From positions 5,208,001 to 5,272,000 of the forward strand of contig NZ_PJMW01000002.1 of NCBI RefSeq assembly GCF_002846365.1: 64,000 bases of DNA, given 5' to 3'. This DNA is from Nocardia fluminea. Its GTDB lineage: Bacteria > Actinomycetota > Actinomycetes > Mycobacteriales > Mycobacteriaceae. The notes beneath the pieces are model-generated. The model ran no database searches, was not told where the DNA came from, and worked only from the letters and a program-made list of their open reading frames with translations. The position numbers and the translations under genes were made by a program. Positions 1 through 64,000 of the stretch are shown one piece after another. Within the stretch, counting starts at the first letter, position 1. Each line of letters begins with the position of its first letter.

Positions 1-621
1 AAGGCGAGGCAGCGGCGCGTGACCGGCCATCAGCTCACCGTCGCACCTGCCGCACTCCGAGAGCGATTGTTGACCACCTCCGCGAAATAGCAAGTGGCGG
101 AAGGTCTAAGGGCCCGGCTGGCATCCTCTCGGCGACAAGGGGTTTGGTAGTCGAGCCAGAGGGTCGTAATCGCGGTTTCGCGGGCCCGCGCTCGAGGTTC
201 GGCGCGAGTAGTCGTCGATGATCAGCGCATGCCGGTGACACTGCGGCAGTTGACCCCACAGGCCGTGCGGCACAAGGATGTCACGTGCTGACCTGCGCAC
301 CTTCGACGGCATCGGCGCTGTCGGTGCCGATAGCGCCGACCGCGCAGCATGACGGGTGCGGGCAGGGTGAGCACGGGCCAGGGTCTCGCTGCTTGCTCGC
401 GACGCCCGCACGGTCCACGCAACATCGTATGACCAACCAGCCCTGCGAGTTTCGTGCCGTGGGCCGGATCGCCCCGCGTTGACGCGTGAGCTAATACGTA
501 GCTATAGTGTCAAGTAGCACTTCATACTTTGGTGTGATTGTGATTGGTGTGATCGGCGGTACTGGTGTGGTCGATGACTGCGCACTGCCATCGACGCGGT
601 TCTACCGAAGTGGAGTAGCTG
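1..621. other. Leading stretch without a recognised gene
   Basis: Short reading frames exist on both strands, but none has a recognisable domain, a convincing ribosome binding site or consistent codon use. The right end holds the promoter and leader of the amidase gene. The stretch from about 100 to 420 could contain decayed coding sequence, but nothing in it can be assigned. Confidence 0.5.
479..508 (+). promoter_or_regulatory. Sigma70-type promoter before the amidase gene
   Basis: A TTGACG hexamer (479-484) and a TATAGT hexamer (503-508) are 18 bases apart, each one base off consensus. They lie about 115 bases before the GTG start of the amidase and point towards it. This is a motif match only; no transcript evidence is available. 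Confidence 0.5.
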
Positions 622-2532
622 GTGCCGAATTACGCGCGCAGACGGTCGTATGCGCTTCCTCTCGTCGCCTTGGTTGTGGTCGCGGCGCCGGCCGCCGCAC
701 TTCTCGGCGATGCGGGCCAGTACACCGTTTCCAATGACAGCCACGACGATTTCGCGAAAACGACGACCACGCAGGTCGGGCTGGCGGGGGCCCCGACCGT
801 GGTGGTGCCGCTGCGCGAACTGTCAGACATGCAGTTGCCCGACCTTCGAGTCGGTGATCTTCGACTGGTGCCCGGCGCGCCGCCGCTTCCTACAGGTTCG
901 GCGGCCGGTCCGATCGAACTGATCACCGCGGGCGTGTTCGAGCCTGTCACCAGCACCACACCGGCATTGAATCCCGGTGTGGTGCCCGAGCAACTGGCCG
1001 ATCGAGTCGGACCCGAGGTCAAAGAGCTGATCCACCAGAGCCGATTCAGCATGATCGGGGTGACCGCGCCGGACCTCGGGGGAACCACCATCAGGGTGCG
1101 AGCCCGCCAACTCGACGGGTCATGGGGGCAATGGTTCGAGACGGGAACCGACGACAGTGTCGCGGCTCGACCGCCGGGCCAGGGAGGCCTGCAGGGCAGT
1201 GAACCGATCTTTGTCGGTGACACCGACGCGGTACAGATCCTGAGTACGCACACACCCGAGCCCACCGACCAACCCCGCGTGCAGAATCCGAGCCCGGTGT
1301 CGGGTGCCGACCACCTCGGTTCGGGAAGCCCGGAGCTGACCGCGGTATTGCTCGACCCCGGTCACGGCGAGGAAGAATCCTCGGTGGTCGCGGCACCGCT
1401 GGCGGACGGTGGGCCTTCGGTGATCAGCCGCGGACAGTGGGGTGCCGACGAATCACTGCGGTGTGAAGATCCGACATACAACGACGGCCTCGCCGGCGTG
1501 ATCGTCCATCACACCGCAGGTCGCAACGACTACACCCTCGCCGAGTCCGCGGCGATCGTGCGTGGCATCTACGCCTATCACTCAGAAACGTTGGGGTGGT
1601 GCGACATCGGCTACAACGCGCTCGTCGACAAATACGGTCAGATCTATGAAGGACACTTCGGTGGTCTGGACCGGCCGGTGCAGGGAGCGCACGCGGGCGG
1701 GTTCAATCAGAACACCGCCGGGGTGGCATTCATGGGCAATCACGAGTCCGAGGAACCGACTCCGGCCGCGGTCACCGCGATGGCGCGGTTCATCGGTTGG
1801 CGCACGCGCATAGCGGGTTTGGATCCGCACGGGACAACCACCATGATCTCCGAAGGCACTGAATTCACTCCCTTCCGGCAAGGCGAAGAGGTGCAGTTGC
1901 CCGTGGTGTTCTCCCACCGAGATGTCGGCAACACCGCCTGTGCGGGGGACGCCGCCTATGCCCTGATGGACCACATTCGTGATCTCGCCGCGGATTTCAG
2001 CTCAGGGACAACACCGAAACACATGGTGGACGGGCGGGATTCGACGACACCAGTACTCGCGCAGACTGATCCCGATGCCGACGTCTCGACGTCGCAGGCT
2101 TTGACCGCGAAACTATTGGCGCTGGGCGAAAGCAACGAGCTGGCCAGGCGATGGATCGAGACAGGTGGACCGCAGGGGCACCTGGGGTCGGCGGTTTCGG
2201 AGCCCGAGCTTGTCGACGACGGTGGTCAGTACGCCGAGTTCGTCAACGGTTATCTGTATCGAGCATCGGACGGACGGATTTTCGAAGTGCTCGGGCGAAT
2301 CGGGCAACGGTATGCCCAGCTCGGCGGGCCTCGCGGTGTGCTGGGCGCGCCTCGCGGCAACGAATATCCCGTCAGGACAGGTGCGCGAGTCGATTTCGCT
2401 CATGGGTCGCTGGTGTTCGACCAGACAACCCACATCGTCACCACGCTCAAAGAGCGTTCTGGCACTGATCAGCTGACGCCAGATTCCACGTCCCCGCCGC
2501 CCGACGCAGTACCGACGCCTCCGGCTAGCTGA
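622..2532 (+). CDS. Secreted N-acetylmuramoyl-L-alanine amidase (PGRP) with LGFP-type repeats
   Basis: The 636-residue product starts at GTG and has a basic, hydrophobic signal peptide (about residues 1-27). A long linker is followed by a PGRP/amidase_2 domain at about residues 265-450. It contains the VIVHHTAG, AHAGGFNQ and FSHRDVGNTACAG motifs that carry the zinc ligands and catalytic site of this family. The C-terminal part holds LGFP-type repeats (GGPRGVLGAP-like units), which in mycolate bacteria anchor exported proteins in the cell envelope. The expected role is cleavage of the MurNAc-L-Ala amide bond in peptidoglycan. It resembles mycobacterial Rv3811-type proteins in layout. The gene stands alone behind its own promoter. 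Confidence 0.9.
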   Translation: MPNYARRRSYALPLVALVVVAAPAAALLGDAGQYTVSNDSHDDFAKTTTTQVGLAGAPTVVVPLRELSDMQLPDLRVGDLRLVPGAPPLPTGSAAGPIELITAGVFEPVTSTTPALNPGVVPEQLADRVGPEVKELIHQSRFSMIGVTAPDLGGTTIRVRARQLDGSWGQWFETGTDDSVAARPPGQGGLQGSEPIFVGDTDAVQILSTHTPEPTDQPRVQNPSPVSGADHLGSGSPELTAVLLDPGHGEEESSVVAAPLADGGPSVISRGQWGADESLRCEDPTYNDGLAGVIVHHTAGRNDYTLAESAAIVRGIYAYHSETLGWCDIGYNALVDKYGQIYEGHFGGLDRPVQGAHAGGFNQNTAGVAFMGNHESEEPTPAAVTAMARFIGWRTRIAGLDPHGTTTMISEGTEFTPFRQGEEVQLPVVFSHRDVGNTACAGDAAYALMDHIRDLAADFSSGTTPKHMVDGRDSTTPVLAQTDPDADVSTSQALTAKLLALGESNELARRWIETGGPQGHLGSAVSEPELVDDGGQYAEFVNGYLYRASDGRIFEVLGRIGQRYAQLGGPRGVLGAPRGNEYPVRTGARVDFAHGSLVFDQTTHIVTTLKERSGTDQLTPDSTSPPPDAVPTPPAS

Positions 2533-2695
2533 CCGCCGTGGCAAGGCTCGTTGCCCGCCTGCGTCACCACGCACGCGCGGCTCGAGCGGGCATCGCCCTC
2601 GCGCCTCACAGTGCGATCCGCGCATCTGGGAGTCGGTCGAGCTGAAAGTCCTCGACTAGATCTGTTCGCGGGCGCCCACCGACTCTCCGAGGCGG

Positions 2696-2914
2696 TCAAT
2701 CAGCATGACGACGTAGCGCGTCGGGTTTGTGCACCGCGACGCTGCCGTTCTTGTCGCTACGCACCTTGTACTGCGGATCGTCCGGGGAGGCTCGGACCGT
2801 GCGTCCGGCGGCTTCGGTATCGGAAGTGATCTTCTCTTCGACGGTACCGCTGACGGTGCTGCCGTGGCTGTTCCATTCGACCTTGTCGCCCTTGCGGAAG
2901 CTGCGTTCGCTCAT
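2696..2914 (-). CDS. DUF2945 / hypervirulence-associated TUDOR-like small protein
   Basis: A 72-residue protein beginning MSERSFRKGDKVEWNSHGS, which matches the small beta-barrel DUF2945 family (hypervirulence-associated TUDOR domain). The ATG at 2914 is preferred over an upstream start because a GAGGAG ribosome binding site lies just before it. The family has no established biochemical role. Charged residues dominate the C-terminal half (VRSDKNGSVAVHKPDALRR). It is monocistronic, just downstream of the desaturase gene on the same strand but with its own ribosome binding site. Confidence 0.75.
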   Translation of the reverse strand: MSERSFRKGDKVEWNSHGSTVSGTVEEKITSDTEAAGRTVRASPDDPQYKVRSDKNGSVAVHKPDALRRHAD

Positions 2915-3000
2915 TTCGGCCTCCTCGCGCTGCAGTGTGTTCATTCGGAGGCCGAGTGCCCCGGCGCCGGGAATTCAATCGTGAACGATGCAACTTCGCT

Positions 3001-5010
3001 TCACCTGTCGTAGTCGACCGCGACCGTCGGGGTGGTGGGGTGAGACTGGCAGGTCAGTATGTAACCGGCGTCGACCTCGGCTGTGGTGAGTGCGAGATTC
3101 TGCTCCATCGATACCGCCCCGGTTGTGATTCTGGCTCTGCAAGTGCCGCACGCGCCGCCGAGACAGGCATAGGGCGCATCGATATTGCTTTTCAGCGCCG
3201 ATTCGAGGACGGTCTCACCGGGGGCGAGTTCCAGGGTGTGATCAGTGCCGGACAGCGTGATGGTCACATCGGCCTTGTGGAAGGCATCGACGTTGGAGGA
3301 TCGCTTCGTGCCGCGGAACAATTCGAGGTGTATCCGCTCGGTCGGCACTTCTTCGGCTGCGAGGTCATCGCGCATGGTCGTGACGAGATCGCTCGGGCCG
3401 CACAGATACCACCGATCGATCGCGAGGAGGTCGCCGGCGAGCAGCCGTTGCACCATCGCCAGGTCGATTCGGCCGCGAAGCGCGGCAGGGTGGTGTGCCT
3501 CGTCGGAGCGAATGTGGAATATGCGTAGCCGGTCCGCACAGCGAGCTTCGAGCTCATCGAGTTCGGTGGCGAACATGGTCGACTCTGCGGTTCTGTTGCC
3601 GTAGAAAAGGACGAAACGGCTCTCGGTCTCGATCTCCATTGTGGTGCGAATGATCGACAGGATGGGTGTGATGCCGCTTCCCGCCGCTACCGCGACATAG
3701 TCGTGCTGGGCGAGTGGATCAAGGGGTGCGCCGAAGCTACCCGTAGGCGTCATCAGCTCCAATACGTCACCCGCCCGCAGCGTTTCGAGCGCGAAGGTCG
3801 AGAACATGCCGCCCGCGATGTGCCGTACTCCGATCGCCAGTTCTCCCGACGTGGCCGAGGTGCAGATCGAGTAGTTTCGCCGGACCTCCTGCCCATCGAT
3901 CCGGTGCCGAATGGTCAGGTGTTGGCCCGGCTGGAATCGGAACTGGTCACTTACGTGTTCGGGAACGTCAAATGCAACTTTGACGCTGCCCGGAGTCAGA
4001 TGCTCCACGCTTTTGACGGGGATCGGGTAAGTGCCGGCATGGTGTGGCGTCGAGGAACGCGGCATTCGGACCGGGAGCAGCGCGGCCAGTTTGCCGTTGA
4101 GTCGTTTCCACTCGCGGTACTGGGCGGCGTCGAGCTGCTGCCCGAAAACGGTGCTTATCGCCGAGTTTCGTTCGAGATACGCATCCTCGTTGCGTTGCCA
4201 GGCAGCAACATAGCGGTAGAAGGGGATGGAGGGGTGCAGGTGGTGGACCAGATGGTAGTTCTGCGACAAGAGCAGGGGAGTCAGGATCCATTCCGAGCCG
4301 ACGCGGTTGCGGGTCGCGCGATAGCGGTTCTCGCGTTGGGTGTCCTCGAGGTCGTGATGAGGCAGCCAGTCGAACCACCACGCGAGCACGAACATCCCCA
4401 CGCGTCCGGGAATCAGGCAGATCACCGCGAGCGTCCACAGATTTCCGGTGAAGGCGGCCGACACGATCACCGTCAGCGAAAAGGTCATCAACGCCGCTGT
4501 TTCCAGGACCTCGGCCCGCGGGCGCCGGCGCACGTTACGCACCAGGAAACCGATATACGGCAGGTCCATCGCCGGAAAGCGGACGGGCAGCTGCCACCAG
4601 GGTGCGGAGCTGACCCAGTGATCGGGATCGTGCTCACCGTCATTGGTGTTGCGGTGATGCTCGATATGAATGAACGCGAACGACTTGAACGAGATCAGCG
4701 GCGAGACGAAGAACATTGCCACGCGCCCGAAAGCGACGTTGACCCAGCGATGGGAGCTGATCGAGTAGTGCGAGGCGTCGTGCAAAACAGTGAACAGGAC
4801 GAATACCGCTGCGGAGCTCGCGGCGATGGTGGCGATCGCAGGCAAAGCGCCGGTGAGCGCGGCCCAGCTAGAGGCCCCGAAGACCGAAAGCGCACCGGTG
4901 AAGATGCCGACGACCGGCCAGGACAGCGTAGGGACCTGTATGCCGGGATCAGGCAACGCATGCTGCGACACGGCTGCTGGAGGGTGGGGGTGTCGAGTCG
5001 TAGTCGCCAT
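3001..5010 (-). CDS. Fatty-acid desaturase fused to a ferredoxin-type NAD(P)H reductase
   Basis: A 669-residue fusion. Residues about 30-330 form a membrane desaturase with di-iron histidine boxes HDASH (77-81), HIEHH (115-119) and a later HLVHH, plus several hydrophobic segments. Residues about 345-570 form an FAD/NAD reductase (RRNYSICTS for FAD, then an NAD-binding half). The last 90 residues are a plant-type 2Fe-2S ferredoxin with CLGGACGTC and a distal TCQS cysteine. One polypeptide could thus carry electrons from NAD(P)H to the di-iron site. In Mycobacterium tuberculosis the comparable partners DesA3 and Rv3230c are separate proteins. The ATG at 5010 follows an AAGGAG site; the longer reading frame upstream has none. 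A PucR regulator lies immediately upstream. The lipid substrate is unknown. Confidence 0.88.
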   Translation of the reverse strand: MATTTRHPHPPAAVSQHALPDPGIQVPTLSWPVVGIFTGALSVFGASSWAALTGALPAIATIAASSAAVFVLFTVLHDASHYSISSHRWVNVAFGRVAMFFVSPLISFKSFAFIHIEHHRNTNDGEHDPDHWVSSAPWWQLPVRFPAMDLPYIGFLVRNVRRRPRAEVLETAALMTFSLTVIVSAAFTGNLWTLAVICLIPGRVGMFVLAWWFDWLPHHDLEDTQRENRYRATRNRVGSEWILTPLLLSQNYHLVHHLHPSIPFYRYVAAWQRNEDAYLERNSAISTVFGQQLDAAQYREWKRLNGKLAALLPVRMPRSSTPHHAGTYPIPVKSVEHLTPGSVKVAFDVPEHVSDQFRFQPGQHLTIRHRIDGQEVRRNYSICTSATSGELAIGVRHIAGGMFSTFALETLRAGDVLELMTPTGSFGAPLDPLAQHDYVAVAAGSGITPILSIIRTTMEIETESRFVLFYGNRTAESTMFATELDELEARCADRLRIFHIRSDEAHHPAALRGRIDLAMVQRLLAGDLLAIDRWYLCGPSDLVTTMRDDLAAEEVPTERIHLELFRGTKRSSNVDAFHKADVTITLSGTDHTLELAPGETVLESALKSNIDAPYACLGGACGTCRARITTGAVSMEQNLALTTAEVDAGYILTCQSHPTTPTVAVDYDR

Positions 5011-5145
5011 CGGACTCCTTCTTCGCGCTTCCGGGAGAGATGCCTCGCAGCGTATGAATGATCGGCATCGGTCAACAAGGACCTCCCAGCCCTCTGAAGT
5101 GTGCTGACAGCACATCCCCGCACGCTCAGGGTTTCGTCGACGCGG

Positions 5146-6396
5146 CTATTGCTCGCGCAAAACCGAGGCCCCCAGCACGTCGCAGACACGCAGTGCGGCA
5201 TGGAGTTCGGCGAGCTCGACAGTCGCGGGCCGGCCCCTGCGTTCTTCGGCACGACGCATCCGTTGCAGGACCGTGTTCCGGTGAATTCCCAAGGTGCGTG
5301 CTGCGGTCGCCAGACTCCCTTGCGCGTCGAGCACAGCCAGGAGTGCGTCGCGCTCGCCGCGCTCTTTCACGTCGTTCCGTGCGAGAGCGCCGAGCTGGGC
5401 GGAGACGAAGGCTCGCGCCCCATCCAAGTCGCGCGAGATGGCATCCACCAACGCGACATCGCTGAACTGAGTTATCGATGGTGCTACCCGACCGGACAGT
5501 TCGATGACCCGGCGAGTGCGCAACGCCTCCAGGTGCGAGGTACGGAATCCGGCAGCCCCCGGAGACGAGGAGCCCACCGCGATGTGAACGCTTCTGCTTT
5601 CGCTGGAAATTTCCGTTGCCATGCCCATGAGCGAAGTCCGCACCTTCCCGGTGACAGCTGCCCATCCCCACACGGCGAGTGGACCGTCCGCGACGACGAG
5701 AGAGTGACCCGCCCCGAGAAATCTTCCCACCTGTCCGGCGATCCTCTCGAGATCCACGCCGCGGTCGTCGCCCCAGCACACGAAGCCGATCTGCCGGCCG
5801 GTGAGCCGGTGGCCGAGCACACGTTCGGCCCGAGCTATATCGACGCGTTCCCCGGCCAGCAGGGCCCCCACCACCTCGGCACGCTCGGCTCTTGCCCGGT
5901 TCTGACGCCGGTCGAGCTCAGCCACATACTCGGCCGCTACGAGACTCGAGATGCGATCGACATACCGAAACCCGAACTGTTCGAGCTCGATGAACGTCCG
6001 TAACGCGACAGCGGGGTCGTAGGCCGGGTCGGTCAGTGATTCGGAGAGCTTTTCGGTGAAGTACTCATGCCCCAATCGGTAGAACCGCAGCATGACATCC
6101 ACGCTGTGCCCCCGCGAAGCCATTGCTCGCGCGTGTTCGAGCGCCGTCACCGGCGCTTCCGCAGCCGCTACATCGATTCCATGGCGAACCATCGACAGTG
6201 CGGCTTCGAGATTCGACGAGCACGATCCCAGCGTCAGGCCGCGAAGCTCGGCATCCGCACCGGCCTCGGGAATTCGCTCGACCAAGTACGTCAGCATGTC
6301 GTCTGCCAGGCCGGCCACATTCGCCAGCAGGTACGCCGCGATGCCACGTCGAGCCGCCGCACCGCGAGCGGGCTCCAGCGCCTCCATATCTGTCAC
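5146..6396 (-). CDS. PucR/CdaR-type transcriptional regulator
   Basis: A 416-residue protein with a variable sensory N-terminal half, a GGDEF-like central region and a C-terminal PucR helix-turn-helix. The helix-turn-helix reads GSLATAARTLGIHRNTVLQRM. A GTG start is used here; an ATG three codons downstream is equally possible. It lies 136 bases upstream of the desaturase-reductase gene on the same strand, so control of that gene is a reasonable guess. In other actinobacteria such regulators often govern oxidoreductase or lipid genes. The ligand is unknown. Confidence 0.8.
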   Translation of the reverse strand: MTDMEALEPARGAAARRGIAAYLLANVAGLADDMLTYLVERIPEAGADAELRGLTLGSCSSNLEAALSMVRHGIDVAAAEAPVTALEHARAMASRGHSVDVMLRFYRLGHEYFTEKLSESLTDPAYDPAVALRTFIELEQFGFRYVDRISSLVAAEYVAELDRRQNRARAERAEVVGALLAGERVDIARAERVLGHRLTGRQIGFVCWGDDRGVDLERIAGQVGRFLGAGHSLVVADGPLAVWGWAAVTGKVRTSLMGMATEISSESRSVHIAVGSSSPGAAGFRTSHLEALRTRRVIELSGRVAPSITQFSDVALVDAISRDLDGARAFVSAQLGALARNDVKERGERDALLAVLDAQGSLATAARTLGIHRNTVLQRMRRAEERRGRPATVELAELHAALRVCDVLGASVLREQ

Positions 6397-6444
6397 CCTA
6401 GCCTCGGCCGATTTGCTTCGGCCGACCGTTCGCGATCGATGAGC

Positions 6445-7125
6445 TCATCGGTTCAGGACCGCGAGGTCGAGTCCGTAGGTGTGGGCGTGGCTGGTCAGTC
6501 GGGCGAGGAGGCGCAAGGCATCAGCAGTGCCGCTGACAACGGCCTTCGGTTTGCCGGTCTGCTCGCCGGAGAGGGTTCGGAACACCTCTTCGGATGTTCC
6601 CTCGATTGTCACCTCGGCCGGCGCGGGCGCGCCTGACAGTACCGTCCGTACACCGTGCTCGTCGGCGGTGAGCAACAGGTTGTCGCCGTCGGCGATGATC
6701 GATGCTGTCAGCGTGGGGAATTCGGCGCCGTCGGCCATCTCCGTGCGATCCGGATAGAGGGCCATGATGGCGAACACCAGCCAGCGGCCCCGGCTGTGGT
6801 CACCCTCGGCGCCGGGCGTCAGCAGCGGCACGCCCCATCGCGCGAGCCCCACCAGCACGCTCTGAAGCCCGCGCCCCCATTCGGTAAGCGCGTAAACCCG
6901 CGCCGATACCGGCGCGGGCTTCACCGCCGAGGTCACCACGCCGGCTTCCTCGAGGGTTCGCAGGCGTTGCGCCAGCAGATTCGTCGCGATACCCGGCAAC
7001 GATTTCTGCAGGTCCGAATACCTGCTCGGAGCGATCAAGAGCTCGCGAATCACCAGCATGGTCCAACGATCTCCGACCACGTCCAACGCTCGCGCCAGGG
7101 CGCAGAACTCGCCGTACGATTTCAT
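6445..7125 (-). CDS. HxlR-family regulator with a C-terminal sterol-carrier-like domain
   Basis: A 226-residue protein. Residues about 10-100 form the HxlR winged helix (DVVGDRWTMLVIRELLIAP and LAQRLRTLEEAGVV). The C-terminal half (about 125-226) resembles the SCP2/sterol-carrier fold attached to many actinobacterial HxlR proteins and may bind a small lipophilic ligand. It is divergent from a 14-segment MFS exporter gene, with only 54 bases between the two starts, which is the usual arrangement for a local repressor of an efflux pump. An inverted repeat lies in that gap. Confidence 0.85.
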   Translation of the reverse strand: MKSYGEFCALARALDVVGDRWTMLVIRELLIAPSRYSDLQKSLPGIATNLLAQRLRTLEEAGVVTSAVKPAPVSARVYALTEWGRGLQSVLVGLARWGVPLLTPGAEGDHSRGRWLVFAIMALYPDRTEMADGAEFPTLTASIIADGDNLLLTADEHGVRTVLSGAPAPAEVTIEGTSEEVFRTLSGEQTGKPKAVVSGTADALRLLARLTSHAHTYGLDLAVLNR

Positions 7126-7138
7126 GCCCCCGAGCCTA

Positions 7139-7155
7139 CACTTGACAAACGAGTG
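7139..7155. promoter_or_regulatory. Candidate HxlR operator over the MFS promoter
   Basis: The imperfect palindrome CACTTGACAAACGAGTG lies in the 54-base gap between the HxlR and MFS genes. It contains a perfect TTGACA -35 hexamer (7142-7147) directed at the MFS gene, so a bound regulator would block that promoter. The -10 element is weak (AATACT at 7167). Confidence 0.4.
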
Positions 7156-7179
7156 CTGTTGCTTGAAATACTAAAGCAC

Positions 7180-8709
7180 GTGACGCTCCTCGATACTCGC
7201 CCTCGGACCTCGCGCACCGTGGTCCTAGCTGTGCTGTGCCTGGCCACCTTGACCATCAGCCTCGCCACAACGGCGATCAACGTGACGTTGCCGTCCCTCG
7301 CTGTGGAACTCAACGCCGATAACCGCGATCTGCAGTGGATCGTCGATGCCTACAACCTGCTGTTCGCGACGTTCGTCCTGGCTTTCGGCAGTCTCAGCGA
7401 CCGCTACGGCCGCAAAGGCGCTCTGCTCACCGGTCTGGCAATCTTCGGAGGCGGCGCGGTCGGCGCCTCGCTGGCGGAGAGTTCCGCGCAACTGATCGGC
7501 TGGCAGGCGGTGATGGGGCTCGGCGCCGCGTTCGTCTACCCCACCACGCTGTCGATCCTGTCCAACGTCTTCACCGACCGCGCCGACCGTGCGAAAGCCA
7601 TCGGCATCTGGGGCGCCACCACCGGAGTCGGCGTGGCGTGCGGTCCTATCCTCGGCGGATGGCTGCTCGAATCCTTCTGGTGGGGCAGCGTCTTTCTCGC
7701 GCTCGCGCTCGCGGCGGCCGTCTCGATCATCGCGGCGAGCAGGGTGGTCACCACATCACGCGACCCGCAGACACCACGCATCGACTACGGCGGGTTGGCG
7801 CTGTCCGTACTCGCTGTCGGCGGCCTGGTCTACACCGTCATCGAGGCACCCGAACACGGGTGGATCAGTGCTGTGACCCTCGGTGGTTTCACGATCTCGC
7901 TCGCACTGTTCGTCACGCTGGTGTTCTGGGAGCGCGGCCGCGCCGAACCCATGATCGACGTCACGCTGTTCAAGAACATGCGTTTCACCGCCGCCAGCGC
8001 CTCGGTGACGTTCGCCTATTTCGCCCTGTTCGGGTTCATCTTCCTCATTACGCAGTATTTCCAATTGGTGCGCGGCGACGGCCCGCTCGAGACCGGCCTC
8101 GAGTTCATCCCCGTGGCGACATCGATCGCGGTGGGATCACTGCTCGGCACACTGCTGGCGGTGCGCTTGGGCAACAAGCTGGTCGTCGCGACCGGAATGC
8201 TCTTGTTCACCACCGCGTTCCTCTGGATCGCGACACTGAGCGAGTCGACCAGCTACCTCGAAATCGCAGGACAGATGATCCCACTCGGACTCGGATTGGG
8301 CCTGACCGCCGCACCCGCGACGGAAGCCATCATGGGCGCGGTACCACTGAACAAGGCGGGCATCGGCTCGGCGATGAACGATGCGACCCGCGAAGTAGGT
8401 GGCACAGTGGGCGTCGCCGTGATCGGCAGTGTCTACGCCTCGCTCTACGCGTCGACGCTGCGTGATTCTCCTGCGGCACAACAGTTGCCCGCAGAGGTGA
8501 AGTCGGTGGTCGAACAGTCGGTCGGCGCGGCGGCAACCGCTGCTCACCAGTTCGCCGCGGCCGGTGATGCGCAGAGCGCGCAAACAGTCTCGCAAACGGC
8601 AAACAGTGCGTTCCTCGACGGACTCGCGGCGGGCTCGTATGTCGCAGCGGGTGTCACCGCGGTCGGCGCGGTCATCGCCTTCCTTTTCCTTCCCGCGAAG
8701 CCGCAGTGA
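7180..8709 (+). CDS. DHA2-family MFS multidrug exporter
   Basis: About 509 residues with some 14 hydrophobic segments, as expected for the EmrB/QacA (DHA2) group. It carries the loop 2-3 motif GSLSDRYGRKG and the motif C-like GATTGVGVACGPILGG of drug/proton antiporters. The GTG at 7180 is chosen because the protein then begins directly before the first membrane segment; the open frame runs much further upstream over the divergent regulator, but that part is not plausible protein. Expected role: proton-driven export of a toxic or signalling compound, under control of the adjacent HxlR protein. Confidence 0.87.
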   Translation: MTLLDTRPRTSRTVVLAVLCLATLTISLATTAINVTLPSLAVELNADNRDLQWIVDAYNLLFATFVLAFGSLSDRYGRKGALLTGLAIFGGGAVGASLAESSAQLIGWQAVMGLGAAFVYPTTLSILSNVFTDRADRAKAIGIWGATTGVGVACGPILGGWLLESFWWGSVFLALALAAAVSIIAASRVVTTSRDPQTPRIDYGGLALSVLAVGGLVYTVIEAPEHGWISAVTLGGFTISLALFVTLVFWERGRAEPMIDVTLFKNMRFTAASASVTFAYFALFGFIFLITQYFQLVRGDGPLETGLEFIPVATSIAVGSLLGTLLAVRLGNKLVVATGMLLFTTAFLWIATLSESTSYLEIAGQMIPLGLGLGLTAAPATEAIMGAVPLNKAGIGSAMNDATREVGGTVGVAVIGSVYASLYASTLRDSPAAQQLPAEVKSVVEQSVGAAATAAHQFAAAGDAQSAQTVSQTANSAFLDGLAAGSYVAAGVTAVGAVIAFLFLPAKPQ

Positions 8710-8777
8710 TTCTCGCCGCGCGCACCGGTTTGCCGACCGCTGCCTCGGAGCAGACTCACCCGAACGACTGGGCTTCA

Positions 8778-9137
8778 TCATCGTGGCGTGGCGGCACCTG
8801 CGGAAAGTATGGCCATGAGATCTTGCGGGATCGGCATCGGCGTGAACGCGCCGACATCGGTCCGGCCGGTGTTCCCGAGCGGCGCCCGCCCGGTCGCGGA
8901 CGCGATGCCGCCGAATGCGAGCCGAAGCACCTGGCCGGCGACTTCGCGCCGGTCGCGGCACCGGATCGCGAGCCGGAGCATCTCCCAGTGCGCACGAGTA
9001 TGCGGCCACGCCCATTCCTGCGAAAGGATGTGAGCTCGTTCGAGCGCGCGCCACATCTGATCGATATCGGTGGCCGAACGTGCGCGGGTCAGTTCGGCTT
9101 CGAACGCGGATCGGACGCCGGCGGGCATGCGGGACAC
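8778..9137 (-). CDS. DUF3703 family protein
   Basis: About 119 residues matching the DUF3703 pattern: WRALERAHILSQ, PHTRAHWEMLRLAIR, RREVAGQVLRLAFG and a PLGNTGRTDVGAFTPMPIP block near the C-terminus. The family has no known biochemical role. The GTG at 9137 is preferred because AGGAGG lies four bases before it; an ATG at 9128 is the alternative. The gene converges with the MFS exporter gene and follows the AraC gene on the same strand at a distance of about 70 bases. Confidence 0.8.
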   Translation of the reverse strand: MSRMPAGVRSAFEAELTRARSATDIDQMWRALERAHILSQEWAWPHTRAHWEMLRLAIRCRDRREVAGQVLRLAFGGIASATGRAPLGNTGRTDVGAFTPMPIPQDLMAILSAGAATPR

Positions 9138-9208
9138 GGGACCTCCTGAGTTGTCGTGGCTCCCTGTCAGCGTCGCAAGCCACGTCGGCGACTGCTTGAA
9201 CAAACCTG

Positions 9209-9940
9209 CTACGAGTCACCGAGTTCGTCCACCAATCGCAGCTGCCCGAACTGCGACGGTGCTGCGCCGAACATGCTGTGGCAGACGCGATTCAGGTGAG
9301 CACTGTCGGCGAATCCGGCACCGTGTGCCGCCTCGGTGAGGGTTCGTCCCGCAGCGAACAGCCGCATCGCGTGCTGCATCCGCAGCCAACGCACGTATGC
9401 GCGGAACGGAAGTCCCACTTCAGCCGAGAACAGGTGCGCCAGTCGGCTCTCCGACAGCCGCACCCGCCGGGCGAGTTCGCTGAGCCGCACCGGGCCGTCG
9501 GCAAGAAGCCCGGGCAAATCGGCCGTACAACGGCGCACCGCCGGATGCCAGGCGCCACGGTCGGGTTCGACCGCGCCGGCGACAATGGCCGCCATTCCGA
9601 TCGGGCCGGAGCTGAACATCGCCCCGTGACGCACCCAGACATCGACCACATCCGCGGGTTCGGGGCACAGTAGCGCCGCCACCGCCGCTTCGGGCGCCAG
9701 GTGGATCAATGTCGCCGAAGCAGCGCCCTCGACTACCCGGTGGCTGGTGTTCGGCGGAATCACCACCGCCTGGCAGCGTGCGATGACTCCCTGTGCGTCA
9801 CCGATACAGAACGCGGACTCGCTCTTCATGATCTGCACCGTGTGGTGCGCATGCAGTGCTGTGATCCCGACTTCACCGGTCAGCACCATCAACCCGGGCC
9901 GCAGCAGCATTGTCCCGGTCCACCCGGTCGCGCTGGTCAC
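9209..9940 (-). CDS. AraC-family transcriptional regulator
   Basis: A 243-residue protein with a cupin-like N-terminal sensor half (HAHHTVQIMKSE, VVIPPNTSHRVVEG) and a C-terminal AraC double helix-turn-helix (LSELARRVRLSESRLAHLF and LTEAAHGAGFADSAHLNRVC). It is divergent from the lanthipeptide cluster, with a 386-base gap, so a role in that cluster is possible but unproven. The DUF3703 gene follows it on the same strand and may be co-transcribed. Confidence 0.85.
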   Translation of the reverse strand: MTSATGWTGTMLLRPGLMVLTGEVGITALHAHHTVQIMKSESAFCIGDAQGVIARCQAVVIPPNTSHRVVEGAASATLIHLAPEAAVAALLCPEPADVVDVWVRHGAMFSSGPIGMAAIVAGAVEPDRGAWHPAVRRCTADLPGLLADGPVRLSELARRVRLSESRLAHLFSAEVGLPFRAYVRWLRMQHAMRLFAAGRTLTEAAHGAGFADSAHLNRVCHSMFGAAPSQFGQLRLVDELGDS

Positions 9941-10326
9941 GTGTTGTGGCCCGTTCGCGGTGCGGCTCGACTGGCCGGGTCGTCAACTGCGCGGTGCGTC
10001 GAGTGCTGCATGGTCGAAGTATCGCGATCCCACCGGTCATCAGCGGTGACGGGTAGGTGGCCACGGCGATCGTGTCGCCCGTTCGTGCACGATCAGCCGG
10101 ATCGCGGCGGCGGCGCTCCGCAGGCGCTCGGGGATAGGCAAACGGCCTTCTCGCGAATCCGGGCCGGGCGCGGAATCTACCGCGCGGCGATGGGGGTGGT
10201 CATCGCGGTGCGGTAGGGGAAAACCGCGACTGCGCACTGATTCGGAGAGGGGTGTGTGGCGGTCATTCTGGAGTTCGTTCGATCAACCGACGAACGGCTT
10301 CACTACCTGAGAAGGGTTGGACCGCA
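9941..10326. promoter_or_regulatory. Intergenic region before the lanthipeptide cluster
   Basis: This 386-base gap between the divergent AraC gene and the LanKC gene must hold the cluster promoter. No protein frame in it is convincing. An inverted repeat, CGTTCG and CGAACG separated by nine bases (10276-10296), lies 30 bases before the LanKC ATG and is a candidate site for the cluster's response regulator or the AraC protein. Confidence 0.4.
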
Positions 10327-12888
10327 ATGCTTCACGACGCCGCGTTCCTGCTCGCCGACCCCGACTACTTCCAGCCCGTCGAGCGCACCGATCCTGGTCG
10401 GCGATATGCCCCCACAGCGCCACCGGCTGGATGGGCGCGAGGGGAATCGGGGGTGTGGACCTATTGGCTGCCGCCCGAGGTGGTACTGCCCGATCAGGGC
10501 TGGAAGGTTCATGTCTCGAGTTCGCTGGACAACACCCATCTGGTGCTGGACATCGTGGCGGGCGTGTGCGGCGAGCTCGGGGTGCCGTTCAAACATCTGA
10601 CCGGGCGGACCTTCTTCGGGTGGTTGCACAGCAAGCACGGCAGTCGGGTGCAGAGCGGGAAATTCTGTGCGCTCTATCCGCCGACACCGCAGTGTGCGCA
10701 CGAGGTGCTGATGCGACTGGAACGTGAACTCGCCGGCATCGCCGGACCGTACGTGCTCACCGACCGCAGGTTCGGGAGCTCGCAGTGTGTGTCCTATCGG
10801 TTCGGTGCGTTCCGCCCGAGCTATCGGATGCAGGCCGACGGTTCCACGTCGCCCACGTTGCGGGGTGTCGACGGTACGGAGATCCCCGACGAGCGACGAC
10901 CCGAATTCTTTTTGCCCGCCGGGGTGGTGGATCCGTTCGCGCCGCCGCCGGAGCCGGTCGGCGACGAGTCCGAAATCAGCTTTCACGGCTACACCTTCGA
11001 GGCGGTCCTGCGCCACAGCAACGCGGGCGGTGCCTATCGGGCCCGTGACCTGGAGGGGGAAGCCTGTTTCGTCAAGGAGGCCCGCGGCCACAACGGGTAC
11101 GTCGGCGTGCAGGATGCGCGGCGACGTCTCGAGCAGGAGTACCTCACATTGCGCGCGCTGCACGCGGCGGCGCCCGGGCTGGCGCCGCGACCCGTGGAGT
11201 TGTTCACCGAGTGGGAGCACACCTATCTCGTCACCGAGTTCGTGCCGGGCCGAACGCTCACCAGCTGGATGGTCGCCACCACACCGCTGATCCACGCCGG
11301 TGCGGCCACGGCGACGATCGCCGACTACTACCGGCGCTGCCGCCACATTCTCGACCAGGTCACCGCGCAGATCGCCACCTTGCACCGGCTCGGCTACGCC
11401 TTCGTCGACATCAGCCCGGGCAACGTGCTCATCGCCGACGACGACACCGTACGTCTGATCGACGCGGAAGCCGTTCAGCGCCTGGATCATCCACTCGGAC
11501 TCCTGTCCACCCCGGGCTTCGTGCCGCCGGAGTTGCGGACGACTGAGGGGCGCTCGAAAGCCGACCCGCGCTACGTCGATGCCTACGGGTTGTCCGCCCT
11601 CGCGCAGATGCTGATCTTCCCGATGCACGAAGTGGCCGAGCGGTCACCGCAGTGCTTGGACCATCTTCTCGCCGACCTCACCGAACTGGCGGCACCACCG
11701 CGGCCGCTGTGGGACGCGGTCGTGCGCTATCGGGGCAGCGAACAAGGGCCGAGACTGCCGGACCCGGATGCTGTGCGCGCCGACCCGGTTACCGCGCTGC
11801 ACTGGCTGCGCGACCGCACCGCTGATGCGCTGGTTCAGACGTCCGAGCCGTACCCGTTCGGGCCGGAAGGACACCGGACCAATACGCGCGGTGTCGCCCA
11901 CGGCACCGCTGGCGTGCTGCATGCCTTGCGACTGGCGGGGCGCGCCATCGACCCGGCGGTGGTCACGCGATGGCGTGATGAATCCCTGGCCGCACGCGAC
12001 GACACCTGTCCCGGCCTGCTGTTCGGCAATGCCGGAATCGCCTGGGTCCTCGACGATCTCGGTGAACGCGAGGCCGGCTTGGCGCTACTCGCCGCCGCGA
12101 GCGCGCACCGGTTGAGTACCGAATCGGCCACCTGGGGCGGAGGCGCGGCCGGTGTTGCCATGGCGCAGTTGGCTTTTCACCATCGAACCGGTGACTTCGC
12201 CCACCTCGAACACGCCCACCGACTGCTCAGCGGGTTGCCCGAAAATCTGGCCCCCCTGCTGGGCGCCGACAACGCTTCCGGGCTGGTGCACGGCAGACCC
12301 GGAGTCGCGTTGGCGCTGTACTACCTGGCCGCGTTCACCGGCGAGCAGCACCACTTCGAGCGCGGGCTGCGACTGCTGCGCGACGAACTCGTCCACGCGG
12401 AGCCGATCCCGGTGGACGCCCTGGGTTTTCGCGCCTCGGAGCGCGACCTGCGCGTCATGCCCTACCTCGCATCCGGGAGCGCAGGCTATGCGCAGGTGCT
12501 GGCTCGGTATCTGAACAACTACGACGAGCCGGAGCTGGCGAACAGTCTGCGCGGTTGCCTGCGAGCACTGAGTATCCGATTCACAGCCGCACCCGGACTT
12601 TTTCACGGGCAAGCGGGAATGGCTCTGGTGCAGACGGATTCGGCAGTCCGTACCGGCGTTCCCGCCGATGCGAGGTCACGACTGACCGCACTGTTCAAGT
12701 ACGCGATTCCCGGCGAGACCGGAGTGCGTTGGCTCGGTGGACACGGTCAACGACTCAGTGCCGATCTGGCGACCGGATCCGCGGGTGTCCTACTGGCCTT
12801 GCAGCACGCCCTGACCGGCTTCCCTGATCCGTTGTTCACCCTCGACGCGGCCGTGCCTGCTCCGGCAGCCCAGCCCGTCGAGCGGTAG
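10327..12888 (+). CDS. lanKC: Class III lanthipeptide synthetase LanKC
   Basis: An 853-residue, three-part enzyme that matures the precursor encoded just downstream. Residues about 1-205 are the lyase-type part. Residues about 220-490 are a Ser/Thr-kinase-like domain with the ATP lysine in CFVKEARGH (K250), catalytic VDISPGNVL (D361, N366) and a DFG-like LIDAE (D379). Residues about 515-853 are LanC-like, with repeated G-x-AG helices (HGTAGVLHAL, VHGRPGVALAL, FHGQAGMALVQ). The LanC zinc ligands (Cys, Cys, His) are absent, which marks class III (RamC/AmfT/LabKC type) rather than class IV LanL. Known chemistry: phosphorylation of Ser/Thr, elimination, then ring closure. The ATG at 10327 is preferred over a GTG at 10252 because the protein then starts with the conserved ADPDYF region. 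Confidence 0.9.
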   Translation: MLHDAAFLLADPDYFQPVERTDPGRRYAPTAPPAGWARGESGVWTYWLPPEVVLPDQGWKVHVSSSLDNTHLVLDIVAGVCGELGVPFKHLTGRTFFGWLHSKHGSRVQSGKFCALYPPTPQCAHEVLMRLERELAGIAGPYVLTDRRFGSSQCVSYRFGAFRPSYRMQADGSTSPTLRGVDGTEIPDERRPEFFLPAGVVDPFAPPPEPVGDESEISFHGYTFEAVLRHSNAGGAYRARDLEGEACFVKEARGHNGYVGVQDARRRLEQEYLTLRALHAAAPGLAPRPVELFTEWEHTYLVTEFVPGRTLTSWMVATTPLIHAGAATATIADYYRRCRHILDQVTAQIATLHRLGYAFVDISPGNVLIADDDTVRLIDAEAVQRLDHPLGLLSTPGFVPPELRTTEGRSKADPRYVDAYGLSALAQMLIFPMHEVAERSPQCLDHLLADLTELAAPPRPLWDAVVRYRGSEQGPRLPDPDAVRADPVTALHWLRDRTADALVQTSEPYPFGPEGHRTNTRGVAHGTAGVLHALRLAGRAIDPAVVTRWRDESLAARDDTCPGLLFGNAGIAWVLDDLGEREAGLALLAAASAHRLSTESATWGGGAAGVAMAQLAFHHRTGDFAHLEHAHRLLSGLPENLAPLLGADNASGLVHGRPGVALALYYLAAFTGEQHHFERGLRLLRDELVHAEPIPVDALGFRASERDLRVMPYLASGSAGYAQVLARYLNNYDEPELANSLRGCLRALSIRFTAAPGLFHGQAGMALVQTDSAVRTGVPADARSRLTALFKYAIPGETGVRWLGGHGQRLSADLATGSAGVLLALQHALTGFPDPLFTLDAAVPAPAAQPVER

Positions 12889-12939
12889 TCGACCACCGGA
12901 CCACACATCCCACGACACACCCGGAAGGAGGTGAACATC

Positions 12940-13047
12940 ATGATCCAGATCCTGAAGCTGCAGGCGGAGACCGCCAAGAACGACGGCGAGGACGCCGGCT
13001 GGAGCACCCTCAGCATGCAGAACTGCACCAACGCCGTCGAGGCGTAG
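12940..13047 (+). CDS. lanA: Class III lanthipeptide precursor peptide LanA
   Basis: A 35-residue peptide behind a very strong AAGGAGGTG ribosome binding site (12925-12933), 51 bases after the LanKC stop. The leader carries ILKLQ at residues 4-8, the conserved class III recognition motif, followed by an acidic hydrophilic stretch. The core, WSTLSMQNCTNAVEA from residue 21, contains one Ser-x-x-Ser-x-x-x-Cys (S22, S25, C29), the pattern that becomes labionin in SapB, AmfS and labyrinthopeptin. T23 and T30 could also be dehydrated. There is one cysteine, hence at most one ring. The leader cleavage site is not evident, and no dedicated peptidase gene is nearby. The gene was too short for normal gene calling. 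Confidence 0.88.
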   Translation: MIQILKLQAETAKNDGEDAGWSTLSMQNCTNAVEA

Positions 13048-13062
13048 AGGCACGAAACATCC

Positions 13063-13096
13063 GCTGGGTGCGGGCCTGTCGAGGCCCGCACCCAGC
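13063..13096 (+). terminator. Strong hairpin after the precursor gene
   Basis: A perfect 15-base-pair stem (13063-13077 with 13082-13096) closes a GTCG loop, starting 16 bases after the precursor stop. There is no long T-run, so it probably acts as a partial terminator or mRNA stabiliser that keeps precursor mRNA more abundant than the downstream exporter and regulator mRNA. Confidence 0.7.
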
Positions 13097-13126
13097 GATT
13101 CTCCGCTATCCGGCAAGGAACCGACC

Positions 13127-14389
13127 ATGGGCGATCAACTCTCGACACGACAGATTTCGGATCTGCGGCGCTACACCGTCGCCCAGGTCGCCTCGACCGT
13201 CGGAAGCGCGCTGACCAGCACCACAGTCTCCGTGACCGCTGTCGCTGTCCTCGGAGCAGGGCCGCGCGAGGTGTCACTGGTGGTCGCCGCGTCGGCGGTG
13301 CCGCCACTGGTACTCGGACCTTTCGCCGGCGTGCTGCTCGACCGCGTGAGCCGGCCACGCCGGTTACTGATCCTCGCCGATCTGATCGCGGCCTCGGCGA
13401 TCGCGGTCTGTGCGGTGGCGGCGTTCGCCGGCGTACTGACCGTGACCACTCTGATCGGCCTGTCCCTGACCCTCGGGGCGACCGGGGTTGCGCGAGCGGG
13501 ACTGTACTTTTCGCACTTGAGCACGCTCGGCGTGCGCGATGTCAGCACCACACGAGCACGGCTGCAATCCCACTCGCTGCTCGCGCGCGCGGTCGGCGCC
13601 TCGGTGGCCGGGCCGTTGCTCACCGTCGCCGGCGCGGCGGTGATGTTCACCTGCGATGTGCTCACCTACCTGTTCAGCGCCTTGTGCCTCGCGGGCCTGT
13701 CGGCACCCGATCGCCGCGAGACCGCTCGACGAGGCGGCATCGCTCGCGAATTCGCCGACGGGGTACGTGTGCTGCGCGACTCGACGGTGCTGGCCGCTGT
13801 GGCGCTGTATCTGCTGATCGGCGGCGCCGCATCCGGCGGTGTGGCTGCCATGCGCGCGGTGTTCCTGCTCGACGACATACGAATCCCGGTATCCGCGTAC
13901 GGTATCCCCGCCGTTGCCGCTACCGTGTCCGCAGCTGTCGGCGCGCTTGCCGCCCCGCGCATCCTCACCGCCGGGATCTCGGCCGACCGAGTGCTGCGAG
14001 CGAGCGTCCTCGCCGCGGCGGTCTGCGCGCTCGCGCTACCCCTGACCACCGGGTCGCTGCCCCTCGCCCTGCTGATCGTGTGCGCGAGTACCGCACTGCC
14101 GACGTTCTTCGGCGCGATCATGAACATCGCCCTGATCACGGTGATGGGCACCGACGTGGGTGATCGCTACTTCGCGCGCGTGGGGGCACTGCTCGGCACC
14201 GGCACCACCGCGGCCAACCTGGTCGGCGCGCTACTCGGCGGCGTGCTGGGCGCGCACTTCGGCGTCCGCACCGGGATCTGGGTGTTCGTTCTCGCCGACC
14301 TGCTGGCCGCCGTCCCCTTCGCCTGGGCGATCGCCCGGCGTAGCTGTGCAGCGTCCGCGAGTTCGCGTAGGCAGACCGCGAAGGCATAG
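13127..14389 (+). CDS. MFS transporter of the lanthipeptide cluster
   Basis: A 420-residue protein with about 12 hydrophobic segments and the loop motif GVLLDRVSRPRR, as in MFS proteins of the MefA/DHA3-like type. It starts at ATG after an AAGGAA site. Its position between the precursor and the two-component system suggests export of, or self-protection from, the modified peptide. SapB-type clusters normally carry paired ABC exporters (RamA/RamB), so an MFS protein in this place is unusual. The transport substrate is inferred from context only. Confidence 0.83.
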   Translation: MGDQLSTRQISDLRRYTVAQVASTVGSALTSTTVSVTAVAVLGAGPREVSLVVAASAVPPLVLGPFAGVLLDRVSRPRRLLILADLIAASAIAVCAVAAFAGVLTVTTLIGLSLTLGATGVARAGLYFSHLSTLGVRDVSTTRARLQSHSLLARAVGASVAGPLLTVAGAAVMFTCDVLTYLFSALCLAGLSAPDRRETARRGGIAREFADGVRVLRDSTVLAAVALYLLIGGAASGGVAAMRAVFLLDDIRIPVSAYGIPAVAATVSAAVGALAAPRILTAGISADRVLRASVLAAAVCALALPLTTGSLPLALLIVCASTALPTFFGAIMNIALITVMGTDVGDRYFARVGALLGTGTTAANLVGALLGGVLGAHFGVRTGIWVFVLADLLAAVPFAWAIARRSCAASASSRRQTAKA

Positions 14390-14422
14390 CCCCGAATACC
14401 TTGTCGTGGGACACTTCTGCCC

Positions 14423-14875
14423 ATGACAGCACGCACTTTCGTAGTCGTGTACGCAGTGGACGAAGGTGGTGCCACCGGTCTGCCGGTCGGCAGGGCGACG
14501 CTGCTCGAGCGGGAATTCGCCCTCGCGCACCCGCCGTTGGCCGCGAGGCTCGCTGAGCGGGAAACGCCACTGCGGCTCGGAGTGTTCAGCGCCGTGCACG
14601 AATATGGCGAAGTGGTGGATGTCTCGGCGACGATTGTCGTGCCGGAAGCACCGGATATCGTGCTGCTCCAACTGGCAGAAATCTCGGCGGCACCGCCACG
14701 CGGGGTTCCGGTCACCCTCGTTGAGATCGACGGCGGGCTGGCCGAACCGACTCGCGACGACGTCATCGCGGCCGTGCGCACGGTACTCACCGACATCGCC
14801 GCCGCGACCCCGCCGCCGGCGATGTCGATCGGCAACCCACTGACCTGGGTGTGGAAGCTCCTCGGCGGTGGCTGA
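14423..14875 (+). CDS. Unknown protein of the lanthipeptide cluster
   Basis: A 150-residue protein that is not recognised. It has no signal peptide. It alternates beta-type hydrophobic stretches (TFVVVYAV, VSATIVVPEAPDIVLLQL, VPVTLVEIDGG) with charged turns and ends in a hydrophobic WVWKLLGGG tail. Its last eight bases overlap the start of the sensor kinase gene, which implies translational coupling and a shared role in signalling or immunity. No function is assigned. Confidence 0.65.
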   Translation: MTARTFVVVYAVDEGGATGLPVGRATLLEREFALAHPPLAARLAERETPLRLGVFSAVHEYGEVVDVSATIVVPEAPDIVLLQLAEISAAPPRGVPVTLVEIDGGLAEPTRDDVIAAVRTVLTDIAAATPPPAMSIGNPLTWVWKLLGGG

Positions 14876-16067
14876 ACTCAGCCCCGAGGCCACACCGCTA
14901 CGCCGCCTCGCCGACGTCGCACTGGTCGTCGCCGTCGGTGGTATCGATCTGGCGGCATGGGGTGGAGATCGTCAGCTCCTCGGCGGCGGTTCGTTACCGT
15001 TGTGGGTGGTGCCGACCGCGGCCGTCCTGCTGTGTACAACGCTGTTGGCGCGCGGACGTTTTCCGGTGACGGTGTGGGCGGTCGCCTGGTGTTTCACCGC
15101 GGTGAATATCGTTGTGCCGACGTATTTTCCGGTCGGGTATCTGCTCGTCGCCACTTTCGCGGCCGCCTGCCGGGTATCCGCACCCGCGGCTCGGCTTATC
15201 CTCGCCGGGTCCGCGCTTTCGCTCGGGCTGTTCACTTATCACAACCGGCTGGCCGGAGCCGCTGCGCCGGAACTGCGGCACTTCCTCGTCGCCGGGACGA
15301 TGTGGGCCTTGGCCCTCGGTGTCGCATGGGGTGTGGGCCGCCTGCTGTATCTGCGCGAGCACCGTGCTCTGGCGACGCAAGCGCGCCTGGCCGCCGACGC
15401 CGAGGCCGCGTTGATTGCGCAACGGCTGCGACTGGCGCACGAGCTGCACGACAGCGTGTCCGGTGCGGTGGCCGCGATGATCCTGCACGCCGCAGCCGCC
15501 CGCGCGTTCACTCCCGACGGTCATCCGAAGGTAGCCGAAGCCTTGGCGGTCATCGAAAACGCAGGGACACAGGCGATGAGCGAACTACACGACCTGCTCG
15601 GACTGTTACGCGCGCCCATCGAGGGCTCGCATGCGGCGCACGCCGGTCGCAGCGCACCGGCCACACTCGAGAGCCTGATCGAGCTGAATCGCGCGGGTGG
15701 GCTGCGTATTCGCCTCGACACCGACGGCACCCGTCCACCGAACGTCGACCCCGACATCGACCTGGCGGCCTACCGGCTCGTGCAGGAATCGCTGACCAAC
15801 GTCGCCAAACACGCCGGTGCCGGTGCGACCGTCGATATCAGTATCGGCTGGCGCCGCGCCAGTGTGACCGTCGCGGTGCGCAGTAGGGGCGGGAACGGCC
15901 CCGTCCCGCAGGTCGCTCGACTCTCCACGCACCAGGGCCTGGCCGGGCTCGCTCAAAGATTGCAAACACTGAGTGGCACAGTCGAATACGGTCCGGACGG
16001 CACCGGCTGGTCCGTGGTCTCGGAGATACCGTTGAATCCCGCCGGAATTCAGGAGAACGTGTCGTGA
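14868..16067 (+). CDS. NarL-type sensor histidine kinase
   Basis: A 399-residue membrane kinase. About five hydrophobic segments (residues 15-155) form the sensor part, with no large extracellular domain. A HisKA_3 phospho-acceptor region reads LAHELHDSVSGAVAAM, and a degenerate HATPase_c domain follows (AAYRLVQESLTNVAKHAGA, then HQGLAGLAQRLQTLSG). It overlaps the unknown protein gene upstream and, by four bases, the response regulator downstream, so the three are translated as a unit. A membrane-embedded sensor of this form could detect the lanthipeptide or envelope stress. Confidence 0.88.
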   Translation: MAELSPEATPLRRLADVALVVAVGGIDLAAWGGDRQLLGGGSLPLWVVPTAAVLLCTTLLARGRFPVTVWAVAWCFTAVNIVVPTYFPVGYLLVATFAAACRVSAPAARLILAGSALSLGLFTYHNRLAGAAAPELRHFLVAGTMWALALGVAWGVGRLLYLREHRALATQARLAADAEAALIAQRLRLAHELHDSVSGAVAAMILHAAAARAFTPDGHPKVAEALAVIENAGTQAMSELHDLLGLLRAPIEGSHAAHAGRSAPATLESLIELNRAGGLRIRLDTDGTRPPNVDPDIDLAAYRLVQESLTNVAKHAGAGATVDISIGWRRASVTVAVRSRGGNGPVPQVARLSTHQGLAGLAQRLQTLSGTVEYGPDGTGWSVVSEIPLNPAGIQENVS

Positions 16068-16711
16068 CGATCAGCGTGATCATCGCGGAGGACGAAGCCT
16101 TGGTGCGTGCCGGTGTCGTCTTGCTGCTCGGCGGCGTCCCCGGCATCGAGGTGGTGGGTGAGGCAAGCGACGGCACCACGGCGATCGAACTCGCCGCGGC
16201 CGTCCGGCCCGATGTGGTCCTGATGGACCTGCGCATGCCAGGGACCGACGGAATCAGTGCCACCCGCAAGATCTGCGAATCCATCGACGCGCCAGCGGTT
16301 CTCGTGCTCACTACCTTCAACGAACAGCAGGCCGTGCAACAAGCTCTTGCTGCGGGTGCCAGCGGATTTCTCCTCAAGCACGCCGCCCCCGCAGACCTCG
16401 CCGAGGCGATTCGCGCCTGCGCCGCGGGGGAGGGCTGGCTCGATCCCGCGGTGGTCAGCGGCGTCCTGACCGCACTGAGATCGGCTACCCCGCCCACCTC
16501 CGCTACACCAGGAACCGTGGCCGGACTGACCAACCGCGAGCGCGAGGTGCTGGTGTTGATGGCGATGGGATACGCGAACACCGAGATCAGCGCTCGCTTG
16601 TTCATCAGCGAAGCCACCACCCGCACCCACGTCTCGCACATCATCGCCAAAACCGGTTCTCGCGACCGCACCCAGGCGGTAGTGCTCGCCTACCGCAGCG
16701 GCCTGATGTAG
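16064..16711 (+). CDS. NarL/LuxR-type response regulator
   Basis: A 215-residue protein with a receiver domain (EDEALVRAGV, phospho-acceptor D55 in VVLMDLRMPG, conserved K in FLLKHAAP) and a C-terminal LuxR helix-turn-helix (LTNREREVLVLMAMGYANTEISARLF). It is the partner of the kinase encoded just upstream, with a GTGA start-stop overlap. Functionally it takes the place of the orphan regulator RamR in SapB clusters. The probable target is the cluster's own promoter. Confidence 0.9.
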   Translation: MTISVIIAEDEALVRAGVVLLLGGVPGIEVVGEASDGTTAIELAAAVRPDVVLMDLRMPGTDGISATRKICESIDAPAVLVLTTFNEQQAVQQALAAGASGFLLKHAAPADLAEAIRACAAGEGWLDPAVVSGVLTALRSATPPTSATPGTVAGLTNREREVLVLMAMGYANTEISARLFISEATTRTHVSHIIAKTGSRDRTQAVVLAYRSGLM

Positions 16712-16811
16712 GACCAGGAAATCGGCGACAGTCTCGGGCTGGAAATCGGGGGCTGGAGGAAGCCGACGGTCATGTTCACGGCCGGTCGGCCGTCATCGGA
16801 CCAGCGTGTCC

Positions 16812-17510
16812 TCATCGGAGACCGGGTTCGACGAAGCGTTCCACGATCAGCCGCTCACCGGCCGGATCCGGCAGCGGCCAGGCGAGTAGGGACATCACGA
16901 CCCGCACGATCCATTGAGCCGCCGCGTCATCGGGAAGGACTCCGGTGAGTGCGGAAGCGAATCTGCCGAGTTGGGGTGCGGCTGCGAGATAGCTGTCGGC
17001 GCGAGTCGCGCGGGAGCCGGCGTACCACTGGGCCAGGACGGGATTCGTCCGTACCGCGGCCACCGAGGCCAGGATCGCTTCCACGGTGCGGCGTGAGCCG
17101 TCGAACGGTTCGATGGCGATGGCGACCTCGCCCGCGACCGAGGCCGCGGCCCGCGCGATCACGCCGTCGACAATGGCCGCCTTTCCGCCTACATGCCGGT
17201 ACAGCGTCGCGCGCGAGCAACCCGCGCGTGCGGCGACGTCGTCCACGTTCACCGCCTCGATGCCTCGTTCGAGAATCAGTGCGGTGGCCGCGGCATGGAT
17301 CCGGTCGACTGCGACGTCGCGACGCCGGCCACCGGCGAGCCAATCGGGCCTGTCGTGATCCGCGATGGGGCACCTCCAGCACAGTGATACGGATTTCCGT
17401 GGGATCTCATTGTGAGACGAAATCTCCCAAACGTCTAGATGGGAAGTTCCGGAAATTGCCCGGTAACCAGCGTCGGCCGCCCGCGGAGCGAAAGCCGTTG
17501 AGACAGACAA
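16812..17510 (-). CDS. TetR-family regulator beside the P450 gene
   Basis: The TetR helix-turn-helix is VNVDDVAARAGCSRATLYRHVGGK; the C-terminal ligand domain follows. The frame opens at a TTG at 17510, but the first 50 or so codons do not look like TetR protein. A GGAGG site at about 17373-17378 points to a start near 17366, where the in-frame codon is ATC, so the true start is unclear. An inverted repeat (17405-17417) inside the supposed N-terminal extension also argues that the extension is intergenic. The gene is divergent from a cytochrome P450 gene and probably controls it. Confidence 0.75.
   Translation of the reverse strand: MSVSTAFAPRAADAGYRAISGTSHLDVWEISSHNEIPRKSVSLCWRCPIADHDRPDWLAGGRRRDVAVDRIHAAATALILERGIEAVNVDDVAARAGCSRATLYRHVGGKAAIVDGVIARAAASVAGEVAIAIEPFDGSRRTVEAILASVAAVRTNPVLAQWYAGSRATRADSYLAAAPQLGRFASALTGVLPDDAAAQWIVRVVMSLLAWPLPDPAGERLIVERFVEPGLR
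17405..17417. promoter_or_regulatory. Candidate TetR operator before the P450 gene
   Basis: The perfect inverted repeat TCTCA-TTG-TGAGA lies between the TetR helix-turn-helix region and the P450 start. It is short, and its assignment rests on position. Confidence 0.3.
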
Positions 17511-17608
17511 ACCAGCAGGTAGAGCCGGTAAATCTCAATACTGGGGTCGTTCTTGACATGTCGAATCTCGCCGTGGACGGTAGTGGCTGACTGGAACGCG
17601 TTCTACTG

Positions 17609-18847
17609 ATGAGCTGGGAGTTGCTGATGGGCGTCGCGCCGTTGGACACGATCGATATCTTCGATCCGGAGCACCTCGAGGACCCCTACGATCTGTATCG
17701 GTCGTTGCGCGAGACCGCACCGGTGCACCAGGTTCCCGGCACCGACTTCTACCTGGTTTCGACATGGAAGCTGGTGACCGAAGCTGTCTCGCGGACCGAG
17801 GACTTCTCGTCGAATCTGACCGGGGTGCTCGTGCGGCAACCCGAGGGTCCGCCCGCGACTTTCGACCTGGACGGCGGTGGACAGGCGGTGCATGTCTTGG
17901 CCACCGCCGACGATCCCACGCACCTGGCCCAGCGCAAGCTGGTGTTGCCGGTCCTGGGTAAGCGGATCCGGACCCTCGGCCCCACCGTGCGCGAGCTGGT
18001 CGATCGGCTGTGGTCGGAGCACCTGCGTGACGGGCGAATCGAGTGGGCAGGCGCGATGGCTGACCGGTTGCCGCTGGCGATGGTGGCGCATCTGATCGGG
18101 CTGCCCGACGAGGATGTGCCCCAGCTGCTCAGCTGGGCCTACGACAGCACCGAGATGCTGGGCGGCGTCGTCAGCGGGGAGCAGCTCGGCCGGCTGTTCA
18201 CCTCGGCGGCCGAACTCGCTCGATACCTGCACCACAAACTTCAAGACGCCCAGCGAGATCCCGACAACGATCTGCTCGGCGTGCTCGCGCAGGCCTGCAC
18301 TGCGGGCGAGATCGCCGAGGAGATCGCCGTCCTGGTCTTGGTGCAGCTGGTGGGCGCGGGTGGTGAGTCCACCGCCGGGCTGGTCGCCAGTGCGGCCCGC
18401 ATCCTGGCCACCCACCCGGAACTCCAGGAGCGGCTGCGCAGAGAGCCGAATCTCATCGCGCCGTTCCTCGAGGAGGTCCTGCGACTGGAATCCCCGTTCC
18501 GCGGCCACCACCGACACGTCACCGCCGCGACGACGCTCGGCGGAGTCGAGCTGCCGGCGGGCAGTCATCTGTTGCTGCTGTGGGGTGCGGCCAATCGCGA
18601 CCCCGACCACTTCGAGGTGCCGGACGAGGTGCGCATCGACCGCCAGGGAGTGACCCGCCATCTCGCCTTCGGCAAGGGCGCCCATTTCTGTCTCGGGTCG
18701 GCGCTGGCTCGGATGGAGGCGCTGGTCGCGATCACCACGCTGCTCGAACGCAGCAGCAACGTCACTCTCGTCGACGACGACCAGCCACGGTGGGTGCCGA
18801 GCATTTTCGTGCGCCGCCACCTCACCTTGCCGCTGCGTATCCACTGA
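17609..18847 (+). CDS. Cytochrome P450
   Basis: A 412-residue bacterial P450. The I-helix carries the oxygen-binding motif GAGGEST, the K-helix has ExxR (EEVLRLESPFRGH), and the heme loop is FGKGAHFCLGSALARM with C361 as heme ligand. The ATG at 17609 gives MSWELLMGV; the ATG at 17627 has a better-spaced GGGAG site and may be the true start. The substrate is unknown. Fragments of a ferredoxin reductase and an alcohol dehydrogenase lie immediately downstream, so this was probably part of a larger redox operon. Redox partners must now come from elsewhere. Confidence 0.9.
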   Translation: MSWELLMGVAPLDTIDIFDPEHLEDPYDLYRSLRETAPVHQVPGTDFYLVSTWKLVTEAVSRTEDFSSNLTGVLVRQPEGPPATFDLDGGGQAVHVLATADDPTHLAQRKLVLPVLGKRIRTLGPTVRELVDRLWSEHLRDGRIEWAGAMADRLPLAMVAHLIGLPDEDVPQLLSWAYDSTEMLGGVVSGEQLGRLFTSAAELARYLHHKLQDAQRDPDNDLLGVLAQACTAGEIAEEIAVLVLVQLVGAGGESTAGLVASAARILATHPELQERLRREPNLIAPFLEEVLRLESPFRGHHRHVTAATTLGGVELPAGSHLLLLWGAANRDPDHFEVPDEVRIDRQGVTRHLAFGKGAHFCLGSALARMEALVAITTLLERSSNVTLVDDDQPRWVPSIFVRRHLTLPLRIH

Positions 18848-18852
18848 CCTCG

Positions 18853-19116
18853 CCGGGCGAACGAGCGATCGTTATCGGCAACGGCAACGTGGCGTTGGAC
18901 ATCGTCAGGATCCTCGTCGCCGACCCCGAGGTACCGGCCCGCATTGACATCGCTGATCAAGCCCTGGAAGCGTTGCAGCACAGCTGCATTCGCGAAATAT
19001 TCGTGCTCGGTCGACGTCGGGTTGAGGCGTGGGGTGTCTGTCATACCGACCTCACCTATCGCGAAGGCGGGATCAACGAAGAGTTTCATGTCGGGGTAGG
19101 GGTACTTTCAGGGTAA
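18853..19116 (+). pseudogene. Fused remnant of a FprA-type reductase and a zinc alcohol dehydrogenase
   Basis: Directly after the P450 gene, one frame reads GERAIVIGNGNVALDIV and then DIADQALEAL and FVLGRRR. This is the NADP-binding middle of a FprA-type ferredoxin-NADP reductase. At about 19020 it changes without a stop into VEAWGVCHTDLTYREGGINEEF, the N-terminal zinc-binding region of a class III/mycothiol-type alcohol dehydrogenase, and is lost at 19116. Neither piece has its own start or the rest of its gene. This is best explained by a deletion joining two former neighbours. Confidence 0.75.
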
Positions 19117-19289
19117 AGTTCCGGGTCTTTCCGGAATACGGAGACCGAAACCTGTTGCTACGGTCCGTGCATGAACCGCGATGCCTGCTTTCCGACAACG
19201 AATTCTGGTACGCGTGGATCGTTGTCAACGTCGAGATCGAAGCGAAGACGAGTAGGCGAGGATTCTGTCGCCAGAGCTGGCGGGCAGTC

Positions 19290-20150
19290 ATGACGACAGT
19301 CCGCGCACGCGGCAGTACTACCGGATCGAATTTCATCGAAGTCGCGTGGTTCTTCGCGATCTCCATCGCGCTGTGCTTCGCGCTGTCCGTTCCGATGGTC
19401 TTTCGGCTGGTCTCCACGGACTTCAACAACCTGATCGTTCCGATCCTGCAAACGACCCCGCTGCTCGCTGCGATCATCATGTGGCTCGCCCGACGACCCG
19501 GAACGTTCCGAGACATCTTCGCCACCGGGTGGCGCGGCACACCCGAGTGGGCAGGCATCGGTATCGGCCTCATCGCCGCGATCGCCGCTGTCCAGGCCTG
19601 CATCGCACTGGCATGGGGGATTTGGCCGCTCAACCCGTTCGACCAGATCTTGGCGGCGACAGTATGGGTCGTTCCGGTCTTCCTCCTGCAGTCGGTCTTC
19701 GCTATCGGAGAGGAGTTCGGCTGGCGTGGCTGGCTGGCGACCCGCGCCGCGGCGTGGGGATTCTGGCCGCTGGCCCTTGTCAGCGGTGTGGTCTGGATCG
19801 TCTGGCACCTGCCGGTGATTGCCGTCATCGAAGACCGATCACCGTGGAATATCGTCGTCTATTTCGCGGGCATGCTGCCGTGGGCGCCGCTGCTGCTAGC
19901 ACTCCGGTGGCGGTCGGGGAGTGTCTGGCCGGCAGTCTTCACGCACGGAGCGATCAACAGCGTCCGGGTGTACCTGCTGCAGTCGGTCCCGGATGCGACA
20001 GAGCATCTGCTCATCGAAGTGATCGGCTGGGTGCTGACGTTCGTCGCTGCGCTGTGGCTGATGCGCACGAGCCCGGCGCCGGTCGTCCGGAGCGCCGCTG
20101 CAGCTCGCGCACTTCCCCGTGGTCGGAAGGTCAAATCCTGTCAAGCCTGA
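19290..20150 (+). CDS. CPBP-family intramembrane glutamic protease
   Basis: A 286-residue membrane protein with about eight hydrophobic segments. It carries the CPBP/ABI motifs: EEFGWRGW (glutamate pair and arginine), WHLPVI and HGAINS, with the catalytic Glu and His residues present. The family includes CAAX prenyl proteases and bacteriocin-immunity proteins. The ATG at 19290 is preferred over an upstream start at 19029, which would run through the alcohol dehydrogenase remnant. It is convergent with the LLM oxidoreductase gene. The substrate is unknown; immunity or envelope processing roles are both possible. Confidence 0.83.
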   Translation: MTTVRARGSTTGSNFIEVAWFFAISIALCFALSVPMVFRLVSTDFNNLIVPILQTTPLLAAIIMWLARRPGTFRDIFATGWRGTPEWAGIGIGLIAAIAAVQACIALAWGIWPLNPFDQILAATVWVVPVFLLQSVFAIGEEFGWRGWLATRAAAWGFWPLALVSGVVWIVWHLPVIAVIEDRSPWNIVVYFAGMLPWAPLLLALRWRSGSVWPAVFTHGAINSVRVYLLQSVPDATEHLLIEVIGWVLTFVAALWLMRTSPAPVVRSAAAARALPRGRKVKSCQA

Positions 20151-20208
20151 AGGCTCAACACCGCGGTGCGAACCCCTTGCCGGCATTCCGATCGCGAGTC
20201 GACAGCAG

Positions 20209-21120
20209 TTATCGGCGGGCTAGTTCGCCCAGTAGGGCGATGGTGCGATGGTGGTCGGCTGGGCCTGTGAGGTCGGTGGTGGTGAGGACGACTTCGGTGG
20301 CGCCTGCGTCGAAGTAGCGGTGGATGCCCGCGGCGACGGTTTCCTCGTCGCCGATCAGTGCCAGATCGGCTGCTCTGGTAGCTCCTTCGAGTTCGATGAC
20401 TCGGCGATAGGACGGGATCTGTTCGTAGAATGCCAACTGCTGCAGCGCTTTCGCACGGGCCGCCTCGGCATCGGCGGTGACGACGGCGGGCACGAAGGCG
20501 ACGATGCGCGGGGGAGTGGTTGTCGCGCGGGTGATTTCGGGAACGATGTGTTCGCTCAGAGTTTTGGGCCCGGCCAGGTAGGGCAGGGTTCCGTCGGCGA
20601 GTTCGCCGGTCACCCGCAGCGCTTGCGGACCCATGGCAGCCACCAGCACTGGAATCCGTGGTTCGGCGCCGGGAACCGAGGTCGGTAGCGCTGGGGTGGT
20701 GGTGAACAGTTCGCCGTGGACGTTGGCGGTGCCGGTGTCGAGTAGCTGCCGCAGCGCGGTGAGGAACTCGCGCAACCGGGTGATGGGCCGATCGAACGGC
20801 TGGCCGAAGGCGCCGGCGGACAACGTGGAGCCGACCGCGAGTCCGAGGTGATAGCGGCCGTGAGTGGCGGCCTGGGCGGTCTGTGCCTGCGACGAGATGA
20901 GCAGTGGATGCCGCCCGGTTACCGGAATGGCGGAGGTACCGACCTGTAACGCGGGTACCTCGCGCCCGACGATCGCAGCGAGTGTCGGGGAGTCGTAGTC
21001 CATTCGCTGCCCGAACCACACCGCGGGTACGCCCTGTTCGGCGACGTGCCGGGCTTGCCCGACGATGTCGTCGACATAGTTGGTGGCGTTTTCGACGGCA
21101 AGCGCGATTCCAAGGGTCAT
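20209..21120 (-). CDS. LLM-class F420-dependent oxidoreductase
   Basis: A 303-residue TIM-barrel protein of the luciferase-like monooxygenase family, of the type that usually uses coenzyme F420 in actinobacteria (TIGR03564-like). Recognisable segments include VPAVWFGQRMDYDSPT near the N-terminus, GRYHLGLAVGS in the cofactor region, and a C-terminal FDAGATEVVLTTTD block. The substrate is unknown. The gene is probably monocistronic. Confidence 0.85.
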   Translation of the reverse strand: MTLGIALAVENATNYVDDIVGQARHVAEQGVPAVWFGQRMDYDSPTLAAIVGREVPALQVGTSAIPVTGRHPLLISSQAQTAQAATHGRYHLGLAVGSTLSAGAFGQPFDRPITRLREFLTALRQLLDTGTANVHGELFTTTPALPTSVPGAEPRIPVLVAAMGPQALRVTGELADGTLPYLAGPKTLSEHIVPEITRATTTPPRIVAFVPAVVTADAEAARAKALQQLAFYEQIPSYRRVIELEGATRAADLALIGDEETVAAGIHRYFDAGATEVVLTTTDLTGPADHHRTIALLGELARR

Positions 21121-21343
21121 GCTCGGTCCAACCGCGCCCTCTGGCGCTTGTGTTCCAGGATGCCGCTATCTGATCGCAGTGATCGAAATCGGGGTAACCC
21201 CGCTCGATGCCGAGCCGACAGAGTCTTTGCCGAGCGCCGGGCTGATCAGTCCGCCCCGAACCTGACCGTGGCACGCCGACCTGGCGACGAAGACACCGAT
21301 ATCGCGCCGACCAAGCCACGGAGCCCTATGGCGAGTTTGTCGT

Positions 21344-21697
21344 TCAGCGGGGGAGCGATCGACGTAGAGCAGCCAAGGTGTTGCCGGTCCGATAGAGCTC
21401 GATGAGGAGTGGACGCAGTACCCGGCCGAGGTCGGTGAGGGTGTAGCTCGTGCGTACAGGGAAGCCGGGGTGCGTGCGTCGCGCGATCAGCCCGCGGGCT
21501 TCGAGATCGCGAAGGCGGTCGGTCAGCACTTTGGCGCTGAGCGAGGGCAACCGGTCCCGTAACTCGCCGAACGAGAGCGGCCCACCCATGAGTTCGCGCA
21601 AGACCAGGGTTGTCCAGCGGCCGGAGATGGCAGTCAGCGTGACCTCGACGGGGCAGTCCGGTTCCGGTGCGCTGGTTCGCCCGCGCTCGTCGGGCAC
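21344..21697 (-). CDS. HxlR-family transcriptional regulator
   Basis: A winged-helix HxlR protein: AISGRWTTLVLRELMGGPLSF, LSAKVLTDRLRDLEARGLI and SYTLTDLGRVLRPLL. A GTG at 21697 gives 117 residues. An ATG at 21787 would add 30 residues but overlap the start of the divergent SnoaL gene and translate the 12-base tandem repeat, so it is less likely. It probably represses the divergent SnoaL-like gene. Confidence 0.8.
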   Translation of the reverse strand: MPDERGRTSAPEPDCPVEVTLTAISGRWTTLVLRELMGGPLSFGELRDRLPSLSAKVLTDRLRDLEARGLIARRTHPGFPVRTSYTLTDLGRVLRPLLIELYRTGNTLAALRRSLPR

Positions 21698-21716
21698 CAG
21701 CTCGTCGTCCCAGACT

Positions 21717-21740
21717 GTGTCGGTTACCGTGTCGGTTACC
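21717..21740. repeat. Tandem 12-base repeat between HxlR and SnoaL genes
   Basis: Two exact copies of GTGTCGGTTACC stand head to tail, followed by a degenerate third copy (21741-21751). The block lies in the divergent promoter region and is a candidate operator for the HxlR protein. Confidence 0.5.
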
Positions 21741-21778
21741 GTTTGGTTGCCTACGCGCGGGCCGAGTTGGCTGTCGCT

Positions 21779-22186
21779 ATGACCCATACGAGTTCTCGTC
21801 ACAACCCCACTGTCCCCCTCACGGCCGACCCGAGACAACACCCCACGGTCTTCGCTGCCCGCTTCAACACCGGCAACTCGGATGTGCTCGCCGAGGTGTA
21901 CACCGACGACGCCGTCTTCGTGCCGGAGCCGGGCAGCGAGGTCACCGGACCCGCTTTGCGAGCAGCCAGTGCCGAGTTCCTCGCACTCGGTCTGCCCATC
22001 CGAGTCAGCCCGCGCCACACCTACGTCGCAGGAGATATCGCGTTGCTCATCGTCGACTGGGAGATCGATGGCACAGGCTCGAACGGCGAGCCGATTCACC
22101 TATCGGGAACCGCCACTGACGTCGCCCGTCGCGGCGCCGACGGTTACTGGCGCTACGTCATAGACAATCCGTTCGGCGTCGCCTGA
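21779..22186 (+). CDS. SnoaL/NTF2-like protein (YybH type)
   Basis: About 135 residues of NTF2-like fold: VFAARFNTGNSDVLAEVYTDDAVFVPEPG, then IALLIVDWEIDGTG and a C-terminal DGYWRYVIDNPFG. Proteins of this form act as small cyclases, isomerases or binding proteins; the ligand is not predictable. It has no signal peptide. Divergent from an HxlR regulator. Confidence 0.82.
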   Translation: MTHTSSRHNPTVPLTADPRQHPTVFAARFNTGNSDVLAEVYTDDAVFVPEPGSEVTGPALRAASAEFLALGLPIRVSPRHTYVAGDIALLIVDWEIDGTGSNGEPIHLSGTATDVARRGADGYWRYVIDNPFGVA

Positions 22187-22402
22187 AACGGACGGTCTGC
22201 AACCTATCCGACGGTGCTGATAAAGCGTCACCCGGATTCGTGCACACCGCGCGAGCGGGCTCCCTCAGCCTGGCTGACCTGCGCGGGGTCGTCGGGGAGT
22301 CCGCCGACTCCGGAAGCTGTGAACCACTGCGCGTTCCGATTTCCCACCCAGGGGGTGTGTCCCTATCGGTGCCGTCAAACCGTGCGGTGACCAGTCGGCG
22401 TC

Positions 22403-22768
22403 TCAACGGAAGTATTGGACCAGACAGAACTCGTGGTCCTCGGGATCACGCATGACCATGACCACTCCTTCCTCGTAGTCGTGCCGCTCGCCGGACCAGC
22501 GGCCTCCCGAGTTCTCCACCAGGCGGCGACCGTCTTCGATGTCGTCGACCTCGATGTCGAGGTGGATGCGGACCTTTCCGATCTTGGGTTCGGCCACTCG
22601 TTGAAAGGTCAAGCGCGGTCTGTCATCTGAGCGCGAGCCGACGGTTGCCCATCCCGGATCATCGCCGTGTTCGGCGGTAGTCGGGATACTCAGGATCGCG
22701 CTCCAAAACGAGGCCAGAAGCTTGGGGTCCGCGCAGTCGATCGTGATCCCGACCCATCGATTTTTCAT
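22403..22768 (-). CDS. VOC (glyoxalase-like) family protein
   Basis: About 121 residues beginning MKNRWVGITIDCADPKLLA. It shows the two beta-alpha-beta-beta-beta halves of the VOC fold; the second ends in MRDPEDHEFCLVQYF, where the late glutamate and histidine are possible metal ligands. The ATG at 22768 is used because the frame upstream of it shows no domain sequence. The function is unknown, but the family includes dioxygenases and resistance proteins. Confidence 0.83.
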   Translation of the reverse strand: MKNRWVGITIDCADPKLLASFWSAILSIPTTAEHGDDPGWATVGSRSDDRPRLTFQRVAEPKIGKVRIHLDIEVDDIEDGRRLVENSGGRWSGERHDYEEGVVMVMRDPEDHEFCLVQYFR

Positions 22769-23031
22769 GCCTACCAGCATGAACGAATCGGGTTCGCGGT
22801 GCTGTTCGTCAAGTAGAAATCGATGCAAGGATCGACCGGACGGATGCGTCGCTGGCAGCCCCGTTGCGCGAAAGTGCTTGGCGAGAGGTAATTTTCGTGG
22901 TTTCGGCCAGTGTCTTCGCGAGTGCGCGGCGGCACGGTTGCGGGCGCGATGTTTGAATCATAAGTGCGGGGTAGTCGACATAGTGGTGCAGCGTTGCGCC
23001 TCCCTGACGTCGACATCGAAGGAAAGACTTC

Positions 23032-23997
23032 ATGAGCACACGCAACACCGCAGCGACCTTGCTCGCGCAGCTGCGCGTTATCCGCGAATTGACGGATACC
23101 GAAATCCGAATCGCCGAGACCCGTATCGCACAAGCTCGCACCGAGGCTGTGCGCCGCGAACTGGCTGAGAACGCCGACAACGCGCGCGTACGCGCGGAAG
23201 CCGTCGAAGCCGCGATCCGTGAACTGGGTGGCGCGCCCGAGCGGATCGGCCCGTTCCTCGGCCGGGCCGCCGCAGCGGTCAAGGCGATCGGCGAACAAGC
23301 CCAACCGTTCGACGAAGCCCTGCTCGGAGACCTCGTCCTCGAACATCAGCTACTCGACCGTGCCCGTTACGTCAAAGCACTCGCGACCACCGTTCAGAAC
23401 GCCGACGTCGTAGCAGTGGCGCAGCGGTTGATCACCGCCCACACGGCCACGGTGGAATGGTTGACGACCGTACTCGCCGAGGACGCGCTCGGCGGCCCGG
23501 CGGCTTTGCGTCGAACACCGATTCAGGCGGTTACGGGCACTGCGGTGAAGTTGATCAATATCCCTGTCACGTGGTCTGCTCGCGGCATCGACCGCGCGTT
23601 GGACACATTCCGTGCTGCCCCGCCGGCACTGGGCGAATTGCTCGCCAGGGGTGCGCATGCGGGCGATGTCGCCGTGAAAACCCTCGCGGCCTCGCGCGAT
23701 GCTGTTCTCGAAACCACCGAGCAGGTCTCGCGCGGTGAAGGCGCGGACTCCGCCGCCCAGGCAGTGCATTCAGTGCGCACCACCACCGGCCTTCTCGAGC
23801 CCACCGAGCTGCCCATCAGCGGCTACGACGACTTGAATGTGGCCCAGGCGGTGGCAGAGATCAAGGAACTCAGCGATCCCGCCGCAATCCGTGTGATCCT
23901 CGCCTACGAGGAGGCCCACAAGGCGCGGCAGGGCGTCGTTTCGGCCGCGCAGACCCGTGTCTCGGCGATCGCCCGAGAAGTGAGTGGGCTGAACTGA
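23032..23997 (+). CDS. Ferritin-like-fold helical protein
   Basis: A 321-residue, almost entirely helical protein after an AAGGAAAG site. The N-terminal half (about 1-150) has heptad-like Glu/Arg-rich helices (RELTDTEIRIAETRIAQ, LVLEHQLLDRARYVKAL) typical of actinobacterial ferritin-like-domain proteins. The C-terminal half is more Ala-rich and may be membrane-associated or coiled. A metal site cannot be confirmed by eye. No signal peptide is present. Confidence 0.6.
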   Translation: MSTRNTAATLLAQLRVIRELTDTEIRIAETRIAQARTEAVRRELAENADNARVRAEAVEAAIRELGGAPERIGPFLGRAAAAVKAIGEQAQPFDEALLGDLVLEHQLLDRARYVKALATTVQNADVVAVAQRLITAHTATVEWLTTVLAEDALGGPAALRRTPIQAVTGTAVKLINIPVTWSARGIDRALDTFRAAPPALGELLARGAHAGDVAVKTLAASRDAVLETTEQVSRGEGADSAAQAVHSVRTTTGLLEPTELPISGYDDLNVAQAVAEIKELSDPAAIRVILAYEEAHKARQGVVSAAQTRVSAIAREVSGLN

Positions 23998-24518
23998 GAA
24001 GTCCCCTGACAGCCACCCGTCGGTGAACGCCGCGGGTGGTACGGCAATCATTTGTGGCCGTTGCCATTTCAGCTACGAATCGTCCAGCCTTCACGCGACC
24101 GTCGGCTTCCAGTCGACGGTCGCGGCCCGGATCACCCGCCCGCTCGGTTGATCCCCACGACTTCGTAGGTTCACGTCGAGCCCCGCCCGACCGAGCCCGG
24201 GTCGTACCGCATGGTGCTCGGAAGCAGATCCAACGGCGTCGATGATGACCGCTTGTGCGATGCGCCATCACGATTATGGATCGCTGGCCGACTACAACCG
24301 CGCCATCTGGGCGCCACAGGCCGTGGAAATGCCGGTTTAGCGCCGCTGACAACATGTGTCACGCGATTTCGTCCACCAGTGGAGTGACTCAGCAGACCGC
24401 GCGGTTCAGAATTTCCTCACCCCCGCTATACAGCGATGTGAATCACATCCTCCCTTGAATGTGGTTCACATCACAGCAGCTGTCGAGCGAGTGGGCGATC
24501 AGATGGGAATTCCACAAA
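23998..24518. other. Intergenic region upstream of the lipase gene
   Basis: About 520 bases. No gene is recognised; a short plus-strand frame ending in DYNRAIWAPQAVEMPV near 24330 may be a worn remnant. The right end carries the paired operators before the lipase. Confidence 0.4.
24435..24471. promoter_or_regulatory. Paired operators before the lipase gene
   Basis: Two copies of ATGTG-N3-CACAT are centred at about 24442 and 24465, 23 bases apart. The first is part of the perfect 15-base palindrome GATGTGAATCACATC (24435-24449). They lie 48-84 bases before the lipase ATG, where a dimeric regulator could act. The regulator is not known; the PucR protein encoded just after the lipase is one candidate. 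Confidence 0.45.
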
Positions 24519-25697
24519 ATGTTTGCAACGAAGCAACGAATTCGGCGGACTGCCATGGCGAGTGCGCTCGTCGCAGGTCTAGCGGTCGCGTGCGGGCTGG
24601 CTTCTACATCGGCGAGCGCGGAGCCTGCCCTCTCGGACCTGCAGACCCTTGCTGACTCGGTTACTACCGGTTTGACGCCTTCGGCCGATGGCAGGCAACC
24701 CAAGGCGATTGTCGACTCCGGTAGCGGCGCGGGTAGCGGTTCCGGCTCGTCGGGTAGCGGCACGGTATGGGGACAGAGCACGGCAGCTGCTCCCACGGGC
24801 GAAGGGCCGGAATTGACTGCGCCTTTGGCGGCGTTCGCATACGGGCTCGCCAATCCCGACGTCGCACCGGTCGGCGCCAACAAGTGGGATTGCAAGCCGA
24901 GCGCTGCGCATCCGCGTCCGGTGGTCTTGTTGCACGGCAGCTGGCTCAACGCCTTCGACACCTTCAGCGCCCTGTCGCCACAGTTGTCCCGCGCCGGGTT
25001 CTGCGTCTTCGCTCTCAACTTCGGTCGCTCCGGACTCATCGAGGGCGGCGGCCTGGGCAGCGTTCTTCCCGGCCGCTACGGCGTCGGTCCCATCGAAGAC
25101 TCCTCACGTCAGGTCGCCGACTTCATCGAGCGTGTCCGTACCACTACTGGGGCGGACCAGGTCGACATCGTGGGTCACTCGCAAGGCGGCACAGTCGCGA
25201 ACCACTATCTGAAATTCGAAGGGGGGACCGACAAAGTCGGCAAGCTGGTCACCTTCGGGGCAACTCACCACGGCACGACCCTCATGGGAATCGCCGCACT
25301 CGGCCGCGCCATCAACAACCTCGGAATCGACATCCTGGGCTTCTACGAACCGATCATCGGGATCGCCAACATTCAACAAGTCATCGGCTCCCCGTTCTAC
25401 GACACGCTCAATGCGCAGGGCGATACCGTTCGCGGCGTCGACTACACGGCAGTCGGATCTCGCTACGACGAAGTTACCAACCCCTACGACCTGACCTTCC
25501 TCAAAGCCGGAGTGGGCGCGACCGTTCGCAATATCACTCTGCAAGAGGGTTGCGAACAGGACCTGTCCGACCACCTCACCATCATGTACTCGCCGCGTGC
25601 GGCATCCATCACTCTCAATGCCCTCGATTCCGTCAACCACCCGAAGCTGGACTGCACGTTCAACCCGTGGTTGATCGGTGGCACCGGCAAGCTGTGA
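24519..25697 (+). CDS. Secreted lipase/esterase of the alpha/beta-hydrolase fold
   Basis: A 392-residue exported protein. The N-terminus is a signal peptide (RIRRTAMASALVAGLAVACG, cleavage after SASA). A Gly/Ser-rich linker (about 70-85) precedes the hydrolase domain, with PVVLLHGSW as the oxyanion region and VDIVGHSQGG holding the nucleophile (about S221); late Asp and His (CEQDLSDHLTIM) complete the likely triad. It resembles lipase class 2 triacylglycerol lipases of nocardiae and mycobacteria. A PucR regulator follows after seven bases, so the two are probably co-transcribed. Confidence 0.87.
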   Translation: MFATKQRIRRTAMASALVAGLAVACGLASTSASAEPALSDLQTLADSVTTGLTPSADGRQPKAIVDSGSGAGSGSGSSGSGTVWGQSTAAAPTGEGPELTAPLAAFAYGLANPDVAPVGANKWDCKPSAAHPRPVVLLHGSWLNAFDTFSALSPQLSRAGFCVFALNFGRSGLIEGGGLGSVLPGRYGVGPIEDSSRQVADFIERVRTTTGADQVDIVGHSQGGTVANHYLKFEGGTDKVGKLVTFGATHHGTTLMGIAALGRAINNLGIDILGFYEPIIGIANIQQVIGSPFYDTLNAQGDTVRGVDYTAVGSRYDEVTNPYDLTFLKAGVGATVRNITLQEGCEQDLSDHLTIMYSPRAASITLNALDSVNHPKLDCTFNPWLIGGTGKL

Positions 25698-25704
25698 TAC
25701 CGCG

Positions 25705-26838
25705 ATGAGTTCCACCCGAGTCGAGTCGCCCGCGACCCCGCCGCGGGCGGCGCAGCACATCGTCGACGGAATCCTGAGCGCTATCCCGCCCCGCAGTATC
25801 CAGGGCAACGTCTTGCGTGAGGAGATACGCGCCGTTGTCGTGGAGTATCTGGAGCAAGCCGGTGGTGGGCGAGAGTTCGATTCGCGAGCGGCACTCCATC
25901 CCGCCGCCGCACGGTGGGCGGCGACCGGGGTGCCGATCGAGACCGTTCAACGCCTCGTCCACACCGGGTTCCGGCTTCATCTGGACGACCACGCCACGAG
26001 ATTCCTGCGCCACCACGACATCAATCACGTCATGGACGCGATGCACACGGTGAATTCGACGGTCTCCCGGGCATACCTCGAGGTCGCGTCGTCGCCCACT
26101 CAACGCAGCGGACACCAAGCCGTCGCCCGTGCACTCCTCAGCGGACGCCACGCCGTCAGTGTTGCCCGGCAATGCGGTATTCCGCTCACCGACCAGTACA
26201 CGGTGCTCGCAGTCGCTGTCGACGCTGCTGTCCGAGGCGCGGTCTCGCCTGGCAACTTCCTCGAGATGCTGGCCGGCCGTATGGGTCAACCGATGTCCGC
26301 GCTGCACAGCGACCTCGGGGGAACCATTCTGATACAAGGCTGTCCCGACACCGAGGAAATCGGCGATCTGGTCAGGCGGACGGCCCTGGTTGTTATCGCC
26401 ATCGAAGCAGATCGAGCCGGGATCCCATCCGCGACCGAGGACGGGCACGAATTGATCGACGTTGTGCGCCGACTCCACAGGCCGCCCGGCCTCTACCATT
26501 TCGACGATCTTGCTATCGAGTATCAGCTCACTCGTCCTGGACCCGGTCGCGATCGCCTCGAAACCGCACTCGACGCGGTGGCAGAAGATCCGGAACTGGT
26601 GGCAACCCTACGCGCGCACATCAACAATGGTCTGAATCGCCGACTTACCGCACGGGAAATGCACATCCACCAGAATACCGTCGACTATCGACTCAAGCGG
26701 ATCTACCGCCTCGCCCGCCTCGATTCGCATGACCCCGGGCTTATCTGGAGATTGAGGGCAGCGCTGACCGTGCGCGACTATCTCGGACTCGTTCCACCTG
26801 GTGATCCCGCCGATTCCGGGATCGGCGCTCGATGCTGA
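25705..26838 (+). CDS. PucR-type regulator downstream of the lipase
   Basis: A 377-residue protein with a helical N-terminal domain, a central region and the PucR C-terminal helix-turn-helix (LTAREMHIHQNTVDYRLKRI). The ATG at 25705 lies seven bases after the lipase stop, which indicates one operon. It ends one base from the stop of a second PucR gene on the opposite strand. It may control the lipase. Confidence 0.82.
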   Translation: MSSTRVESPATPPRAAQHIVDGILSAIPPRSIQGNVLREEIRAVVVEYLEQAGGGREFDSRAALHPAAARWAATGVPIETVQRLVHTGFRLHLDDHATRFLRHHDINHVMDAMHTVNSTVSRAYLEVASSPTQRSGHQAVARALLSGRHAVSVARQCGIPLTDQYTVLAVAVDAAVRGAVSPGNFLEMLAGRMGQPMSALHSDLGGTILIQGCPDTEEIGDLVRRTALVVIAIEADRAGIPSATEDGHELIDVVRRLHRPPGLYHFDDLAIEYQLTRPGPGRDRLETALDAVAEDPELVATLRAHINNGLNRRLTAREMHIHQNTVDYRLKRIYRLARLDSHDPGLIWRLRAALTVRDYLGLVPPGDPADSGIGARC

Positions 26839-26839
26839 C

Positions 26840-28078
26840 TCAAGAGGAGGTTTGTTTCTGGGAGGGGCCGAGTCGGTGGACGGTGAGCGCGGCCGCCAGC
26901 ATGCGCGAATCCGTGGGATCGGACGGGTCGAGGCCGGTCAGTTCGGCGATGCGATGCAGCCGGTAGGTGAAGGTGTTGGGATGGACGTGGATGCGGCGCG
27001 AGGCTGTTTTGCGGTCGGCTCCGTATCGGAGGTGGGCCTCCAAGGCCTCGAGTAGGTGAGGGCTGGCGAGCAGCGGAATCACGCGGTGCGCCAGCCGTTC
27101 TCGCGCCGGCCCCGGCCGGGTGAGCTGGTACTCCAGCAACAGATCGTCGAGCCGGTAGCAACCTCCGGGGTGACCGCACAGCCGGGCCAGCTCGGTCAAT
27201 TCGCCCGCGTCCTTTGCCGCGGTCGGAATTTTGTCGCTGCTCACGCCGGAGAATTCCGCCAGATACACCGTGACCCCGAACTGCTGCGAAAGACGGGCGG
27301 CGAGCTGGTCGAAGCGCTCGGCGTCGACGCTATCTTTCTCGGAACTGTTGCTCACCAAGGCGATTCCGCTCGCGCCGTCGAACGTCGCGGGAGTGATTTC
27401 GCCGGTGAGTTCGTAGAGTGCGCGTTGCAGCAATCGAATACGGCGCCGGGTGACCAAGTTGGCCGCGCTCCCGGTTCGCGCCGGCTCGCTGACATGGATC
27501 GCCAGCACCGTGTACCGGTCAGCGAGGACGGTGTCCGCGCGCACGGCGAGTTCTTCGGCGGGCAGCCCGCGCACCAGCGCCGAGCACAGTTCGCGCCGCG
27601 CTTCCCGCTCGGCATGATAGATCGACTGTTCGACCTCGGTGTAGGTGTCGACGACGGTCATATTGATGCGACGCAGCAATTCGAGCAATCGGCTGAAGAC
27701 CTCGATGAACTCATCCATCTGCGTCGGGTCAGCGACGGCGGCGGCTTCCGCGACGAGTGCCTGAGCTGATCTGTGGATCGCGCTGATCAGCATCGACAGC
27801 GGAAGTCTGTCCTCGGCATGGCGCTCGGCCACCGGGGCCACGAACGCGGTGACCTCGGCGCGGGTGAACTCCCGGTCGGCGCCGATAGCTTCGAGTACCG
27901 CCCGGCCGCACGCATAGATCGTCGGCAAGACCTCGGCGGTGAAGTGGCCGTCGGGCAGTTCGGAGGGTGCGGTGGCGTCCAGGCCGTCGGTCAGCATCCG
28001 CTCGGCGATCTGTGGCCAACGGCTGAGCAACCGAGCCGTGAGCGGGGGCGAAGCGGAAAGGGGTTGTTCCACGAGCAT
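26840..28078 (-). CDS. Second PucR-type regulator
   Basis: A 412-residue PucR protein with the C-terminal helix-turn-helix KTASRRIHVHPNTFTYRLHRI, a long helical N-terminal part and the central TRPGPARERL segment that it shares with the regulator on the opposite strand (TRPGPGRDRL). The ATG at 28078 has a CGGAG site; the longer open frame upstream is not plausible. The two genes are convergent paralogues. A TATAAT hexamer on the minus strand (28155-28160) may be its -10 element. Confidence 0.82.
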   Translation of the reverse strand: MLVEQPLSASPPLTARLLSRWPQIAERMLTDGLDATAPSELPDGHFTAEVLPTIYACGRAVLEAIGADREFTRAEVTAFVAPVAERHAEDRLPLSMLISAIHRSAQALVAEAAAVADPTQMDEFIEVFSRLLELLRRINMTVVDTYTEVEQSIYHAEREARRELCSALVRGLPAEELAVRADTVLADRYTVLAIHVSEPARTGSAANLVTRRRIRLLQRALYELTGEITPATFDGASGIALVSNSSEKDSVDAERFDQLAARLSQQFGVTVYLAEFSGVSSDKIPTAAKDAGELTELARLCGHPGGCYRLDDLLLEYQLTRPGPARERLAHRVIPLLASPHLLEALEAHLRYGADRKTASRRIHVHPNTFTYRLHRIAELTGLDPSDPTDSRMLAAALTVHRLGPSQKQTSS

Positions 28079-28671
28079 GGCTCCGATTGTGTCTTCACAC
28101 AGTGTGGCTGGGAACAGTCTGGTGAATATGGTGGAGAACTTGGTTGCTGTGACAATTATAAAAGTGTTTTCTCGGCTCATGAGTGCACTCAGAGCTGGGC
28201 AGCGGCCGCGAGGGATTCCGGTTCCGGCCCGCGGGAAGCCATTCTCACACCGTGTTCGCAACATCCGCCGGTCGGTGCGAGAATGCGCCGTTGGCGGTAG
28301 CGCGATCTGCTCTTCCGCGTAGCGTCCGGTGATTCCCAATGTGAAACCTATTACTGCCGAACGACTCTCGACTCGAAGAAGGGCGAGCGCGAAGTTTGCC
28401 TCGATCGCCCTTTCGGGCAAAAGCTTTTAACCCCGGTTCCACCCTGATAGCGCAGGAAATATCCTGGCTCGTACCAGTCACGCCCGAAGACCGCGCGTGT
28501 CACCGCGTCGAAGAGGCCACGCAGACAGGCGCGTTCAGCGCCCGCTAGGCCGTGTAAATACCTGATCGAGTCGCCCTGCCCGATGACCACGATGTCGCCG
28601 CGGCGCGTGCGGTGCATCGGATGCCGGTCACCGCACGATGAGGGCCGATTCGCCCGGCTCGCCGCGGTCCT
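28079..28671. other. Intergenic region between PucR and PhoD genes
   Basis: About 590 bases holding the PucR promoter region (AT-rich at 28150-28172, and the palindrome CACACAGTGTG at 28096-28106). It also contains a minus-strand frame, 28351-28617, listed separately. Nothing else is supported. Confidence 0.45.
28351..28617 (-). CDS. Possible small hypothetical protein
   Basis: An 88-codon frame 54 bases after the PhoD gene. The middle part (GDSIRYLHGLAGAERACL, then FGRDWYEPGYFLRYQGG) has codon use like real genes, with G/C-rich third positions, while the last third does not. No domain is recognised. It may be a real small gene or the remnant of a longer one. Confidence 0.25.
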   Translation of the reverse strand: MHRTRRGDIVVIGQGDSIRYLHGLAGAERACLRGLFDAVTRAVFGRDWYEPGYFLRYQGGTGVKSFCPKGRSRQTSRSPFFESRVVRQ

Positions 28672-30378
28672 TCATGGATCTCGGCGTGTTCCGCTGTGGG
28701 GCGAGCCGTCCGCCTCGGTCGACAGCACCACGTCCGCGACCGTCGTCAAGTGTGGACGGCCGCCGTCGGCGCTCACCTGCTCCAGCACGAGTCGGCTGGT
28801 CCGACCGCGCAGATGCAGCGTCGCTATCTGGTTGCCGAAGAAGGGACCGGTAACCCGACTCCACTCGATCGGCACCGGCGGAACGGTGGACACCCGGTCC
28901 AGGAGGAAACGCGTCACCCGTTCGGTGGCCCGACTCCACGAGACCCGGAAAATCGCCTTCATGGCGGTCGGAACGGAATTGTGCATCGGCGAACAGGTCA
29001 GCTGGTAGACCGGGGACCTCACGGAGTCGGGGAACTGCGCTCGCGCCGCGTAGGCATGGTGAACGTCGCCGGACAGCACGCAGATCGTGGCGGGCGCCCG
29101 TCCTTCCGGGCCGCTGCACTGTCCGCGCCCGACGCGGGCGACGAGCCGGGCGAGTCGGTCGAATGAATCTCGGAAGGCGGCCCAATGTTCCAGATCCGCT
29201 GAGCGCCGCAATCTTTCGGCCCATCTGGTGACACGTCGGCCCCGCACGCCTGAGGCCATGCGCTCATTCCACGACTCCAGGTCGTGGAGGGCGCGCGGCA
29301 GCAGCCACGGGAGCGAGCTCCCGATCAGCAAGTGGTCGTAGTCGCCCTCGGTCTGCCGTTCGATCCACGAGAACTCGGGCTCGGAGACCATCGTCCGTGT
29401 GTCGCCACCGAGTATGCGTCCGCACCGTGAATCGATGACGAGCAGCCGGGTGGTGCCGAGATCGCGGCGATACGACCATTGCGTTCCCTTGGCGCCGTCA
29501 GCTTCTTCGTCCGCTGCGGATGCGAAATCGCGGAGCAACTCCGCGCAGTCGCCGCCCTCGGATCGGATCCGCTGGTAGAGCTCGTCGTCGGCCAAGGCCG
29601 CGGGCGAGAGGTTGCCCAGATGCTGGTAGATCCAGTACGACGACAACGCGCCCACGATCCGTTCCTCCCACCAATCGGTGGCCTCGATCTCGTCACGCCA
29701 CGATTTCGAGGTGTTCCAGTCGTCGATGACGTCGTGGTCGTCGAAGATCATCGACGACGGAACCGTGGACAGCAGCCAGCGCACCTGCGGGTCGGACCAT
29801 GACTCGGAATAGAGCCACGTGTACTCCTCGAAGTTGCGGATCTGCGCGCCCGGCGGTTGGTCGAGGTCGTGCAGCTCGTCGATGCGACGGAAAATCTCCG
29901 GGGACAGCAGCTCATCGGCGTAAACCTGGTCGCCGAGCAGTAACAATGCGTCGGGCAAGTCCTCGGGTGGGCATTCCATGACTCGCCGCGCATAGGCGTC
30001 GAGAGCGTCGGCGTCGAAGGGGTCGTCGTCCTGCGTCGCCGTCGGTGTGGCGAATCGGCACGAGCCGAAGGCGAGGGTCAGGTCGGCGCCGGCTCTGAGC
30101 GTGCGAATGAGGGACGGGTGCGGGGCGTCGGACAGCGGCCAGACGCGCTCCCCATCGAGATTGACCTCGTACCGCGTGACGGAACCGGCCGCCAGTCCCG
30201 AAATCAGGACGAGAGCGTAGTGGTGTCCGGCGATGGTCCAGGTGTGTTCGCGGTGGCCGAGGACCTCGACAGTGCACGGTGCGGACGTCTCGACCCAGAT
30301 GGTGGCGTCGCATTCGCCGACGTGACGCAGTAACGGACCCAGAACCAGCTCGGTCCTACTTTCCTGCAGCCGTGCCAT
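28672..30378 (-). CDS. PhoD-like alkaline phosphatase/phosphodiesterase
   Basis: A 568-residue PhoD-type metallophosphatase. A fibronectin-like N-terminal domain (about 1-95) is followed by the catalytic domain: LAFGSCRFA, LLLGDQVYADE, MIFDDHDVIDDWN, LLIGSSLPW and SGDVHHAYAA, which carry the metal-binding Asp, Asn and His residues. No signal peptide is visible, so it appears cytoplasmic, unlike classic Tat-exported PhoD. Expected reaction: hydrolysis of phosphomonoesters or phosphodiesters. Confidence 0.88.
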   Translation of the reverse strand: MARLQESRTELVLGPLLRHVGECDATIWVETSAPCTVEVLGHREHTWTIAGHHYALVLISGLAAGSVTRYEVNLDGERVWPLSDAPHPSLIRTLRAGADLTLAFGSCRFATPTATQDDDPFDADALDAYARRVMECPPEDLPDALLLLGDQVYADELLSPEIFRRIDELHDLDQPPGAQIRNFEEYTWLYSESWSDPQVRWLLSTVPSSMIFDDHDVIDDWNTSKSWRDEIEATDWWEERIVGALSSYWIYQHLGNLSPAALADDELYQRIRSEGGDCAELLRDFASAADEEADGAKGTQWSYRRDLGTTRLLVIDSRCGRILGGDTRTMVSEPEFSWIERQTEGDYDHLLIGSSLPWLLPRALHDLESWNERMASGVRGRRVTRWAERLRRSADLEHWAAFRDSFDRLARLVARVGRGQCSGPEGRAPATICVLSGDVHHAYAARAQFPDSVRSPVYQLTCSPMHNSVPTAMKAIFRVSWSRATERVTRFLLDRVSTVPPVPIEWSRVTGPFFGNQIATLHLRGRTSRLVLEQVSADGGRPHLTTVADVVLSTEADGSPHSGTRRDP

Positions 30379-30722
30379 CTGTCCAGACTATGTCGTGGAC
30401 CGGCTTACGAGGGGCATTCTGCCCCTTACAGAACTGAATCCGCTGCGTGGTCGAGATGCCGCTATCTGATGCCGAGACGGCACCACCGGAGTCCGTCCGA
30501 TGCCGATGAACGCTGCGACGACACGCTCGATCGCGGATCGCACGCTGTCGCGATCCAGCCCGAGACCGGCCTCGCTGTCGCCAACGTAAGTGCCGACCTG
30601 AATGGCGGGTCGGGGGTGCTCGTCGGCACCTCCAGTCGAATCAACCGCACCACATCCAATCACGAACGGCGCCTCCGGAATTCCGGGGGCGCCGCTCGGG
30701 CACTTCGCATTGCGTCAGCGGA
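30379..30722. other. Intergenic region after the membrane protein gene
   Basis: About 340 bases. A minus-strand frame (30388-30663) has some coding-like codon use (SVRSAIERVVAAFIGIGRTP) but no recognised domain. The hairpin at 30668-30693 lies at its right end. Confidence 0.35.
30668..30693 (-). terminator. Hairpin after the membrane protein gene
   Basis: An almost perfect palindrome forms an 11-pair stem (one T-G pair) around an AATT loop: GGCGCC arms flank CCGGAATTCCGG. It begins 30 bases after the stop of the minus-strand membrane protein gene. It lacks a T-run, so termination is likely but not certain. Confidence 0.45.
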
Positions 30723-31166
30723 TCAGGCTTCGCGCACCGCCGTGACGATCGCGACGACCGCCGCGGACAACGCCCCGATCACCACCGCGCCGAGGACGAC
30801 CGCGGCGGCAGTGACCGTGAACTGATCCCAGCCCATCACGAGCGCGGCCACGCCGAGGACCACGAGGATCGCGTCGACGCCAACGGCGGCCAGGACAGCG
30901 TCGTCGCGGCTCAGTAGCTGAGTGGTCAGTGCAACGGTGGCCAGGCCGAGTAGGACGGACACCAGGCCGACCACGACGAAGACAGGGACGGCCATCCCGG
31001 TGCCGACATCGGTCCCCAGGATCAGCAGGGCGAACGGGACGAGGCCGTACAGGACGCGGATCGCGCCCACGCCGCGCAGCGTCCACGAGGACACATCGAC
31101 GGGGGCACCCCCGGTGGAGGTCTTGGTCGCGTACGCCATGCGCGCAGTTGCTACCTGGCTGGTCAT
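30723..31166 (-). CDS. Small four-segment membrane protein
   Basis: A 147-residue protein with a short polar N-terminus and four hydrophobic segments (GAIRVLYGLVPFALLIL, VPVFVVVGLVSVLLGLA, AAVGVDAILVVLGVAALV, TAAAVVLGAVVIGALSAAV). No family is recognised. The ATG at 31166 is chosen because AAGGAG lies six bases before it. A TetR gene lies upstream on the same strand, and two palindromes in the gap mark this gene as its probable target. Confidence 0.7.
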   Translation of the reverse strand: MTSQVATARMAYATKTSTGGAPVDVSSWTLRGVGAIRVLYGLVPFALLILGTDVGTGMAVPVFVVVGLVSVLLGLATVALTTQLLSRDDAVLAAVGVDAILVVLGVAALVMGWDQFTVTAAAVVLGAVVIGALSAAVVAIVTAVREA

Positions 31167-31193
31167 ATACCGCTCCTTCGACATTTTCACACC

Positions 31194-31247
31194 TACGTGC
31201 AATTGCACGTAACTGTGAAACTACGTCTTTTGCACATCGTTGTGCAA
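31194..31247. promoter_or_regulatory. Two palindromic operators before the membrane protein gene
   Basis: The first is the perfect 18-base palindrome TACGTGCAATTGCACGTA (31194-31211). The second, TTGCACATCGTTGTGCAA (31230-31247), has seven-base arms. Both share the TTGCAC/GTGCAA half-site. A weaker related half-site, TTGCAC on the minus strand near 32038-32043, lies before the TetR gene itself. Together they look like sites of the TetR protein encoded at 31359-31994. Confidence 0.55.
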
Positions 31248-31358
31248 GAACTCGTGAAGGGACTCACACCTACCAGGATTCGTGCCGACGAGCACACCTC
31301 GAATCGATTCGGGGACTTCATGTTTCGACGGGCGCTAGCCCGACGAGCGCACCCGCGC

Positions 31359-31994
31359 TCAGTGCCGCGCGGCCTCCGCGGCGGACCGGGCGATCTCCGC
31401 AGCGCCGGAACGGTCGACGCCGACCGCGATCAGGCATGCCAGGGCAGCGTCGCGCGCGGCTTCGGCATCGACCCATTCACCGTCGCTGTGCGCGTTCAGC
31501 AGCTCGAGCACCAACGCCGTGAGCACCCTGGCCAACGCTGCGGGCGGAAGGTGACCAGCGAAGGTGCCGTCGGCTTGACCAGCCGCTGTCAACGTGATCA
31601 GCCGGGCGCGGACGGGCGCGAGCCGGTCGGCCATCCGGGCCCGCGACCCGGCTTCGTCCAGGCGCAGCAGCAGCTGGAACTCGTCGCCGACAGCCCACAG
31701 CGCGACCGTCATGTCCGCGATCGCCCGGGCGGGCGGTTGCGCGGTGTCGATACCGTCGAGTGCGCGACCGACCTGTTCGAAGGCTTCGTCGAGCATGCCG
31801 TCGATCAGCGCTTCCCTGGTGGGGAAATGACCGTAGAGGGTGCGGCGGACCATCCCCGCGGCTACGGCGATGTCTTCCATGCTCGCCAGGGGATTTCGCA
31901 GCAACTCGTCCGCGGCCACAGCGACGATGCGTCGCCGGTTGGCCAGTGCGCGCGGCCCGAGGCCGACGGTGGTCGAGTGCGTCGTCGCAGTCAC
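31359..31994 (-). CDS. TetR-family regulator upstream of the membrane protein
   Basis: About 211 residues with the TetR helix-turn-helix ASMEDIAVAAGMVRRTLYGHFPTRE and a helical C-terminal domain. The GTG at 31994 has an AAGGA site five bases before it; upstream ATG codons lack one. It probably represses itself and the membrane protein gene through the TTGCAC/GTGCAA sites. Confidence 0.83.
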   Translation of the reverse strand: MTATTHSTTVGLGPRALANRRRIVAVAADELLRNPLASMEDIAVAAGMVRRTLYGHFPTREALIDGMLDEAFEQVGRALDGIDTAQPPARAIADMTVALWAVGDEFQLLLRLDEAGSRARMADRLAPVRARLITLTAAGQADGTFAGHLPPAALARVLTALVLELLNAHSDGEWVDAEAARDAALACLIAVGVDRSGAAEIARSAAEAARH

Positions 31995-32655
31995 GTCCGT
32001 CCTTTCACTCACCACCATCCCACACCTGCGCAAAGGCGTGCAAAAGGCCGTCGCGGCTTACCGGCCTGATGATCGGCGACTACAACGAATACGACACTCA
32101 CTCGATGGAGGTGTTTGTCGCCTGTATCAGGATGGCGCGGGAGCATTCCGTGATCGCGCGCGTCGCCGCTGATCTCCTATAGTGCGGGCCGAATGGAGGT
32201 TGCCGTCCACCAGTCGAACAACGGCGGAGCATCCCTGCGGGTGCGAGGCAGACTGATTCCGGCCCCGGTGAGGGGTCGATCAGCGGAGAATCCCGGCGGG
32301 TCTCGGTCCACGCCGGGGCCCTCGGTCCCGGCGCAAAGCCTGTCCGGAACCGGTGAAGCTGAGTGGTCTTGGTGTATTTCGGCGCGAGTTCGGTGATGAG
32401 CTGCATCAAGGCTCGAGTCGCCGCGGTGTGAGGCCGGGCGGGCTTCGTCGCGACGATGACTTCAAGCTCGGCAGGGTCCGCGTCGGCGTCGGGTGGCCTG
32501 CGGTGGTGGGCAGGTCTGGTTTCTGCACGCATCCACCTTCAGAAGTGGTGGCCTGGATGGCCGTCCAGCCCCGCTGCTGTCCGTTCCACCTGCGACCGCA
32601 ACATGGCGCGGGCCGTCGGGGCAGTTGCCCGCCGGCGGCCCGAGCCACACCGTGG
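31995..32655. other. 660-base stretch without a supported gene
   Basis: A minus-strand frame (32098-32532) contains a helical-looking segment (RALMQLITELAPKYTK) but no start signal or known domain. Codon use is inconsistent. The left end holds the TetR gene promoter. Confidence 0.4.
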
Positions 32656-32910
32656 TCAGACGTAGGTGAAGGGCAGTGCGTTGCTGGTGCCGTTCAGCTC
32701 CACTTTGACGGTGACGTTCACCGTGCCCGTCCCCGTCGGGGAGATGGCTGTGATCTGGGTGTCGGAGTCGATGGTGAACGTGGTCGCCGTCGTACCGAAC
32801 CGGACGGTCAAAGGACCGACATTGGCGAACCCGGATCCGGTGATCACCACAGTGCTGAAAGTCGTCGCTGGACCGGAATTGGGTGTGAGGGTAGTGAGAA
32901 CTGCTGCCAT
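32656..32910 (-). CDS. Single IPT/TIG-domain protein
   Basis: An 84-residue protein consisting of one IPT/TIG immunoglobulin-like domain: LTPNSGPATTFSTVVITGSGF, VRFGTTATTFTIDSDTQIT and a closing ALPFTYV strand. It has no signal peptide. The ATG at 32910 begins directly at the domain. Isolated single-IPT proteins occur in actinobacteria, but their role is not known. A long inverted repeat lies 44 bases upstream. Confidence 0.8.
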   Translation of the reverse strand: MAAVLTTLTPNSGPATTFSTVVITGSGFANVGPLTVRFGTTATTFTIDSDTQITAISPTGTGTVNVTVKVELNGTSNALPFTYV

Positions 32911-32953
32911 GTCTCGACTCCAAGCCGAAGAGAGTGAAAAGGGTTGTCTTGCA

Positions 32954-32984
32954 ACGGATATCGCGATCTTGTAGTGATATCCGT
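32954..32984. promoter_or_regulatory. Inverted repeat before the IPT gene
   Basis: Perfect nine-base arms, ACGGATATC and GATATCCGT, are separated by 13 bases. The repeat is centred about 59 bases before the IPT start, in a good position for an operator. No regulator gene lies directly beside it. Confidence 0.45.
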
Positions 32985-33295
32985 CACATCCAGTAGGCCT
33001 CCGATGGCGGTGCTTCGTCAAGCAATCCGAAGTGCGTTTTCGGTACGGTTACGTCACGGTTTCGACCTGGTGATTCGCGGCGTATTCGCGGGGATTCACA
33101 TGCGAGGAACCGGGGGACCCGACAGGTGCTCGGGGCCGTCGCGGTCGGCCGGTCTCCGAACCGGTCGGCCGGTCGGTGTGGCGACACTTCGCGGATCTTG
33201 TTGTCTCTCATCGGGACGAAGCGGTTGAGGTTCCCACCTTGGGTAACCGCCGTGTCAATAGACTCGCGTGCCGAAACCCCCGCGAGTCCTCCGTC

Positions 33296-33862
33296 TCAGT
33301 ATGTACGTCGCGAAACAATTTCCAGCCCGTTGACGAAGGTGCCGAAATCGGGCCGGTACATGTCCCGATCGGTGGCAGGGGCCTGGGCGAACATCATGAT
33401 CGGGTAACTCATTTCGCCCACATCGTAGGAAAAACCGAGAAACTCCTTGTAGAGGTCTCCCTCCGAGGTGGTGGAAATCCCGGTGGTCCTCTGGGCGTCC
33501 AGACCGCACACCGAGGTGGTCTCGGATGCCAACCCTCGCCATCCATCGTCCTTGAGGCCAACTGCGAAGGATGAGGTCCGGCGGGCGGGCAGTACGCGAA
33601 GGGTGACAGTCGCATCGCCCTTACCTAGGCCGAGACGTAACACCGAATCGCCACCTTCCGCCGGCGTCTGGTACCAGGCCGACAGGCGCGGAATCTGGAC
33701 TGTGAAAGGCACATCAGGGCGTTGCTCGGTGACGAATACGGTGCCGGTTGGAGCGCTGGCGTCACAGGTCGAACGAGTCGGTGAATATGGCTCCGCTCCA
33801 CCACAGGCGGTCATACCCGTTGCTACGACGACGGCTGGAACCAGATGCCGAATCTCGATCAC
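33296..33862 (-). CDS. Exported lipoprotein of unknown function
   Basis: About 188 residues from a GTG at 33862; an ATG at 33901 would add 13 residues and a twin arginine. The N-terminus is a lipoprotein signal with lipobox TGMTACGG, so the mature protein should be lipid-anchored at the cysteine. The mature part (VPFTVQIPRLSAWYQTP, VTLRVLPARR, FLGFSYDVGEMSYPIMMFAQ) looks like the LpqN/LpqT-type lipoproteins of mycolate bacteria, but this is a weak resemblance. A small secreted protein gene lies just upstream. Confidence 0.65.
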   Translation of the reverse strand: MIEIRHLVPAVVVATGMTACGGAEPYSPTRSTCDASAPTGTVFVTEQRPDVPFTVQIPRLSAWYQTPAEGGDSVLRLGLGKGDATVTLRVLPARRTSSFAVGLKDDGWRGLASETTSVCGLDAQRTTGISTTSEGDLYKEFLGFSYDVGEMSYPIMMFAQAPATDRDMYRPDFGTFVNGLEIVSRRTY

Positions 33863-33954
33863 GGGTCGTCGGCCTGTCCAGCCGAAACCTCGGGCCCACA
33901 TCCGCGCGTTGGCGATCGCACTGATCTGCCGACTTCCGTTGCGAGGCAGACCCT

Positions 33955-34170
33955 TCACTGAGAGGAGGTGAAGCAAGGCTCCATCGGGACGCACGGGTTG
34001 GTCCAGGAGCCCGTCATGCCGAGAAGCCATTGCAGGTTCCGCTTCGCGATCTCAGGCGACGCTGAACCGGAATCGAGGGAACCGGTCTCTGCGACCGCAT
34101 GGCCGACGCCTGCGGAAAGGACTGCGGCCGTGACTGCTCCGATCACAGCGAGCTGGACAGTACGACGCAT
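33955..34170 (-). CDS. Small secreted protein
   Basis: A 71-residue protein with a clear signal peptide (MRRTVQLAVIGAVTAAVLSA, cleavage after HAVA) behind a GGAGG site. The mature peptide is about 45 residues with a C-terminal NPCVPMEPCFTSSQ, whose two cysteines could form a disulfide. No family is recognised. The lipoprotein gene follows on the same strand. Confidence 0.65.
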   Translation of the reverse strand: MRRTVQLAVIGAVTAAVLSAGVGHAVAETGSLDSGSASPEIAKRNLQWLLGMTGSWTNPCVPMEPCFTSSQ

Positions 34171-34215
34171 GGGGAACCTCCGAGGAATCGACTTTCGGCG
34201 CGATCTGGTGACCAC

Positions 34216-34585
34216 GCGCGCTCCGGTGTTTCAGTCGCCTGCAAAATTAGTTGCACTGGGGCCATTGCGCGAAGACCCCAATCTCGTTGGCACCCCTACT
34301 GATGTCGACCGAACGCACCCCTTTGCCACATTTCGCGCGTCCGAATCTCCCACACTGCTTGGGCACAGTGGTTTCGCGATGATTGGTGCTCGAGACCCCT
34401 GAACACCGGAAAAGCCGCCGAGCATGCACCTCGGGCGGCTCCGCCGGCCTGATATAGGGAAGCCGACGTCCAACAAGCGTCTCTCAGCGGATGGTCGCTC
34501 GTAGCGATCCGATGATGTCTGTGCCACTCTCCGGAAGAACGTCTCCCACACGAGGAACCGTCGTTGAGGTGCGCCGAGTGCTGAT
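34216..34585. other. Intergenic region with a terminator
   Basis: About 370 bases between the methyltransferase gene and the small secreted protein gene. Apart from the terminator at 34413-34440, nothing is supported. Confidence 0.5.
34413..34440 (-). terminator. Rho-independent terminator of the methyltransferase operon
   Basis: On the minus strand, an AGCCGCC/GGCGGCT stem extended by GAG/CTC with a single bulged base closes a seven-base loop and is followed by TTTT. It lies about 145 bases after the methyltransferase stop. Confidence 0.6.
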
Positions 34586-35392
34586 TCAAGGTGGCGGAGG
34601 ATTGGCCGGCGCTGCGCCACTGGCGCACCGCGACAGCTCGGCCCGTAACTGCTGGAATCGGAACAGTCCTGGCCGGCCGACGACGGCTTCGTAGCGATCG
34701 ACGACCTCGTCCACGAAGACGGGGATGTCGGCGGTGGGAAGGCGGGCTGTCCAGTCCGCGAACCCGACCGTGCACCACCGCGCGAAGGCCTCGCGTGAGC
34801 CGAAGTCCCATTCCCGGTCGGTCACGGAGTACGCGCTGACCTCGAGGTCGGTACTCGCCGCGATCGAGGGCAGCGCGCCGGGGTCGATGTGCACGTAGGG
34901 GCGCACGAACCCGGCGAACGCTGTCGACCAGCGCGCATCGGCGGTGACCGCCATCGCGACGTTCTCGATGCTCGGACGGGCCCCGCCGCAGACGTATTGC
35001 ACGAGCACCCGTCCGCTGGGTTCGAGTGCCGCGGCGATGTGCCGGTAGGCCGTCTCCTGGTCGAGCACCCAGTGCAGTGCGTTGAAAGAGACAACGAGGT
35101 CGAAGTCGTGGGGGAAGGTCATCGTCGTGACATCGCCGACTCCGAAGTCGACGTTCGTGAGCTGGTCGTCGGCCGTGCGGGCGGCCTCGATCATCCGCGG
35201 CGACGGGTCGATGCCGAGCACGGAACCAGCGGGCACCCGCGCCGCGATCAGGCGTGTCACATAGCCGTCGCCACACCCCACGTCGAGGACGCGCTCGGCA
35301 CCCGCGAGCGAGACGGACTCCACAGCGTCCGTCGCCATCGCGCGCTGGAGTTCACTGATGTGGGCGTAGCCTGCGCCGTCCCAGTCAGCCAT
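34586..35392 (-). CDS. SAM-dependent methyltransferase, trans-aconitate-methyltransferase-like
   Basis: A 268-residue class I methyltransferase. Motif I is VLDVGCGDGYVTRLI, followed by the acidic ribose-binding GIDPSPRMI, motif II-like GDVTTM and the FNALHWVLDQ block typical of the Tam-like group. The substrate is unknown. Its ATG directly abuts the stop codon of the lipoprotein gene upstream, so the two are translated together. Confidence 0.83.
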   Translation of the reverse strand: MADWDGAGYAHISELQRAMATDAVESVSLAGAERVLDVGCGDGYVTRLIAARVPAGSVLGIDPSPRMIEAARTADDQLTNVDFGVGDVTTMTFPHDFDLVVSFNALHWVLDQETAYRHIAAALEPSGRVLVQYVCGGARPSIENVAMAVTADARWSTAFAGFVRPYVHIDPGALPSIAASTDLEVSAYSVTDREWDFGSREAFARWCTVGFADWTARLPTADIPVFVDEVVDRYEAVVGRPGLFRFQQLRAELSRCASGAAPANPPPP

Positions 35393-36670
35393 CTACGACC
35401 CACCCTGTGATGGAACATCCTTCTTGACCGGCGGGGCGTCGCCCGGGGCGAGGTACGCGCCGATCTTGCGGAACAGCGCATCGCCGCCATTGGAGTAGCC
35501 GCCCGACGCGCTGAACGCTTGGGGCTGGTAGGTGACAGCGACCGCGATCGCGATCTTCTTCGACGGCAGGTAGGCGTTGACCGCGGCACTGCCGTAGAAC
35601 AGTGGGTTCTGGTAGGACCAGTCACCGGTGAGCCACAGGCCGAGACCGTAGGTCTGAAAGTCGTCGAGCGCCCGGCAGTTGACGCAACCGGGGACTGCTG
35701 TCGTCCTCCCTCGCAGGTCCGTCGTCGTCATCGCCCGGTACGACTCCCCCGACAGCAATTCGCCGCTGCCGATGGCGACGGCACTTCGTTCCAGGTCGTA
35801 GATGTCGCTCGTCTGGATAGCGCCGTGGCTCAGCGTCCACGAGGGATTCCAGTAGGTCGATTCCTCGTAGAACGGAACCTCGGGCGCCAATTCGAAGAAC
35901 TCGCGGCGTTCGGAGGTGAAGGAGTGCAGGACCGGCTCGGGGATGTAGGGCGTGAGGTTCGGCTCGGTGTTCTTCAGGTCGAGCGGGCCGAGGACCTTCT
36001 CCTGCAGGGCATCCGCGAGCGACTTACCGGTGACCTTCTCCAGCGCCAGGCCGAGGAGTACATAGTTGGTGTGCGCGTAGGCCCAGTTGGTTCCGGGCTC
36101 GAACCACAAGGGGTCGTCGATCGCGAGAGCGAGTTGTTCCTGGGTGGTCCACGCTTTGTACGGATCGGCGTAGGCGATCTCCGCGAATTTCGTGTTACCG
36201 AGCACGAAATCGTGATAGCCCGAGGTCATCTGGGCCAGCTGGCGCAAATTCACCCGGTCCGCGTTGGGAATGGCGGCCAGGTATTTCGAGAGCTTGTCGT
36301 CGAGGCTCAGTTTCCGCTCGTCGGCCAGGATCAACAGCAAGGTCGACACGTAGGAGATCGCGACGGCACCGTTGCGGAAATGCATCGCGGTGGTGGCGGG
36401 CACACCCGTCATGGACTCGCCCCTGGCCGCGGTGACGATCTCTTTCCCGTCAGCCGTCACGCGCACGATCACCGACTTCAGGTGCGCCTCCACCATGTAG
36501 TCGTCGACGATCTTCATGATGGCCTCGGCCTGCACCGGGTCTTCGCTGGTGAACGCCGAGGGCGCGCTCGCGGCCGATCGGGAATCCTGCGCAGTCTCGT
36601 TCGATGAACAGGCCGCCGCCAGCAGACCCACTGTGCAGACGAACACTAGAACGTTCCGAGAAACGGACAT
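35393..36670 (-). CDS. Beta-lactamase/PBP-fold lipoprotein without catalytic residues
   Basis: A 425-residue exported lipoprotein (lipobox LLAAACSS). The fold is that of class C beta-lactamases and D-Ala-D-Ala carboxypeptidases: LADERKLSLDDKLSKYLAAI, then LRQLAQMTSG and TNYVLLGLALEKVTG. The catalytic residues are missing. The S-x-x-K site reads FRNGAVAISY (A102 and I105), Y-x-N reads YAH (198-200), and no H/K-x-G motif is seen near YGSAAVNAY. It therefore should not hydrolyse beta-lactams or peptides by the usual mechanism and may bind envelope components. Its stop codon touches the methyltransferase start. Confidence 0.8.
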   Translation of the reverse strand: MSVSRNVLVFVCTVGLLAAACSSNETAQDSRSAASAPSAFTSEDPVQAEAIMKIVDDYMVEAHLKSVIVRVTADGKEIVTAARGESMTGVPATTAMHFRNGAVAISYVSTLLLILADERKLSLDDKLSKYLAAIPNADRVNLRQLAQMTSGYHDFVLGNTKFAEIAYADPYKAWTTQEQLALAIDDPLWFEPGTNWAYAHTNYVLLGLALEKVTGKSLADALQEKVLGPLDLKNTEPNLTPYIPEPVLHSFTSERREFFELAPEVPFYEESTYWNPSWTLSHGAIQTSDIYDLERSAVAIGSGELLSGESYRAMTTTDLRGRTTAVPGCVNCRALDDFQTYGLGLWLTGDWSYQNPLFYGSAAVNAYLPSKKIAIAVAVTYQPQAFSASGGYSNGGDALFRKIGAYLAPGDAPPVKKDVPSQGGS

Positions 36671-36978
36671 TGGTCACCTTCCTGGTTACCGTCCTCCGAA
36701 ATGTGGATCGACCGAATAGCTGATTCTATGCCCGGTGATCCCGAAATGACCGCGCAGCACACAAACAGCGCCGACGACCCGACGAAAATCGTCACCGCTC
36801 TCGGACAGTGTGGGATCGCCGCGATGTTCCGGTTTCGATGAGATATTCGGAGTTTTCCCGGCCAAAAGCCCGACGACGTCGAAATCGTGTCTGTGTGACC
36901 GAATTCAGCAGCGTGGCAAGCGGGGCAGTTGCTCACGCGGACCGGACCGAATTGCCGAGGGCGGCAGGGTTGTATCGG
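36671..36978. other. Intergenic region upstream of the lipoprotein
   Basis: About 310 bases between the lipoprotein start and the stop of the TetR gene. No gene or strong motif is seen. Confidence 0.5.
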
Positions 36979-37563
36979 TCACCCAGGCGAGCGTATCGCT
37001 TTTCGCAGACTCGTCAGCGCCTGTGTCTGCGCATGCATGCGGGTGGCCGACCCGCGGTTGACGTGGTCGACGGCGGCATACAGCAGCGCCCACATCATGT
37101 TCAGGATCCACGAGGCGTCGAGCGTTGCGTCGATCGAGCTGTCGTCGCGTCCCCGCTCTATCGCCGCGATCGCCGCGTCGTCGGACAGGCACGACGTGGT
37201 CTCGTCGTAGACGCCCGACGTGAAGAACATGACCGTGAGGACATCGCTGAGTTCGAAGTACTCCTGACACAGCCGCAGGACCGCGTCGAGCCCTGTCCCG
37301 TCAGCCAGGCGGGCCCGCTTCGAGGCCTCGGCCACGGCCTGTTCGGTGAGCCGCCCGACGGCAGTGATCAGGTCGGATCGTTCGGGAAAATAGCGGTGCA
37401 GCGTCGTCCGCCCGACGCGTGCCTTCGCGGCGACTTCCATCAGCGACGCGTTGGGCGACTTCGCGAACGTCGCCACTGCCGCATCGAGAATCGCGCGACG
37501 GGTGCGTTCGCGGGCACTGGTCTCCTGGACATCCTCCACAGGGGCAGCATAAACGAGGCCCAT
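36979..37563 (-). CDS. TetR-family regulator of the ABC exporter
   Basis: A 194-residue TetR protein with helix-turn-helix SLMEVAAKARVGRTTLHRYFPERSD and a helical ligand domain. The ATG at 37563 has no clear ribosome binding site; a GTG at 37539 is the alternative. It is divergent from an ABC exporter gene, with a 49-base gap holding a near-ideal operator, so it is almost certainly the repressor of that pump. Confidence 0.86.
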   Translation of the reverse strand: MGLVYAAPVEDVQETSARERTRRAILDAAVATFAKSPNASLMEVAAKARVGRTTLHRYFPERSDLITAVGRLTEQAVAEASKRARLADGTGLDAVLRLCQEYFELSDVLTVMFFTSGVYDETTSCLSDDAAIAAIERGRDDSSIDATLDASWILNMMWALLYAAVDHVNRGSATRMHAQTQALTSLRKAIRSPG

Positions 37564-37584
37564 CCTAGATATTCACTTTACTAA

Positions 37585-37606
37585 AATGGAACATTGATGT
37601 TCCATT
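37585..37606. promoter_or_regulatory. TetR operator between regulator and ABC exporter
   Basis: A perfect inverted repeat: arms AATGGAACAT and ATGTTCCATT around a two-base TG centre. It ends six bases before the GTG of the exporter and 22 bases from the TetR start, so binding would shut off both genes. Confidence 0.75.
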
Positions 37607-37612
37607 GACGGG

Positions 37613-39373
37613 GTGACGACGATAGCGCCTCCCATCGAAACCACTACGCCGATGTCCCTGTCGAACCTGGGTGTCCTGATCAGCTATGCCCGGCCGCACA
37701 CACGGACTCTGCTGATCGGACTCGCACTCGCCCTCGGCAGTTCCGCGACGGTGATGGCGACGCCGATGGTGACCAAGTCGATCCTCGACGCACTCGGCAC
37801 GGGCGCGTCGATCATGGGTCCGACCGGTGCGCTGGTGGTGCTGCTCGTCATCGGCGCCGCACTCGGATGGGGCTACTGGATTCTGCTCGGAACCGTCGCC
37901 GAGAACATCGTCCTCGATGCACGCACGTCGCTCGTTCGACGACTGCTCGGCGCGACGGTTCCGTCCGTGCAGGCGCGTCCCACAGGCGAGTTGGTCACGC
38001 GCGTCACGGCAGACACTTTGCTACTGAAGGAGGCTGCGTCGTCGGCGGTGATCGGCATCATCAACGCCACGTTCCTGACGGTGTGCACCGTGATCCTCAT
38101 GGGTGTGCTCGACATGATGCTCCTCGGCGTCACCGTGCTGGCCATCGTCGTCGTCGGCCTGCTCTTCGGAACGCTCATGCCGCGAATTGCCAAGGCGGAC
38201 GCGCGAACGCAGGAATCGCTCGGCCGCCTCGGCGGAGTGCTGGAAGGCAGTCTGCGTTCGGTGCGCACCGTCAAGGCGGCACGTGCCGAGCACCGCATCG
38301 CCACGTTGATCGGCACCGACGCACGCAACGCCCGGACACACGCTATCGAGTCGGTGCGTGTCTCGGCGACGGCATGGACCGTCGCGTGGACCGGCGTGCA
38401 GGGCGCCATCATCGCGATCCTGGCCATCGGCGCCTGGCGCGCCGACAACGGTTCGCTGACGGTCTCGACGCTGATCGCGTTCCTGCTGTACGCGTTCACG
38501 TTGATGGGACCGATCCAAGAACTGACCACGCACATCACGGCGATGCAGTCGGGTATCGCGGCCGCCATGCGTATCCGGGAGATGGAGACGCTGCACTCCG
38601 AAGCAGACGTGGCGCACGAGCCTGCGCCCGCGACGACCGCCGAGCCCGACGCCGCCTTGCGTTTCGATGAAGTTACGGTCCGCTACGCACCTGATGCACC
38701 GCACGCGTTGAAGGGATTGACGCTGCGAATTCCGGCGACCGGCCACACAGCCATCGTGGGGCCGTCGGGCGCGGGCAAGACAACGGTGTTCTCGACGATC
38801 CTGCGATTCGTCGAACCCGACACCGGGACCATCTCGGTGGGCGGCGTGGCGTACCGGAACCTGACGATGTCGGAAGTTCGCGCGCGTATCGCGTACGTCG
38901 AGCAGGAATCCCCTTTGGTGCCGGGCACATTGAGCGACAATTTGCGGTTCCTGCGGCGCGGTGCCACCGACGACGAGGTGGCCGAAGTTCTTCGCCTTCT
39001 CCGACTCGACTCGGTCGTCGCGGCCCAGCCACAAGGCCTGGACACCCACGTACGCGACACCGACCTTTCCGGCGGGCAGCGGCAACGGATCGCGATGGCA
39101 CGCGCGATGCTCGGTGACGCCGACGTGCTGCTTCTCGACGAAGCGACGTCGCAGATCGACACGCTGACCGAGGCATCGATCGTCGAAGCGATCGCCGTGC
39201 GGGCGCGCACCCACGCCGTCGTCACGATTGCTCATCGCTTGTCGACCGTGCGGCACGCCGATCGGATCGTCGTGATGGACGACGGCAGCGTACGGGCGGT
39301 CGGGACGCACGACGAGTTGATGCGCGCCGACGACCTCTACGCGCGGATGGTCCGTGCCGGTGGATTCGCGTGA
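37613..39373 (+). CDS. ABC-B type multidrug exporter (fused membrane and ATPase domains)
   Basis: A 586-residue half-transporter. Residues about 15-330 carry six membrane segments; the ATPase domain has Walker A GPSGAGKTT (about K390), signature LSGGQRQRIAMARA (about 486), Walker B VLLLDEATSQID and the H-loop TIAHRLSTV. It should work as a homodimer. The GTG start has no Shine-Dalgarno sequence and lies close to the operator, so a leaderless or near-leaderless transcript is possible. Confidence 0.9.
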   Translation: MTTIAPPIETTTPMSLSNLGVLISYARPHTRTLLIGLALALGSSATVMATPMVTKSILDALGTGASIMGPTGALVVLLVIGAALGWGYWILLGTVAENIVLDARTSLVRRLLGATVPSVQARPTGELVTRVTADTLLLKEAASSAVIGIINATFLTVCTVILMGVLDMMLLGVTVLAIVVVGLLFGTLMPRIAKADARTQESLGRLGGVLEGSLRSVRTVKAARAEHRIATLIGTDARNARTHAIESVRVSATAWTVAWTGVQGAIIAILAIGAWRADNGSLTVSTLIAFLLYAFTLMGPIQELTTHITAMQSGIAAAMRIREMETLHSEADVAHEPAPATTAEPDAALRFDEVTVRYAPDAPHALKGLTLRIPATGHTAIVGPSGAGKTTVFSTILRFVEPDTGTISVGGVAYRNLTMSEVRARIAYVEQESPLVPGTLSDNLRFLRRGATDDEVAEVLRLLRLDSVVAAQPQGLDTHVRDTDLSGGQRQRIAMARAMLGDADVLLLDEATSQIDTLTEASIVEAIAVRARTHAVVTIAHRLSTVRHADRIVVMDDGSVRAVGTHDELMRADDLYARMVRAGGFA

Positions 39374-39419
39374 ACGCATGTTGCCTCGGCCATGGCGGGC
39401 CGGTGCATATCTACGCAAC

Positions 39420-41027
39420 TCACACTGAGGCCGACGCCTTCAAGGCGAGGTGGGTGCCTTCCCAGCGGCTGCGCAGTCGCCGGTCGTGGCTGACGACGAC
39501 GATGGCTCCCGGGAAATGGGCGAGCGCGGTTTCCAACTCCTCGACCAGTCCTGGCGACAAGTGGTTGGTCGGCTCGTCGAGGAGCAGCACGTCGACGGGT
39601 TCGGTGACCAGGCGCGCCAAGGCGAGGCGCTGGCGCTGGCCGGTGGAGAGGTCCTCGACACGCGTCGTGAACTGGGAGACGTCGAACAGGCCGAGGGAGA
39701 GCAGTTGGTCGCCGTGGAATTCCGGGTCACCAGGGCGATCGCGCGCGAAGGCGACGAACATCATGCGGCCGCGGACGGCAGGCGGTGGTTCCTGCGCGAG
39801 GTAACCGATCTTGCCGGTCCGGGCGACGGTGCCGGTGTCGGGCGCGAGTTGACCGGCCAGCACGCGCAGCAGGGTGGTCTTGCCCGCGCCGTTCGGGCCG
39901 GTGATCAGCAAGCGGTCGCCCGCGGCGAGCGTCACGCTGGTCGGCTCGAGTCTGCCTGCGACGGAGATGTCGGTGGCCTCGAGCTCGATCCCGTGCGGGC
40001 GTGTGGTCGCCAGGGTGGGCGCGAATCGTAGGGGTTTCGGCGGTGCCGGCACCGGGTCGGCGAGCAGGCGCCGGAGTCGTTCCTGCGCATTGCGAACCCG
40101 GCTGGCCACTGACTGCTGCACCCGTCCACCGGCTCGGCCGTAGGCCATCTTGTTGTTGTCGGCCATCGCCCGGCCCGGTGCGACCCTGCGGGCGGTGGTG
40201 TCGGCGGCCTCGCGGAATCGTTCGGTATCGGCCAGCCATCGGGCGTGCGCCTGCACCCATCGCGCTCGTTCGGCAGCCTTTTCCGCCAGGAATCCTGGGT
40301 AACCGTCGTTGTATCGGACGACGCGCCGGCGGTCCGCGTCGACCTCCAGCAGGCTGGTAGTCACCCGTTCGAGGAAGGCCCGGTCGTGAGAGACCGCCAC
40401 CGTCGTGCCGCGCCGGGCGAGCAGGTGGTCTTCGAGCCAGGTCAGAGCGACGTCGTCGAGGTGGTTGGTCGGTTCGTCCAGTAACAGCAGTTCCGGAGCT
40501 GCCGCCAGCACCGCGGCCAGGCGAAGACGGACCTGCTCACCGCCCGATAGCTCGCCGATCGTGCGGTCGCGATCCACCAGGCCCAACCCCAGTCCGTGGA
40601 TAGCCTGTTCCACGCGCGCATCGGCGCCGTAGCCGCCGTGATGTTCGAAAAGTATTGTCAGATCGCCGTATTCGTCGATTCCGGACTCGTCGCCGTCGGC
40701 CATCGCGATCTCGAGGCGGCGCATCCGGGCTTCGACCGCTCGCAACTCGGTGAGGGCTTGGTCGAGGAGTTGCTGCACAGTGAGGTGCTGGGGGAGTTGC
40801 TCGTCTTGCGCGAGGTAGCCGACACCACCCTCGGCGTGGACGACGATCTCGCCGCGATCGGGCTGCACCCGCCCGGCGAACAGACGCAGCAGGGTGGTTT
40901 TCCCGGAGCCGTTTTCGCCGATGATCCCGGTGCGCTCGCCGACGTCGAGCGAACATGTCACATCCGTGAGAACGGGATCGCCGTCATAAGACTTGCTGAC
41001 CGCGAGCGCGGTGATCTGGGTTGGCAT
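39420..41027 (-). CDS. ABC-F family ATPase (candidate ribosome protection protein)
   Basis: A 535-residue protein with two ATPase domains and no membrane segments. Domain 1 has GENGSGKTT, LSGGEQVRLRLA and LLLLDEPTNHLD; domain 2 has GPNGAGKTT, LSTGQRQRLALA and LLLDEPTNHLS. A charged, helical interdomain linker (about 250-330: KAAERARWVQAHARWLADTE) corresponds to the P-site tRNA interaction motif. Members of this form often protect ribosomes from macrolides, lincosamides or pleuromutilins; others are translation factors. The ATG at 41027 has a GGAG site. A leader with a small open frame lies upstream. Confidence 0.85.
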   Translation of the reverse strand: MPTQITALAVSKSYDGDPVLTDVTCSLDVGERTGIIGENGSGKTTLLRLFAGRVQPDRGEIVVHAEGGVGYLAQDEQLPQHLTVQQLLDQALTELRAVEARMRRLEIAMADGDESGIDEYGDLTILFEHHGGYGADARVEQAIHGLGLGLVDRDRTIGELSGGEQVRLRLAAVLAAAPELLLLDEPTNHLDDVALTWLEDHLLARRGTTVAVSHDRAFLERVTTSLLEVDADRRRVVRYNDGYPGFLAEKAAERARWVQAHARWLADTERFREAADTTARRVAPGRAMADNNKMAYGRAGGRVQQSVASRVRNAQERLRRLLADPVPAPPKPLRFAPTLATTRPHGIELEATDISVAGRLEPTSVTLAAGDRLLITGPNGAGKTTLLRVLAGQLAPDTGTVARTGKIGYLAQEPPPAVRGRMMFVAFARDRPGDPEFHGDQLLSLGLFDVSQFTTRVEDLSTGQRQRLALARLVTEPVDVLLLDEPTNHLSPGLVEELETALAHFPGAIVVVSHDRRLRSRWEGTHLALKASASV

Positions 41028-41180
41028 GGCACACTCCGAAGCAATCGAGGACGACGCGGTCAGGGGACCGCGGGGCCGGGTGAAAAGCTCGGAAGAACAA
41101 TCGGGCAACCTCGCTCGCGTACGGCAACTGTCGCACCACGGTAGCAAGACGACGATGACCTGATCACGGCCGCTCGAAGA
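41028..41180 (-). promoter_or_regulatory. Possible attenuator leader of the ABC-F gene
   Basis: On the minus strand, a CAGGAGG site at about 41181-41187 precedes a GTG-started 35-codon frame (41167-41060). Its TGA stop falls inside a hairpin with seven-pair arms CGCGGTC/GACCGCG (41055-41072). The ABC-F ribosome binding site follows. ABC-F resistance genes are often induced by ribosome stalling on such a leader peptide; that is inferred here, and the 13-base spacing of the leader start from its AGGAGG is long. Confidence 0.35.
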
Positions 41181-41398
41181 CCTCCTGAACATGGTGACCG
41201 ACCTATCAGCGAAACCCTTCCTGCCACACCACCTCGGGCGCGATCCGTTCGGCGATTCGGTTCCGTGCAGGGATTCCCTGGCATCGGGCGCGCTGGACGC
41301 TGACCCGTCGCCGCGCCGAGAGAGGGCCTGCGTCAGATTTTTCGACCTGCGCGGGCTGATAAATGCTCCGCGCCCCGGCCTCGAGTGGTCGGTCTCTT

Positions 41399-41899
41399 TT
41401 ATGCGGTTCGACGGCCCAGTCCGAGCGTGCGGGCGATCCGCGCCATGAGCTGAGACATCTTGGACGGAAACGACTTCGGTTCCGGTACGGTGACCGGCCG
41501 GACACGGGCGTTGTGAATCGCCGTGATCTTCCAGCCGTTTTCGGTGCGCAGCAGCACGACGGTTTGCCGGGAGAGCCGCCGCTTCGGTAGGCGTGAGCGC
41601 CACGGCATGAGTACCGAGGCGGTGCCGTACAGGATCGCCACATCCGGGGTGATGTAGCGGATGGACTCCAGTTCGCCGGTCAGGGCCGATCCGGCCAGGA
41701 CACCACGGAACAGTTGGTCGTGGTTGTGCTGATGCTGTTCGCGGCCGATGGCACGAGTGCCGTCGTAGGAGACGTAATCGGAGTCCTCGGTGAAGAGCGC
41801 GCCGAAGGCTGGTGCGTCATTGGCGGTCCAGGTCCGCTGGAGCTGCTGGAATACCTCCTCGATGGCAATGTCGTCGGTGGTTCGCCGGGTCTGGTTCAT
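41399..41899 (-). CDS. SgcJ/EcaC-type NTF2-like protein
   Basis: A 166-residue protein with the SgcJ/EcaC form of the SnoaL fold: IEEVFQQLQRTWTANDAPAFGALFTEDSDYVSYDG, VAILYGTASVLMPW, and TVVLLRTENGWKITAIHNARV. The family is often annotated as oxidoreductase, but its activity is not established. It is divergent from a MarR gene and shares a promoter region with two identical operators. Confidence 0.84.
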   Translation of the reverse strand: MNQTRRTTDDIAIEEVFQQLQRTWTANDAPAFGALFTEDSDYVSYDGTRAIGREQHQHNHDQLFRGVLAGSALTGELESIRYITPDVAILYGTASVLMPWRSRLPKRRLSRQTVVLLRTENGWKITAIHNARVRPVTVPEPKSFPSKMSQLMARIARTLGLGRRTA

Positions 41900-41924
41900 G
41901 GATCGAGCCCTCTCGGTGATATCG

Positions 41925-41971
41925 TTTCGAGTATCGAAATAAACGATAACAGGAAGTTTCGAATGTCGAAA
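41925..41971. promoter_or_regulatory. Paired MarR operators
   Basis: Two copies of TTTCGA-N3-TCGAAA, at 41925-41939 and 41957-41971, have centres 32 bases apart (about three helix turns). The second contains the ATG of the MarR gene itself as its central three bases. The first is further flanked by TATCGTTT/AAACGATA arms (41920-41948). Binding would repress both divergent genes. Confidence 0.7.
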
Positions 41972-42451
41972 GATTCTGAAATGATCGGCGAGATCGGGCA
42001 GCAGTTGCGGCTGTTGCAGCGCAGCTTCGACACCTTCGACGAGGCGGTAGCCGCTCGGCTGCGGCTCAATCGCACCGACATGCGGTGCCTCGATGTCGTG
42101 TTGGCGCGCGGGCTCCTCTCGGCGGGTGAGCTGAGTTCCGCGCTGCGGCTCAGTCCCGCCGCCACCACCACGGTCATCGACCGGCTCGAACGGGCAGGAT
42201 ATGTCTCTCGCGCACAGGATCCGGGTAATCGGCGGCGGGTGCTGATCGAGCCGACCACGGACGCGCGGCGTGTGGCGGAGGTCATCTTCGAACCCGTGGG
42301 CAGGGCCGGGGCGGCGGCGCTCGGCCGTTACGACAGCGACCAACTAGGCCTCATTCTCGACTTTCTCGGAACTGCTCTGCGCGTCCATCGAGAGCAGGCC
42401 GACCTGGTTGCCGAACGCACTCGGAACGAAGGATCCGCATCAGGCTGGTGA
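41963..42451 (+). CDS. MarR-family regulator
   Basis: A 162-residue winged-helix protein (LLSAGELSSALRLSPAATTTVIDRLERAG, then the wing AQDPGNRRRVLIEPT), after an AGGAAG site. It is divergent from the SgcJ-type gene and has an operator inside its own start region, which suggests autorepression. Confidence 0.86.
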   Translation: MSKDSEMIGEIGQQLRLLQRSFDTFDEAVAARLRLNRTDMRCLDVVLARGLLSAGELSSALRLSPAATTTVIDRLERAGYVSRAQDPGNRRRVLIEPTTDARRVAEVIFEPVGRAGAAALGRYDSDQLGLILDFLGTALRVHREQADLVAERTRNEGSASGW

Positions 42452-43267
42452 CAGAACCCCCCACCTGTGTCAGAGAAGGTGACTCAGAGCTACTCGATTG
42501 ATCATCGTGGGTATGGCCAGGATCGCGACGAACGCCGAGATGAACACCGGCAAGCTGATGCTCCAGCTGCCGCCCCCGGAGCCCCGAACAACCATGGCGG
42601 TCAGTTCCCTCGCGCGGTCGGCAGGTATCGGAAGGGCGGATGCTGCACGAGGCCTCTCGGTGTCAAACGTCGCAAGGCCCCGGCGCGCTGTGCGCCGGGG
42701 CCTTGATTTACGACTGATGGATTGATTTCAACTGCATTCACCGGCCATGGGGGCCCGGTCTGGGACTTCACATCCGAAACTTCCAGGATGCGGAACTGGT
42801 AAAGGACTACTCAGTGGCCAACCACCTCCTGGATCGTCGGGTTCTTCCTGCGGTACTGCACTTGCTGGAACTTCACTTACTTCACTTGCCGGTACTGCAC
42901 TTGCCTTGCTTCATCGCCCCGCTGACGGTCCGGCCGACTGCACCGGATTCTCTTCTCCGCCAGGCGAAGCGGTCGAACTGTCCCGGGCAGCTCACCTGCC
43001 CGGCCCATCTGATTTTGTTGAACGACAGCGACTGTATACCCCAACTTCGAGAATGTCTACACTCGCCACAACAGATTTTTTATAAGCCCTGGAGGTGGAC
43101 TTTTACCCCCGCCCGGTGCTCCGGTGGCTACTTCGTCGTGCTGGTGAGGTCGGCGAGAGTAGCGCCGGGTGCACGGCGACCCGGTGTACTGAAACGACTC
43201 ACCGGGGCGCCGGATGAACCCCATCCGACCTTCGCGATCGTCACACCGTTGCCTCGACGGAGGGCAT
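42452..43267. other. 816-base stretch without a firm gene, with a repeat-rich segment
   Basis: Lies between the stops of the convergent MarR and MFS genes. It holds a strong hairpin (42673-42705) and a segment (42848-42904) with two copies of CGGTACTGCACTTGC. One plus-strand frame across it (42815-42925) is very rich in Cys, Thr and aromatic residues and has G/C-rich third positions, but no start codon in frame (see findings). No ordinary protein gene can be supported. Confidence 0.4.
42673..42705. terminator. Strong bidirectional hairpin
   Basis: A perfect 14-pair stem around a GCTGT loop: arms CAAGGCCCCGGCGC and GCGCCGGGGCCTTG, then ATTTA. It lies 220 bases after the MarR stop and could serve the MarR transcript or one coming from the right. 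Confidence 0.6.
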
Positions 43268-44608
43268 TCAGTGCCGCACGTTCGCCGCGGCATCGTCGTC
43301 CACGAGGATCACCGATTCCGGCCAGTGCGCGGTGATCACCGCGGAATCGCGCGCGTAGGGCCGATAGAGCGCGGCCGAGGCCACCGCATTGACAACGGTG
43401 AGGACCACGGTGACGGCGAGGAGCGCGCCCTGCAGGCCGATGGCATCACCCAGTAGGCCGACGATCAGTGCATAGCCCGCATAGGCGAGCGCTTCGACGG
43501 TCGAGACCGACACCGCGAACGCAAGGCCGCGCAGCGGCGGCGGCACCACCGCCATGATCAGCGGACGGTTCACCACCGGCACCTGGCCTTGCAGGAAGCC
43601 GAGCAGGCCGAACAGTGCCACGTAGATGCCGATGGCTTGCCAACCGATCTGGGTGGCGAGGAAGGCGACGACGGCGAAACCGAACTGGCTGATCTGCAGC
43701 ATGGCCACACGGCCGGTGCGGGGGTGCAACCGGTGGACCAGATCGTTGACGCGGCCGCCCGCGAAAGTGCCGGTCATGTACCCGATCGCGAACGGCAGGG
43801 CGATCACGGAAGCGGTGGCCGTGCTGAGACCACGCTCCTCCACGAGGAACACCGCGCCGAAGCTCATGATCACGTTCTGTCCGGAGAGCAGTCGCTGCAC
43901 CAGGATGAGGCGAAAGGTCTGCACCGCGAGAAGCGCACGCAGCGACTCGCGTAGACCGCGCGCTTTGTCCTCGATCTGTTCCAGCGTGGGAACGTCGACC
44001 TCGTGCTTTTGCTGGGCGGCCGGGTCGTCGAGGCAGGCCATGATCAGCACACCGATCGCGACGCAGACGGCGCCGGAGATGTAGAAACCGTAGCGCCAGC
44101 CCTCCTCGATGCCGGACAGCTGCCCGACCAGGGGTGCGGAGATGCCGCTGATCAGGGCCACGCCGCCGTACAGCATTCCGGTGGCTCGCGCGCGATGGCT
44201 GTCGTGATAGATGTCGCCCATGATCGACAGCGCGATCGGGCCCGCGCCGGCGAATCCCGCGGCGGCGATGGCGTAGAACAGGACGAACTGCCCGAAGCTG
44301 TCTGCCGCGCCCGCGGCGATCGACCACACACCCCAGAAGCCCGCGCACACCGCCAGCACGGTTTTACGCGGGAACCGATTGGCCAGCACGACCCACGGGA
44401 TCCCCGCGACCACGCCGACCGCTTTGCCGACGGCGACGATGGTGCCCAGCGCCGAGGCCGACAGTCCGAGCGACTCGCGCATGAGCGGGAAGAGCACGCT
44501 CGTCACATTGGCCTCGGCATTGTCCATCGCCGACGAAGCAGTGAGCAGAGCGAGATTCTTGCCGCGCCGCCGACGGGCGCCCGGCGCGGCGAAATCCTGT
44601 GTGGTCAT
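43268..44608 (-). CDS. MFS transporter
   Basis: A 446-residue protein with about 12 membrane segments and the motif ANRFPRKTVLAVCAGF between segments 2 and 3. A central charged loop (DDPAAQQKHEVDVPTLEQ) joins the halves. It resembles the spinster-like and sugar/organic-acid MFS groups; the substrate is unknown. It lies downstream of the acyl-CoA ligase operon, with a 106-base gap containing TAGT-N4-ACTA and GGATGATCC-type repeats, and may respond to the same regulator. Confidence 0.83.
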   Translation of the reverse strand: MTTQDFAAPGARRRRGKNLALLTASSAMDNAEANVTSVLFPLMRESLGLSASALGTIVAVGKAVGVVAGIPWVVLANRFPRKTVLAVCAGFWGVWSIAAGAADSFGQFVLFYAIAAAGFAGAGPIALSIMGDIYHDSHRARATGMLYGGVALISGISAPLVGQLSGIEEGWRYGFYISGAVCVAIGVLIMACLDDPAAQQKHEVDVPTLEQIEDKARGLRESLRALLAVQTFRLILVQRLLSGQNVIMSFGAVFLVEERGLSTATASVIALPFAIGYMTGTFAGGRVNDLVHRLHPRTGRVAMLQISQFGFAVVAFLATQIGWQAIGIYVALFGLLGFLQGQVPVVNRPLIMAVVPPPLRGLAFAVSVSTVEALAYAGYALIVGLLGDAIGLQGALLAVTVVLTVVNAVASAALYRPYARDSAVITAHWPESVILVDDDAAANVRH

Positions 44609-44714
44609 GGGGATGTCCTTCTCGATGAATCTGCTGCGCGTGTCACTCGGCGGGGAGGGCCGGCACGGATGTGCAGCAAGTCATAGTGGATACTACTGGA
44701 TCATCCATCCATAA

Positions 44715-45929
44715 TTAGACGGTTTGTCCAAGAACGTGCGCCGGTTTGTCGTTGCCCAGCGCGGCGGCGATCTGTGCGTACAGCGAGACCAGTGGGGTGG
44801 GCGGCACCGACGGCGAGAGAACCTGCGCGCCGTAGTGCACGGCGACGAGCTCTCGACCGGGCGAGACGAACAACTGCTGACCGTGGATGCCACTGGCCAG
44901 GTAGGAGCCGTGCGGATCGTTCATGATCCACCAGAAGTCGTGATAGCTCAGTTGCGGTGGGTTGCCGGAGGTGTCGCGAGGCAGCCGCACTCGCCGGGTC
45001 GGCCCGTCCGGGATATCGGTGATCGAGTGAACCACGGGCTCGGGCAACACCTGCCGATCGCCGAGTGCACCACCGCACCGCAGGATCTCGCCCAGGCGTG
45101 CGGCGTCCATCGCGGTGGCGGCGAAACCGCCGCACGCCATTTCGTTGCCTGCCGCGTCGAGGACGTAATAGCCATCCTCCGCCGCGCCGATCCGCGACCA
45201 GACGAGCTCGCTGAGCAGCTCCGCGGTGGAGACCCCGGTGATCCGGCGCAGCACCTCGGCCACCACCTCGACATTGGCGTTGTCGTAGCGGAATTCGGTA
45301 TCGAACGGCCCGGTGGCGCGAGCGTCGGCCAGGTGCTCGAGAATGTTCTGGGCGCCGGTGTAGCCGGCCGGGCGCAATCCGGGCGCGACCACCGCCCAGA
45401 ACCGATGCGCTTCCAGGATGCGGTTGTAGGGCCGGCCACCGAAACTCACCTGAGTGGTCATGTGCAGAAGTTCTTGCAGCCGCGCGGAACCCAGGCCGGT
45501 ACCGGCCAGTTCCGGTATGTACCGCGAAGCTCGGTCGTCTCGTCGCAGCTGCCCTTGTTCATCGAGCAGTGCCGCGAGCAGTCCGATATAGGACTTCGCC
45601 AGCGAGGCATTGAGATGCGGGACGTGGGGGCGGTACCCGTGCAGGTACTGCTCGTGAACCACCCGCCCACGATGCAGGACGATCAGCGCGTCGGTTTCGG
45701 CTTCGCGCAGCGCCTGGCTCAACGGCACGGTGCGGTCGAAGGTCCAGCGGACCGGCAGTTCGGTCAGCTCGGCCGATGCGCGCGGGAGTGTCCATGCGGT
45801 CTCGGTGCCGCGCCATACCGCGCGGGTCGGCGCCATGTCACGGACGGTGGTGGCGTGCTGACGGACATGGGCCGGATCGAGGAAGCCGTTGGTCCACACC
45901 ATATCCGCAGGGCTGAGGGATTGCGTCAT
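44715..45929 (-). CDS. Serine hydrolase of the beta-lactamase fold, 6-aminohexanoate-dimer-hydrolase-like
   Basis: A 404-residue cytoplasmic-looking protein. The S-x-x-K site is intact (NASLAKSYIG), a Y-x-N-like YDNANVEV follows, and a C-terminal SGIHGQQLFVSPG supplies the third element. The layout matches esterases related to NylB (6-aminohexanoate-dimer hydrolase). Its neighbours are acyl-CoA enzymes, so it may free a carboxylic acid from an ester or amide for activation by the ligase. Confidence 0.85.
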   Translation of the reverse strand: MTQSLSPADMVWTNGFLDPAHVRQHATTVRDMAPTRAVWRGTETAWTLPRASAELTELPVRWTFDRTVPLSQALREAETDALIVLHRGRVVHEQYLHGYRPHVPHLNASLAKSYIGLLAALLDEQGQLRRDDRASRYIPELAGTGLGSARLQELLHMTTQVSFGGRPYNRILEAHRFWAVVAPGLRPAGYTGAQNILEHLADARATGPFDTEFRYDNANVEVVAEVLRRITGVSTAELLSELVWSRIGAAEDGYYVLDAAGNEMACGGFAATAMDAARLGEILRCGGALGDRQVLPEPVVHSITDIPDGPTRRVRLPRDTSGNPPQLSYHDFWWIMNDPHGSYLASGIHGQQLFVSPGRELVAVHYGAQVLSPSVPPTPLVSLYAQIAAALGNDKPAHVLGQTV

Positions 45930-45959
45930 CGAAATCTCCTGTCAAAGGTTCTGTGTTGC

Positions 45960-46265
45960 TCAGGCGAGCAGAAGCAGTGCGGTGCACGCCGTCGCGGCGG
46001 TGCCCACACAGATCGCCCCGGCCCATGCCGCGGGGAGCGACGCCGGATCGGTGGCGTCGAATCGGTAGCGGCGGTGCCGCCGGCGCGCCGCCACTCCGAC
46101 GGCGGCCAGGGTGGCGACCGAGACGGCGAGGGCGAGCCGCGGGCGCCAGCTGTCGTCCAGTACTGCCGCGCGGACGAGCAAGGCGCACACCACGGTCGCG
46201 GCCAGTGCGGTGCGGCGCCATGCGAGCACAGTGCGTTCGGATTGCAGTCCCGCTCGTGTGCTCAT
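45960..46265 (-). CDS. Small DUF202 membrane protein, second of a pair
   Basis: A 101-residue protein with an N-terminal ERTVLAWRRTALA signature of DUF202 and three hydrophobic segments. It starts at ATG inside the last bases of the preceding DUF202 gene (four-base ATGA overlap). DUF202 proteins have no known function. Confidence 0.82.
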   Translation of the reverse strand: MSTRAGLQSERTVLAWRRTALAATVVCALLVRAAVLDDSWRPRLALAVSVATLAAVGVAARRRHRRYRFDATDPASLPAAWAGAICVGTAATACTALLLLA

Positions 46266-46612
46266 ACCGCGACCAGCGCGACCGAGAGCAAGGCCGCCAG
46301 GCACACCCCGGTCAGCGTCAGCGTCACGAGCGGGGGTCGCGGAAGCGGCGCGTCACGGCGCATGGCGGCCTGGACGCGCCGCCACTGCCGGAACGCCCCG
46401 ACCGCGATCAGGCAGGCCAGCACCGCGCACAACGCACCGATCGCCTTGTGTATTACCGGATCCATTCCAGCCGAATAGAATTGGCCCACCGCGACACCTC
46501 CGGCCAGCAGGCCGAGGGCGGTGCGGATCCAGGCCAGGAAGGTGCGCTCGTTGGCCAGGGTGAACCGATAGTCGGGTTCCCTGTCGGTCTCGGTACCGAG
46601 CGCGCCGCTCAC
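46262..46612 (-). CDS. DUF202/YidH-type membrane protein, first of a pair
   Basis: A 116-residue protein with ANERTFLAWIRTALGLLAGGVAVGQ and two further membrane segments. The GTG at 46612 overlaps the acyl-CoA dehydrogenase stop (GTGA). This pair of DUF202 genes is common in actinobacteria, but not usually inside an acyl-CoA operon. Confidence 0.84.
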   Translation of the reverse strand: MSGALGTETDREPDYRFTLANERTFLAWIRTALGLLAGGVAVGQFYSAGMDPVIHKAIGALCAVLACLIAVGAFRQWRRVQAAMRRDAPLPRPPLVTLTLTGVCLAALLSVALVAV

Positions 46613-47796
46613 GTCAGCAGCAGCTCGCGGGCGATGCCGTTGCGCTGGATCTCCGAGGACCCGGTGAGGATGCGGAACATGCGCAAGCGCTGGAACAGCC
46701 CCTCGACCTCGCCGCCGCGCACAACGCCGGCCTTGCCGTGGATCTGCACCGCGTGATCGGCGATGGTGAACGCCTTCTCGGCGACGAACAGTTTGCACAG
46801 GAACGCCTCGGTCCGCGGCCGGTGGCCCGCGTCCAGAGCAGCCAGCGCGTCATAAGTCATCGAACGGGCGGCGTAGTAGTCGGCGGCCATATCGGCGAGC
46901 CGATGCTGGATCGACTGGAGCATGCCCAGTGGTGCGCCGTTGACCTGGCGAGTCTTCGCGTACTGCACCGACAGGTGCAGCGCGCGGCGGGCGCCGCCGA
47001 GAGCGGTGGGACAGTGCAGGAGCCGGTTGACCGTCACCCGGCCGAGCCCGATGCGTAGTCCCTGGCCGATCTCACCGAGCAGCTGTTCGGGCCCGACATA
47101 GCAGTCGTCGAGGATGATGTCGGCCTCGATGTGGTCCCCTGACATCGGTGTATCCCCGTCGGTCACCGTGCAGCCGGGCGCGTCCAGATCGACGAGGAAC
47201 GTCGAGAACGTCTCGGTCGGCGTGCCGTCGGCGTCGGCCATGCGTGCCACCAGAATCGAGAAATCCGCGAACGGCCCCGCGCTGGAGAACACCTTGTGCC
47301 CCGTGAGCCGCCAGCCATCGCCGTCGGGAGTCGCGGTGGTGCGGATGCCGCGCACATCCGAACCGGCGTCGTTCTCGGTGAGCGAGAAACAACAGGCCCG
47401 TTCGGCACGCAACACCGGCAGCAGGTACTTCTCCAGCTGATGCGCGGTGGCGTACTGGAAGATCGATCCGATGCGCAGCGGGCCACCCATATCGCCGAGG
47501 ACCGACGTGGCGAACATCCGCGGCGAGGCGCCCACCTCTTCCTTGAGCGCGGCGAGTTCGGTGAAGGTCAGTCCCTGTCCGCCGTGTTCGGGCGGCAGGT
47601 GGATGCCGTAGAAGCCGAGTTCGCGGCTGCGCTGCCAGACCGGCTGCAGCACCTCGCGGCCGTAGCGCGCGTCGCGGGCGAGTCCGAGTCCGGCCTCGTA
47701 TTCGGCGAGTTCGCCGTCGAGATAGTCGCGCAGGGCGCCGACCAGCTCCTGCAAGCGGGGGTTGTCGTCGTAGGTGGGGGTCAGTGTGAAAGTCAT
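46609..47796 (-). CDS. Acyl-CoA dehydrogenase
   Basis: A 395-residue flavoprotein: CCFSLTENDAGSDVRGIRTT (FAD/substrate motif), GHKVFSSAGPFADFSILVAR, and the C-terminal QIHGKAGVVRGGEVEGLFQRLRMFRILTGSSEIQRN. It introduces a double bond into an acyl-CoA, passing electrons to ETF. It starts 14 bases after the ligase stop; together they would activate and oxidise a carboxylic acid. Confidence 0.9.
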   Translation of the reverse strand: MTFTLTPTYDDNPRLQELVGALRDYLDGELAEYEAGLGLARDARYGREVLQPVWQRSRELGFYGIHLPPEHGGQGLTFTELAALKEEVGASPRMFATSVLGDMGGPLRIGSIFQYATAHQLEKYLLPVLRAERACCFSLTENDAGSDVRGIRTTATPDGDGWRLTGHKVFSSAGPFADFSILVARMADADGTPTETFSTFLVDLDAPGCTVTDGDTPMSGDHIEADIILDDCYVGPEQLLGEIGQGLRIGLGRVTVNRLLHCPTALGGARRALHLSVQYAKTRQVNGAPLGMLQSIQHRLADMAADYYAARSMTYDALAALDAGHRPRTEAFLCKLFVAEKAFTIADHAVQIHGKAGVVRGGEVEGLFQRLRMFRILTGSSEIQRNGIARELLLT

Positions 47797-47810
47797 CGAA
47801 TTGTCCTGTG

Positions 47811-49364
47811 TCAGTTGACTTGCCGGTCCGCGGCGGCCCAGTAGCCCGCGCGGACGAGGCGGCGATCGATCTTGCCGTTACGGTTGACCGGCAGCGCGGC
47901 GACGAAGTCCACCGAGCGCGGTTTCTTCATGCGCGCCAGCCGGGTGGCGCAATGGTCGATGAGGTCCTGCTCGGTCGGCGCCCGATCCGGGTGCGCCACC
48001 ACCACCGCCTTGACCGCCTCGCCCCACTGTTCATCGGGCACGCCGACCACGCAGGCCTCGACGACGCCGGAATGCTCGTAGAGGGCGGCCTCCACCTCGC
48101 TGCAGTAGATGTTGAAACCGCCCGAGATGATCATGTCCTTCTTACGGTCGACGATGAACAGGAAACCATCGGCCCGGAAGTAGCCCACGTCGCCGGTGTG
48201 CACCCAGCCGTCGCGGAAGGTCTCCGCGGACAGTTCGGGCTCGTTCCAGTACTCGCGCACGCAGTCCGGTCCGCGCGCCACGATCTCGCCGATCGCTCCC
48301 GCGGGCAACGGAACTCCGGCGTCGTCGACCACCCGAACCTCGGTGTCGAACACCGGCCTGCCGCACGACATCAGCAGTTCGGGATCGGATTCGATGCCAC
48401 GCACGATGTCTTGCGCGGTGAGAATCGTGATGCCGCTGGTGGTTTCGCCGAGCCCGTAGCCCTGCATGACAATCGGGCCGAAGACCTCGACCGCGTCACG
48501 CAGTCGCTGTGGTGACACCGGCGCGCCGCCGACGCCGAGGGTCCGCATCGCCGACAGATCGACCTCGGTGATCGCGGGATGGCCCATGAGCATGTTGAGC
48601 ATGGTCGGGACCACGAATGTACTGGTGATGCGCTCGGATTCGAGGGTGCGCAGGAATGTGCCGGTGTCGAACGCGGGCAGGATCACCACCGCCGCGCCCC
48701 GGGCCAGCAGGGACAGCAGGACCATCCCGGACGCGTGGGTGATGGGGCCCGGTGCCAGGTAGCGGTCGTCGGGAGTCGGTGCGCCCGAGGGGCTCATGAG
48801 CCGCTTGCGCATATTGGCGAGCCGGTTGCCGTGGGTCTGGACCGCCGCCTTGAGTCGGCCGGTGGACCCGGACGTGTAGTTGAGCACGGCGGCAGCGTCG
48901 GCCTCGACATCGACCGAGATCGGCTCCTCGATGCCGGTGCCGAGGAGGTCGCGGTAGGTGCCCAGCCCGGCCCGGTTCTCGTAGTCGACCACGACGCAGT
49001 CGGCGCCGGATTCCTGGACTGCCGCCCACGCCGCCTCGGCGTGCGCGGTGTCGACGAACAGCACCCGCACCCGCGCGTCGCGCAGAATGTGCGCCAGCTC
49101 GTCGCCGCCGAGGCGCGCATTGATCGGCACGCGAATGAAACCGCCCTTGGACAGCGCCATTTCGGTGACTACGAGTTCACCGCAGTTCGCTGCGAACGTG
49201 CCGACGGCCTGCCCCGGCGCGATCCCGCGCCGCAGCAGCGCCGAGGCCAATCGGTTGGCTTCGGCTTCGAGCTGCCGGTAGGTCCAGCGCGCAGGTCCGC
49301 AGACCAGCGCTTCCCGCTCCGGCCAATAGGTGGCGCTGCGGGTCAGATAGTTGCCCAGATTCAT
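47811..49364 (-). CDS. AMP-dependent acyl-CoA ligase
   Basis: A 517-residue ANL-family enzyme with the P-loop YTSGSTGRLKAAV, the GYGLGETT adenine motif, the hinge WVHTGDVGYFRADGFLFIVDRKKD and the catalytic lysine in NRNGKIDRR. It converts a carboxylic acid to its CoA thioester. The ATG at 49364 is used; a seven-codon extension upstream is not supported. It is the first gene of a five-gene operon and is divergent from a TetR gene. Confidence 0.9.
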   Translation of the reverse strand: MNLGNYLTRSATYWPEREALVCGPARWTYRQLEAEANRLASALLRRGIAPGQAVGTFAANCGELVVTEMALSKGGFIRVPINARLGGDELAHILRDARVRVLFVDTAHAEAAWAAVQESGADCVVVDYENRAGLGTYRDLLGTGIEEPISVDVEADAAAVLNYTSGSTGRLKAAVQTHGNRLANMRKRLMSPSGAPTPDDRYLAPGPITHASGMVLLSLLARGAAVVILPAFDTGTFLRTLESERITSTFVVPTMLNMLMGHPAITEVDLSAMRTLGVGGAPVSPQRLRDAVEVFGPIVMQGYGLGETTSGITILTAQDIVRGIESDPELLMSCGRPVFDTEVRVVDDAGVPLPAGAIGEIVARGPDCVREYWNEPELSAETFRDGWVHTGDVGYFRADGFLFIVDRKKDMIISGGFNIYCSEVEAALYEHSGVVEACVVGVPDEQWGEAVKAVVVAHPDRAPTEQDLIDHCATRLARMKKPRSVDFVAALPVNRNGKIDRRLVRAGYWAAADRQVN

Positions 49365-49475
49365 AAGGCTCCAAATTCGACACATTGAATGATATTGGAC
49401 AGAGTGTCTGATTACGGCCTATGTGTCAACGTCGCCTATGCTCAGCAGGACGGATTCCGGAGAGAGAGGGCGCCC
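49365..49475. promoter_or_regulatory. Divergent promoter region of ligase operon and TetR gene
   Basis: The 111-base gap contains GACAC (49379-49383) and GTGTC (49404-49408), with an inner GACA-GAG-TGTC. These may form the TetR operator, but the repeat is imperfect. Confidence 0.3.
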
Positions 49476-50078
49476 GTGCCACCCGAAGACCGCCGTGTGC
49501 GCCGCAGTCGCCGTGCCCTGCGTGACGCCCTGATTTCGCTGATCCTCGAGCGCGGCTACGCCAATGTCACGGTCGAGGACATCACCGAGCGTGCCGACCT
49601 GGGCCGAGCCACCTTCTACACCCACTACACCGACAAGGACGACCTGCTCGACCGCATCGTCACCGACCTGACCGACGAGCTGGCCGAGCGCCTGCGGTCG
49701 CTGCTGTCCACCTCGTCGGTGGGATTCACGGGCAAGCCGGTCCTGGAGATGTTCCGGCACGCCGACGAGGAACGCGATGCCTATCGCGTCATCCTGCGCG
49801 GTGAAGGGGACGGCCGTGCGCTGCGCCGCTTCATCGACGACCGAACCGCCGCCGCCGCAACGATTTTCGCTGCCAGGGTGCAGGCTCATGGTGCGACTCC
49901 GCAGATCGACCTCGAGGTTCTCGCCCGCGCCTGGGTCGGTGAACAGGTGGTGGTGCTGCAGTGGTGGCTGGAAGCCGATCCCCGGCCGATGACACTCGAA
50001 GAGGTCACCGGCATGCTGCGTGACCTGTCGTTGCGTGGTCGCTACTGGGCATCGGGCTTCGACGGCGACGTCGACTGA
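49476..50078 (+). CDS. TetR-family regulator of the acyl-CoA operon
   Basis: About 200 residues. The helix-turn-helix is VTVEDITERADLGRATFYTHYTDKDD. The GTG at 49476 is preferred over the frame start at 49389 because GAGAGGG precedes it and the protein then begins with the usual basic arm (RRVRRSRRALRDAL). It is divergent from the ligase operon and likely represses it until an acyl-CoA ligand binds. Confidence 0.85.
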   Translation: MPPEDRRVRRSRRALRDALISLILERGYANVTVEDITERADLGRATFYTHYTDKDDLLDRIVTDLTDELAERLRSLLSTSSVGFTGKPVLEMFRHADEERDAYRVILRGEGDGRALRRFIDDRTAAAATIFAARVQAHGATPQIDLEVLARAWVGEQVVVLQWWLEADPRPMTLEEVTGMLRDLSLRGRYWASGFDGDVD

Positions 50079-50139
50079 GCTCGGACGGCGTCTGCGGCGG
50101 ATCCGGGGCGAACCATCACCGTGGACTCGTCGGCACGTT

Positions 50140-53100
50140 TCACATCCCGTTGTGCGCCATGGTCGGTTCAGCGACCCGTTCGAGGTGATGCGCGAGGATC
50201 GGACCGATGACGGCGACGACATCGGAGTTGGTCAATTGCGCGTGGGTCGCGGCGATGGGGTGCTCGATGAGGTCTCCGGTGACGTACGGCCGCCAGATCT
50301 GGACCCCGAGTAGTTCGGTGATGCCCCGCGTCGCCGAAAAGTACAGCAGGTCGCCGTCGTATATGCCGGGCCGATAGCGGTGCGCCAGGGTGACTCCTGT
50401 GACGTAACCGCGGTGGAGTCGCTCGAGCTGGCTCGCCGACAGGCCGGTGCCGAAGGATGCCTGCGCGGCTGCGAGCTCGGCCGCGGCTTCGGTAGCAGTG
50501 AGGTCGGGGGCGTCGTCGGCGTCGTCGGGTTCATCGCCGAGCAGATGGGTCAGCAGATCTCGCATGCGCGGCGTGGGCGGCGGATCGACTGTCGGGGGTA
50601 TGACGACACTGTCGAGCATGGCCAGGACGGCCACCGTGGCGCCGCGCTCGCGCAGTCGTACGGCGATGGCGTGTGCGATCTGACCACCGAGGGACCAACC
50701 GAGCAGGTGATAGGGGCCTTCGGGTTGAATGCCGACCATCGCGTCGATATAGCTGTCGACGAGGTCGTTGATGGTGGCACGGTCGTCGAGTGCGCCGTCG
50801 AGTGCCGGTGCTTGAAGCCCGTAGATCGGGCGGTCGGTGACATAGCGGGCGAACCCGGCATAGCACCACGCCAGCGGTACCGCGGAGTGCACGCAGAACA
50901 GCGGTGGTCGTGTTCCGCTGCGTCGCAAAACGAGCAGCACGCCGAGTGCGTCGTCGATGGTGTCGGTGGCGTCGTAGGTGGATATCGCGTCGGCGAGCAA
51001 TCGCACGGTCGAGTTCGTGTAGAGCCAGCGTGCTATCACCGGCACACCGGTGGCCTCGGCCAATGCGGCCGAAAGGGCGACTCCGAGAAGAGAATTCCCA
51101 CCGAGCTCGAAGAAGTCGTCGTCCAGGCCGACACGAGGGACGCCGAGGGTGGCGGCGAGGCGGTCGGCGACAAGACCTTCCATCGCTGTCTGCGGCGCAC
51201 GAAAAGGACTTGTCCTCGGAACCGGAGACGGCAGGTCGGCACGTAACACTTTCCCGTTGCCCGACATAGGCAACCGGTCGAGCACGATCAATGCCGACGG
51301 CACCAATGCCGCGGGTAAGCGCGTTCGCAGGCGTCGCAGCGTCGCCGCGACGTCGATCATGGCGTCTTGGGCGGCGATCACATAGCCCACCAGACGTGCC
51401 TGGATCTGGCCGGCGTCGGCGACCGTGACCACGGCGTAGGCGATCTCGGGTTCGGAGAGCAACGCGCCCTCGATCTCGGCTGGTTCGATACGGCGCCCAT
51501 GGAGTTCGACCTGGTCATCGCGCCTGCCGAGAAACTCGAACGCACCATCGGGTCCGGCAACAACCAGATCCCCGGAACGGTAGAGCCGGGAACCGGCGTC
51601 CCACGGGTTGGCGACGAACCGCGCCGCGGTCCCGGCCGGGTTGTGCAGGTAGTAGTCCGCGAGACCCGGACCGCCCAGATAGAGTTCACCTCTGGCCCCT
51701 TCGGGCACCTGCCTCAGCTTCGAATCCAGCACGACCGCGAGCACCCCCGGCAACGCCGCACCGATCGTGACCGGATCGTCGGCTGTCATCGCCGCGGTCT
51801 CGGTCACCATCACCGTCGCTTCGGTCGGGCCGTAGCCGTTGAACAACCGCACGTGCGGGCCCCACTCGGCGATGAGCTTGGCCGGACAGGCCTCACCGCC
51901 GACGGCCACGACCTGAAGTTTCGGCACTTGGCGTGGTGACAGCGTGGCCAGTACAGCGGGTGCGGTCTGGAAGACGGTGCAACCGCCGTCTCGGATCAAC
52001 TGTGCCAACTCGGTGCCCGCGACCACCGCCGGCGGCGCCACGACCAGCTGCGCGCCTGCGGCGAATGCGGGCAGTAATTCGAGCAGGTGTGCGTCGAAGA
52101 TCGAAGTGTGCGAGTGCAGCAGCACCGAATCTCGGCTGATGCCATAGTGTCCGATGAGATAGTCGGTCAGCGGTCCCAGGCCACGGTGGCTGACCACGAC
52201 ACCTTTCGGGGTTCCGGTGGTGCCCGAGGTGTAGATCGCATACGCCGGATATCCCGGACGAAGGGGCCGCGTCCGCTCCGCGTCGCCGATCGGTGTGGCC
52301 GCGTACTGCTCGGCGCGTGCCGCCGACTCCGAGTCGTCGAGTGCGAGCCAGTCGATGCCGCTACCTCCGGTACCTGATGGACCGGTGTGCTCGCTCTCCG
52401 CGAAGCCGTGGCCCCGCGGTAGTCCCGCACGCAGCGAGCTGATCGTGAGTCCCTGTCGCGCACCGCAATCGGTCACCATCGCGGCGATCCGAGCGACGGG
52501 ATCGGCGGGGTCGACGGGAACGAAACACGCGCCGGTCTTCGCGATCGCCCACAGAGCGAGCACGGACTCCAGCGACCGAGGGATCGCCACGACGATGTAG
52601 GCCCCGGGCCCGGCACCGCCGGCGATCAACTCGCGCGCCCACCGTGAGGATGCCTGGTCCAATTCGCGGTAGGTCATGACGCGGTGCCCGTCGCGCACAG
52701 CCACCGCCTCCGGCTCCCAACTAGCGCCCAGCAACTCGGGTAGCGTCCGCAGCAGACCACCCGGCGACGGCGGCTGTACTGCCGACGTTAGGTCCAAAGC
52801 CTTTGTCGGACAGTCGGTCTCGGCGGAAAGGAAGCGGGCGAAGTAGTCCAGGAACCGGCTGTGGTGCCATACCACCGTCGCGTAGCGGTAGCGCGCCGGA
52901 TTCGCCTGGAAGTCCACACTCACCGAACTCTCGTCCGGGCCGGCCTGATAGCCGTTGATCTGGAAGTCCGCCACCGGGCCGAGCGCGAGCAACCGGACCT
53001 GCCCGGTCGTCCGGCCGAGGCGGACAGGCTCGACCGGGCCCAGCAGATTGACCACAGGACCGAACCCACCGAGCACAGCCATGTGCCCGCGTCGCATGTC

Positions 53101-54198
53101 CTCGTGCCGGTAACGCTGGTGTCGTAACGCTCCGATCACCCGCGCACGCACCTGGGTGATGACGGCGCCGATAGTGCTCTCGTCGAGACCGGTCAAACGC
53201 AGCGGGACCACATTCGACATCGAGCCGGCCGACCGGCGTAGCGCTACGGTCGTGCGCGCGGTCACGGGCATCGTCAGGGTGACCTCCGCATCGCCTGTCA
53301 TGCGTGCCAGATAGCAGCCGAAAGCGGCGGCTGCCAACTCCGGAAAAGTCGCGCCGTGACGGGCCTTGGCCTGGGCGAGCAATCGCGTCGTCGCGTCGTC
53401 GAGGCGACCGGTCACGCGGTGTGGCCTGGTCATCGGCGCCGCCGGCCGCCCCGCCAGGCCGATCGGGTCGCCGAGCTCGGCGAGTTGTTCACGCCAGTAG
53501 TCGCGGTCGGCGCTCGTTCTCGCTGATTCGCGGTATGCCCGTTCGTCTTCCAGCATTTCCGCCACCGACAGCGCCCCGCACTGCGCGGAGCTACCGTCGG
53601 CGCCCGATGTCCGCGGCGGCGAAGTCCGACCGCTGATCGTTCGCTGGTTCTCGGCACCCGCGATCGTGCTCGGTGCGGTGTGAGCGACCCCGGCATCGAC
53701 CGCGGCGCGGTAGAGTTCCGCGGTCCGGCGCAGCACTGCGGCGGCGCCGACGCCGTCGAGGACGATGTGATGGCTGCGCAGGTACAGCAGATGCCGATTC
53801 GGTGCGACTGCGAACACAACCGCGACGGTCAATTCCTCGGTCAAAGGGTCCAGGGGCGCGCTGTAATCGCACTCCATACGGTCCAGCGCCGCAGCCACCG
53901 GATTCGCCTCCGAAGTCAGATCCAGCGTGTCGAACCGCAGCTGGGCTTCGGAATCGACGTATTGGCGCGGGTACCCGTCCACGACACACAACCGCAATTG
54001 CGGCGACTCCAACTCCCGAGCCGCCCTCCTGGCACACTGCTTCGCCAACCCGACATCGAAAGCGCCCTCGATGTCGAGGTACATCGCTACGGTGACCGGC
54101 GCATTCGGATGCATCTGCTGAGCCAGCCACCAGGCCCATTGTGCTTGCGAGAGCGGGTGGGTCGGATGTGCCGCAACCTCTGGCCCCAAAGTCAACAC
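50140..54198 (-). CDS. Single-module nonribosomal peptide synthetase (C-A-T-TE)
   Basis: A 1352-residue enzyme. Condensation domain: about 10-450 with the HHxxxDG motif (HHIVLDG, 143-149). Adenylation domain: about 480-975 with YTSGTTGTPKG (about 656), FDAHLLELLPAF at the substrate pocket, NGYGPTEATV and a late NGKVLR lysine. Carrier domain: about 1005-1080 with FFELGGNSLLG (S1036 for phosphopantetheine). Thioesterase: about 1110-1345 with GWSLGGQ (S1169). It can load one amino acid, condense it to an incoming acyl or peptidyl group and release the product. No MbtH-like gene or other NRPS/PKS gene lies nearby. The GTG at 54198 follows a GGGAG site. The product is unknown. Confidence 0.9.
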   Translation of the reverse strand: MLTLGPEVAAHPTHPLSQAQWAWWLAQQMHPNAPVTVAMYLDIEGAFDVGLAKQCARRAARELESPQLRLCVVDGYPRQYVDSEAQLRFDTLDLTSEANPVAAALDRMECDYSAPLDPLTEELTVAVVFAVAPNRHLLYLRSHHIVLDGVGAAAVLRRTAELYRAAVDAGVAHTAPSTIAGAENQRTISGRTSPPRTSGADGSSAQCGALSVAEMLEDERAYRESARTSADRDYWREQLAELGDPIGLAGRPAAPMTRPHRVTGRLDDATTRLLAQAKARHGATFPELAAAAFGCYLARMTGDAEVTLTMPVTARTTVALRRSAGSMSNVVPLRLTGLDESTIGAVITQVRARVIGALRHQRYRHEDMRRGHMAVLGGFGPVVNLLGPVEPVRLGRTTGQVRLLALGPVADFQINGYQAGPDESSVSVDFQANPARYRYATVVWHHSRFLDYFARFLSAETDCPTKALDLTSAVQPPSPGGLLRTLPELLGASWEPEAVAVRDGHRVMTYRELDQASSRWARELIAGGAGPGAYIVVAIPRSLESVLALWAIAKTGACFVPVDPADPVARIAAMVTDCGARQGLTISSLRAGLPRGHGFAESEHTGPSGTGGSGIDWLALDDSESAARAEQYAATPIGDAERTRPLRPGYPAYAIYTSGTTGTPKGVVVSHRGLGPLTDYLIGHYGISRDSVLLHSHTSIFDAHLLELLPAFAAGAQLVVAPPAVVAGTELAQLIRDGGCTVFQTAPAVLATLSPRQVPKLQVVAVGGEACPAKLIAEWGPHVRLFNGYGPTEATVMVTETAAMTADDPVTIGAALPGVLAVVLDSKLRQVPEGARGELYLGGPGLADYYLHNPAGTAARFVANPWDAGSRLYRSGDLVVAGPDGAFEFLGRRDDQVELHGRRIEPAEIEGALLSEPEIAYAVVTVADAGQIQARLVGYVIAAQDAMIDVAATLRRLRTRLPAALVPSALIVLDRLPMSGNGKVLRADLPSPVPRTSPFRAPQTAMEGLVADRLAATLGVPRVGLDDDFFELGGNSLLGVALSAALAEATGVPVIARWLYTNSTVRLLADAISTYDATDTIDDALGVLLVLRRSGTRPPLFCVHSAVPLAWCYAGFARYVTDRPIYGLQAPALDGALDDRATINDLVDSYIDAMVGIQPEGPYHLLGWSLGGQIAHAIAVRLRERGATVAVLAMLDSVVIPPTVDPPPTPRMRDLLTHLLGDEPDDADDAPDLTATEAAAELAAAQASFGTGLSASQLERLHRGYVTGVTLAHRYRPGIYDGDLLYFSATRGITELLGVQIWRPYVTGDLIEHPIAATHAQLTNSDVVAVIGPILAHHLERVAEPTMAHNGM

Positions 54199-54330
54199 GT
54201 CTCCCTAAATCAGGCAACCCAGTGGTGAAACGCTGCAGGCAAACTTACGGCATCACCTCCGGACCGGTCGCTACCCTCTGCGATCCGACATCGAGCGCGT
54301 CGAATGCGGTGCCGTCGAACAGTGGCGGGG

Positions 54331-54462
54331 CGGTATTCGGCCGAGTCCGTACAGGTCCGGGCCGAGACTGTCCATACCCGCGACGAATTCTTGGCTCACA
54401 TCTCCCCGGCACACAGCGCCAACATCACTTTCTCCGGCGCCATCGAGGTCGACACGTTCTGA
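54331..54462 (+). pseudogene. Probable transposase C-terminal remnant
   Basis: A plus-strand frame ends in EFLAHISPAHSANITFSGAIE and VDTF, a pattern recalled from the last residues of Tn3-type transposases of actinobacteria. It lacks a start and the rest of the gene; upstream the frame is lost. The identification is from memory of the pattern and is tentative. Confidence 0.3.
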
Positions 54463-54505
54463 CCCCGACCGCGAACCGGCATCGTCTCCGCAGCCGGTGC
54501 ACCGG

Positions 54506-54889
54506 TCAGGGAATGAGACGGGCACCGAAGGGATTGTCGAGCATGATCTTCCAGCTGCCATCGGCCTGGTGACGCAGGGTCGCCACCGACAGCCCGCTCT
54601 GCGCGATCGGGGTGCCGTCGGGGGCGATGCCGCTCATCGTCCACGGCGCGATGTGCACGGCGGTGTCGCCGGTGATCATGACCTCGTGTCCGTTGTCGTA
54701 GCGGAAGTCGGGTTTCACCGCGGCGAAGGCCGCGAACCCGGCCCGCAGCTGTTGCTCACCGCGCACCGGCGTACCGGGTTCGAAGGCCACGACCGCATCG
54801 TCGACGTAGAAGGACATGACGGTGTCGATGTCACCGTGTTCGAGAGCAGTGGTCATCGCGGAGACGGTGTCGATCACATTCTGTCGCAT
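54506..54889 (-). CDS. SnoaL-like NTF2-fold protein
   Basis: A 127-residue protein: VSAMTTALEHGDIDTVMSFY, GTPVRGEQQLRAGFAAFAAV and a C-terminal DGSWKIMLDNPFG. The ATG at 54889 has an AAGGAA site. It is divergent from an HxlR gene, the same arrangement as the SnoaL/HxlR pair at 21.3-22.2 kb. The function is unknown. Confidence 0.83.
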   Translation of the reverse strand: MRQNVIDTVSAMTTALEHGDIDTVMSFYVDDAVVAFEPGTPVRGEQQLRAGFAAFAAVKPDFRYDNGHEVMITGDTAVHIAPWTMSGIAPDGTPIAQSGLSVATLRHQADGSWKIMLDNPFGARLIP

Positions 54890-54972
54890 GAGGATTCCTT
54901 GGTTCGGAGCGCTGCGGCAAGACGCCGCTTCGCCTGTTCGAACAGCGCGTTCGAACAGTGGCCGACCGACCA

Positions 54973-55018
54973 TACCCCAACATTTGGGTAATGCAAATGT
55001 TGCGGTTATGCTGGGGTA
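54973..55018. promoter_or_regulatory. Nested inverted repeats before the HxlR gene
   Basis: Outer arms TACCCCA (54973-54979) and TGGGGTA (55012-55018) enclose inner arms CAACATTT (54978-54985) and AAATGTTG (54995-55002). The block ends at the HxlR ATG and faces the divergent SnoaL gene, so it is a likely HxlR operator. Confidence 0.5.
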
Positions 55019-55480
55019 ATGAAACGCGCGGTGGGCAAGTCGACGTGTCCGATGAATATGTTCCTCGAGGTGTTCGGGGATCCGTGGACGTTGCTGGTGC
55101 TGCGTGACATGCTGCTGGTCGGCAAACGTCGCCCGGTAGAATTTCTCGATTCGGCCGAGCGGATCTCGACCAGCGTGCTGCTGGATCGGCTCAAGCGCCT
55201 CGAAGCCGCGGACCTGGTAGCGCGAGTGAGCGGTGGTGAACGCAATCAGGTCCACTACGTCCCGACCGAACGCGCCGTCGATGCGCTGCCCGTTCTGTTC
55301 GAGATGGCCCTGTGGAGCATGGAACACGAACCGCACGCGCAACCGCTGGACCGGGTGATCACCCGCATCCGCTCCGATCCCGAGGACTACATCGCCGAGA
55401 TCCGCGCCGAACTCGAACGCGAAATGAGCGAATCGGCGGCGTCGAACTGTTCCTCGTTTTCCGAACGGTCACGAGCCTGA
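55019..55480 (+). CDS. HxlR-family transcriptional regulator
   Basis: A 153-residue winged-helix protein: CPMNMFLEVFGDPWTLLVLRDMLLVGKR, ISTSVLLDRLKRLEAADLVAR, then a helical tail. The N-terminal cysteine before the helix-turn-helix (position 10) could be redox-sensing, as in some HxlR proteins. Divergent from the SnoaL-like gene. Confidence 0.85.
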   Translation: MKRAVGKSTCPMNMFLEVFGDPWTLLVLRDMLLVGKRRPVEFLDSAERISTSVLLDRLKRLEAADLVARVSGGERNQVHYVPTERAVDALPVLFEMALWSMEHEPHAQPLDRVITRIRSDPEDYIAEIRAELEREMSESAASNCSSFSERSRA

Positions 55481-55701
55481 CGGCGGTGGACCAGGGAGCC
55501 CGATGCCCGGCAGGGATCGGCCTGCCGGGCATCGTGATCAGGGGCAGAAATCTCCGACCCGGTGAAGGGTCCAGATCTGGTCCGAATCCGTATGGGTTGT
55601 CCGTGCTGCACAGGGTCTGCGATCGCTTTTCGAGCACGACCACTAACCACATGCCCGCACCGTCGAGGATCACCGTGCGGGCATCGCGGTCTCGACTGGT
55701 G

Positions 55702-55905
55702 CTAGTCGCGCGCCAAGGAGGACTTCTCGAATTCTTCGCGACTGATCTGGCCGTCCTTGTTCTCGTCGAGCAGACGGTGATAGCGGGCGTTGGCTGCCTC
55801 GCTGACGTTGCGTGTCCGGTCGAGGTAAGCCTTCAGTTCCGCGACGGAGATGTAGCCGTCGTTGTCGGTGTCGATCTCAGAAAATGTCGGGTTTGCGTCA
55901 GTCAT
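55702..55905 (-). CDS. Two-EF-hand calcium-binding protein
   Basis: A 67-residue protein with two EF-hand loops, DTDNDGYISVAE and DENKDGQISREE, both with the Asp/Asn/Glu ligands intact. The ATG at 55905 has an AAGG site. It belongs to the small calmodulin-like proteins of actinobacteria. It lies 51 bases after the disrupted lectin gene on the same strand and may once have been co-transcribed with it. Confidence 0.87.
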   Translation of the reverse strand: MTDANPTFSEIDTDNDGYISVAELKAYLDRTRNVSEAANARYHRLLDENKDGQISREEFEKSSLARD

Positions 55906-56366
55906 GGCAACCTTCTTGTCGTAGTTGTCTGAATTGGCGTTCAAGCTGCGGCGTGACTACTGCGGCTTGAGCATCCACTGCTGTGGGGGCTCGTTCATCT
56001 GGAGCGAGTCGACGACGGCCGCGGTGCCGGCGGGATCGGCCGTGCCGTCCTTGCCCTGGACGCAGACCCTCGGGTCGTAGGGCATCAAGTGCTGGTAGTT
56101 GTAAGCCCAGAGCTGGTTGAGCGAGGTGGGCGGCTCTCGCCTCTCAGCTTGAACCAGTGCCGATCCGACAGAGATCTTGCCGCCGGCTTCGTAGCCCCCT
56201 ACTTCCAGGACGAGCCCGCTGTTGGTGTTGATGATGTATCCGTTGTCGTACTTCCACAGCTGGGCGCTGGTGGCGTCGCCGGTTTTGCTGTTCTCGAGAA
56301 TGATCCTGGCGCCCGGTTGTGTGCTGGCGTCCTCGACTTCGAGTACCAGGCCGCTGGCCAGGTTGG

Positions 56367-56393
56367 TGAACCGCCCCGGGTTCGATGCGCACC
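56367..56393. repeat. Left terminal inverted repeat of the IS
   Basis: It matches the right end for 16 bases exactly and 24 of 27 overall. Confidence 0.85.
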
Positions 56394-56396
56394 GGT

Positions 56397-57365
56397 TTAT
56401 CTGTCTCCAGCCGGTTGCTCGGCGTGAAGTGAATAGTATTCGGCTTCGTGTTCGGCCGGTGGTCGCCGGCCGAGGCGGTGCATGATCCGGGACTGGTTGA
56501 ACCAACCGACCCAGTCCGCGGTGAGGAACTCGACGTCGGCGATCCGAGTCAGCGGGCCCCGCCGGAACGGGGAATCATCGCGAATCGCCTCGGTCTTGTA
56601 GAGTCCGATCGTGGTCTCGGCCAGCGCATTATCGTAGGCATCACCAACCGACCCGATCGACGGACGTAGATCCGAAAGTGCCAGTGTCTCACCAAGTTTC
56701 ACCGCTGTGTATTGAGATCCCGCATCGGAATGATGTATCGCTCCACCGATCGGATGGCCTTCGCGGGCCCGCAGCGCGACCGCTTGCCGGATCGCTTTCT
56801 CCACGAACGCGGTGTGTTTGCTGGTCGAGCATTCCCAGCCCAGGATCCGGCCTGCGTAGGCATCGATGACGAACGCGGTGTAGACGAACACGCCACTTGC
56901 CAGCCGGACATAGGTGAAGTCGGCGACGAGCAGCATGTTCGGTGCCGGGACCCGGAACTGGCGGTCGACCAGGTCCGGCGCCCGCGACGCGGCCGGGTCC
57001 GGTTCGGTGGTGCGGACCTTCTTGCGTCGCACAACACCTTTCCATCCGTTGATGCGCATCAGCCGTTCCACCGTGCACCGAGCAACCGGAATGCCGCGTC
57101 TTTGCAGGTAAGCCCACATCTTCGCCGCCCCATACAACGACTCCGGCGTCCGCCGGCCCCGCTCGTCGGGCTCGTAATGCCCGGCAAGGACCTCGGTGAG
57201 GGTGGTGTCCCACAGCGCCCGTTTCGACGGCGCCCGCCGCACCCAGGCATGGAAAGTTCTCGGGGCGATCTTGACGCCGTGCGCAGTCAGCGCACGGCAG
57301 ATCGGAACGACCCCGAACCGAGCCCGATGCTCGGCGATGAACGCGCAAACTACCGCTGTCGCGGG
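56397..57365 (-). CDS. IS3 transposase OrfB (made by frameshift from OrfA)
   Basis: An rve-type integrase core with the DDE residues: LLVADFTYVRL, AIHHSDAGSQY and LAETTIGLYKTE. The N-terminal part (FIAEHRARFGVVPICRALT) lies upstream of the first in-frame GTG and overlaps the end of OrfA in the -1 frame, as expected for IS3 elements that make OrfAB by programmed -1 frameshifting. The exact slip site is not certain (the TTTCTTC near 57385 is a candidate). The upstream limit given is approximate. Confidence 0.85.
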   Translation of the reverse strand, partial: PATAVVCAFIAEHRARFGVVPICRALTAHGVKIAPRTFHAWVRRAPSKRALWDTTLTEVLAGHYEPDERGRRTPESLYGAAKMWAYLQRRGIPVARCTVERLMRINGWKGVVRRKKVRTTEPDPAASRAPDLVDRQFRVPAPNMLLVADFTYVRLASGVFVYTAFVIDAYAGRILGWECSTSKHTAFVEKAIRQAVALRAREGHPIGGAIHHSDAGSQYTAVKLGETLALSDLRPSIGSVGDAYDNALAETTIGLYKTEAIRDDSPFRRGPLTRIADVEFLTADWVGWFNQSRIMHRLGRRPPAEHEAEYYSLHAEQPAGDR

Positions 57366-57661
57366 TCGTTCGCCCGCGCGAAGAAAGACGTTGCCGCAGA
57401 CAAGATTTCGATGGTTTGCTCGAGTTCTGCGATCTTACGTTTCTGCTCACGAATCGTCCGCGCCGCCTCCGTGGTCATCCCCTCGGCGTCACCGGTGTCG
57501 ACCGCGGCTTGGCGCACCCATTTACGCAGGGTTTCCGCGGTCATTCCCAGCCTCGCGGAGACCGCTTTCATCGCGGCCCACTCGCTGTCGTAGTCGTCGC
57601 GGTGATCGACGACCAGCCGGACGGCCTTGGCTTTGGTCGCTTCGTCGTACTTCGCAGGCAT
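57350..57661 (-). CDS. IS3 transposase OrfA
   Basis: About 103 residues beginning MPAKYDEATKAKAVRLVVDH, with the helix-turn-helix MKAVSARLGMTAETLRKWVRQ and a C-terminal coiled coil (IREQKRKIAELEQTIEIL) used for oligomerisation. It binds the IS ends. The ATG at 57661 fits the family; an upstream start would lie in the terminal repeat. Confidence 0.87.
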   Translation of the reverse strand: MPAKYDEATKAKAVRLVVDHRDDYDSEWAAMKAVSARLGMTAETLRKWVRQAAVDTGDAEGMTTEAARTIREQKRKIAELEQTIEILSAATSFFARANDPRQR

Positions 57662-57688
57662 GATCTGCCCATCCTTCCCAAGTAAGAA

Positions 57689-57715
57689 GGTGGGCACCAA
57701 ACCCGGGGCGGTTCA
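57689..57715. repeat. Right terminal inverted repeat of the IS
   Basis: Reverse-complement partner of 56367-56393, with three mismatches in 27 bases; it lies upstream of OrfA. Confidence 0.85.
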
Positions 57716-57749
57716 TGGTGATGAAGAAGTCGCCTTCGGGAAAGTCCAT

Positions 57750-58091
57750 GGTGAATCCCCTTGTCTGCTCGTTTGTCAGCGTGGACGAGCTACGAAACCC
57801 GCTGTCGCGCAATGAATCCCTTGCAGAGCGTTCTCTGATCCGAGGGGCCGACGCAGGGTTGTGAGCCCTACGGAAACCGACCCTCTCGCCCAGGAATTCG
57901 ATGACCAGGCCTCAGCGGATGGCCCCGCGCCTGGCCGGGGAGCGGCAATCCGAGGATCGGCTGATCGATTCTGCCGATCTGTGGCTCAGCGGCCGGTATC
58001 GATGCGATTGCTGTCGCACAGGGTCGAACAACGAGAGCGGATTTGGAACGGCTGGCGCGGCAAAATCGCTCGGGGACCTCTCGAGGGAAAT
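57750..58091. other. Intergenic region upstream of the lectin gene
   Basis: About 340 bases. A plus-strand frame (57901-58110, MTRPQRMAPRLAGERQ onward) has an AGGA site but no recognised domain and is not supported. The promoter of the lectin gene must lie here. Confidence 0.4.
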
Positions 58092-58811
58092 TCAGTCGCA
58101 CGAGGATTGATCGGCGGCAAGTGGGGGAGTGCAAGTTTCGTCACTGCGAATGCGCCCGTCACGCAGTGTGATGATGCGATCTGTGCGTTCAGCTGCCTGC
58201 TGGTCATGGGTGACCATCACCACGGCGCGGTCGCCGGAGGCGTCATGGGCGATGTCGGCGAGCAGGGTCATGATGTCCGCGCCGGTGCGGGAATCGAGAT
58301 TGCCGGTGGGTTCGTCGGCCAGGACGAGTGGCGGATCCATCATCAGGGCGCGGGCGATGGCCACCCGCTGCATCTGGCCGCCGGACAGTTCGGATGGACG
58401 GTGTTCGGCACGATCCGCCAGCCCGACCAGATCCAGCAGTTCGATGGCCCGCCGACGCGCACCGCGATGTGCTCCGGTGGCCAGCAGACGCGGCACCGCG
58501 ACGTTCTCCCACGCCGACATCGTGGGGAGCAGATTGAAGAACTGGAAGACGAATCCGACCTGACGCAAACGGAATTCGGAGCGGCGGTCGTCGGTCAAAT
58601 CACCGATCTCCTGGCCGCGAAAGCGGATCGAGCCGGACGTGGGTGCGTCCAGCGCGCCGAGCAGGTGCAGCAGAGTGCTCTTGCCTGCGCCGGATGGGCC
58701 GACAATGGAGACGAAGCGCCCGGGCTCGACCGTCAGGTCGGCACCGTCGAGCGCGCGGACGGTCTCCCCACCCAGTCGGTACTCGCGGACGACATCGGTC
58801 AGGGTCAACAT
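58092..58811 (-). CDS. MacB/LolD-type ABC transporter ATPase
   Basis: About 239 residues. Walker A is [10 protein letters not shown]-loop [18 protein letters not shown], signature [15 protein letters not shown], Walker [14 protein letters not shown]-loop VMVTHDQ. The ATG at 58811 has an AAGGAAG site. It is the partner of the FtsX-type permease encoded 29 bases upstream; such pairs move lipids, peptides or signals by a mechanical mechanism. Confidence 0.9.
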
Positions 58812-58840
58812 AGTGCTTCCTTTCGGCTGCTGATCGCGCG

Positions 58841-61342
58841 TCACTCGCTCCAGATCGCAGCGACGATGTTCATGCGTGCGGCCCGCACGGCCGGCACGAC
58901 GGCGCCGAGCAGGCAGATCAGCACACCGAGAGTCGCGAAGCCGAGCACGCCGGGCGAGATGGTGAATTGCACTGCGATACCGAGAGTTTCGGTGCTCACC
59001 AAGGTGGCGAGATACTGCACCATGACGCCGAGCACCATGCCGAGGACACCACCGACGACCCCCACGGAGAGTGCCTCGACCAGGATGAATCGTGTCACCA
59101 GCCGTCGCGTCGCACCCATCGCGCGTAGTACGCCGAGTTCGCGCCTACGTTGCAGCACTGCCAAGGTGAAAGTATTCATGAGCGCCACCGCCGCCACCAG
59201 CGCAACCGTCCACTGCAGTCCACCCGCGAGTACACCCGCCTGCCTGATGTTGTGTGTGGCGGCGGCGTAGGACTCTTCGCCCGAATACACATAGACCGAG
59301 TTCGGCGCGAGCTGCTCGATCGCACTCATGACGGCCGATCGATCGGCGCCGGAGACAAGACTCACCGAGAGATAGGTGGCTCCCGGTCTGTCGAACCAGT
59401 CGCGCATGTCCGCGACGCTCATGGCGATCGTTCCGGAATCGATCGTCAGCATGTCCATGATCGCGATGATCGTGGTCGAGCGGAGGCCGGATGGAGTGCC
59501 GATGTCGATCCGCGATCCCACATCCCACCCTTGCCGACTGGCCATTTGACGCGATACCGCGACGCCGGTCCCGTCGCGAACCTGTTGCAGCGTCTGAGAA
59601 TTCATCAGTGCGCCGGTGGTTCCGGCGTTGTCCGTGCCGAGCCCTTCCACCGCCACCCGCTCTTCGCCGACGGTGACGTAGGCCCACTGCCCGGCACCGA
59701 CTGTGCCTACTCCGGGTACCGCGCGGACGAGATCGGGGAGATCGGCGGGAAGCATCGCGCCGGAAGGCAGTGCTGTACTGGGTGAACTCGAGACGAACAC
59801 CTCCGTAGTACGAAGACCGGCAAAGGAATTCGACCCGGAGTCGATGACGTCGGCGAGCGCGCCGTGCACGCCGATCCCGAGGGCTACCGCGATACCGGCG
59901 GTAACCGCGGTGGCCCAGGACCGGCGAGGTGTCCGCTCTATCGCCGCCGCCGCCAGCCTTCCCGGCACCCCGAACCACCGCGCGATCGCCGAAGCCCATG
60001 TCGAGATCCTCGACATACCCGCGATGCCGAGCATGATGCCCCCGACCGTGTACACCGCCACCGAGAGGAACACGACCGGTCCGCGTACCAGGACCGCCAG
60101 CGCGAAGGCGGTAGCCATCAAGCTCACGCCGGACACGGCAGCGAGCACGGTCCAGCGGCTTCGCAGCGTTTCGGTGGCGGCCAATTCGGCGCTCTGCAAA
60201 GCTTCGAGTGGGGAGATGCGGTGCACTTGTCTGGCCGCGCCGACGGTCGCGGCCATCGAAGCGAGCACGCAGGCCACGACCACGATGGGATAGGTGAGTG
60301 GCGGCACCGAGTAGACCAGTTGCGCGGAAACGGACTGCACCAGGAACGCGGGAACTTCGTGTATCGCTCTGCGACTGAGCAACCAGCCCAGCGGGATCCC
60401 GATCGCCGCGGCGAACAGTCCGGTGGCCACCGACTCGAGCACGAGATCGGCGACGACCGTGAAGCGCCGGGCACCCATCGCACGCAGGGTGGCCACCTTC
60501 TGGCGTCGTTGCATGACGAGCATCGCCATCGAGTTGTAGACCAGGAACGCCGCGACCACGAGAGAGATCGCGGCGACCAACAGGGTGGAGTCGCGACTGA
60601 TCGCCACTGCGTTCTCGGCCTGCGTACTGCGAATGTCGGTGTCGGAAACCACAGCTCGGTTGTCCACGACGTTGACGATCTCGGTCCGTAACGCGGCCAG
60701 GTCGGCATCGGGCTCGGTCGCGATAGCGACGGTATCGACCCGGTTGTCGTGGTCGGTGAGTCGCTGTGCCAGCGGCAGCGGCGCCACGACGAACCTGCCG
60801 CCGTTCACCTTGGCACTGTCGGCTTCCCCGGCGACGACGGCGACGGTCACGGTGTGCTCGCCGATCCGCAGGCGTTCACCGTGTGCGACACCGAGCCCAG
60901 CACCTGCCACCACGCCGTCGCGTACCCTCAGCAGCGGCGAAGCCGGGCCGAGTCCGGTCTCGGCCAGTTGGCCGAGGTCGGAGCCCAGACCCACAATGCT
61001 CACATCGACCCCGAGGACGGTGACCGGCGCGCCGTCGATCTCGCGCTGCTGCTGCACGATCGGGGCCGCGACGCTCACACCGGGTAGAGCCGCGATGCGC
61101 GCAACGACGGCCGCGTCGAAACCGGTGTCGGTATAACCGCTCACCACAATCCGCGCGTCACCGCCGATGCTGTCGGTCAGCTGTCTCGCCGAGTTGGTCA
61201 GTGATCCGTAGATCGCAAGCACCGCTACCAGTAGCGCCGCCGAGACCGCGATCACCAGAACCACGGCTGCTGAACGGCCGGGACCGGCGACGATCTCCCG
61301 CAGTGTCAGTACCCGGAAGCGATTGATACCCGATCTGATCAC
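58841..61342 (-). CDS. FtsX/MacB-type ABC permease
   Basis: An 833-residue permease with two FtsX modules: a first membrane segment (VLVIAVSAALLVAVLAIYGS), a large outside domain, three segments, then a second outside domain and three more (the last ending VPAVRAARMNIVAAI). Motifs QRRQKVATLRAMGARR and QRRRELGVLRAMGATR mark the two repeats. The GTG at 61342 overlaps the TGA of the frameshifted gene upstream, which indicates translational coupling. Confidence 0.9.
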   Translation of the reverse strand: MIRSGINRFRVLTLREIVAGPGRSAAVVLVIAVSAALLVAVLAIYGSLTNSARQLTDSIGGDARIVVSGYTDTGFDAAVVARIAALPGVSVAAPIVQQQREIDGAPVTVLGVDVSIVGLGSDLGQLAETGLGPASPLLRVRDGVVAGAGLGVAHGERLRIGEHTVTVAVVAGEADSAKVNGGRFVVAPLPLAQRLTDHDNRVDTVAIATEPDADLAALRTEIVNVVDNRAVVSDTDIRSTQAENAVAISRDSTLLVAAISLVVAAFLVYNSMAMLVMQRRQKVATLRAMGARRFTVVADLVLESVATGLFAAAIGIPLGWLLSRRAIHEVPAFLVQSVSAQLVYSVPPLTYPIVVVACVLASMAATVGAARQVHRISPLEALQSAELAATETLRSRWTVLAAVSGVSLMATAFALAVLVRGPVVFLSVAVYTVGGIMLGIAGMSRISTWASAIARWFGVPGRLAAAAIERTPRRSWATAVTAGIAVALGIGVHGALADVIDSGSNSFAGLRTTEVFVSSSPSTALPSGAMLPADLPDLVRAVPGVGTVGAGQWAYVTVGEERVAVEGLGTDNAGTTGALMNSQTLQQVRDGTGVAVSRQMASRQGWDVGSRIDIGTPSGLRSTTIIAIMDMLTIDSGTIAMSVADMRDWFDRPGATYLSVSLVSGADRSAVMSAIEQLAPNSVYVYSGEESYAAATHNIRQAGVLAGGLQWTVALVAAVALMNTFTLAVLQRRRELGVLRAMGATRRLVTRFILVEALSVGVVGGVLGMVLGVMVQYLATLVSTETLGIAVQFTISPGVLGFATLGVLICLLGAVVPAVRAARMNIVAAIWSE

Positions 61343-61732
61343 TGTTCATCACTCTCCCCCGCGGGGCCGAGCTCAGTGACGATCGGCCGCCCAGCACCAT
61401 CGAAAACGGTAGCGTCCGGGCCGGTCGCTCGTGACGACCGTGAGTTGTGCTCTGCCACAGATTCTCCGAGGCGCGCCGCGACACGCCCCATCGCGACGGT
61501 GGCCAGGGATTCCAGTTCGGCGGCCAGCGCCCGCTCGGCGGCGCCCTCCGGTTCCGGATAGCCGACGACAATGCCGACCGTGGTGGCAGCCTGGGTCTCG
61601 GCGGCGCCACCGGCGTGAGTGAAGGCGGAGACACCCGATCACCCACACGGGCAGGAGTTCTGCGTCGTCGACGAAGGCGAAGGTGATCGGCAGGGGAGCC
61701 GGGCACACGCAGCGCTGTACGTACTCGCCCAT
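61339..61732 (-). pseudogene. Frameshifted small gene coupled to the FtsX permease
   Basis: From an ATG at 61732 the frame reads MGEYVQRCVCPAPLPITFAF and then VDDAELLPVWVIG. At about 61630 the sensible reading jumps to another frame: VSAFTHAGGAAETQAATTVG, later LAAELESLATVAMGRVAARL, ending GESDEQ with a TGA that overlaps the permease GTG. Together the pieces would make about 130 residues. One extra G in the CGGG near 61630 would explain the break. The family is not recognised. Confidence 0.5.
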
Positions 61733-61735
61733 CGG

Positions 61736-61873
61736 TCAGTCCAGACTCGCCAGGATGAAATCTTTTGTCCACCAGCACGCGGCCACGACCTGACCCCGGT
61801 TCCAGTATCCCGGTGCGTGGTTCCCGTAAACTCCGTCGCGTACGTGCAGGTCAACGGCCGACGATGGGGTCAT
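61736..61873 (-). CDS. Possible short open frame upstream of the frameshifted gene
   Basis: About 45 codons (DLHVRDGVYGNHAPGYW, then ACWWTKDFILASLD), ending four bases before the ATG of the frameshifted gene. It begins inside the start region of the divergent methyltransferase gene, so its own start is doubtful. It may be the remnant of a larger gene or a leader. Confidence 0.3.
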   Translation of the reverse strand: MTPSSAVDLHVRDGVYGNHAPGYWNRGQVVAACWWTKDFILASLD

Positions 61874-61874
61874 C

Positions 61875-62975
61875 ATGACGTCCACAGCACTGAAGAAGCC
61901 ACCGCCCACACCGGTTCTGCGAGCCGTCGAACGAGTGCGCGACGCGCTCTCGGCGCTGCATCGCCGACTGGTTCCCGGCCATATCGCGGTACTGGAACTA
62001 CAGATCGCCGGATTCCTCTCACAGGCCATCAGCGCCGCGGCCGAGCTGGGTATCGCCGACGAACTGGCCCGTGGGCGGCGTGGGGCCGCCGAGTTGGCCG
62101 CGGCGGTGGGCGCCGACGAGGACGGCGTGCGCAGGCTGATGCGCCTACTGGTGAGTTTCGGGGTGTTCGCCCAGCACCGCGACGGTTCCTACGGGCTCAC
62201 CAGGATGGGTGACTCGCTGCGCTCCGACAGTGCGGTGACGCTGCGCGATACGTCCTTGTTCTTCGGTTCGCCGTATCACCGGAACCACTGGACCCACCTG
62301 ACCGACGCGGTACGCACCGGCGAAGCCGTCGGCCCCGCCCTCGACGGCGCGAGCTTCTTCGAGTACGCCGCGACGCACCGCGAGATCGGCGACCTGTTCG
62401 ACCGCGCGATGACCAGCATCAGCACGCTGTCCATCGAACCGCTGCTGGCGGCTTACGATTTCGGCCAGTTCGATACCTTGGTGGATGTCGGTGGTGGGCG
62501 CGGCAGCCTGCTGGTGGAGATCCTCGGCCGCTACCCGGACGCCGAGGGTATCGTGTTCGACCTGGCGGACGTGGTTGCGAACCTGGACAGTGAACTCGCG
62601 GCGCAGGGGTTGGCGGGGCGCTGCGCGACACGGGAGGGCTCGTTCTTCGATGAGGTCCCGTCCGGTGGTGACGCCTATTTGCTCAAACACATTCTGCACG
62701 ACTGGTCCGACGCCAAGGCCGTGCAGATCCTGCGCACGATCCATGCCGCGATGGACCCGTCTGCCCGGCTGCTGGTGATCGAACTGGTGCTGCCCGATCA
62801 TCAGCGTCCGCACGCGGGCAAGTTCATCGACCTGGAGATGCTGGTCAACACCGATGGCGGCCACGAACGCACCGAGGCACAGTTCCGCGAGCTGCTCGCG
62901 CGCGGCGGTTTCACGCTGCTGCGGACGGTGCCTACGGCCGCGCCGGACTGTGTGCTGGATGCCCGCCCGCGCTGA
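61875..62975 (+). CDS. O-methyltransferase with dimerisation domain (family 2)
   Basis: A 366-residue SAM-dependent O-methyltransferase of the kind that decorates natural products. Residues about 35-120 form the helical dimerisation domain (ISAAAELGIADELARG). The catalytic domain has TLVDVGGGRGSLLVEIL (SAM motif I), GIVFDLADV, and LLKHILHDWSDAKAVQIL with the conserved catalytic His-Asp region. The substrate is unknown; aromatic or polyketide hydroxyls are typical. It is divergent from the ABC/FtsX operon. Confidence 0.88.
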   Translation: MTSTALKKPPPTPVLRAVERVRDALSALHRRLVPGHIAVLELQIAGFLSQAISAAAELGIADELARGRRGAAELAAAVGADEDGVRRLMRLLVSFGVFAQHRDGSYGLTRMGDSLRSDSAVTLRDTSLFFGSPYHRNHWTHLTDAVRTGEAVGPALDGASFFEYAATHREIGDLFDRAMTSISTLSIEPLLAAYDFGQFDTLVDVGGGRGSLLVEILGRYPDAEGIVFDLADVVANLDSELAAQGLAGRCATREGSFFDEVPSGGDAYLLKHILHDWSDAKAVQILRTIHAAMDPSARLLVIELVLPDHQRPHAGKFIDLEMLVNTDGGHERTEAQFRELLARGGFTLLRTVPTAAPDCVLDARPR

Positions 62976-63486
62976 TCGCGGCCGCCGCGCCTTCGGGCTC
63001 GATCTCTGGCATACCGGCTTCCCCATTCCTGTTGTGCGCCAATGACCGTGGAGCGAGTGGGCACCTCGCTCCCGTTCCATGTCATATCCCGGCGTGACGG
63101 AAGTCGGTCGATCACGGACCAACAGGCGCGAAGTCGCTGCGGCGGGCCTGGAGGACCTGGACGTTCCAACCAGCCGCGATACTGCTGTCGTGCCGTCCGA
63201 GCGCGAGGTGATCGCCCCGATGGGGACACGCCGATCTGTCTGCGGCGCAGTGAGTTCCGTCCCGACGTGGGCGATGTCCTGGTCGGCCAGACCGCATGGC
63301 ACACCCAATTGTGGATGGCGGAGCGATTCCATTCTGCTTCGACGACATCGATGTGCGGATCGAGGTGGGCGACCGCCCGCAGCGAGGGTCTGCTTCCCTG
63401 AAGGCGTCGTGCGGGTTCCGGATTTGCCTTGCACATCGAAAACGTCTATGCCGCTGACATATTCGCCGAGGAGATCTCCTGGTCGC
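62976..63486. other. 510-base stretch without a supported gene
   Basis: Several overlapping frames exist, none with a known domain. A plus-strand segment reading HPIVDGGAIPFCFDDIDVRI near 63300-63365 looks protein-like and may be a gene remnant, but it has no clear start or continuation. Confidence 0.35.
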
Positions 63487-64000
63487 TCACCAGAACCGTG
63501 GCGTCAGCCCCCAGTCGGCGAATTCGGCGGCCAGGAGCTCGCGCAGCGCCGCGCGGGTGGGGAAGCGGTCGGGGTCGCCGCCGGTGATTACGAGTGTCAC
63601 GGTGTCGTCGTCGCAGGAGAAGGCGAGATTGATGCCGACCTCGACCTGGCGGAACAGCTCGACGGGGCCGGGATTGACCACTGGGCGCATGATGACGTCG
63701 CGTGCGTGGTGTGTGCCGAGGGTCGCGATGTTCTGGGCGGTGCGACCCATGTTGGTGCACAGGCATTCCGGGGCTTTGGCGGTGCGGGCGAACTTGTGCA
63801 GCACCACCTTCGGCAGCAGCATCTGCACCGGTTGCAGGTGCTGGATGGGTGGGATGGTCGCCGGGTCGCGGTAGGCGCGGCCGGCTGCTTTGAGGGCGGC
63901 GCGGACGGCGGGCAGATCGGCGCGTTCGCCGGCGTGGTAGCTGACGCTGATCGGTAGTCCGGTGGTGGCGTTGGCGCGTGGGTCGTCGGTCTCGCGCATC
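63487..64000 (-). CDS. C-terminal part of an acyltransferase-like protein (partial)
   Basis: The frame stays open to the right edge of the window, so only about 170 C-terminal residues are seen. ECLCTNMGRTAQNIATLG, then VVNPGPVELFRQVEVGINLA and FSCDDDTVTLVITGGDPDRF, resemble the last third of CoA-dependent acyltransferase-fold proteins (condensation, PapA or WS/DGAT type), where a conserved N-x-G loop and a late beta sheet occur. The catalytic HHxxxDG region would lie outside the window, so the assignment is tentative. Confidence 0.4.
   Translation of the reverse strand, partial: MRETDDPRANATTGLPISVSYHAGERADLPAVRAALKAAGRAYRDPATIPPIQHLQPVQMLLPKVVLHKFARTAKAPECLCTNMGRTAQNIATLGTHHARDVIMRPVVNPGPVELFRQVEVGINLAFSCDDDTVTLVITGGDPDRFPTRAALRELLAAEFADWGLTPRFW

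Follow-up and report, generated by a model that had tools for sequence, protein, structure and literature searches.

Class III lanthipeptide clusters of the SapB/AmfS type, the ram and amf clusters, share with the locus described here a LanKC synthetase, a small SxxSxxxC precursor and a regulator. In the SapB-like durhapeptin cluster, as far as the accessible part of its report goes, these stand beside an ABC-domain gene, the response regulator is a lone one, and the core carries two tandem motifs (PMC13380574). Few of the characterised class III peptides have only one ring motif; in the accessible portions of the relevant reports these are noursin, the bacinapeptins, the paenithopeptins and the lipolanthines. 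The noursin and nor-like clusters, with their LanKC-Hbt, are likewise class III systems with a one-cysteine core and a transporter gene, but the excerpt describing them also gives them an S9 peptidase gene and a histidinobutyrine ring that needs a histidine in the core (PMC10206099). The bacinapeptins and paenithopeptins also have one S-x2-S-x(2-5)-C motif, and the bcn leader protease is encoded outside its cluster; these Firmicutes systems differ in having a methyltransferase gene and an M16B protease pair, and the available sections of the report mention neither a kinase/regulator pair nor U150, a protein introduced below (PMC8960859). Within Nocardia, a 2024 paper noted three single-cysteine peptides of N. 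brasiliensis with the motif SxxSxHHC; its accessible text lists them near LanC domains and makes no mention of an operator, an MFS gene, a kinase pair or U150 (PMC11251773).

Here we describe a locus of Nocardia fluminea that is most likely a regulated cluster for a single-ring peptide. The kind of pathway is already known, and the Nocardia version adds a putative control site and a half-protease-like partner.

A six-gene class III lanthipeptide locus

The window, a 64,000-nucleotide stretch of N. fluminea contig NZ_PJMW01000002.1 (assembly GCF_002846365.1), carries six genes between positions 10327 and 16711, in the order LanKC, precursor, MFS transporter, U150, kinase and regulator. All lie on the + strand, in agreement with the single direction given in an earlier interpretation made without database searches (the sequence-only reading), and all six reading frames are open. 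The U150 gene shares 8 bases with the kinase gene, which in turn overlaps the regulator gene by 4. The features are:

10177..10216, no strand assigned: putative operator, CTAC-N6-GCGATG-N8-CATCGC-N6-GTAG, 110 bp before the LanKC start
10327..12888, + strand: LanKC, class III lanthionine synthetase (lyase-kinase-cyclase), 853 aa, over the cut-off of NCBIfam NF038151
12940..13047, + strand: precursor peptide, 35 aa, MIQILKLQAETAKNDGEDAGWSTLSMQNCTNAVEA, from translation, with homologous copies in N. salmonicida and N. alba
13062..13097, + strand: hairpin with a 16-bp GC-rich stem and a 4-base loop, between the precursor and MFS genes, from folding
13127..14389, + strand: MFS transporter, 420 aa (Pfam MFS_3 2.2e-16, MFS_1 7.7e-16), present in 15/15 clusters
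14423..14875, + strand: U150, 150 aa, a Nocardia family of unknown function, described by its predicted fold
14868..16067, + strand: histidine kinase of HisKA_3 type, GTG start (Pfam HisKA_3 1.2e-11)
16064..16711, + strand: response regulator with a receiver and a LuxR-type DNA-binding domain, GTG start (Pfam Response_reg 1e-25, GerE 6e-16)

The assignment to class III made in the sequence-only reading is borne out by the SxxSxxxC motif of the precursor and by the score of LanKC against the curated model 'class III lanthionine synthetase LanKC' (662 bits; cut-off 575). Against the class IV model it reaches 345 bits, below the cut-off of 650. Its Pfam domains, RamC_N, Pkinase and LANC_like, account for lyase, kinase and cyclase. 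We compared it with ThurKC, a class III enzyme of solved structure for which the accessible part of the report gives the roles of important residues (PMC10604976), reading equivalences by eye from the alignment with an inferred offset of 3 between chain and paper numbering. At the places of the ThurKC lyase and kinase residues the amino acids are retained, namely K60, H62, K89, K103, K112, D146, R158, R190, K250, E271, D379 and E381. At the zinc-ligand places, ThurKC Ser726, Phe770 and Asp771 correspond by eye to Ala715, Phe759 and His760; judged from this alignment, the cyclase is without a full Cys-Cys-His zinc site, both cysteines being absent as in class III and the histidine present. The nearest synthetases are those of N. 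salmonicida (94% identity) and N. alba (91%). No second LanKC was found in the 8.06-Mb genome, the other match being a 32% identical kinase-domain stretch.

In tblastn searches of 22 Nocardia loci, drawn from 17 genomes, eleven flanking genes of the window (3004-9910 and 16815-22183) gave only remote matches (26.9-40% identical, at 5/22 loci), with no sign of a shared flank. Because these genes do not stand beside the cluster elsewhere in the 17 genomes, the conserved unit comprises the six genes and the upstream site, and the cluster boundary seems to be that of the six genes. For the AraC-type flanking gene, a 40% match was found in N. salmonicida but not in N. alba; the P450 flanking gene has 60-63% matches in both, on contigs other than the cluster's. 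A CAAX-type protease gene at 19167-20150 was considered as a cluster member and rejected, as it is not beside the cluster in the 22 loci. A Pfam and NCBIfam scan detected no peptidase among the six genes, and a sigma-70 promoter scan found no promoter.

U150 and the kinase/regulator pair

The description of the 150-residue protein in the sequence-only reading as unknown agrees with our searches, in which U150 matched nothing in Pfam or NCBIfam. Its relatives in a protein search came from Nocardia or were unnamed or metagenome-derived. A Pfam search of 20 family members returned a single match at chance level (E 0.35), a profile search of solved structures returned nothing up to E 10, and hhalign of the U150 alignment against the PF13365 and PF00089 member alignments gave probabilities of 0.1% and 0.2%. 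Loci L082 and L091 were left out of the U150 alignment (A1). The N-terminal two thirds of U150 are nevertheless predicted to fold like the first beta-barrel of trypsin, and a divergent relative, P0037 (32% identical), gives the same prediction more weakly. Compared with trypsin-fold (S1) serine proteases, the predicted structure is without the second barrel and hence has no carrier for the catalytic serine; by eye, proline occupies the place of the catalytic histidine and aspartate or glutamate that of the aspartate. U150 is thus predicted to be the first barrel of a trypsin fold with no His-Asp-Ser triad, a link that is one of predicted fold because the Pfam, structure-profile and hhalign comparisons gave it no support at the level of sequence.

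The histidine kinase has several membrane segments within residues 11-157 and no large outer domain by hydropathy, and may therefore sense something in or near the membrane. Its phospho-accepting His194 is invariant in 15/15 aligned sequences, taken from 18 kinases. The nucleotide box of histidine kinases normally has an aspartate; in a 'V-x-S-x-G-G'-like stretch of the same 15 sequences this residue seems to be replaced, and the HATPase_c match of 22 bits falls below the Pfam cut-off of 26.4. In the response regulator the expected receiver residues D55, T83 and K105 are invariant in 8/8 aligned sequences, out of 17 regulators. U150, which is probably cytosolic, may be an accessory of this pair.

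Distribution and lineage of the unit in Nocardia

LanKC-like matches at E 1e-30 or better occur in 26 of 148 Nocardia genomes; 15 of the 26 encode a full-length LanKC at 65% identity or more, and the other 11 have only 30-35% matches. In all 15 carriers (14 fetched loci and the window), genes for the MFS transporter, U150, the kinase and the regulator lie beside LanKC, and since the six-gene set recurs in 15/148 genomes the cluster is not a chance assembly. The genome search and gene-order comparison that had been proposed for this locus thus recover the same unit in two arrangements. One, shared by the window strain, N. salmonicida and N. alba, places the U150-kinase-regulator module 3' of the MFS gene and codirectional with it; the second, seen in the remaining 12 genomes, has the module upstream and divergent. 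In a tree of 40 LanKC sequences (33 of 43 loci, six further Nocardia loci and the window), the 12 Nocardia sequences sampled form one clade (100/100), sister to 7 from other actinobacteria. The suggestion of a distinct branch is upheld by this Nocardia-only clade and by the constant accessory set (15/15 carriers).

U150 is present in 18/148 Nocardia genomes, the 15 with the cluster and three without this LanKC (G063, G092, G124), and co-occurs with this LanKC at a Fisher p of 6e-18. At the LanKC-less loci the kinase is adjacent in 3/3 and a regulator was found in 2/3. Such loci, and the differing position and orientation of the module with respect to LanKC in the two clades, would fit a history in which the lanthipeptide genes captured an independent envelope- or stress-sensing module, made up of U150, kinase and regulator, that does not sense the peptide. 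We think this somewhat improbable, since 15 of the 18 U150 genomes have the cluster, with the module adjacent in every one. These last three loci could be what is left of former clusters: no regulator match occurs in a 19-kb stretch of G092, and the U150 of G124 aligns only from residue 61-62 on.

A palindromic site upstream of LanKC

When the sequences 5' of LanKC from 14 of the 15 clusters (L082 left out) were aligned, the 40-bp putative operator, palindromic at 28/40 positions, came to light. All 15 clusters have 17-20 of its 20 specified positions, always 5' of LanKC and in both gene arrangements, and the site is so placed that it could drive LanKC and the signalling module in either. In the window genome it is matched perfectly once and with 3 mismatches at three further places, and a reversed-pattern control gives one match. 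Allowing at most one mismatch, the site occurs in 12/15 cluster genomes and 0/133 other Nocardia (p 3e-15); at up to two mismatches the counts are 14/15 and 12/133 (p 9e-12), the latter about background because the reversed pattern then matches 11/148 genomes. The remaining cluster genome (G066) has the site at 3 mismatches. Neither the predicted trypsin-barrel-like fold of U150 nor this operator-like palindrome featured in the sequence-only reading.

At the three LanKC-less U150/kinase loci the best matches reach 14-15 of 20 positions, which is chance level, and the regions upstream of U150 there contain no match to the operator core. The site therefore tracks LanKC and not the regulator alone, and for the same reason binding of the regulator to it is an inference. 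This distribution would also suit a site that belongs to another regulator, the cluster's pair controlling other genes, for example those for export or immunity. We hold that explanation unlikely: with one perfect copy in the genome the palindrome is not a general regulon site, and the response regulator is the sole DNA-binding protein of the conserved set.

Precursor, hairpin and transporter

The precursor start codon lies 8 bases downstream of GGAAGGAGG. The peptide has a leader motif of the LxLQ type, ILKLQ, and a core motif, STLSMQNC, that supplies a single SxxSxxxC. It falls below the cut-offs of two NCBIfam class III precursor models (19 versus 30 bits; 16.5 versus 22 bits), yet is conserved in relatives. 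All 15 clusters have one to six precursor genes with a [ST]xxS...C motif between LanKC and the MFS gene. Most of the encoded peptides have one cysteine; an L079 copy has an extra one, two L087 copies have a longer serine-to-cysteine gap and one L085 copy a longer core. The SSYSEHHC precursors of the N. brasiliensis-type clusters fit the SxxSxHHC description in the accessible text of PMC11251773, whereas cores of the window branch are STLSMQNC-like and without HH. The marks of noursin-type clusters are likewise missing: no S9 peptidase occurs among the six genes or ten flanking genes scanned, the precursor has no histidine, and a histidinobutyrine ring was ruled out for a core of this composition.

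The window strain has one precursor gene, N. salmonicida and N. alba three each, and relatives overall 2-6. The 52 bases upstream of the window's gene resemble copy 1 of the two nearest relatives, with 46/55 and 43/54 identical columns; for copies 2 and 3 the figure is 31-35 of 58-60. Over the final 38 coding bases, by contrast, the gene matches copy 3 of both relatives exactly (38/38; other copies 25-28). On the simplest reading of these sequences, the single gene would be a three-copy array collapsed by recombination of copies 1 and 3. That the cluster is decaying, its useful product no longer made after this apparent fusion of two copies left one precursor, is very improbable, as the six frames are open, the inspected LanKC catalytic residues are kept, the operator-like palindrome shows no mismatch, and the core that survives does not differ from that of copy 3 in either relative.

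Downstream of the precursor, the stretch 13045-13130 folds with a minimum free energy of -43.4 kcal/mol (z -4.87). The stem pairs at 16/16 positions in the window and at 15/16 and 14/16 in N. salmonicida and N. alba, with compensatory differences (T-A versus C-G pairs). Similar hairpins lie 3' of the last LxLQ-type precursor in the 8 N. brasiliensis-type loci folded, of 12. The hairpin is terminator-like on the - strand only, and presumably stabilises the transcript or acts as a partial terminator.

The MFS protein is presumed to export the peptide. Adjacency of the genes does not in itself make it the exporter. M1-family proteases have four matches elsewhere in the genome.

Discussion

The six genes very probably make, export and regulate a small ring-containing peptide. 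As a whole, we favour a self-regulated class III lanthipeptide operon, and consider this explanation probable; gene content, retained catalytic residues, constant co-occurrence and conservation of the site support it. LanKC would bind the precursor through the ILKLQ leader, phosphorylate serine and threonine of the core and eliminate the phosphate, and close one ring at SxxSxxxC, either labionin (S22, S25, C29) or lanthionine. The leader would then be removed by a protease, possibly of M1 type, whose gene lies outside the cluster, and the MFS protein would export the product. For a core that begins at Gly20, the calculated neutral mass is 1674.71 after loss of two waters and 1656.70 after loss of three. 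Kinase and regulator, with U150 as accessory, would govern transcription at the 40-bp site 5' of LanKC; such a switch can act on its own genes too, because they share the operon or, in other Nocardia, read divergently from the same region.

Relative to the SapB/AmfS type, the locus has one motif, an MFS transporter, a full kinase/regulator pair and U150. The contrast drawn in the sequence-only reading, of ABC exporters and orphan regulators there with an MFS exporter and a full pair here, is a fair one, since the durhapeptin genes, as partly available, include one for an ABC-domain protein and one for a response regulator (PMC13380574). As marks of novelty, on the other hand, the exporter, the two-component system and the missing peptidase do not stand. 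An MFS gene lies directly 3' of LanKC in Streptoalloteichus hindustanus (L019), Saccharothrix tamanrassetensis (L028), Saccharopolyspora ipomoeae (L037) and a Kitasatospora (L041). At L028 an S9 peptidase gene follows the MFS gene and LanKC is 33% identical to the window's; the noursin-like tam cluster comes from the same species, according to the accessible text of PMC10206099. A kinase/regulator pair lies directly 5' of LanKC in Cellulomonas (L020), Xylanimicrobium (L035) and Microbacterium (L040), kinase identity being confirmed by Pfam at L020 and L035 but not at L040; these three differ from the window in their remote LanKC (28-32% identical) and in having no U150 match. Actinobacterial class III clusters, moreover, usually have no protease gene, in the accessible parts of two reports (PMC7268733; PMC10885120).

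We found no literature on kinase/regulator control of any class III cluster, and no description of this cluster in the literature on class III lanthipeptides with Nocardia, MFS or a two-component system, supplementary tables being outside the scope of that search. An earlier automatic listing of these Nocardia precursors is likely; the whole unit of precursor array, MFS gene, U150-kinase-regulator module and upstream site was not found in print.

The locus offers a small, complete test system, with one synthetase, a 35-aa precursor, an exporter, a kinase/regulator pair and a well-defined candidate operator, in which one can ask whether the peptide, acting by way of U150 and the kinase, governs the operon that encodes it. 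A bolder version of this idea, which we regard as highly doubtful, is that U150, a dead half-trypsin, serves as the kinase's peptide-binding subunit, capturing the intracellular lanthipeptide, or its leader, and reporting it to the kinase; in this three-part switch the lanthipeptide would control its own operon via the genome-unique operator. Should U150 prove to be such a half-trypsin adaptor, bacterial signalling would have put a protease fold to an unusual second use.

Additional precursors and neighboring genes at related loci

Downstream of the window cluster lie genes that, in our comparison of 22 Nocardia loci from 17 genomes, do not adjoin the cluster in relatives.
Window 16812-20150: TetR-type regulator, cytochrome P450 and CAAX-type protease genes

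The twelve N. brasiliensis-type clusters (L077-L088) carry an additional divergent precursor-like gene immediately 5' of the MFS gene.
L077 11317-11433: divergent precursor-like gene (example)

Its product is close to MENQNMVALATMxTDDDLIDDAPISVFSVVYCDDAYFG and shows no LxLQ leader motif. The reading frame is intact in 11 of the 12 and disrupted in L080. All 12 share exactly the same DNA sequence over the final 24 bases of the gene, a stretch that has no match (allowing up to one mismatch) in the remaining 136 of 148 genomes, including that of the window.

In Winogradskya, locus L033 encodes six almost identical LxLQ-type precursors (11536-12320; for example, APWSSISLFNCS) adjoining a LanKC, together with an MFS gene and genes labeled by motif as ABC and S9-like; L034 is a similar locus. 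Separately, L089 (genome G092) encodes U150, the 150-residue protein, and the kinase at 9039-10850, with no recognizable response regulator in the surrounding 19 kb.

Two further loci, L003 and L004, encode precursor copies 1 and 2, which are missing from the window.
L003 11613-11866: precursor copies 1 and 2
L004 11612-11866: precursor copies 1 and 2

These cores end in C-T-N/H-G/V-H-E-M, with threonine three residues ahead of histidine, a spacing that is reminiscent of the Thr-His crosslink of the class III peptide noursin.
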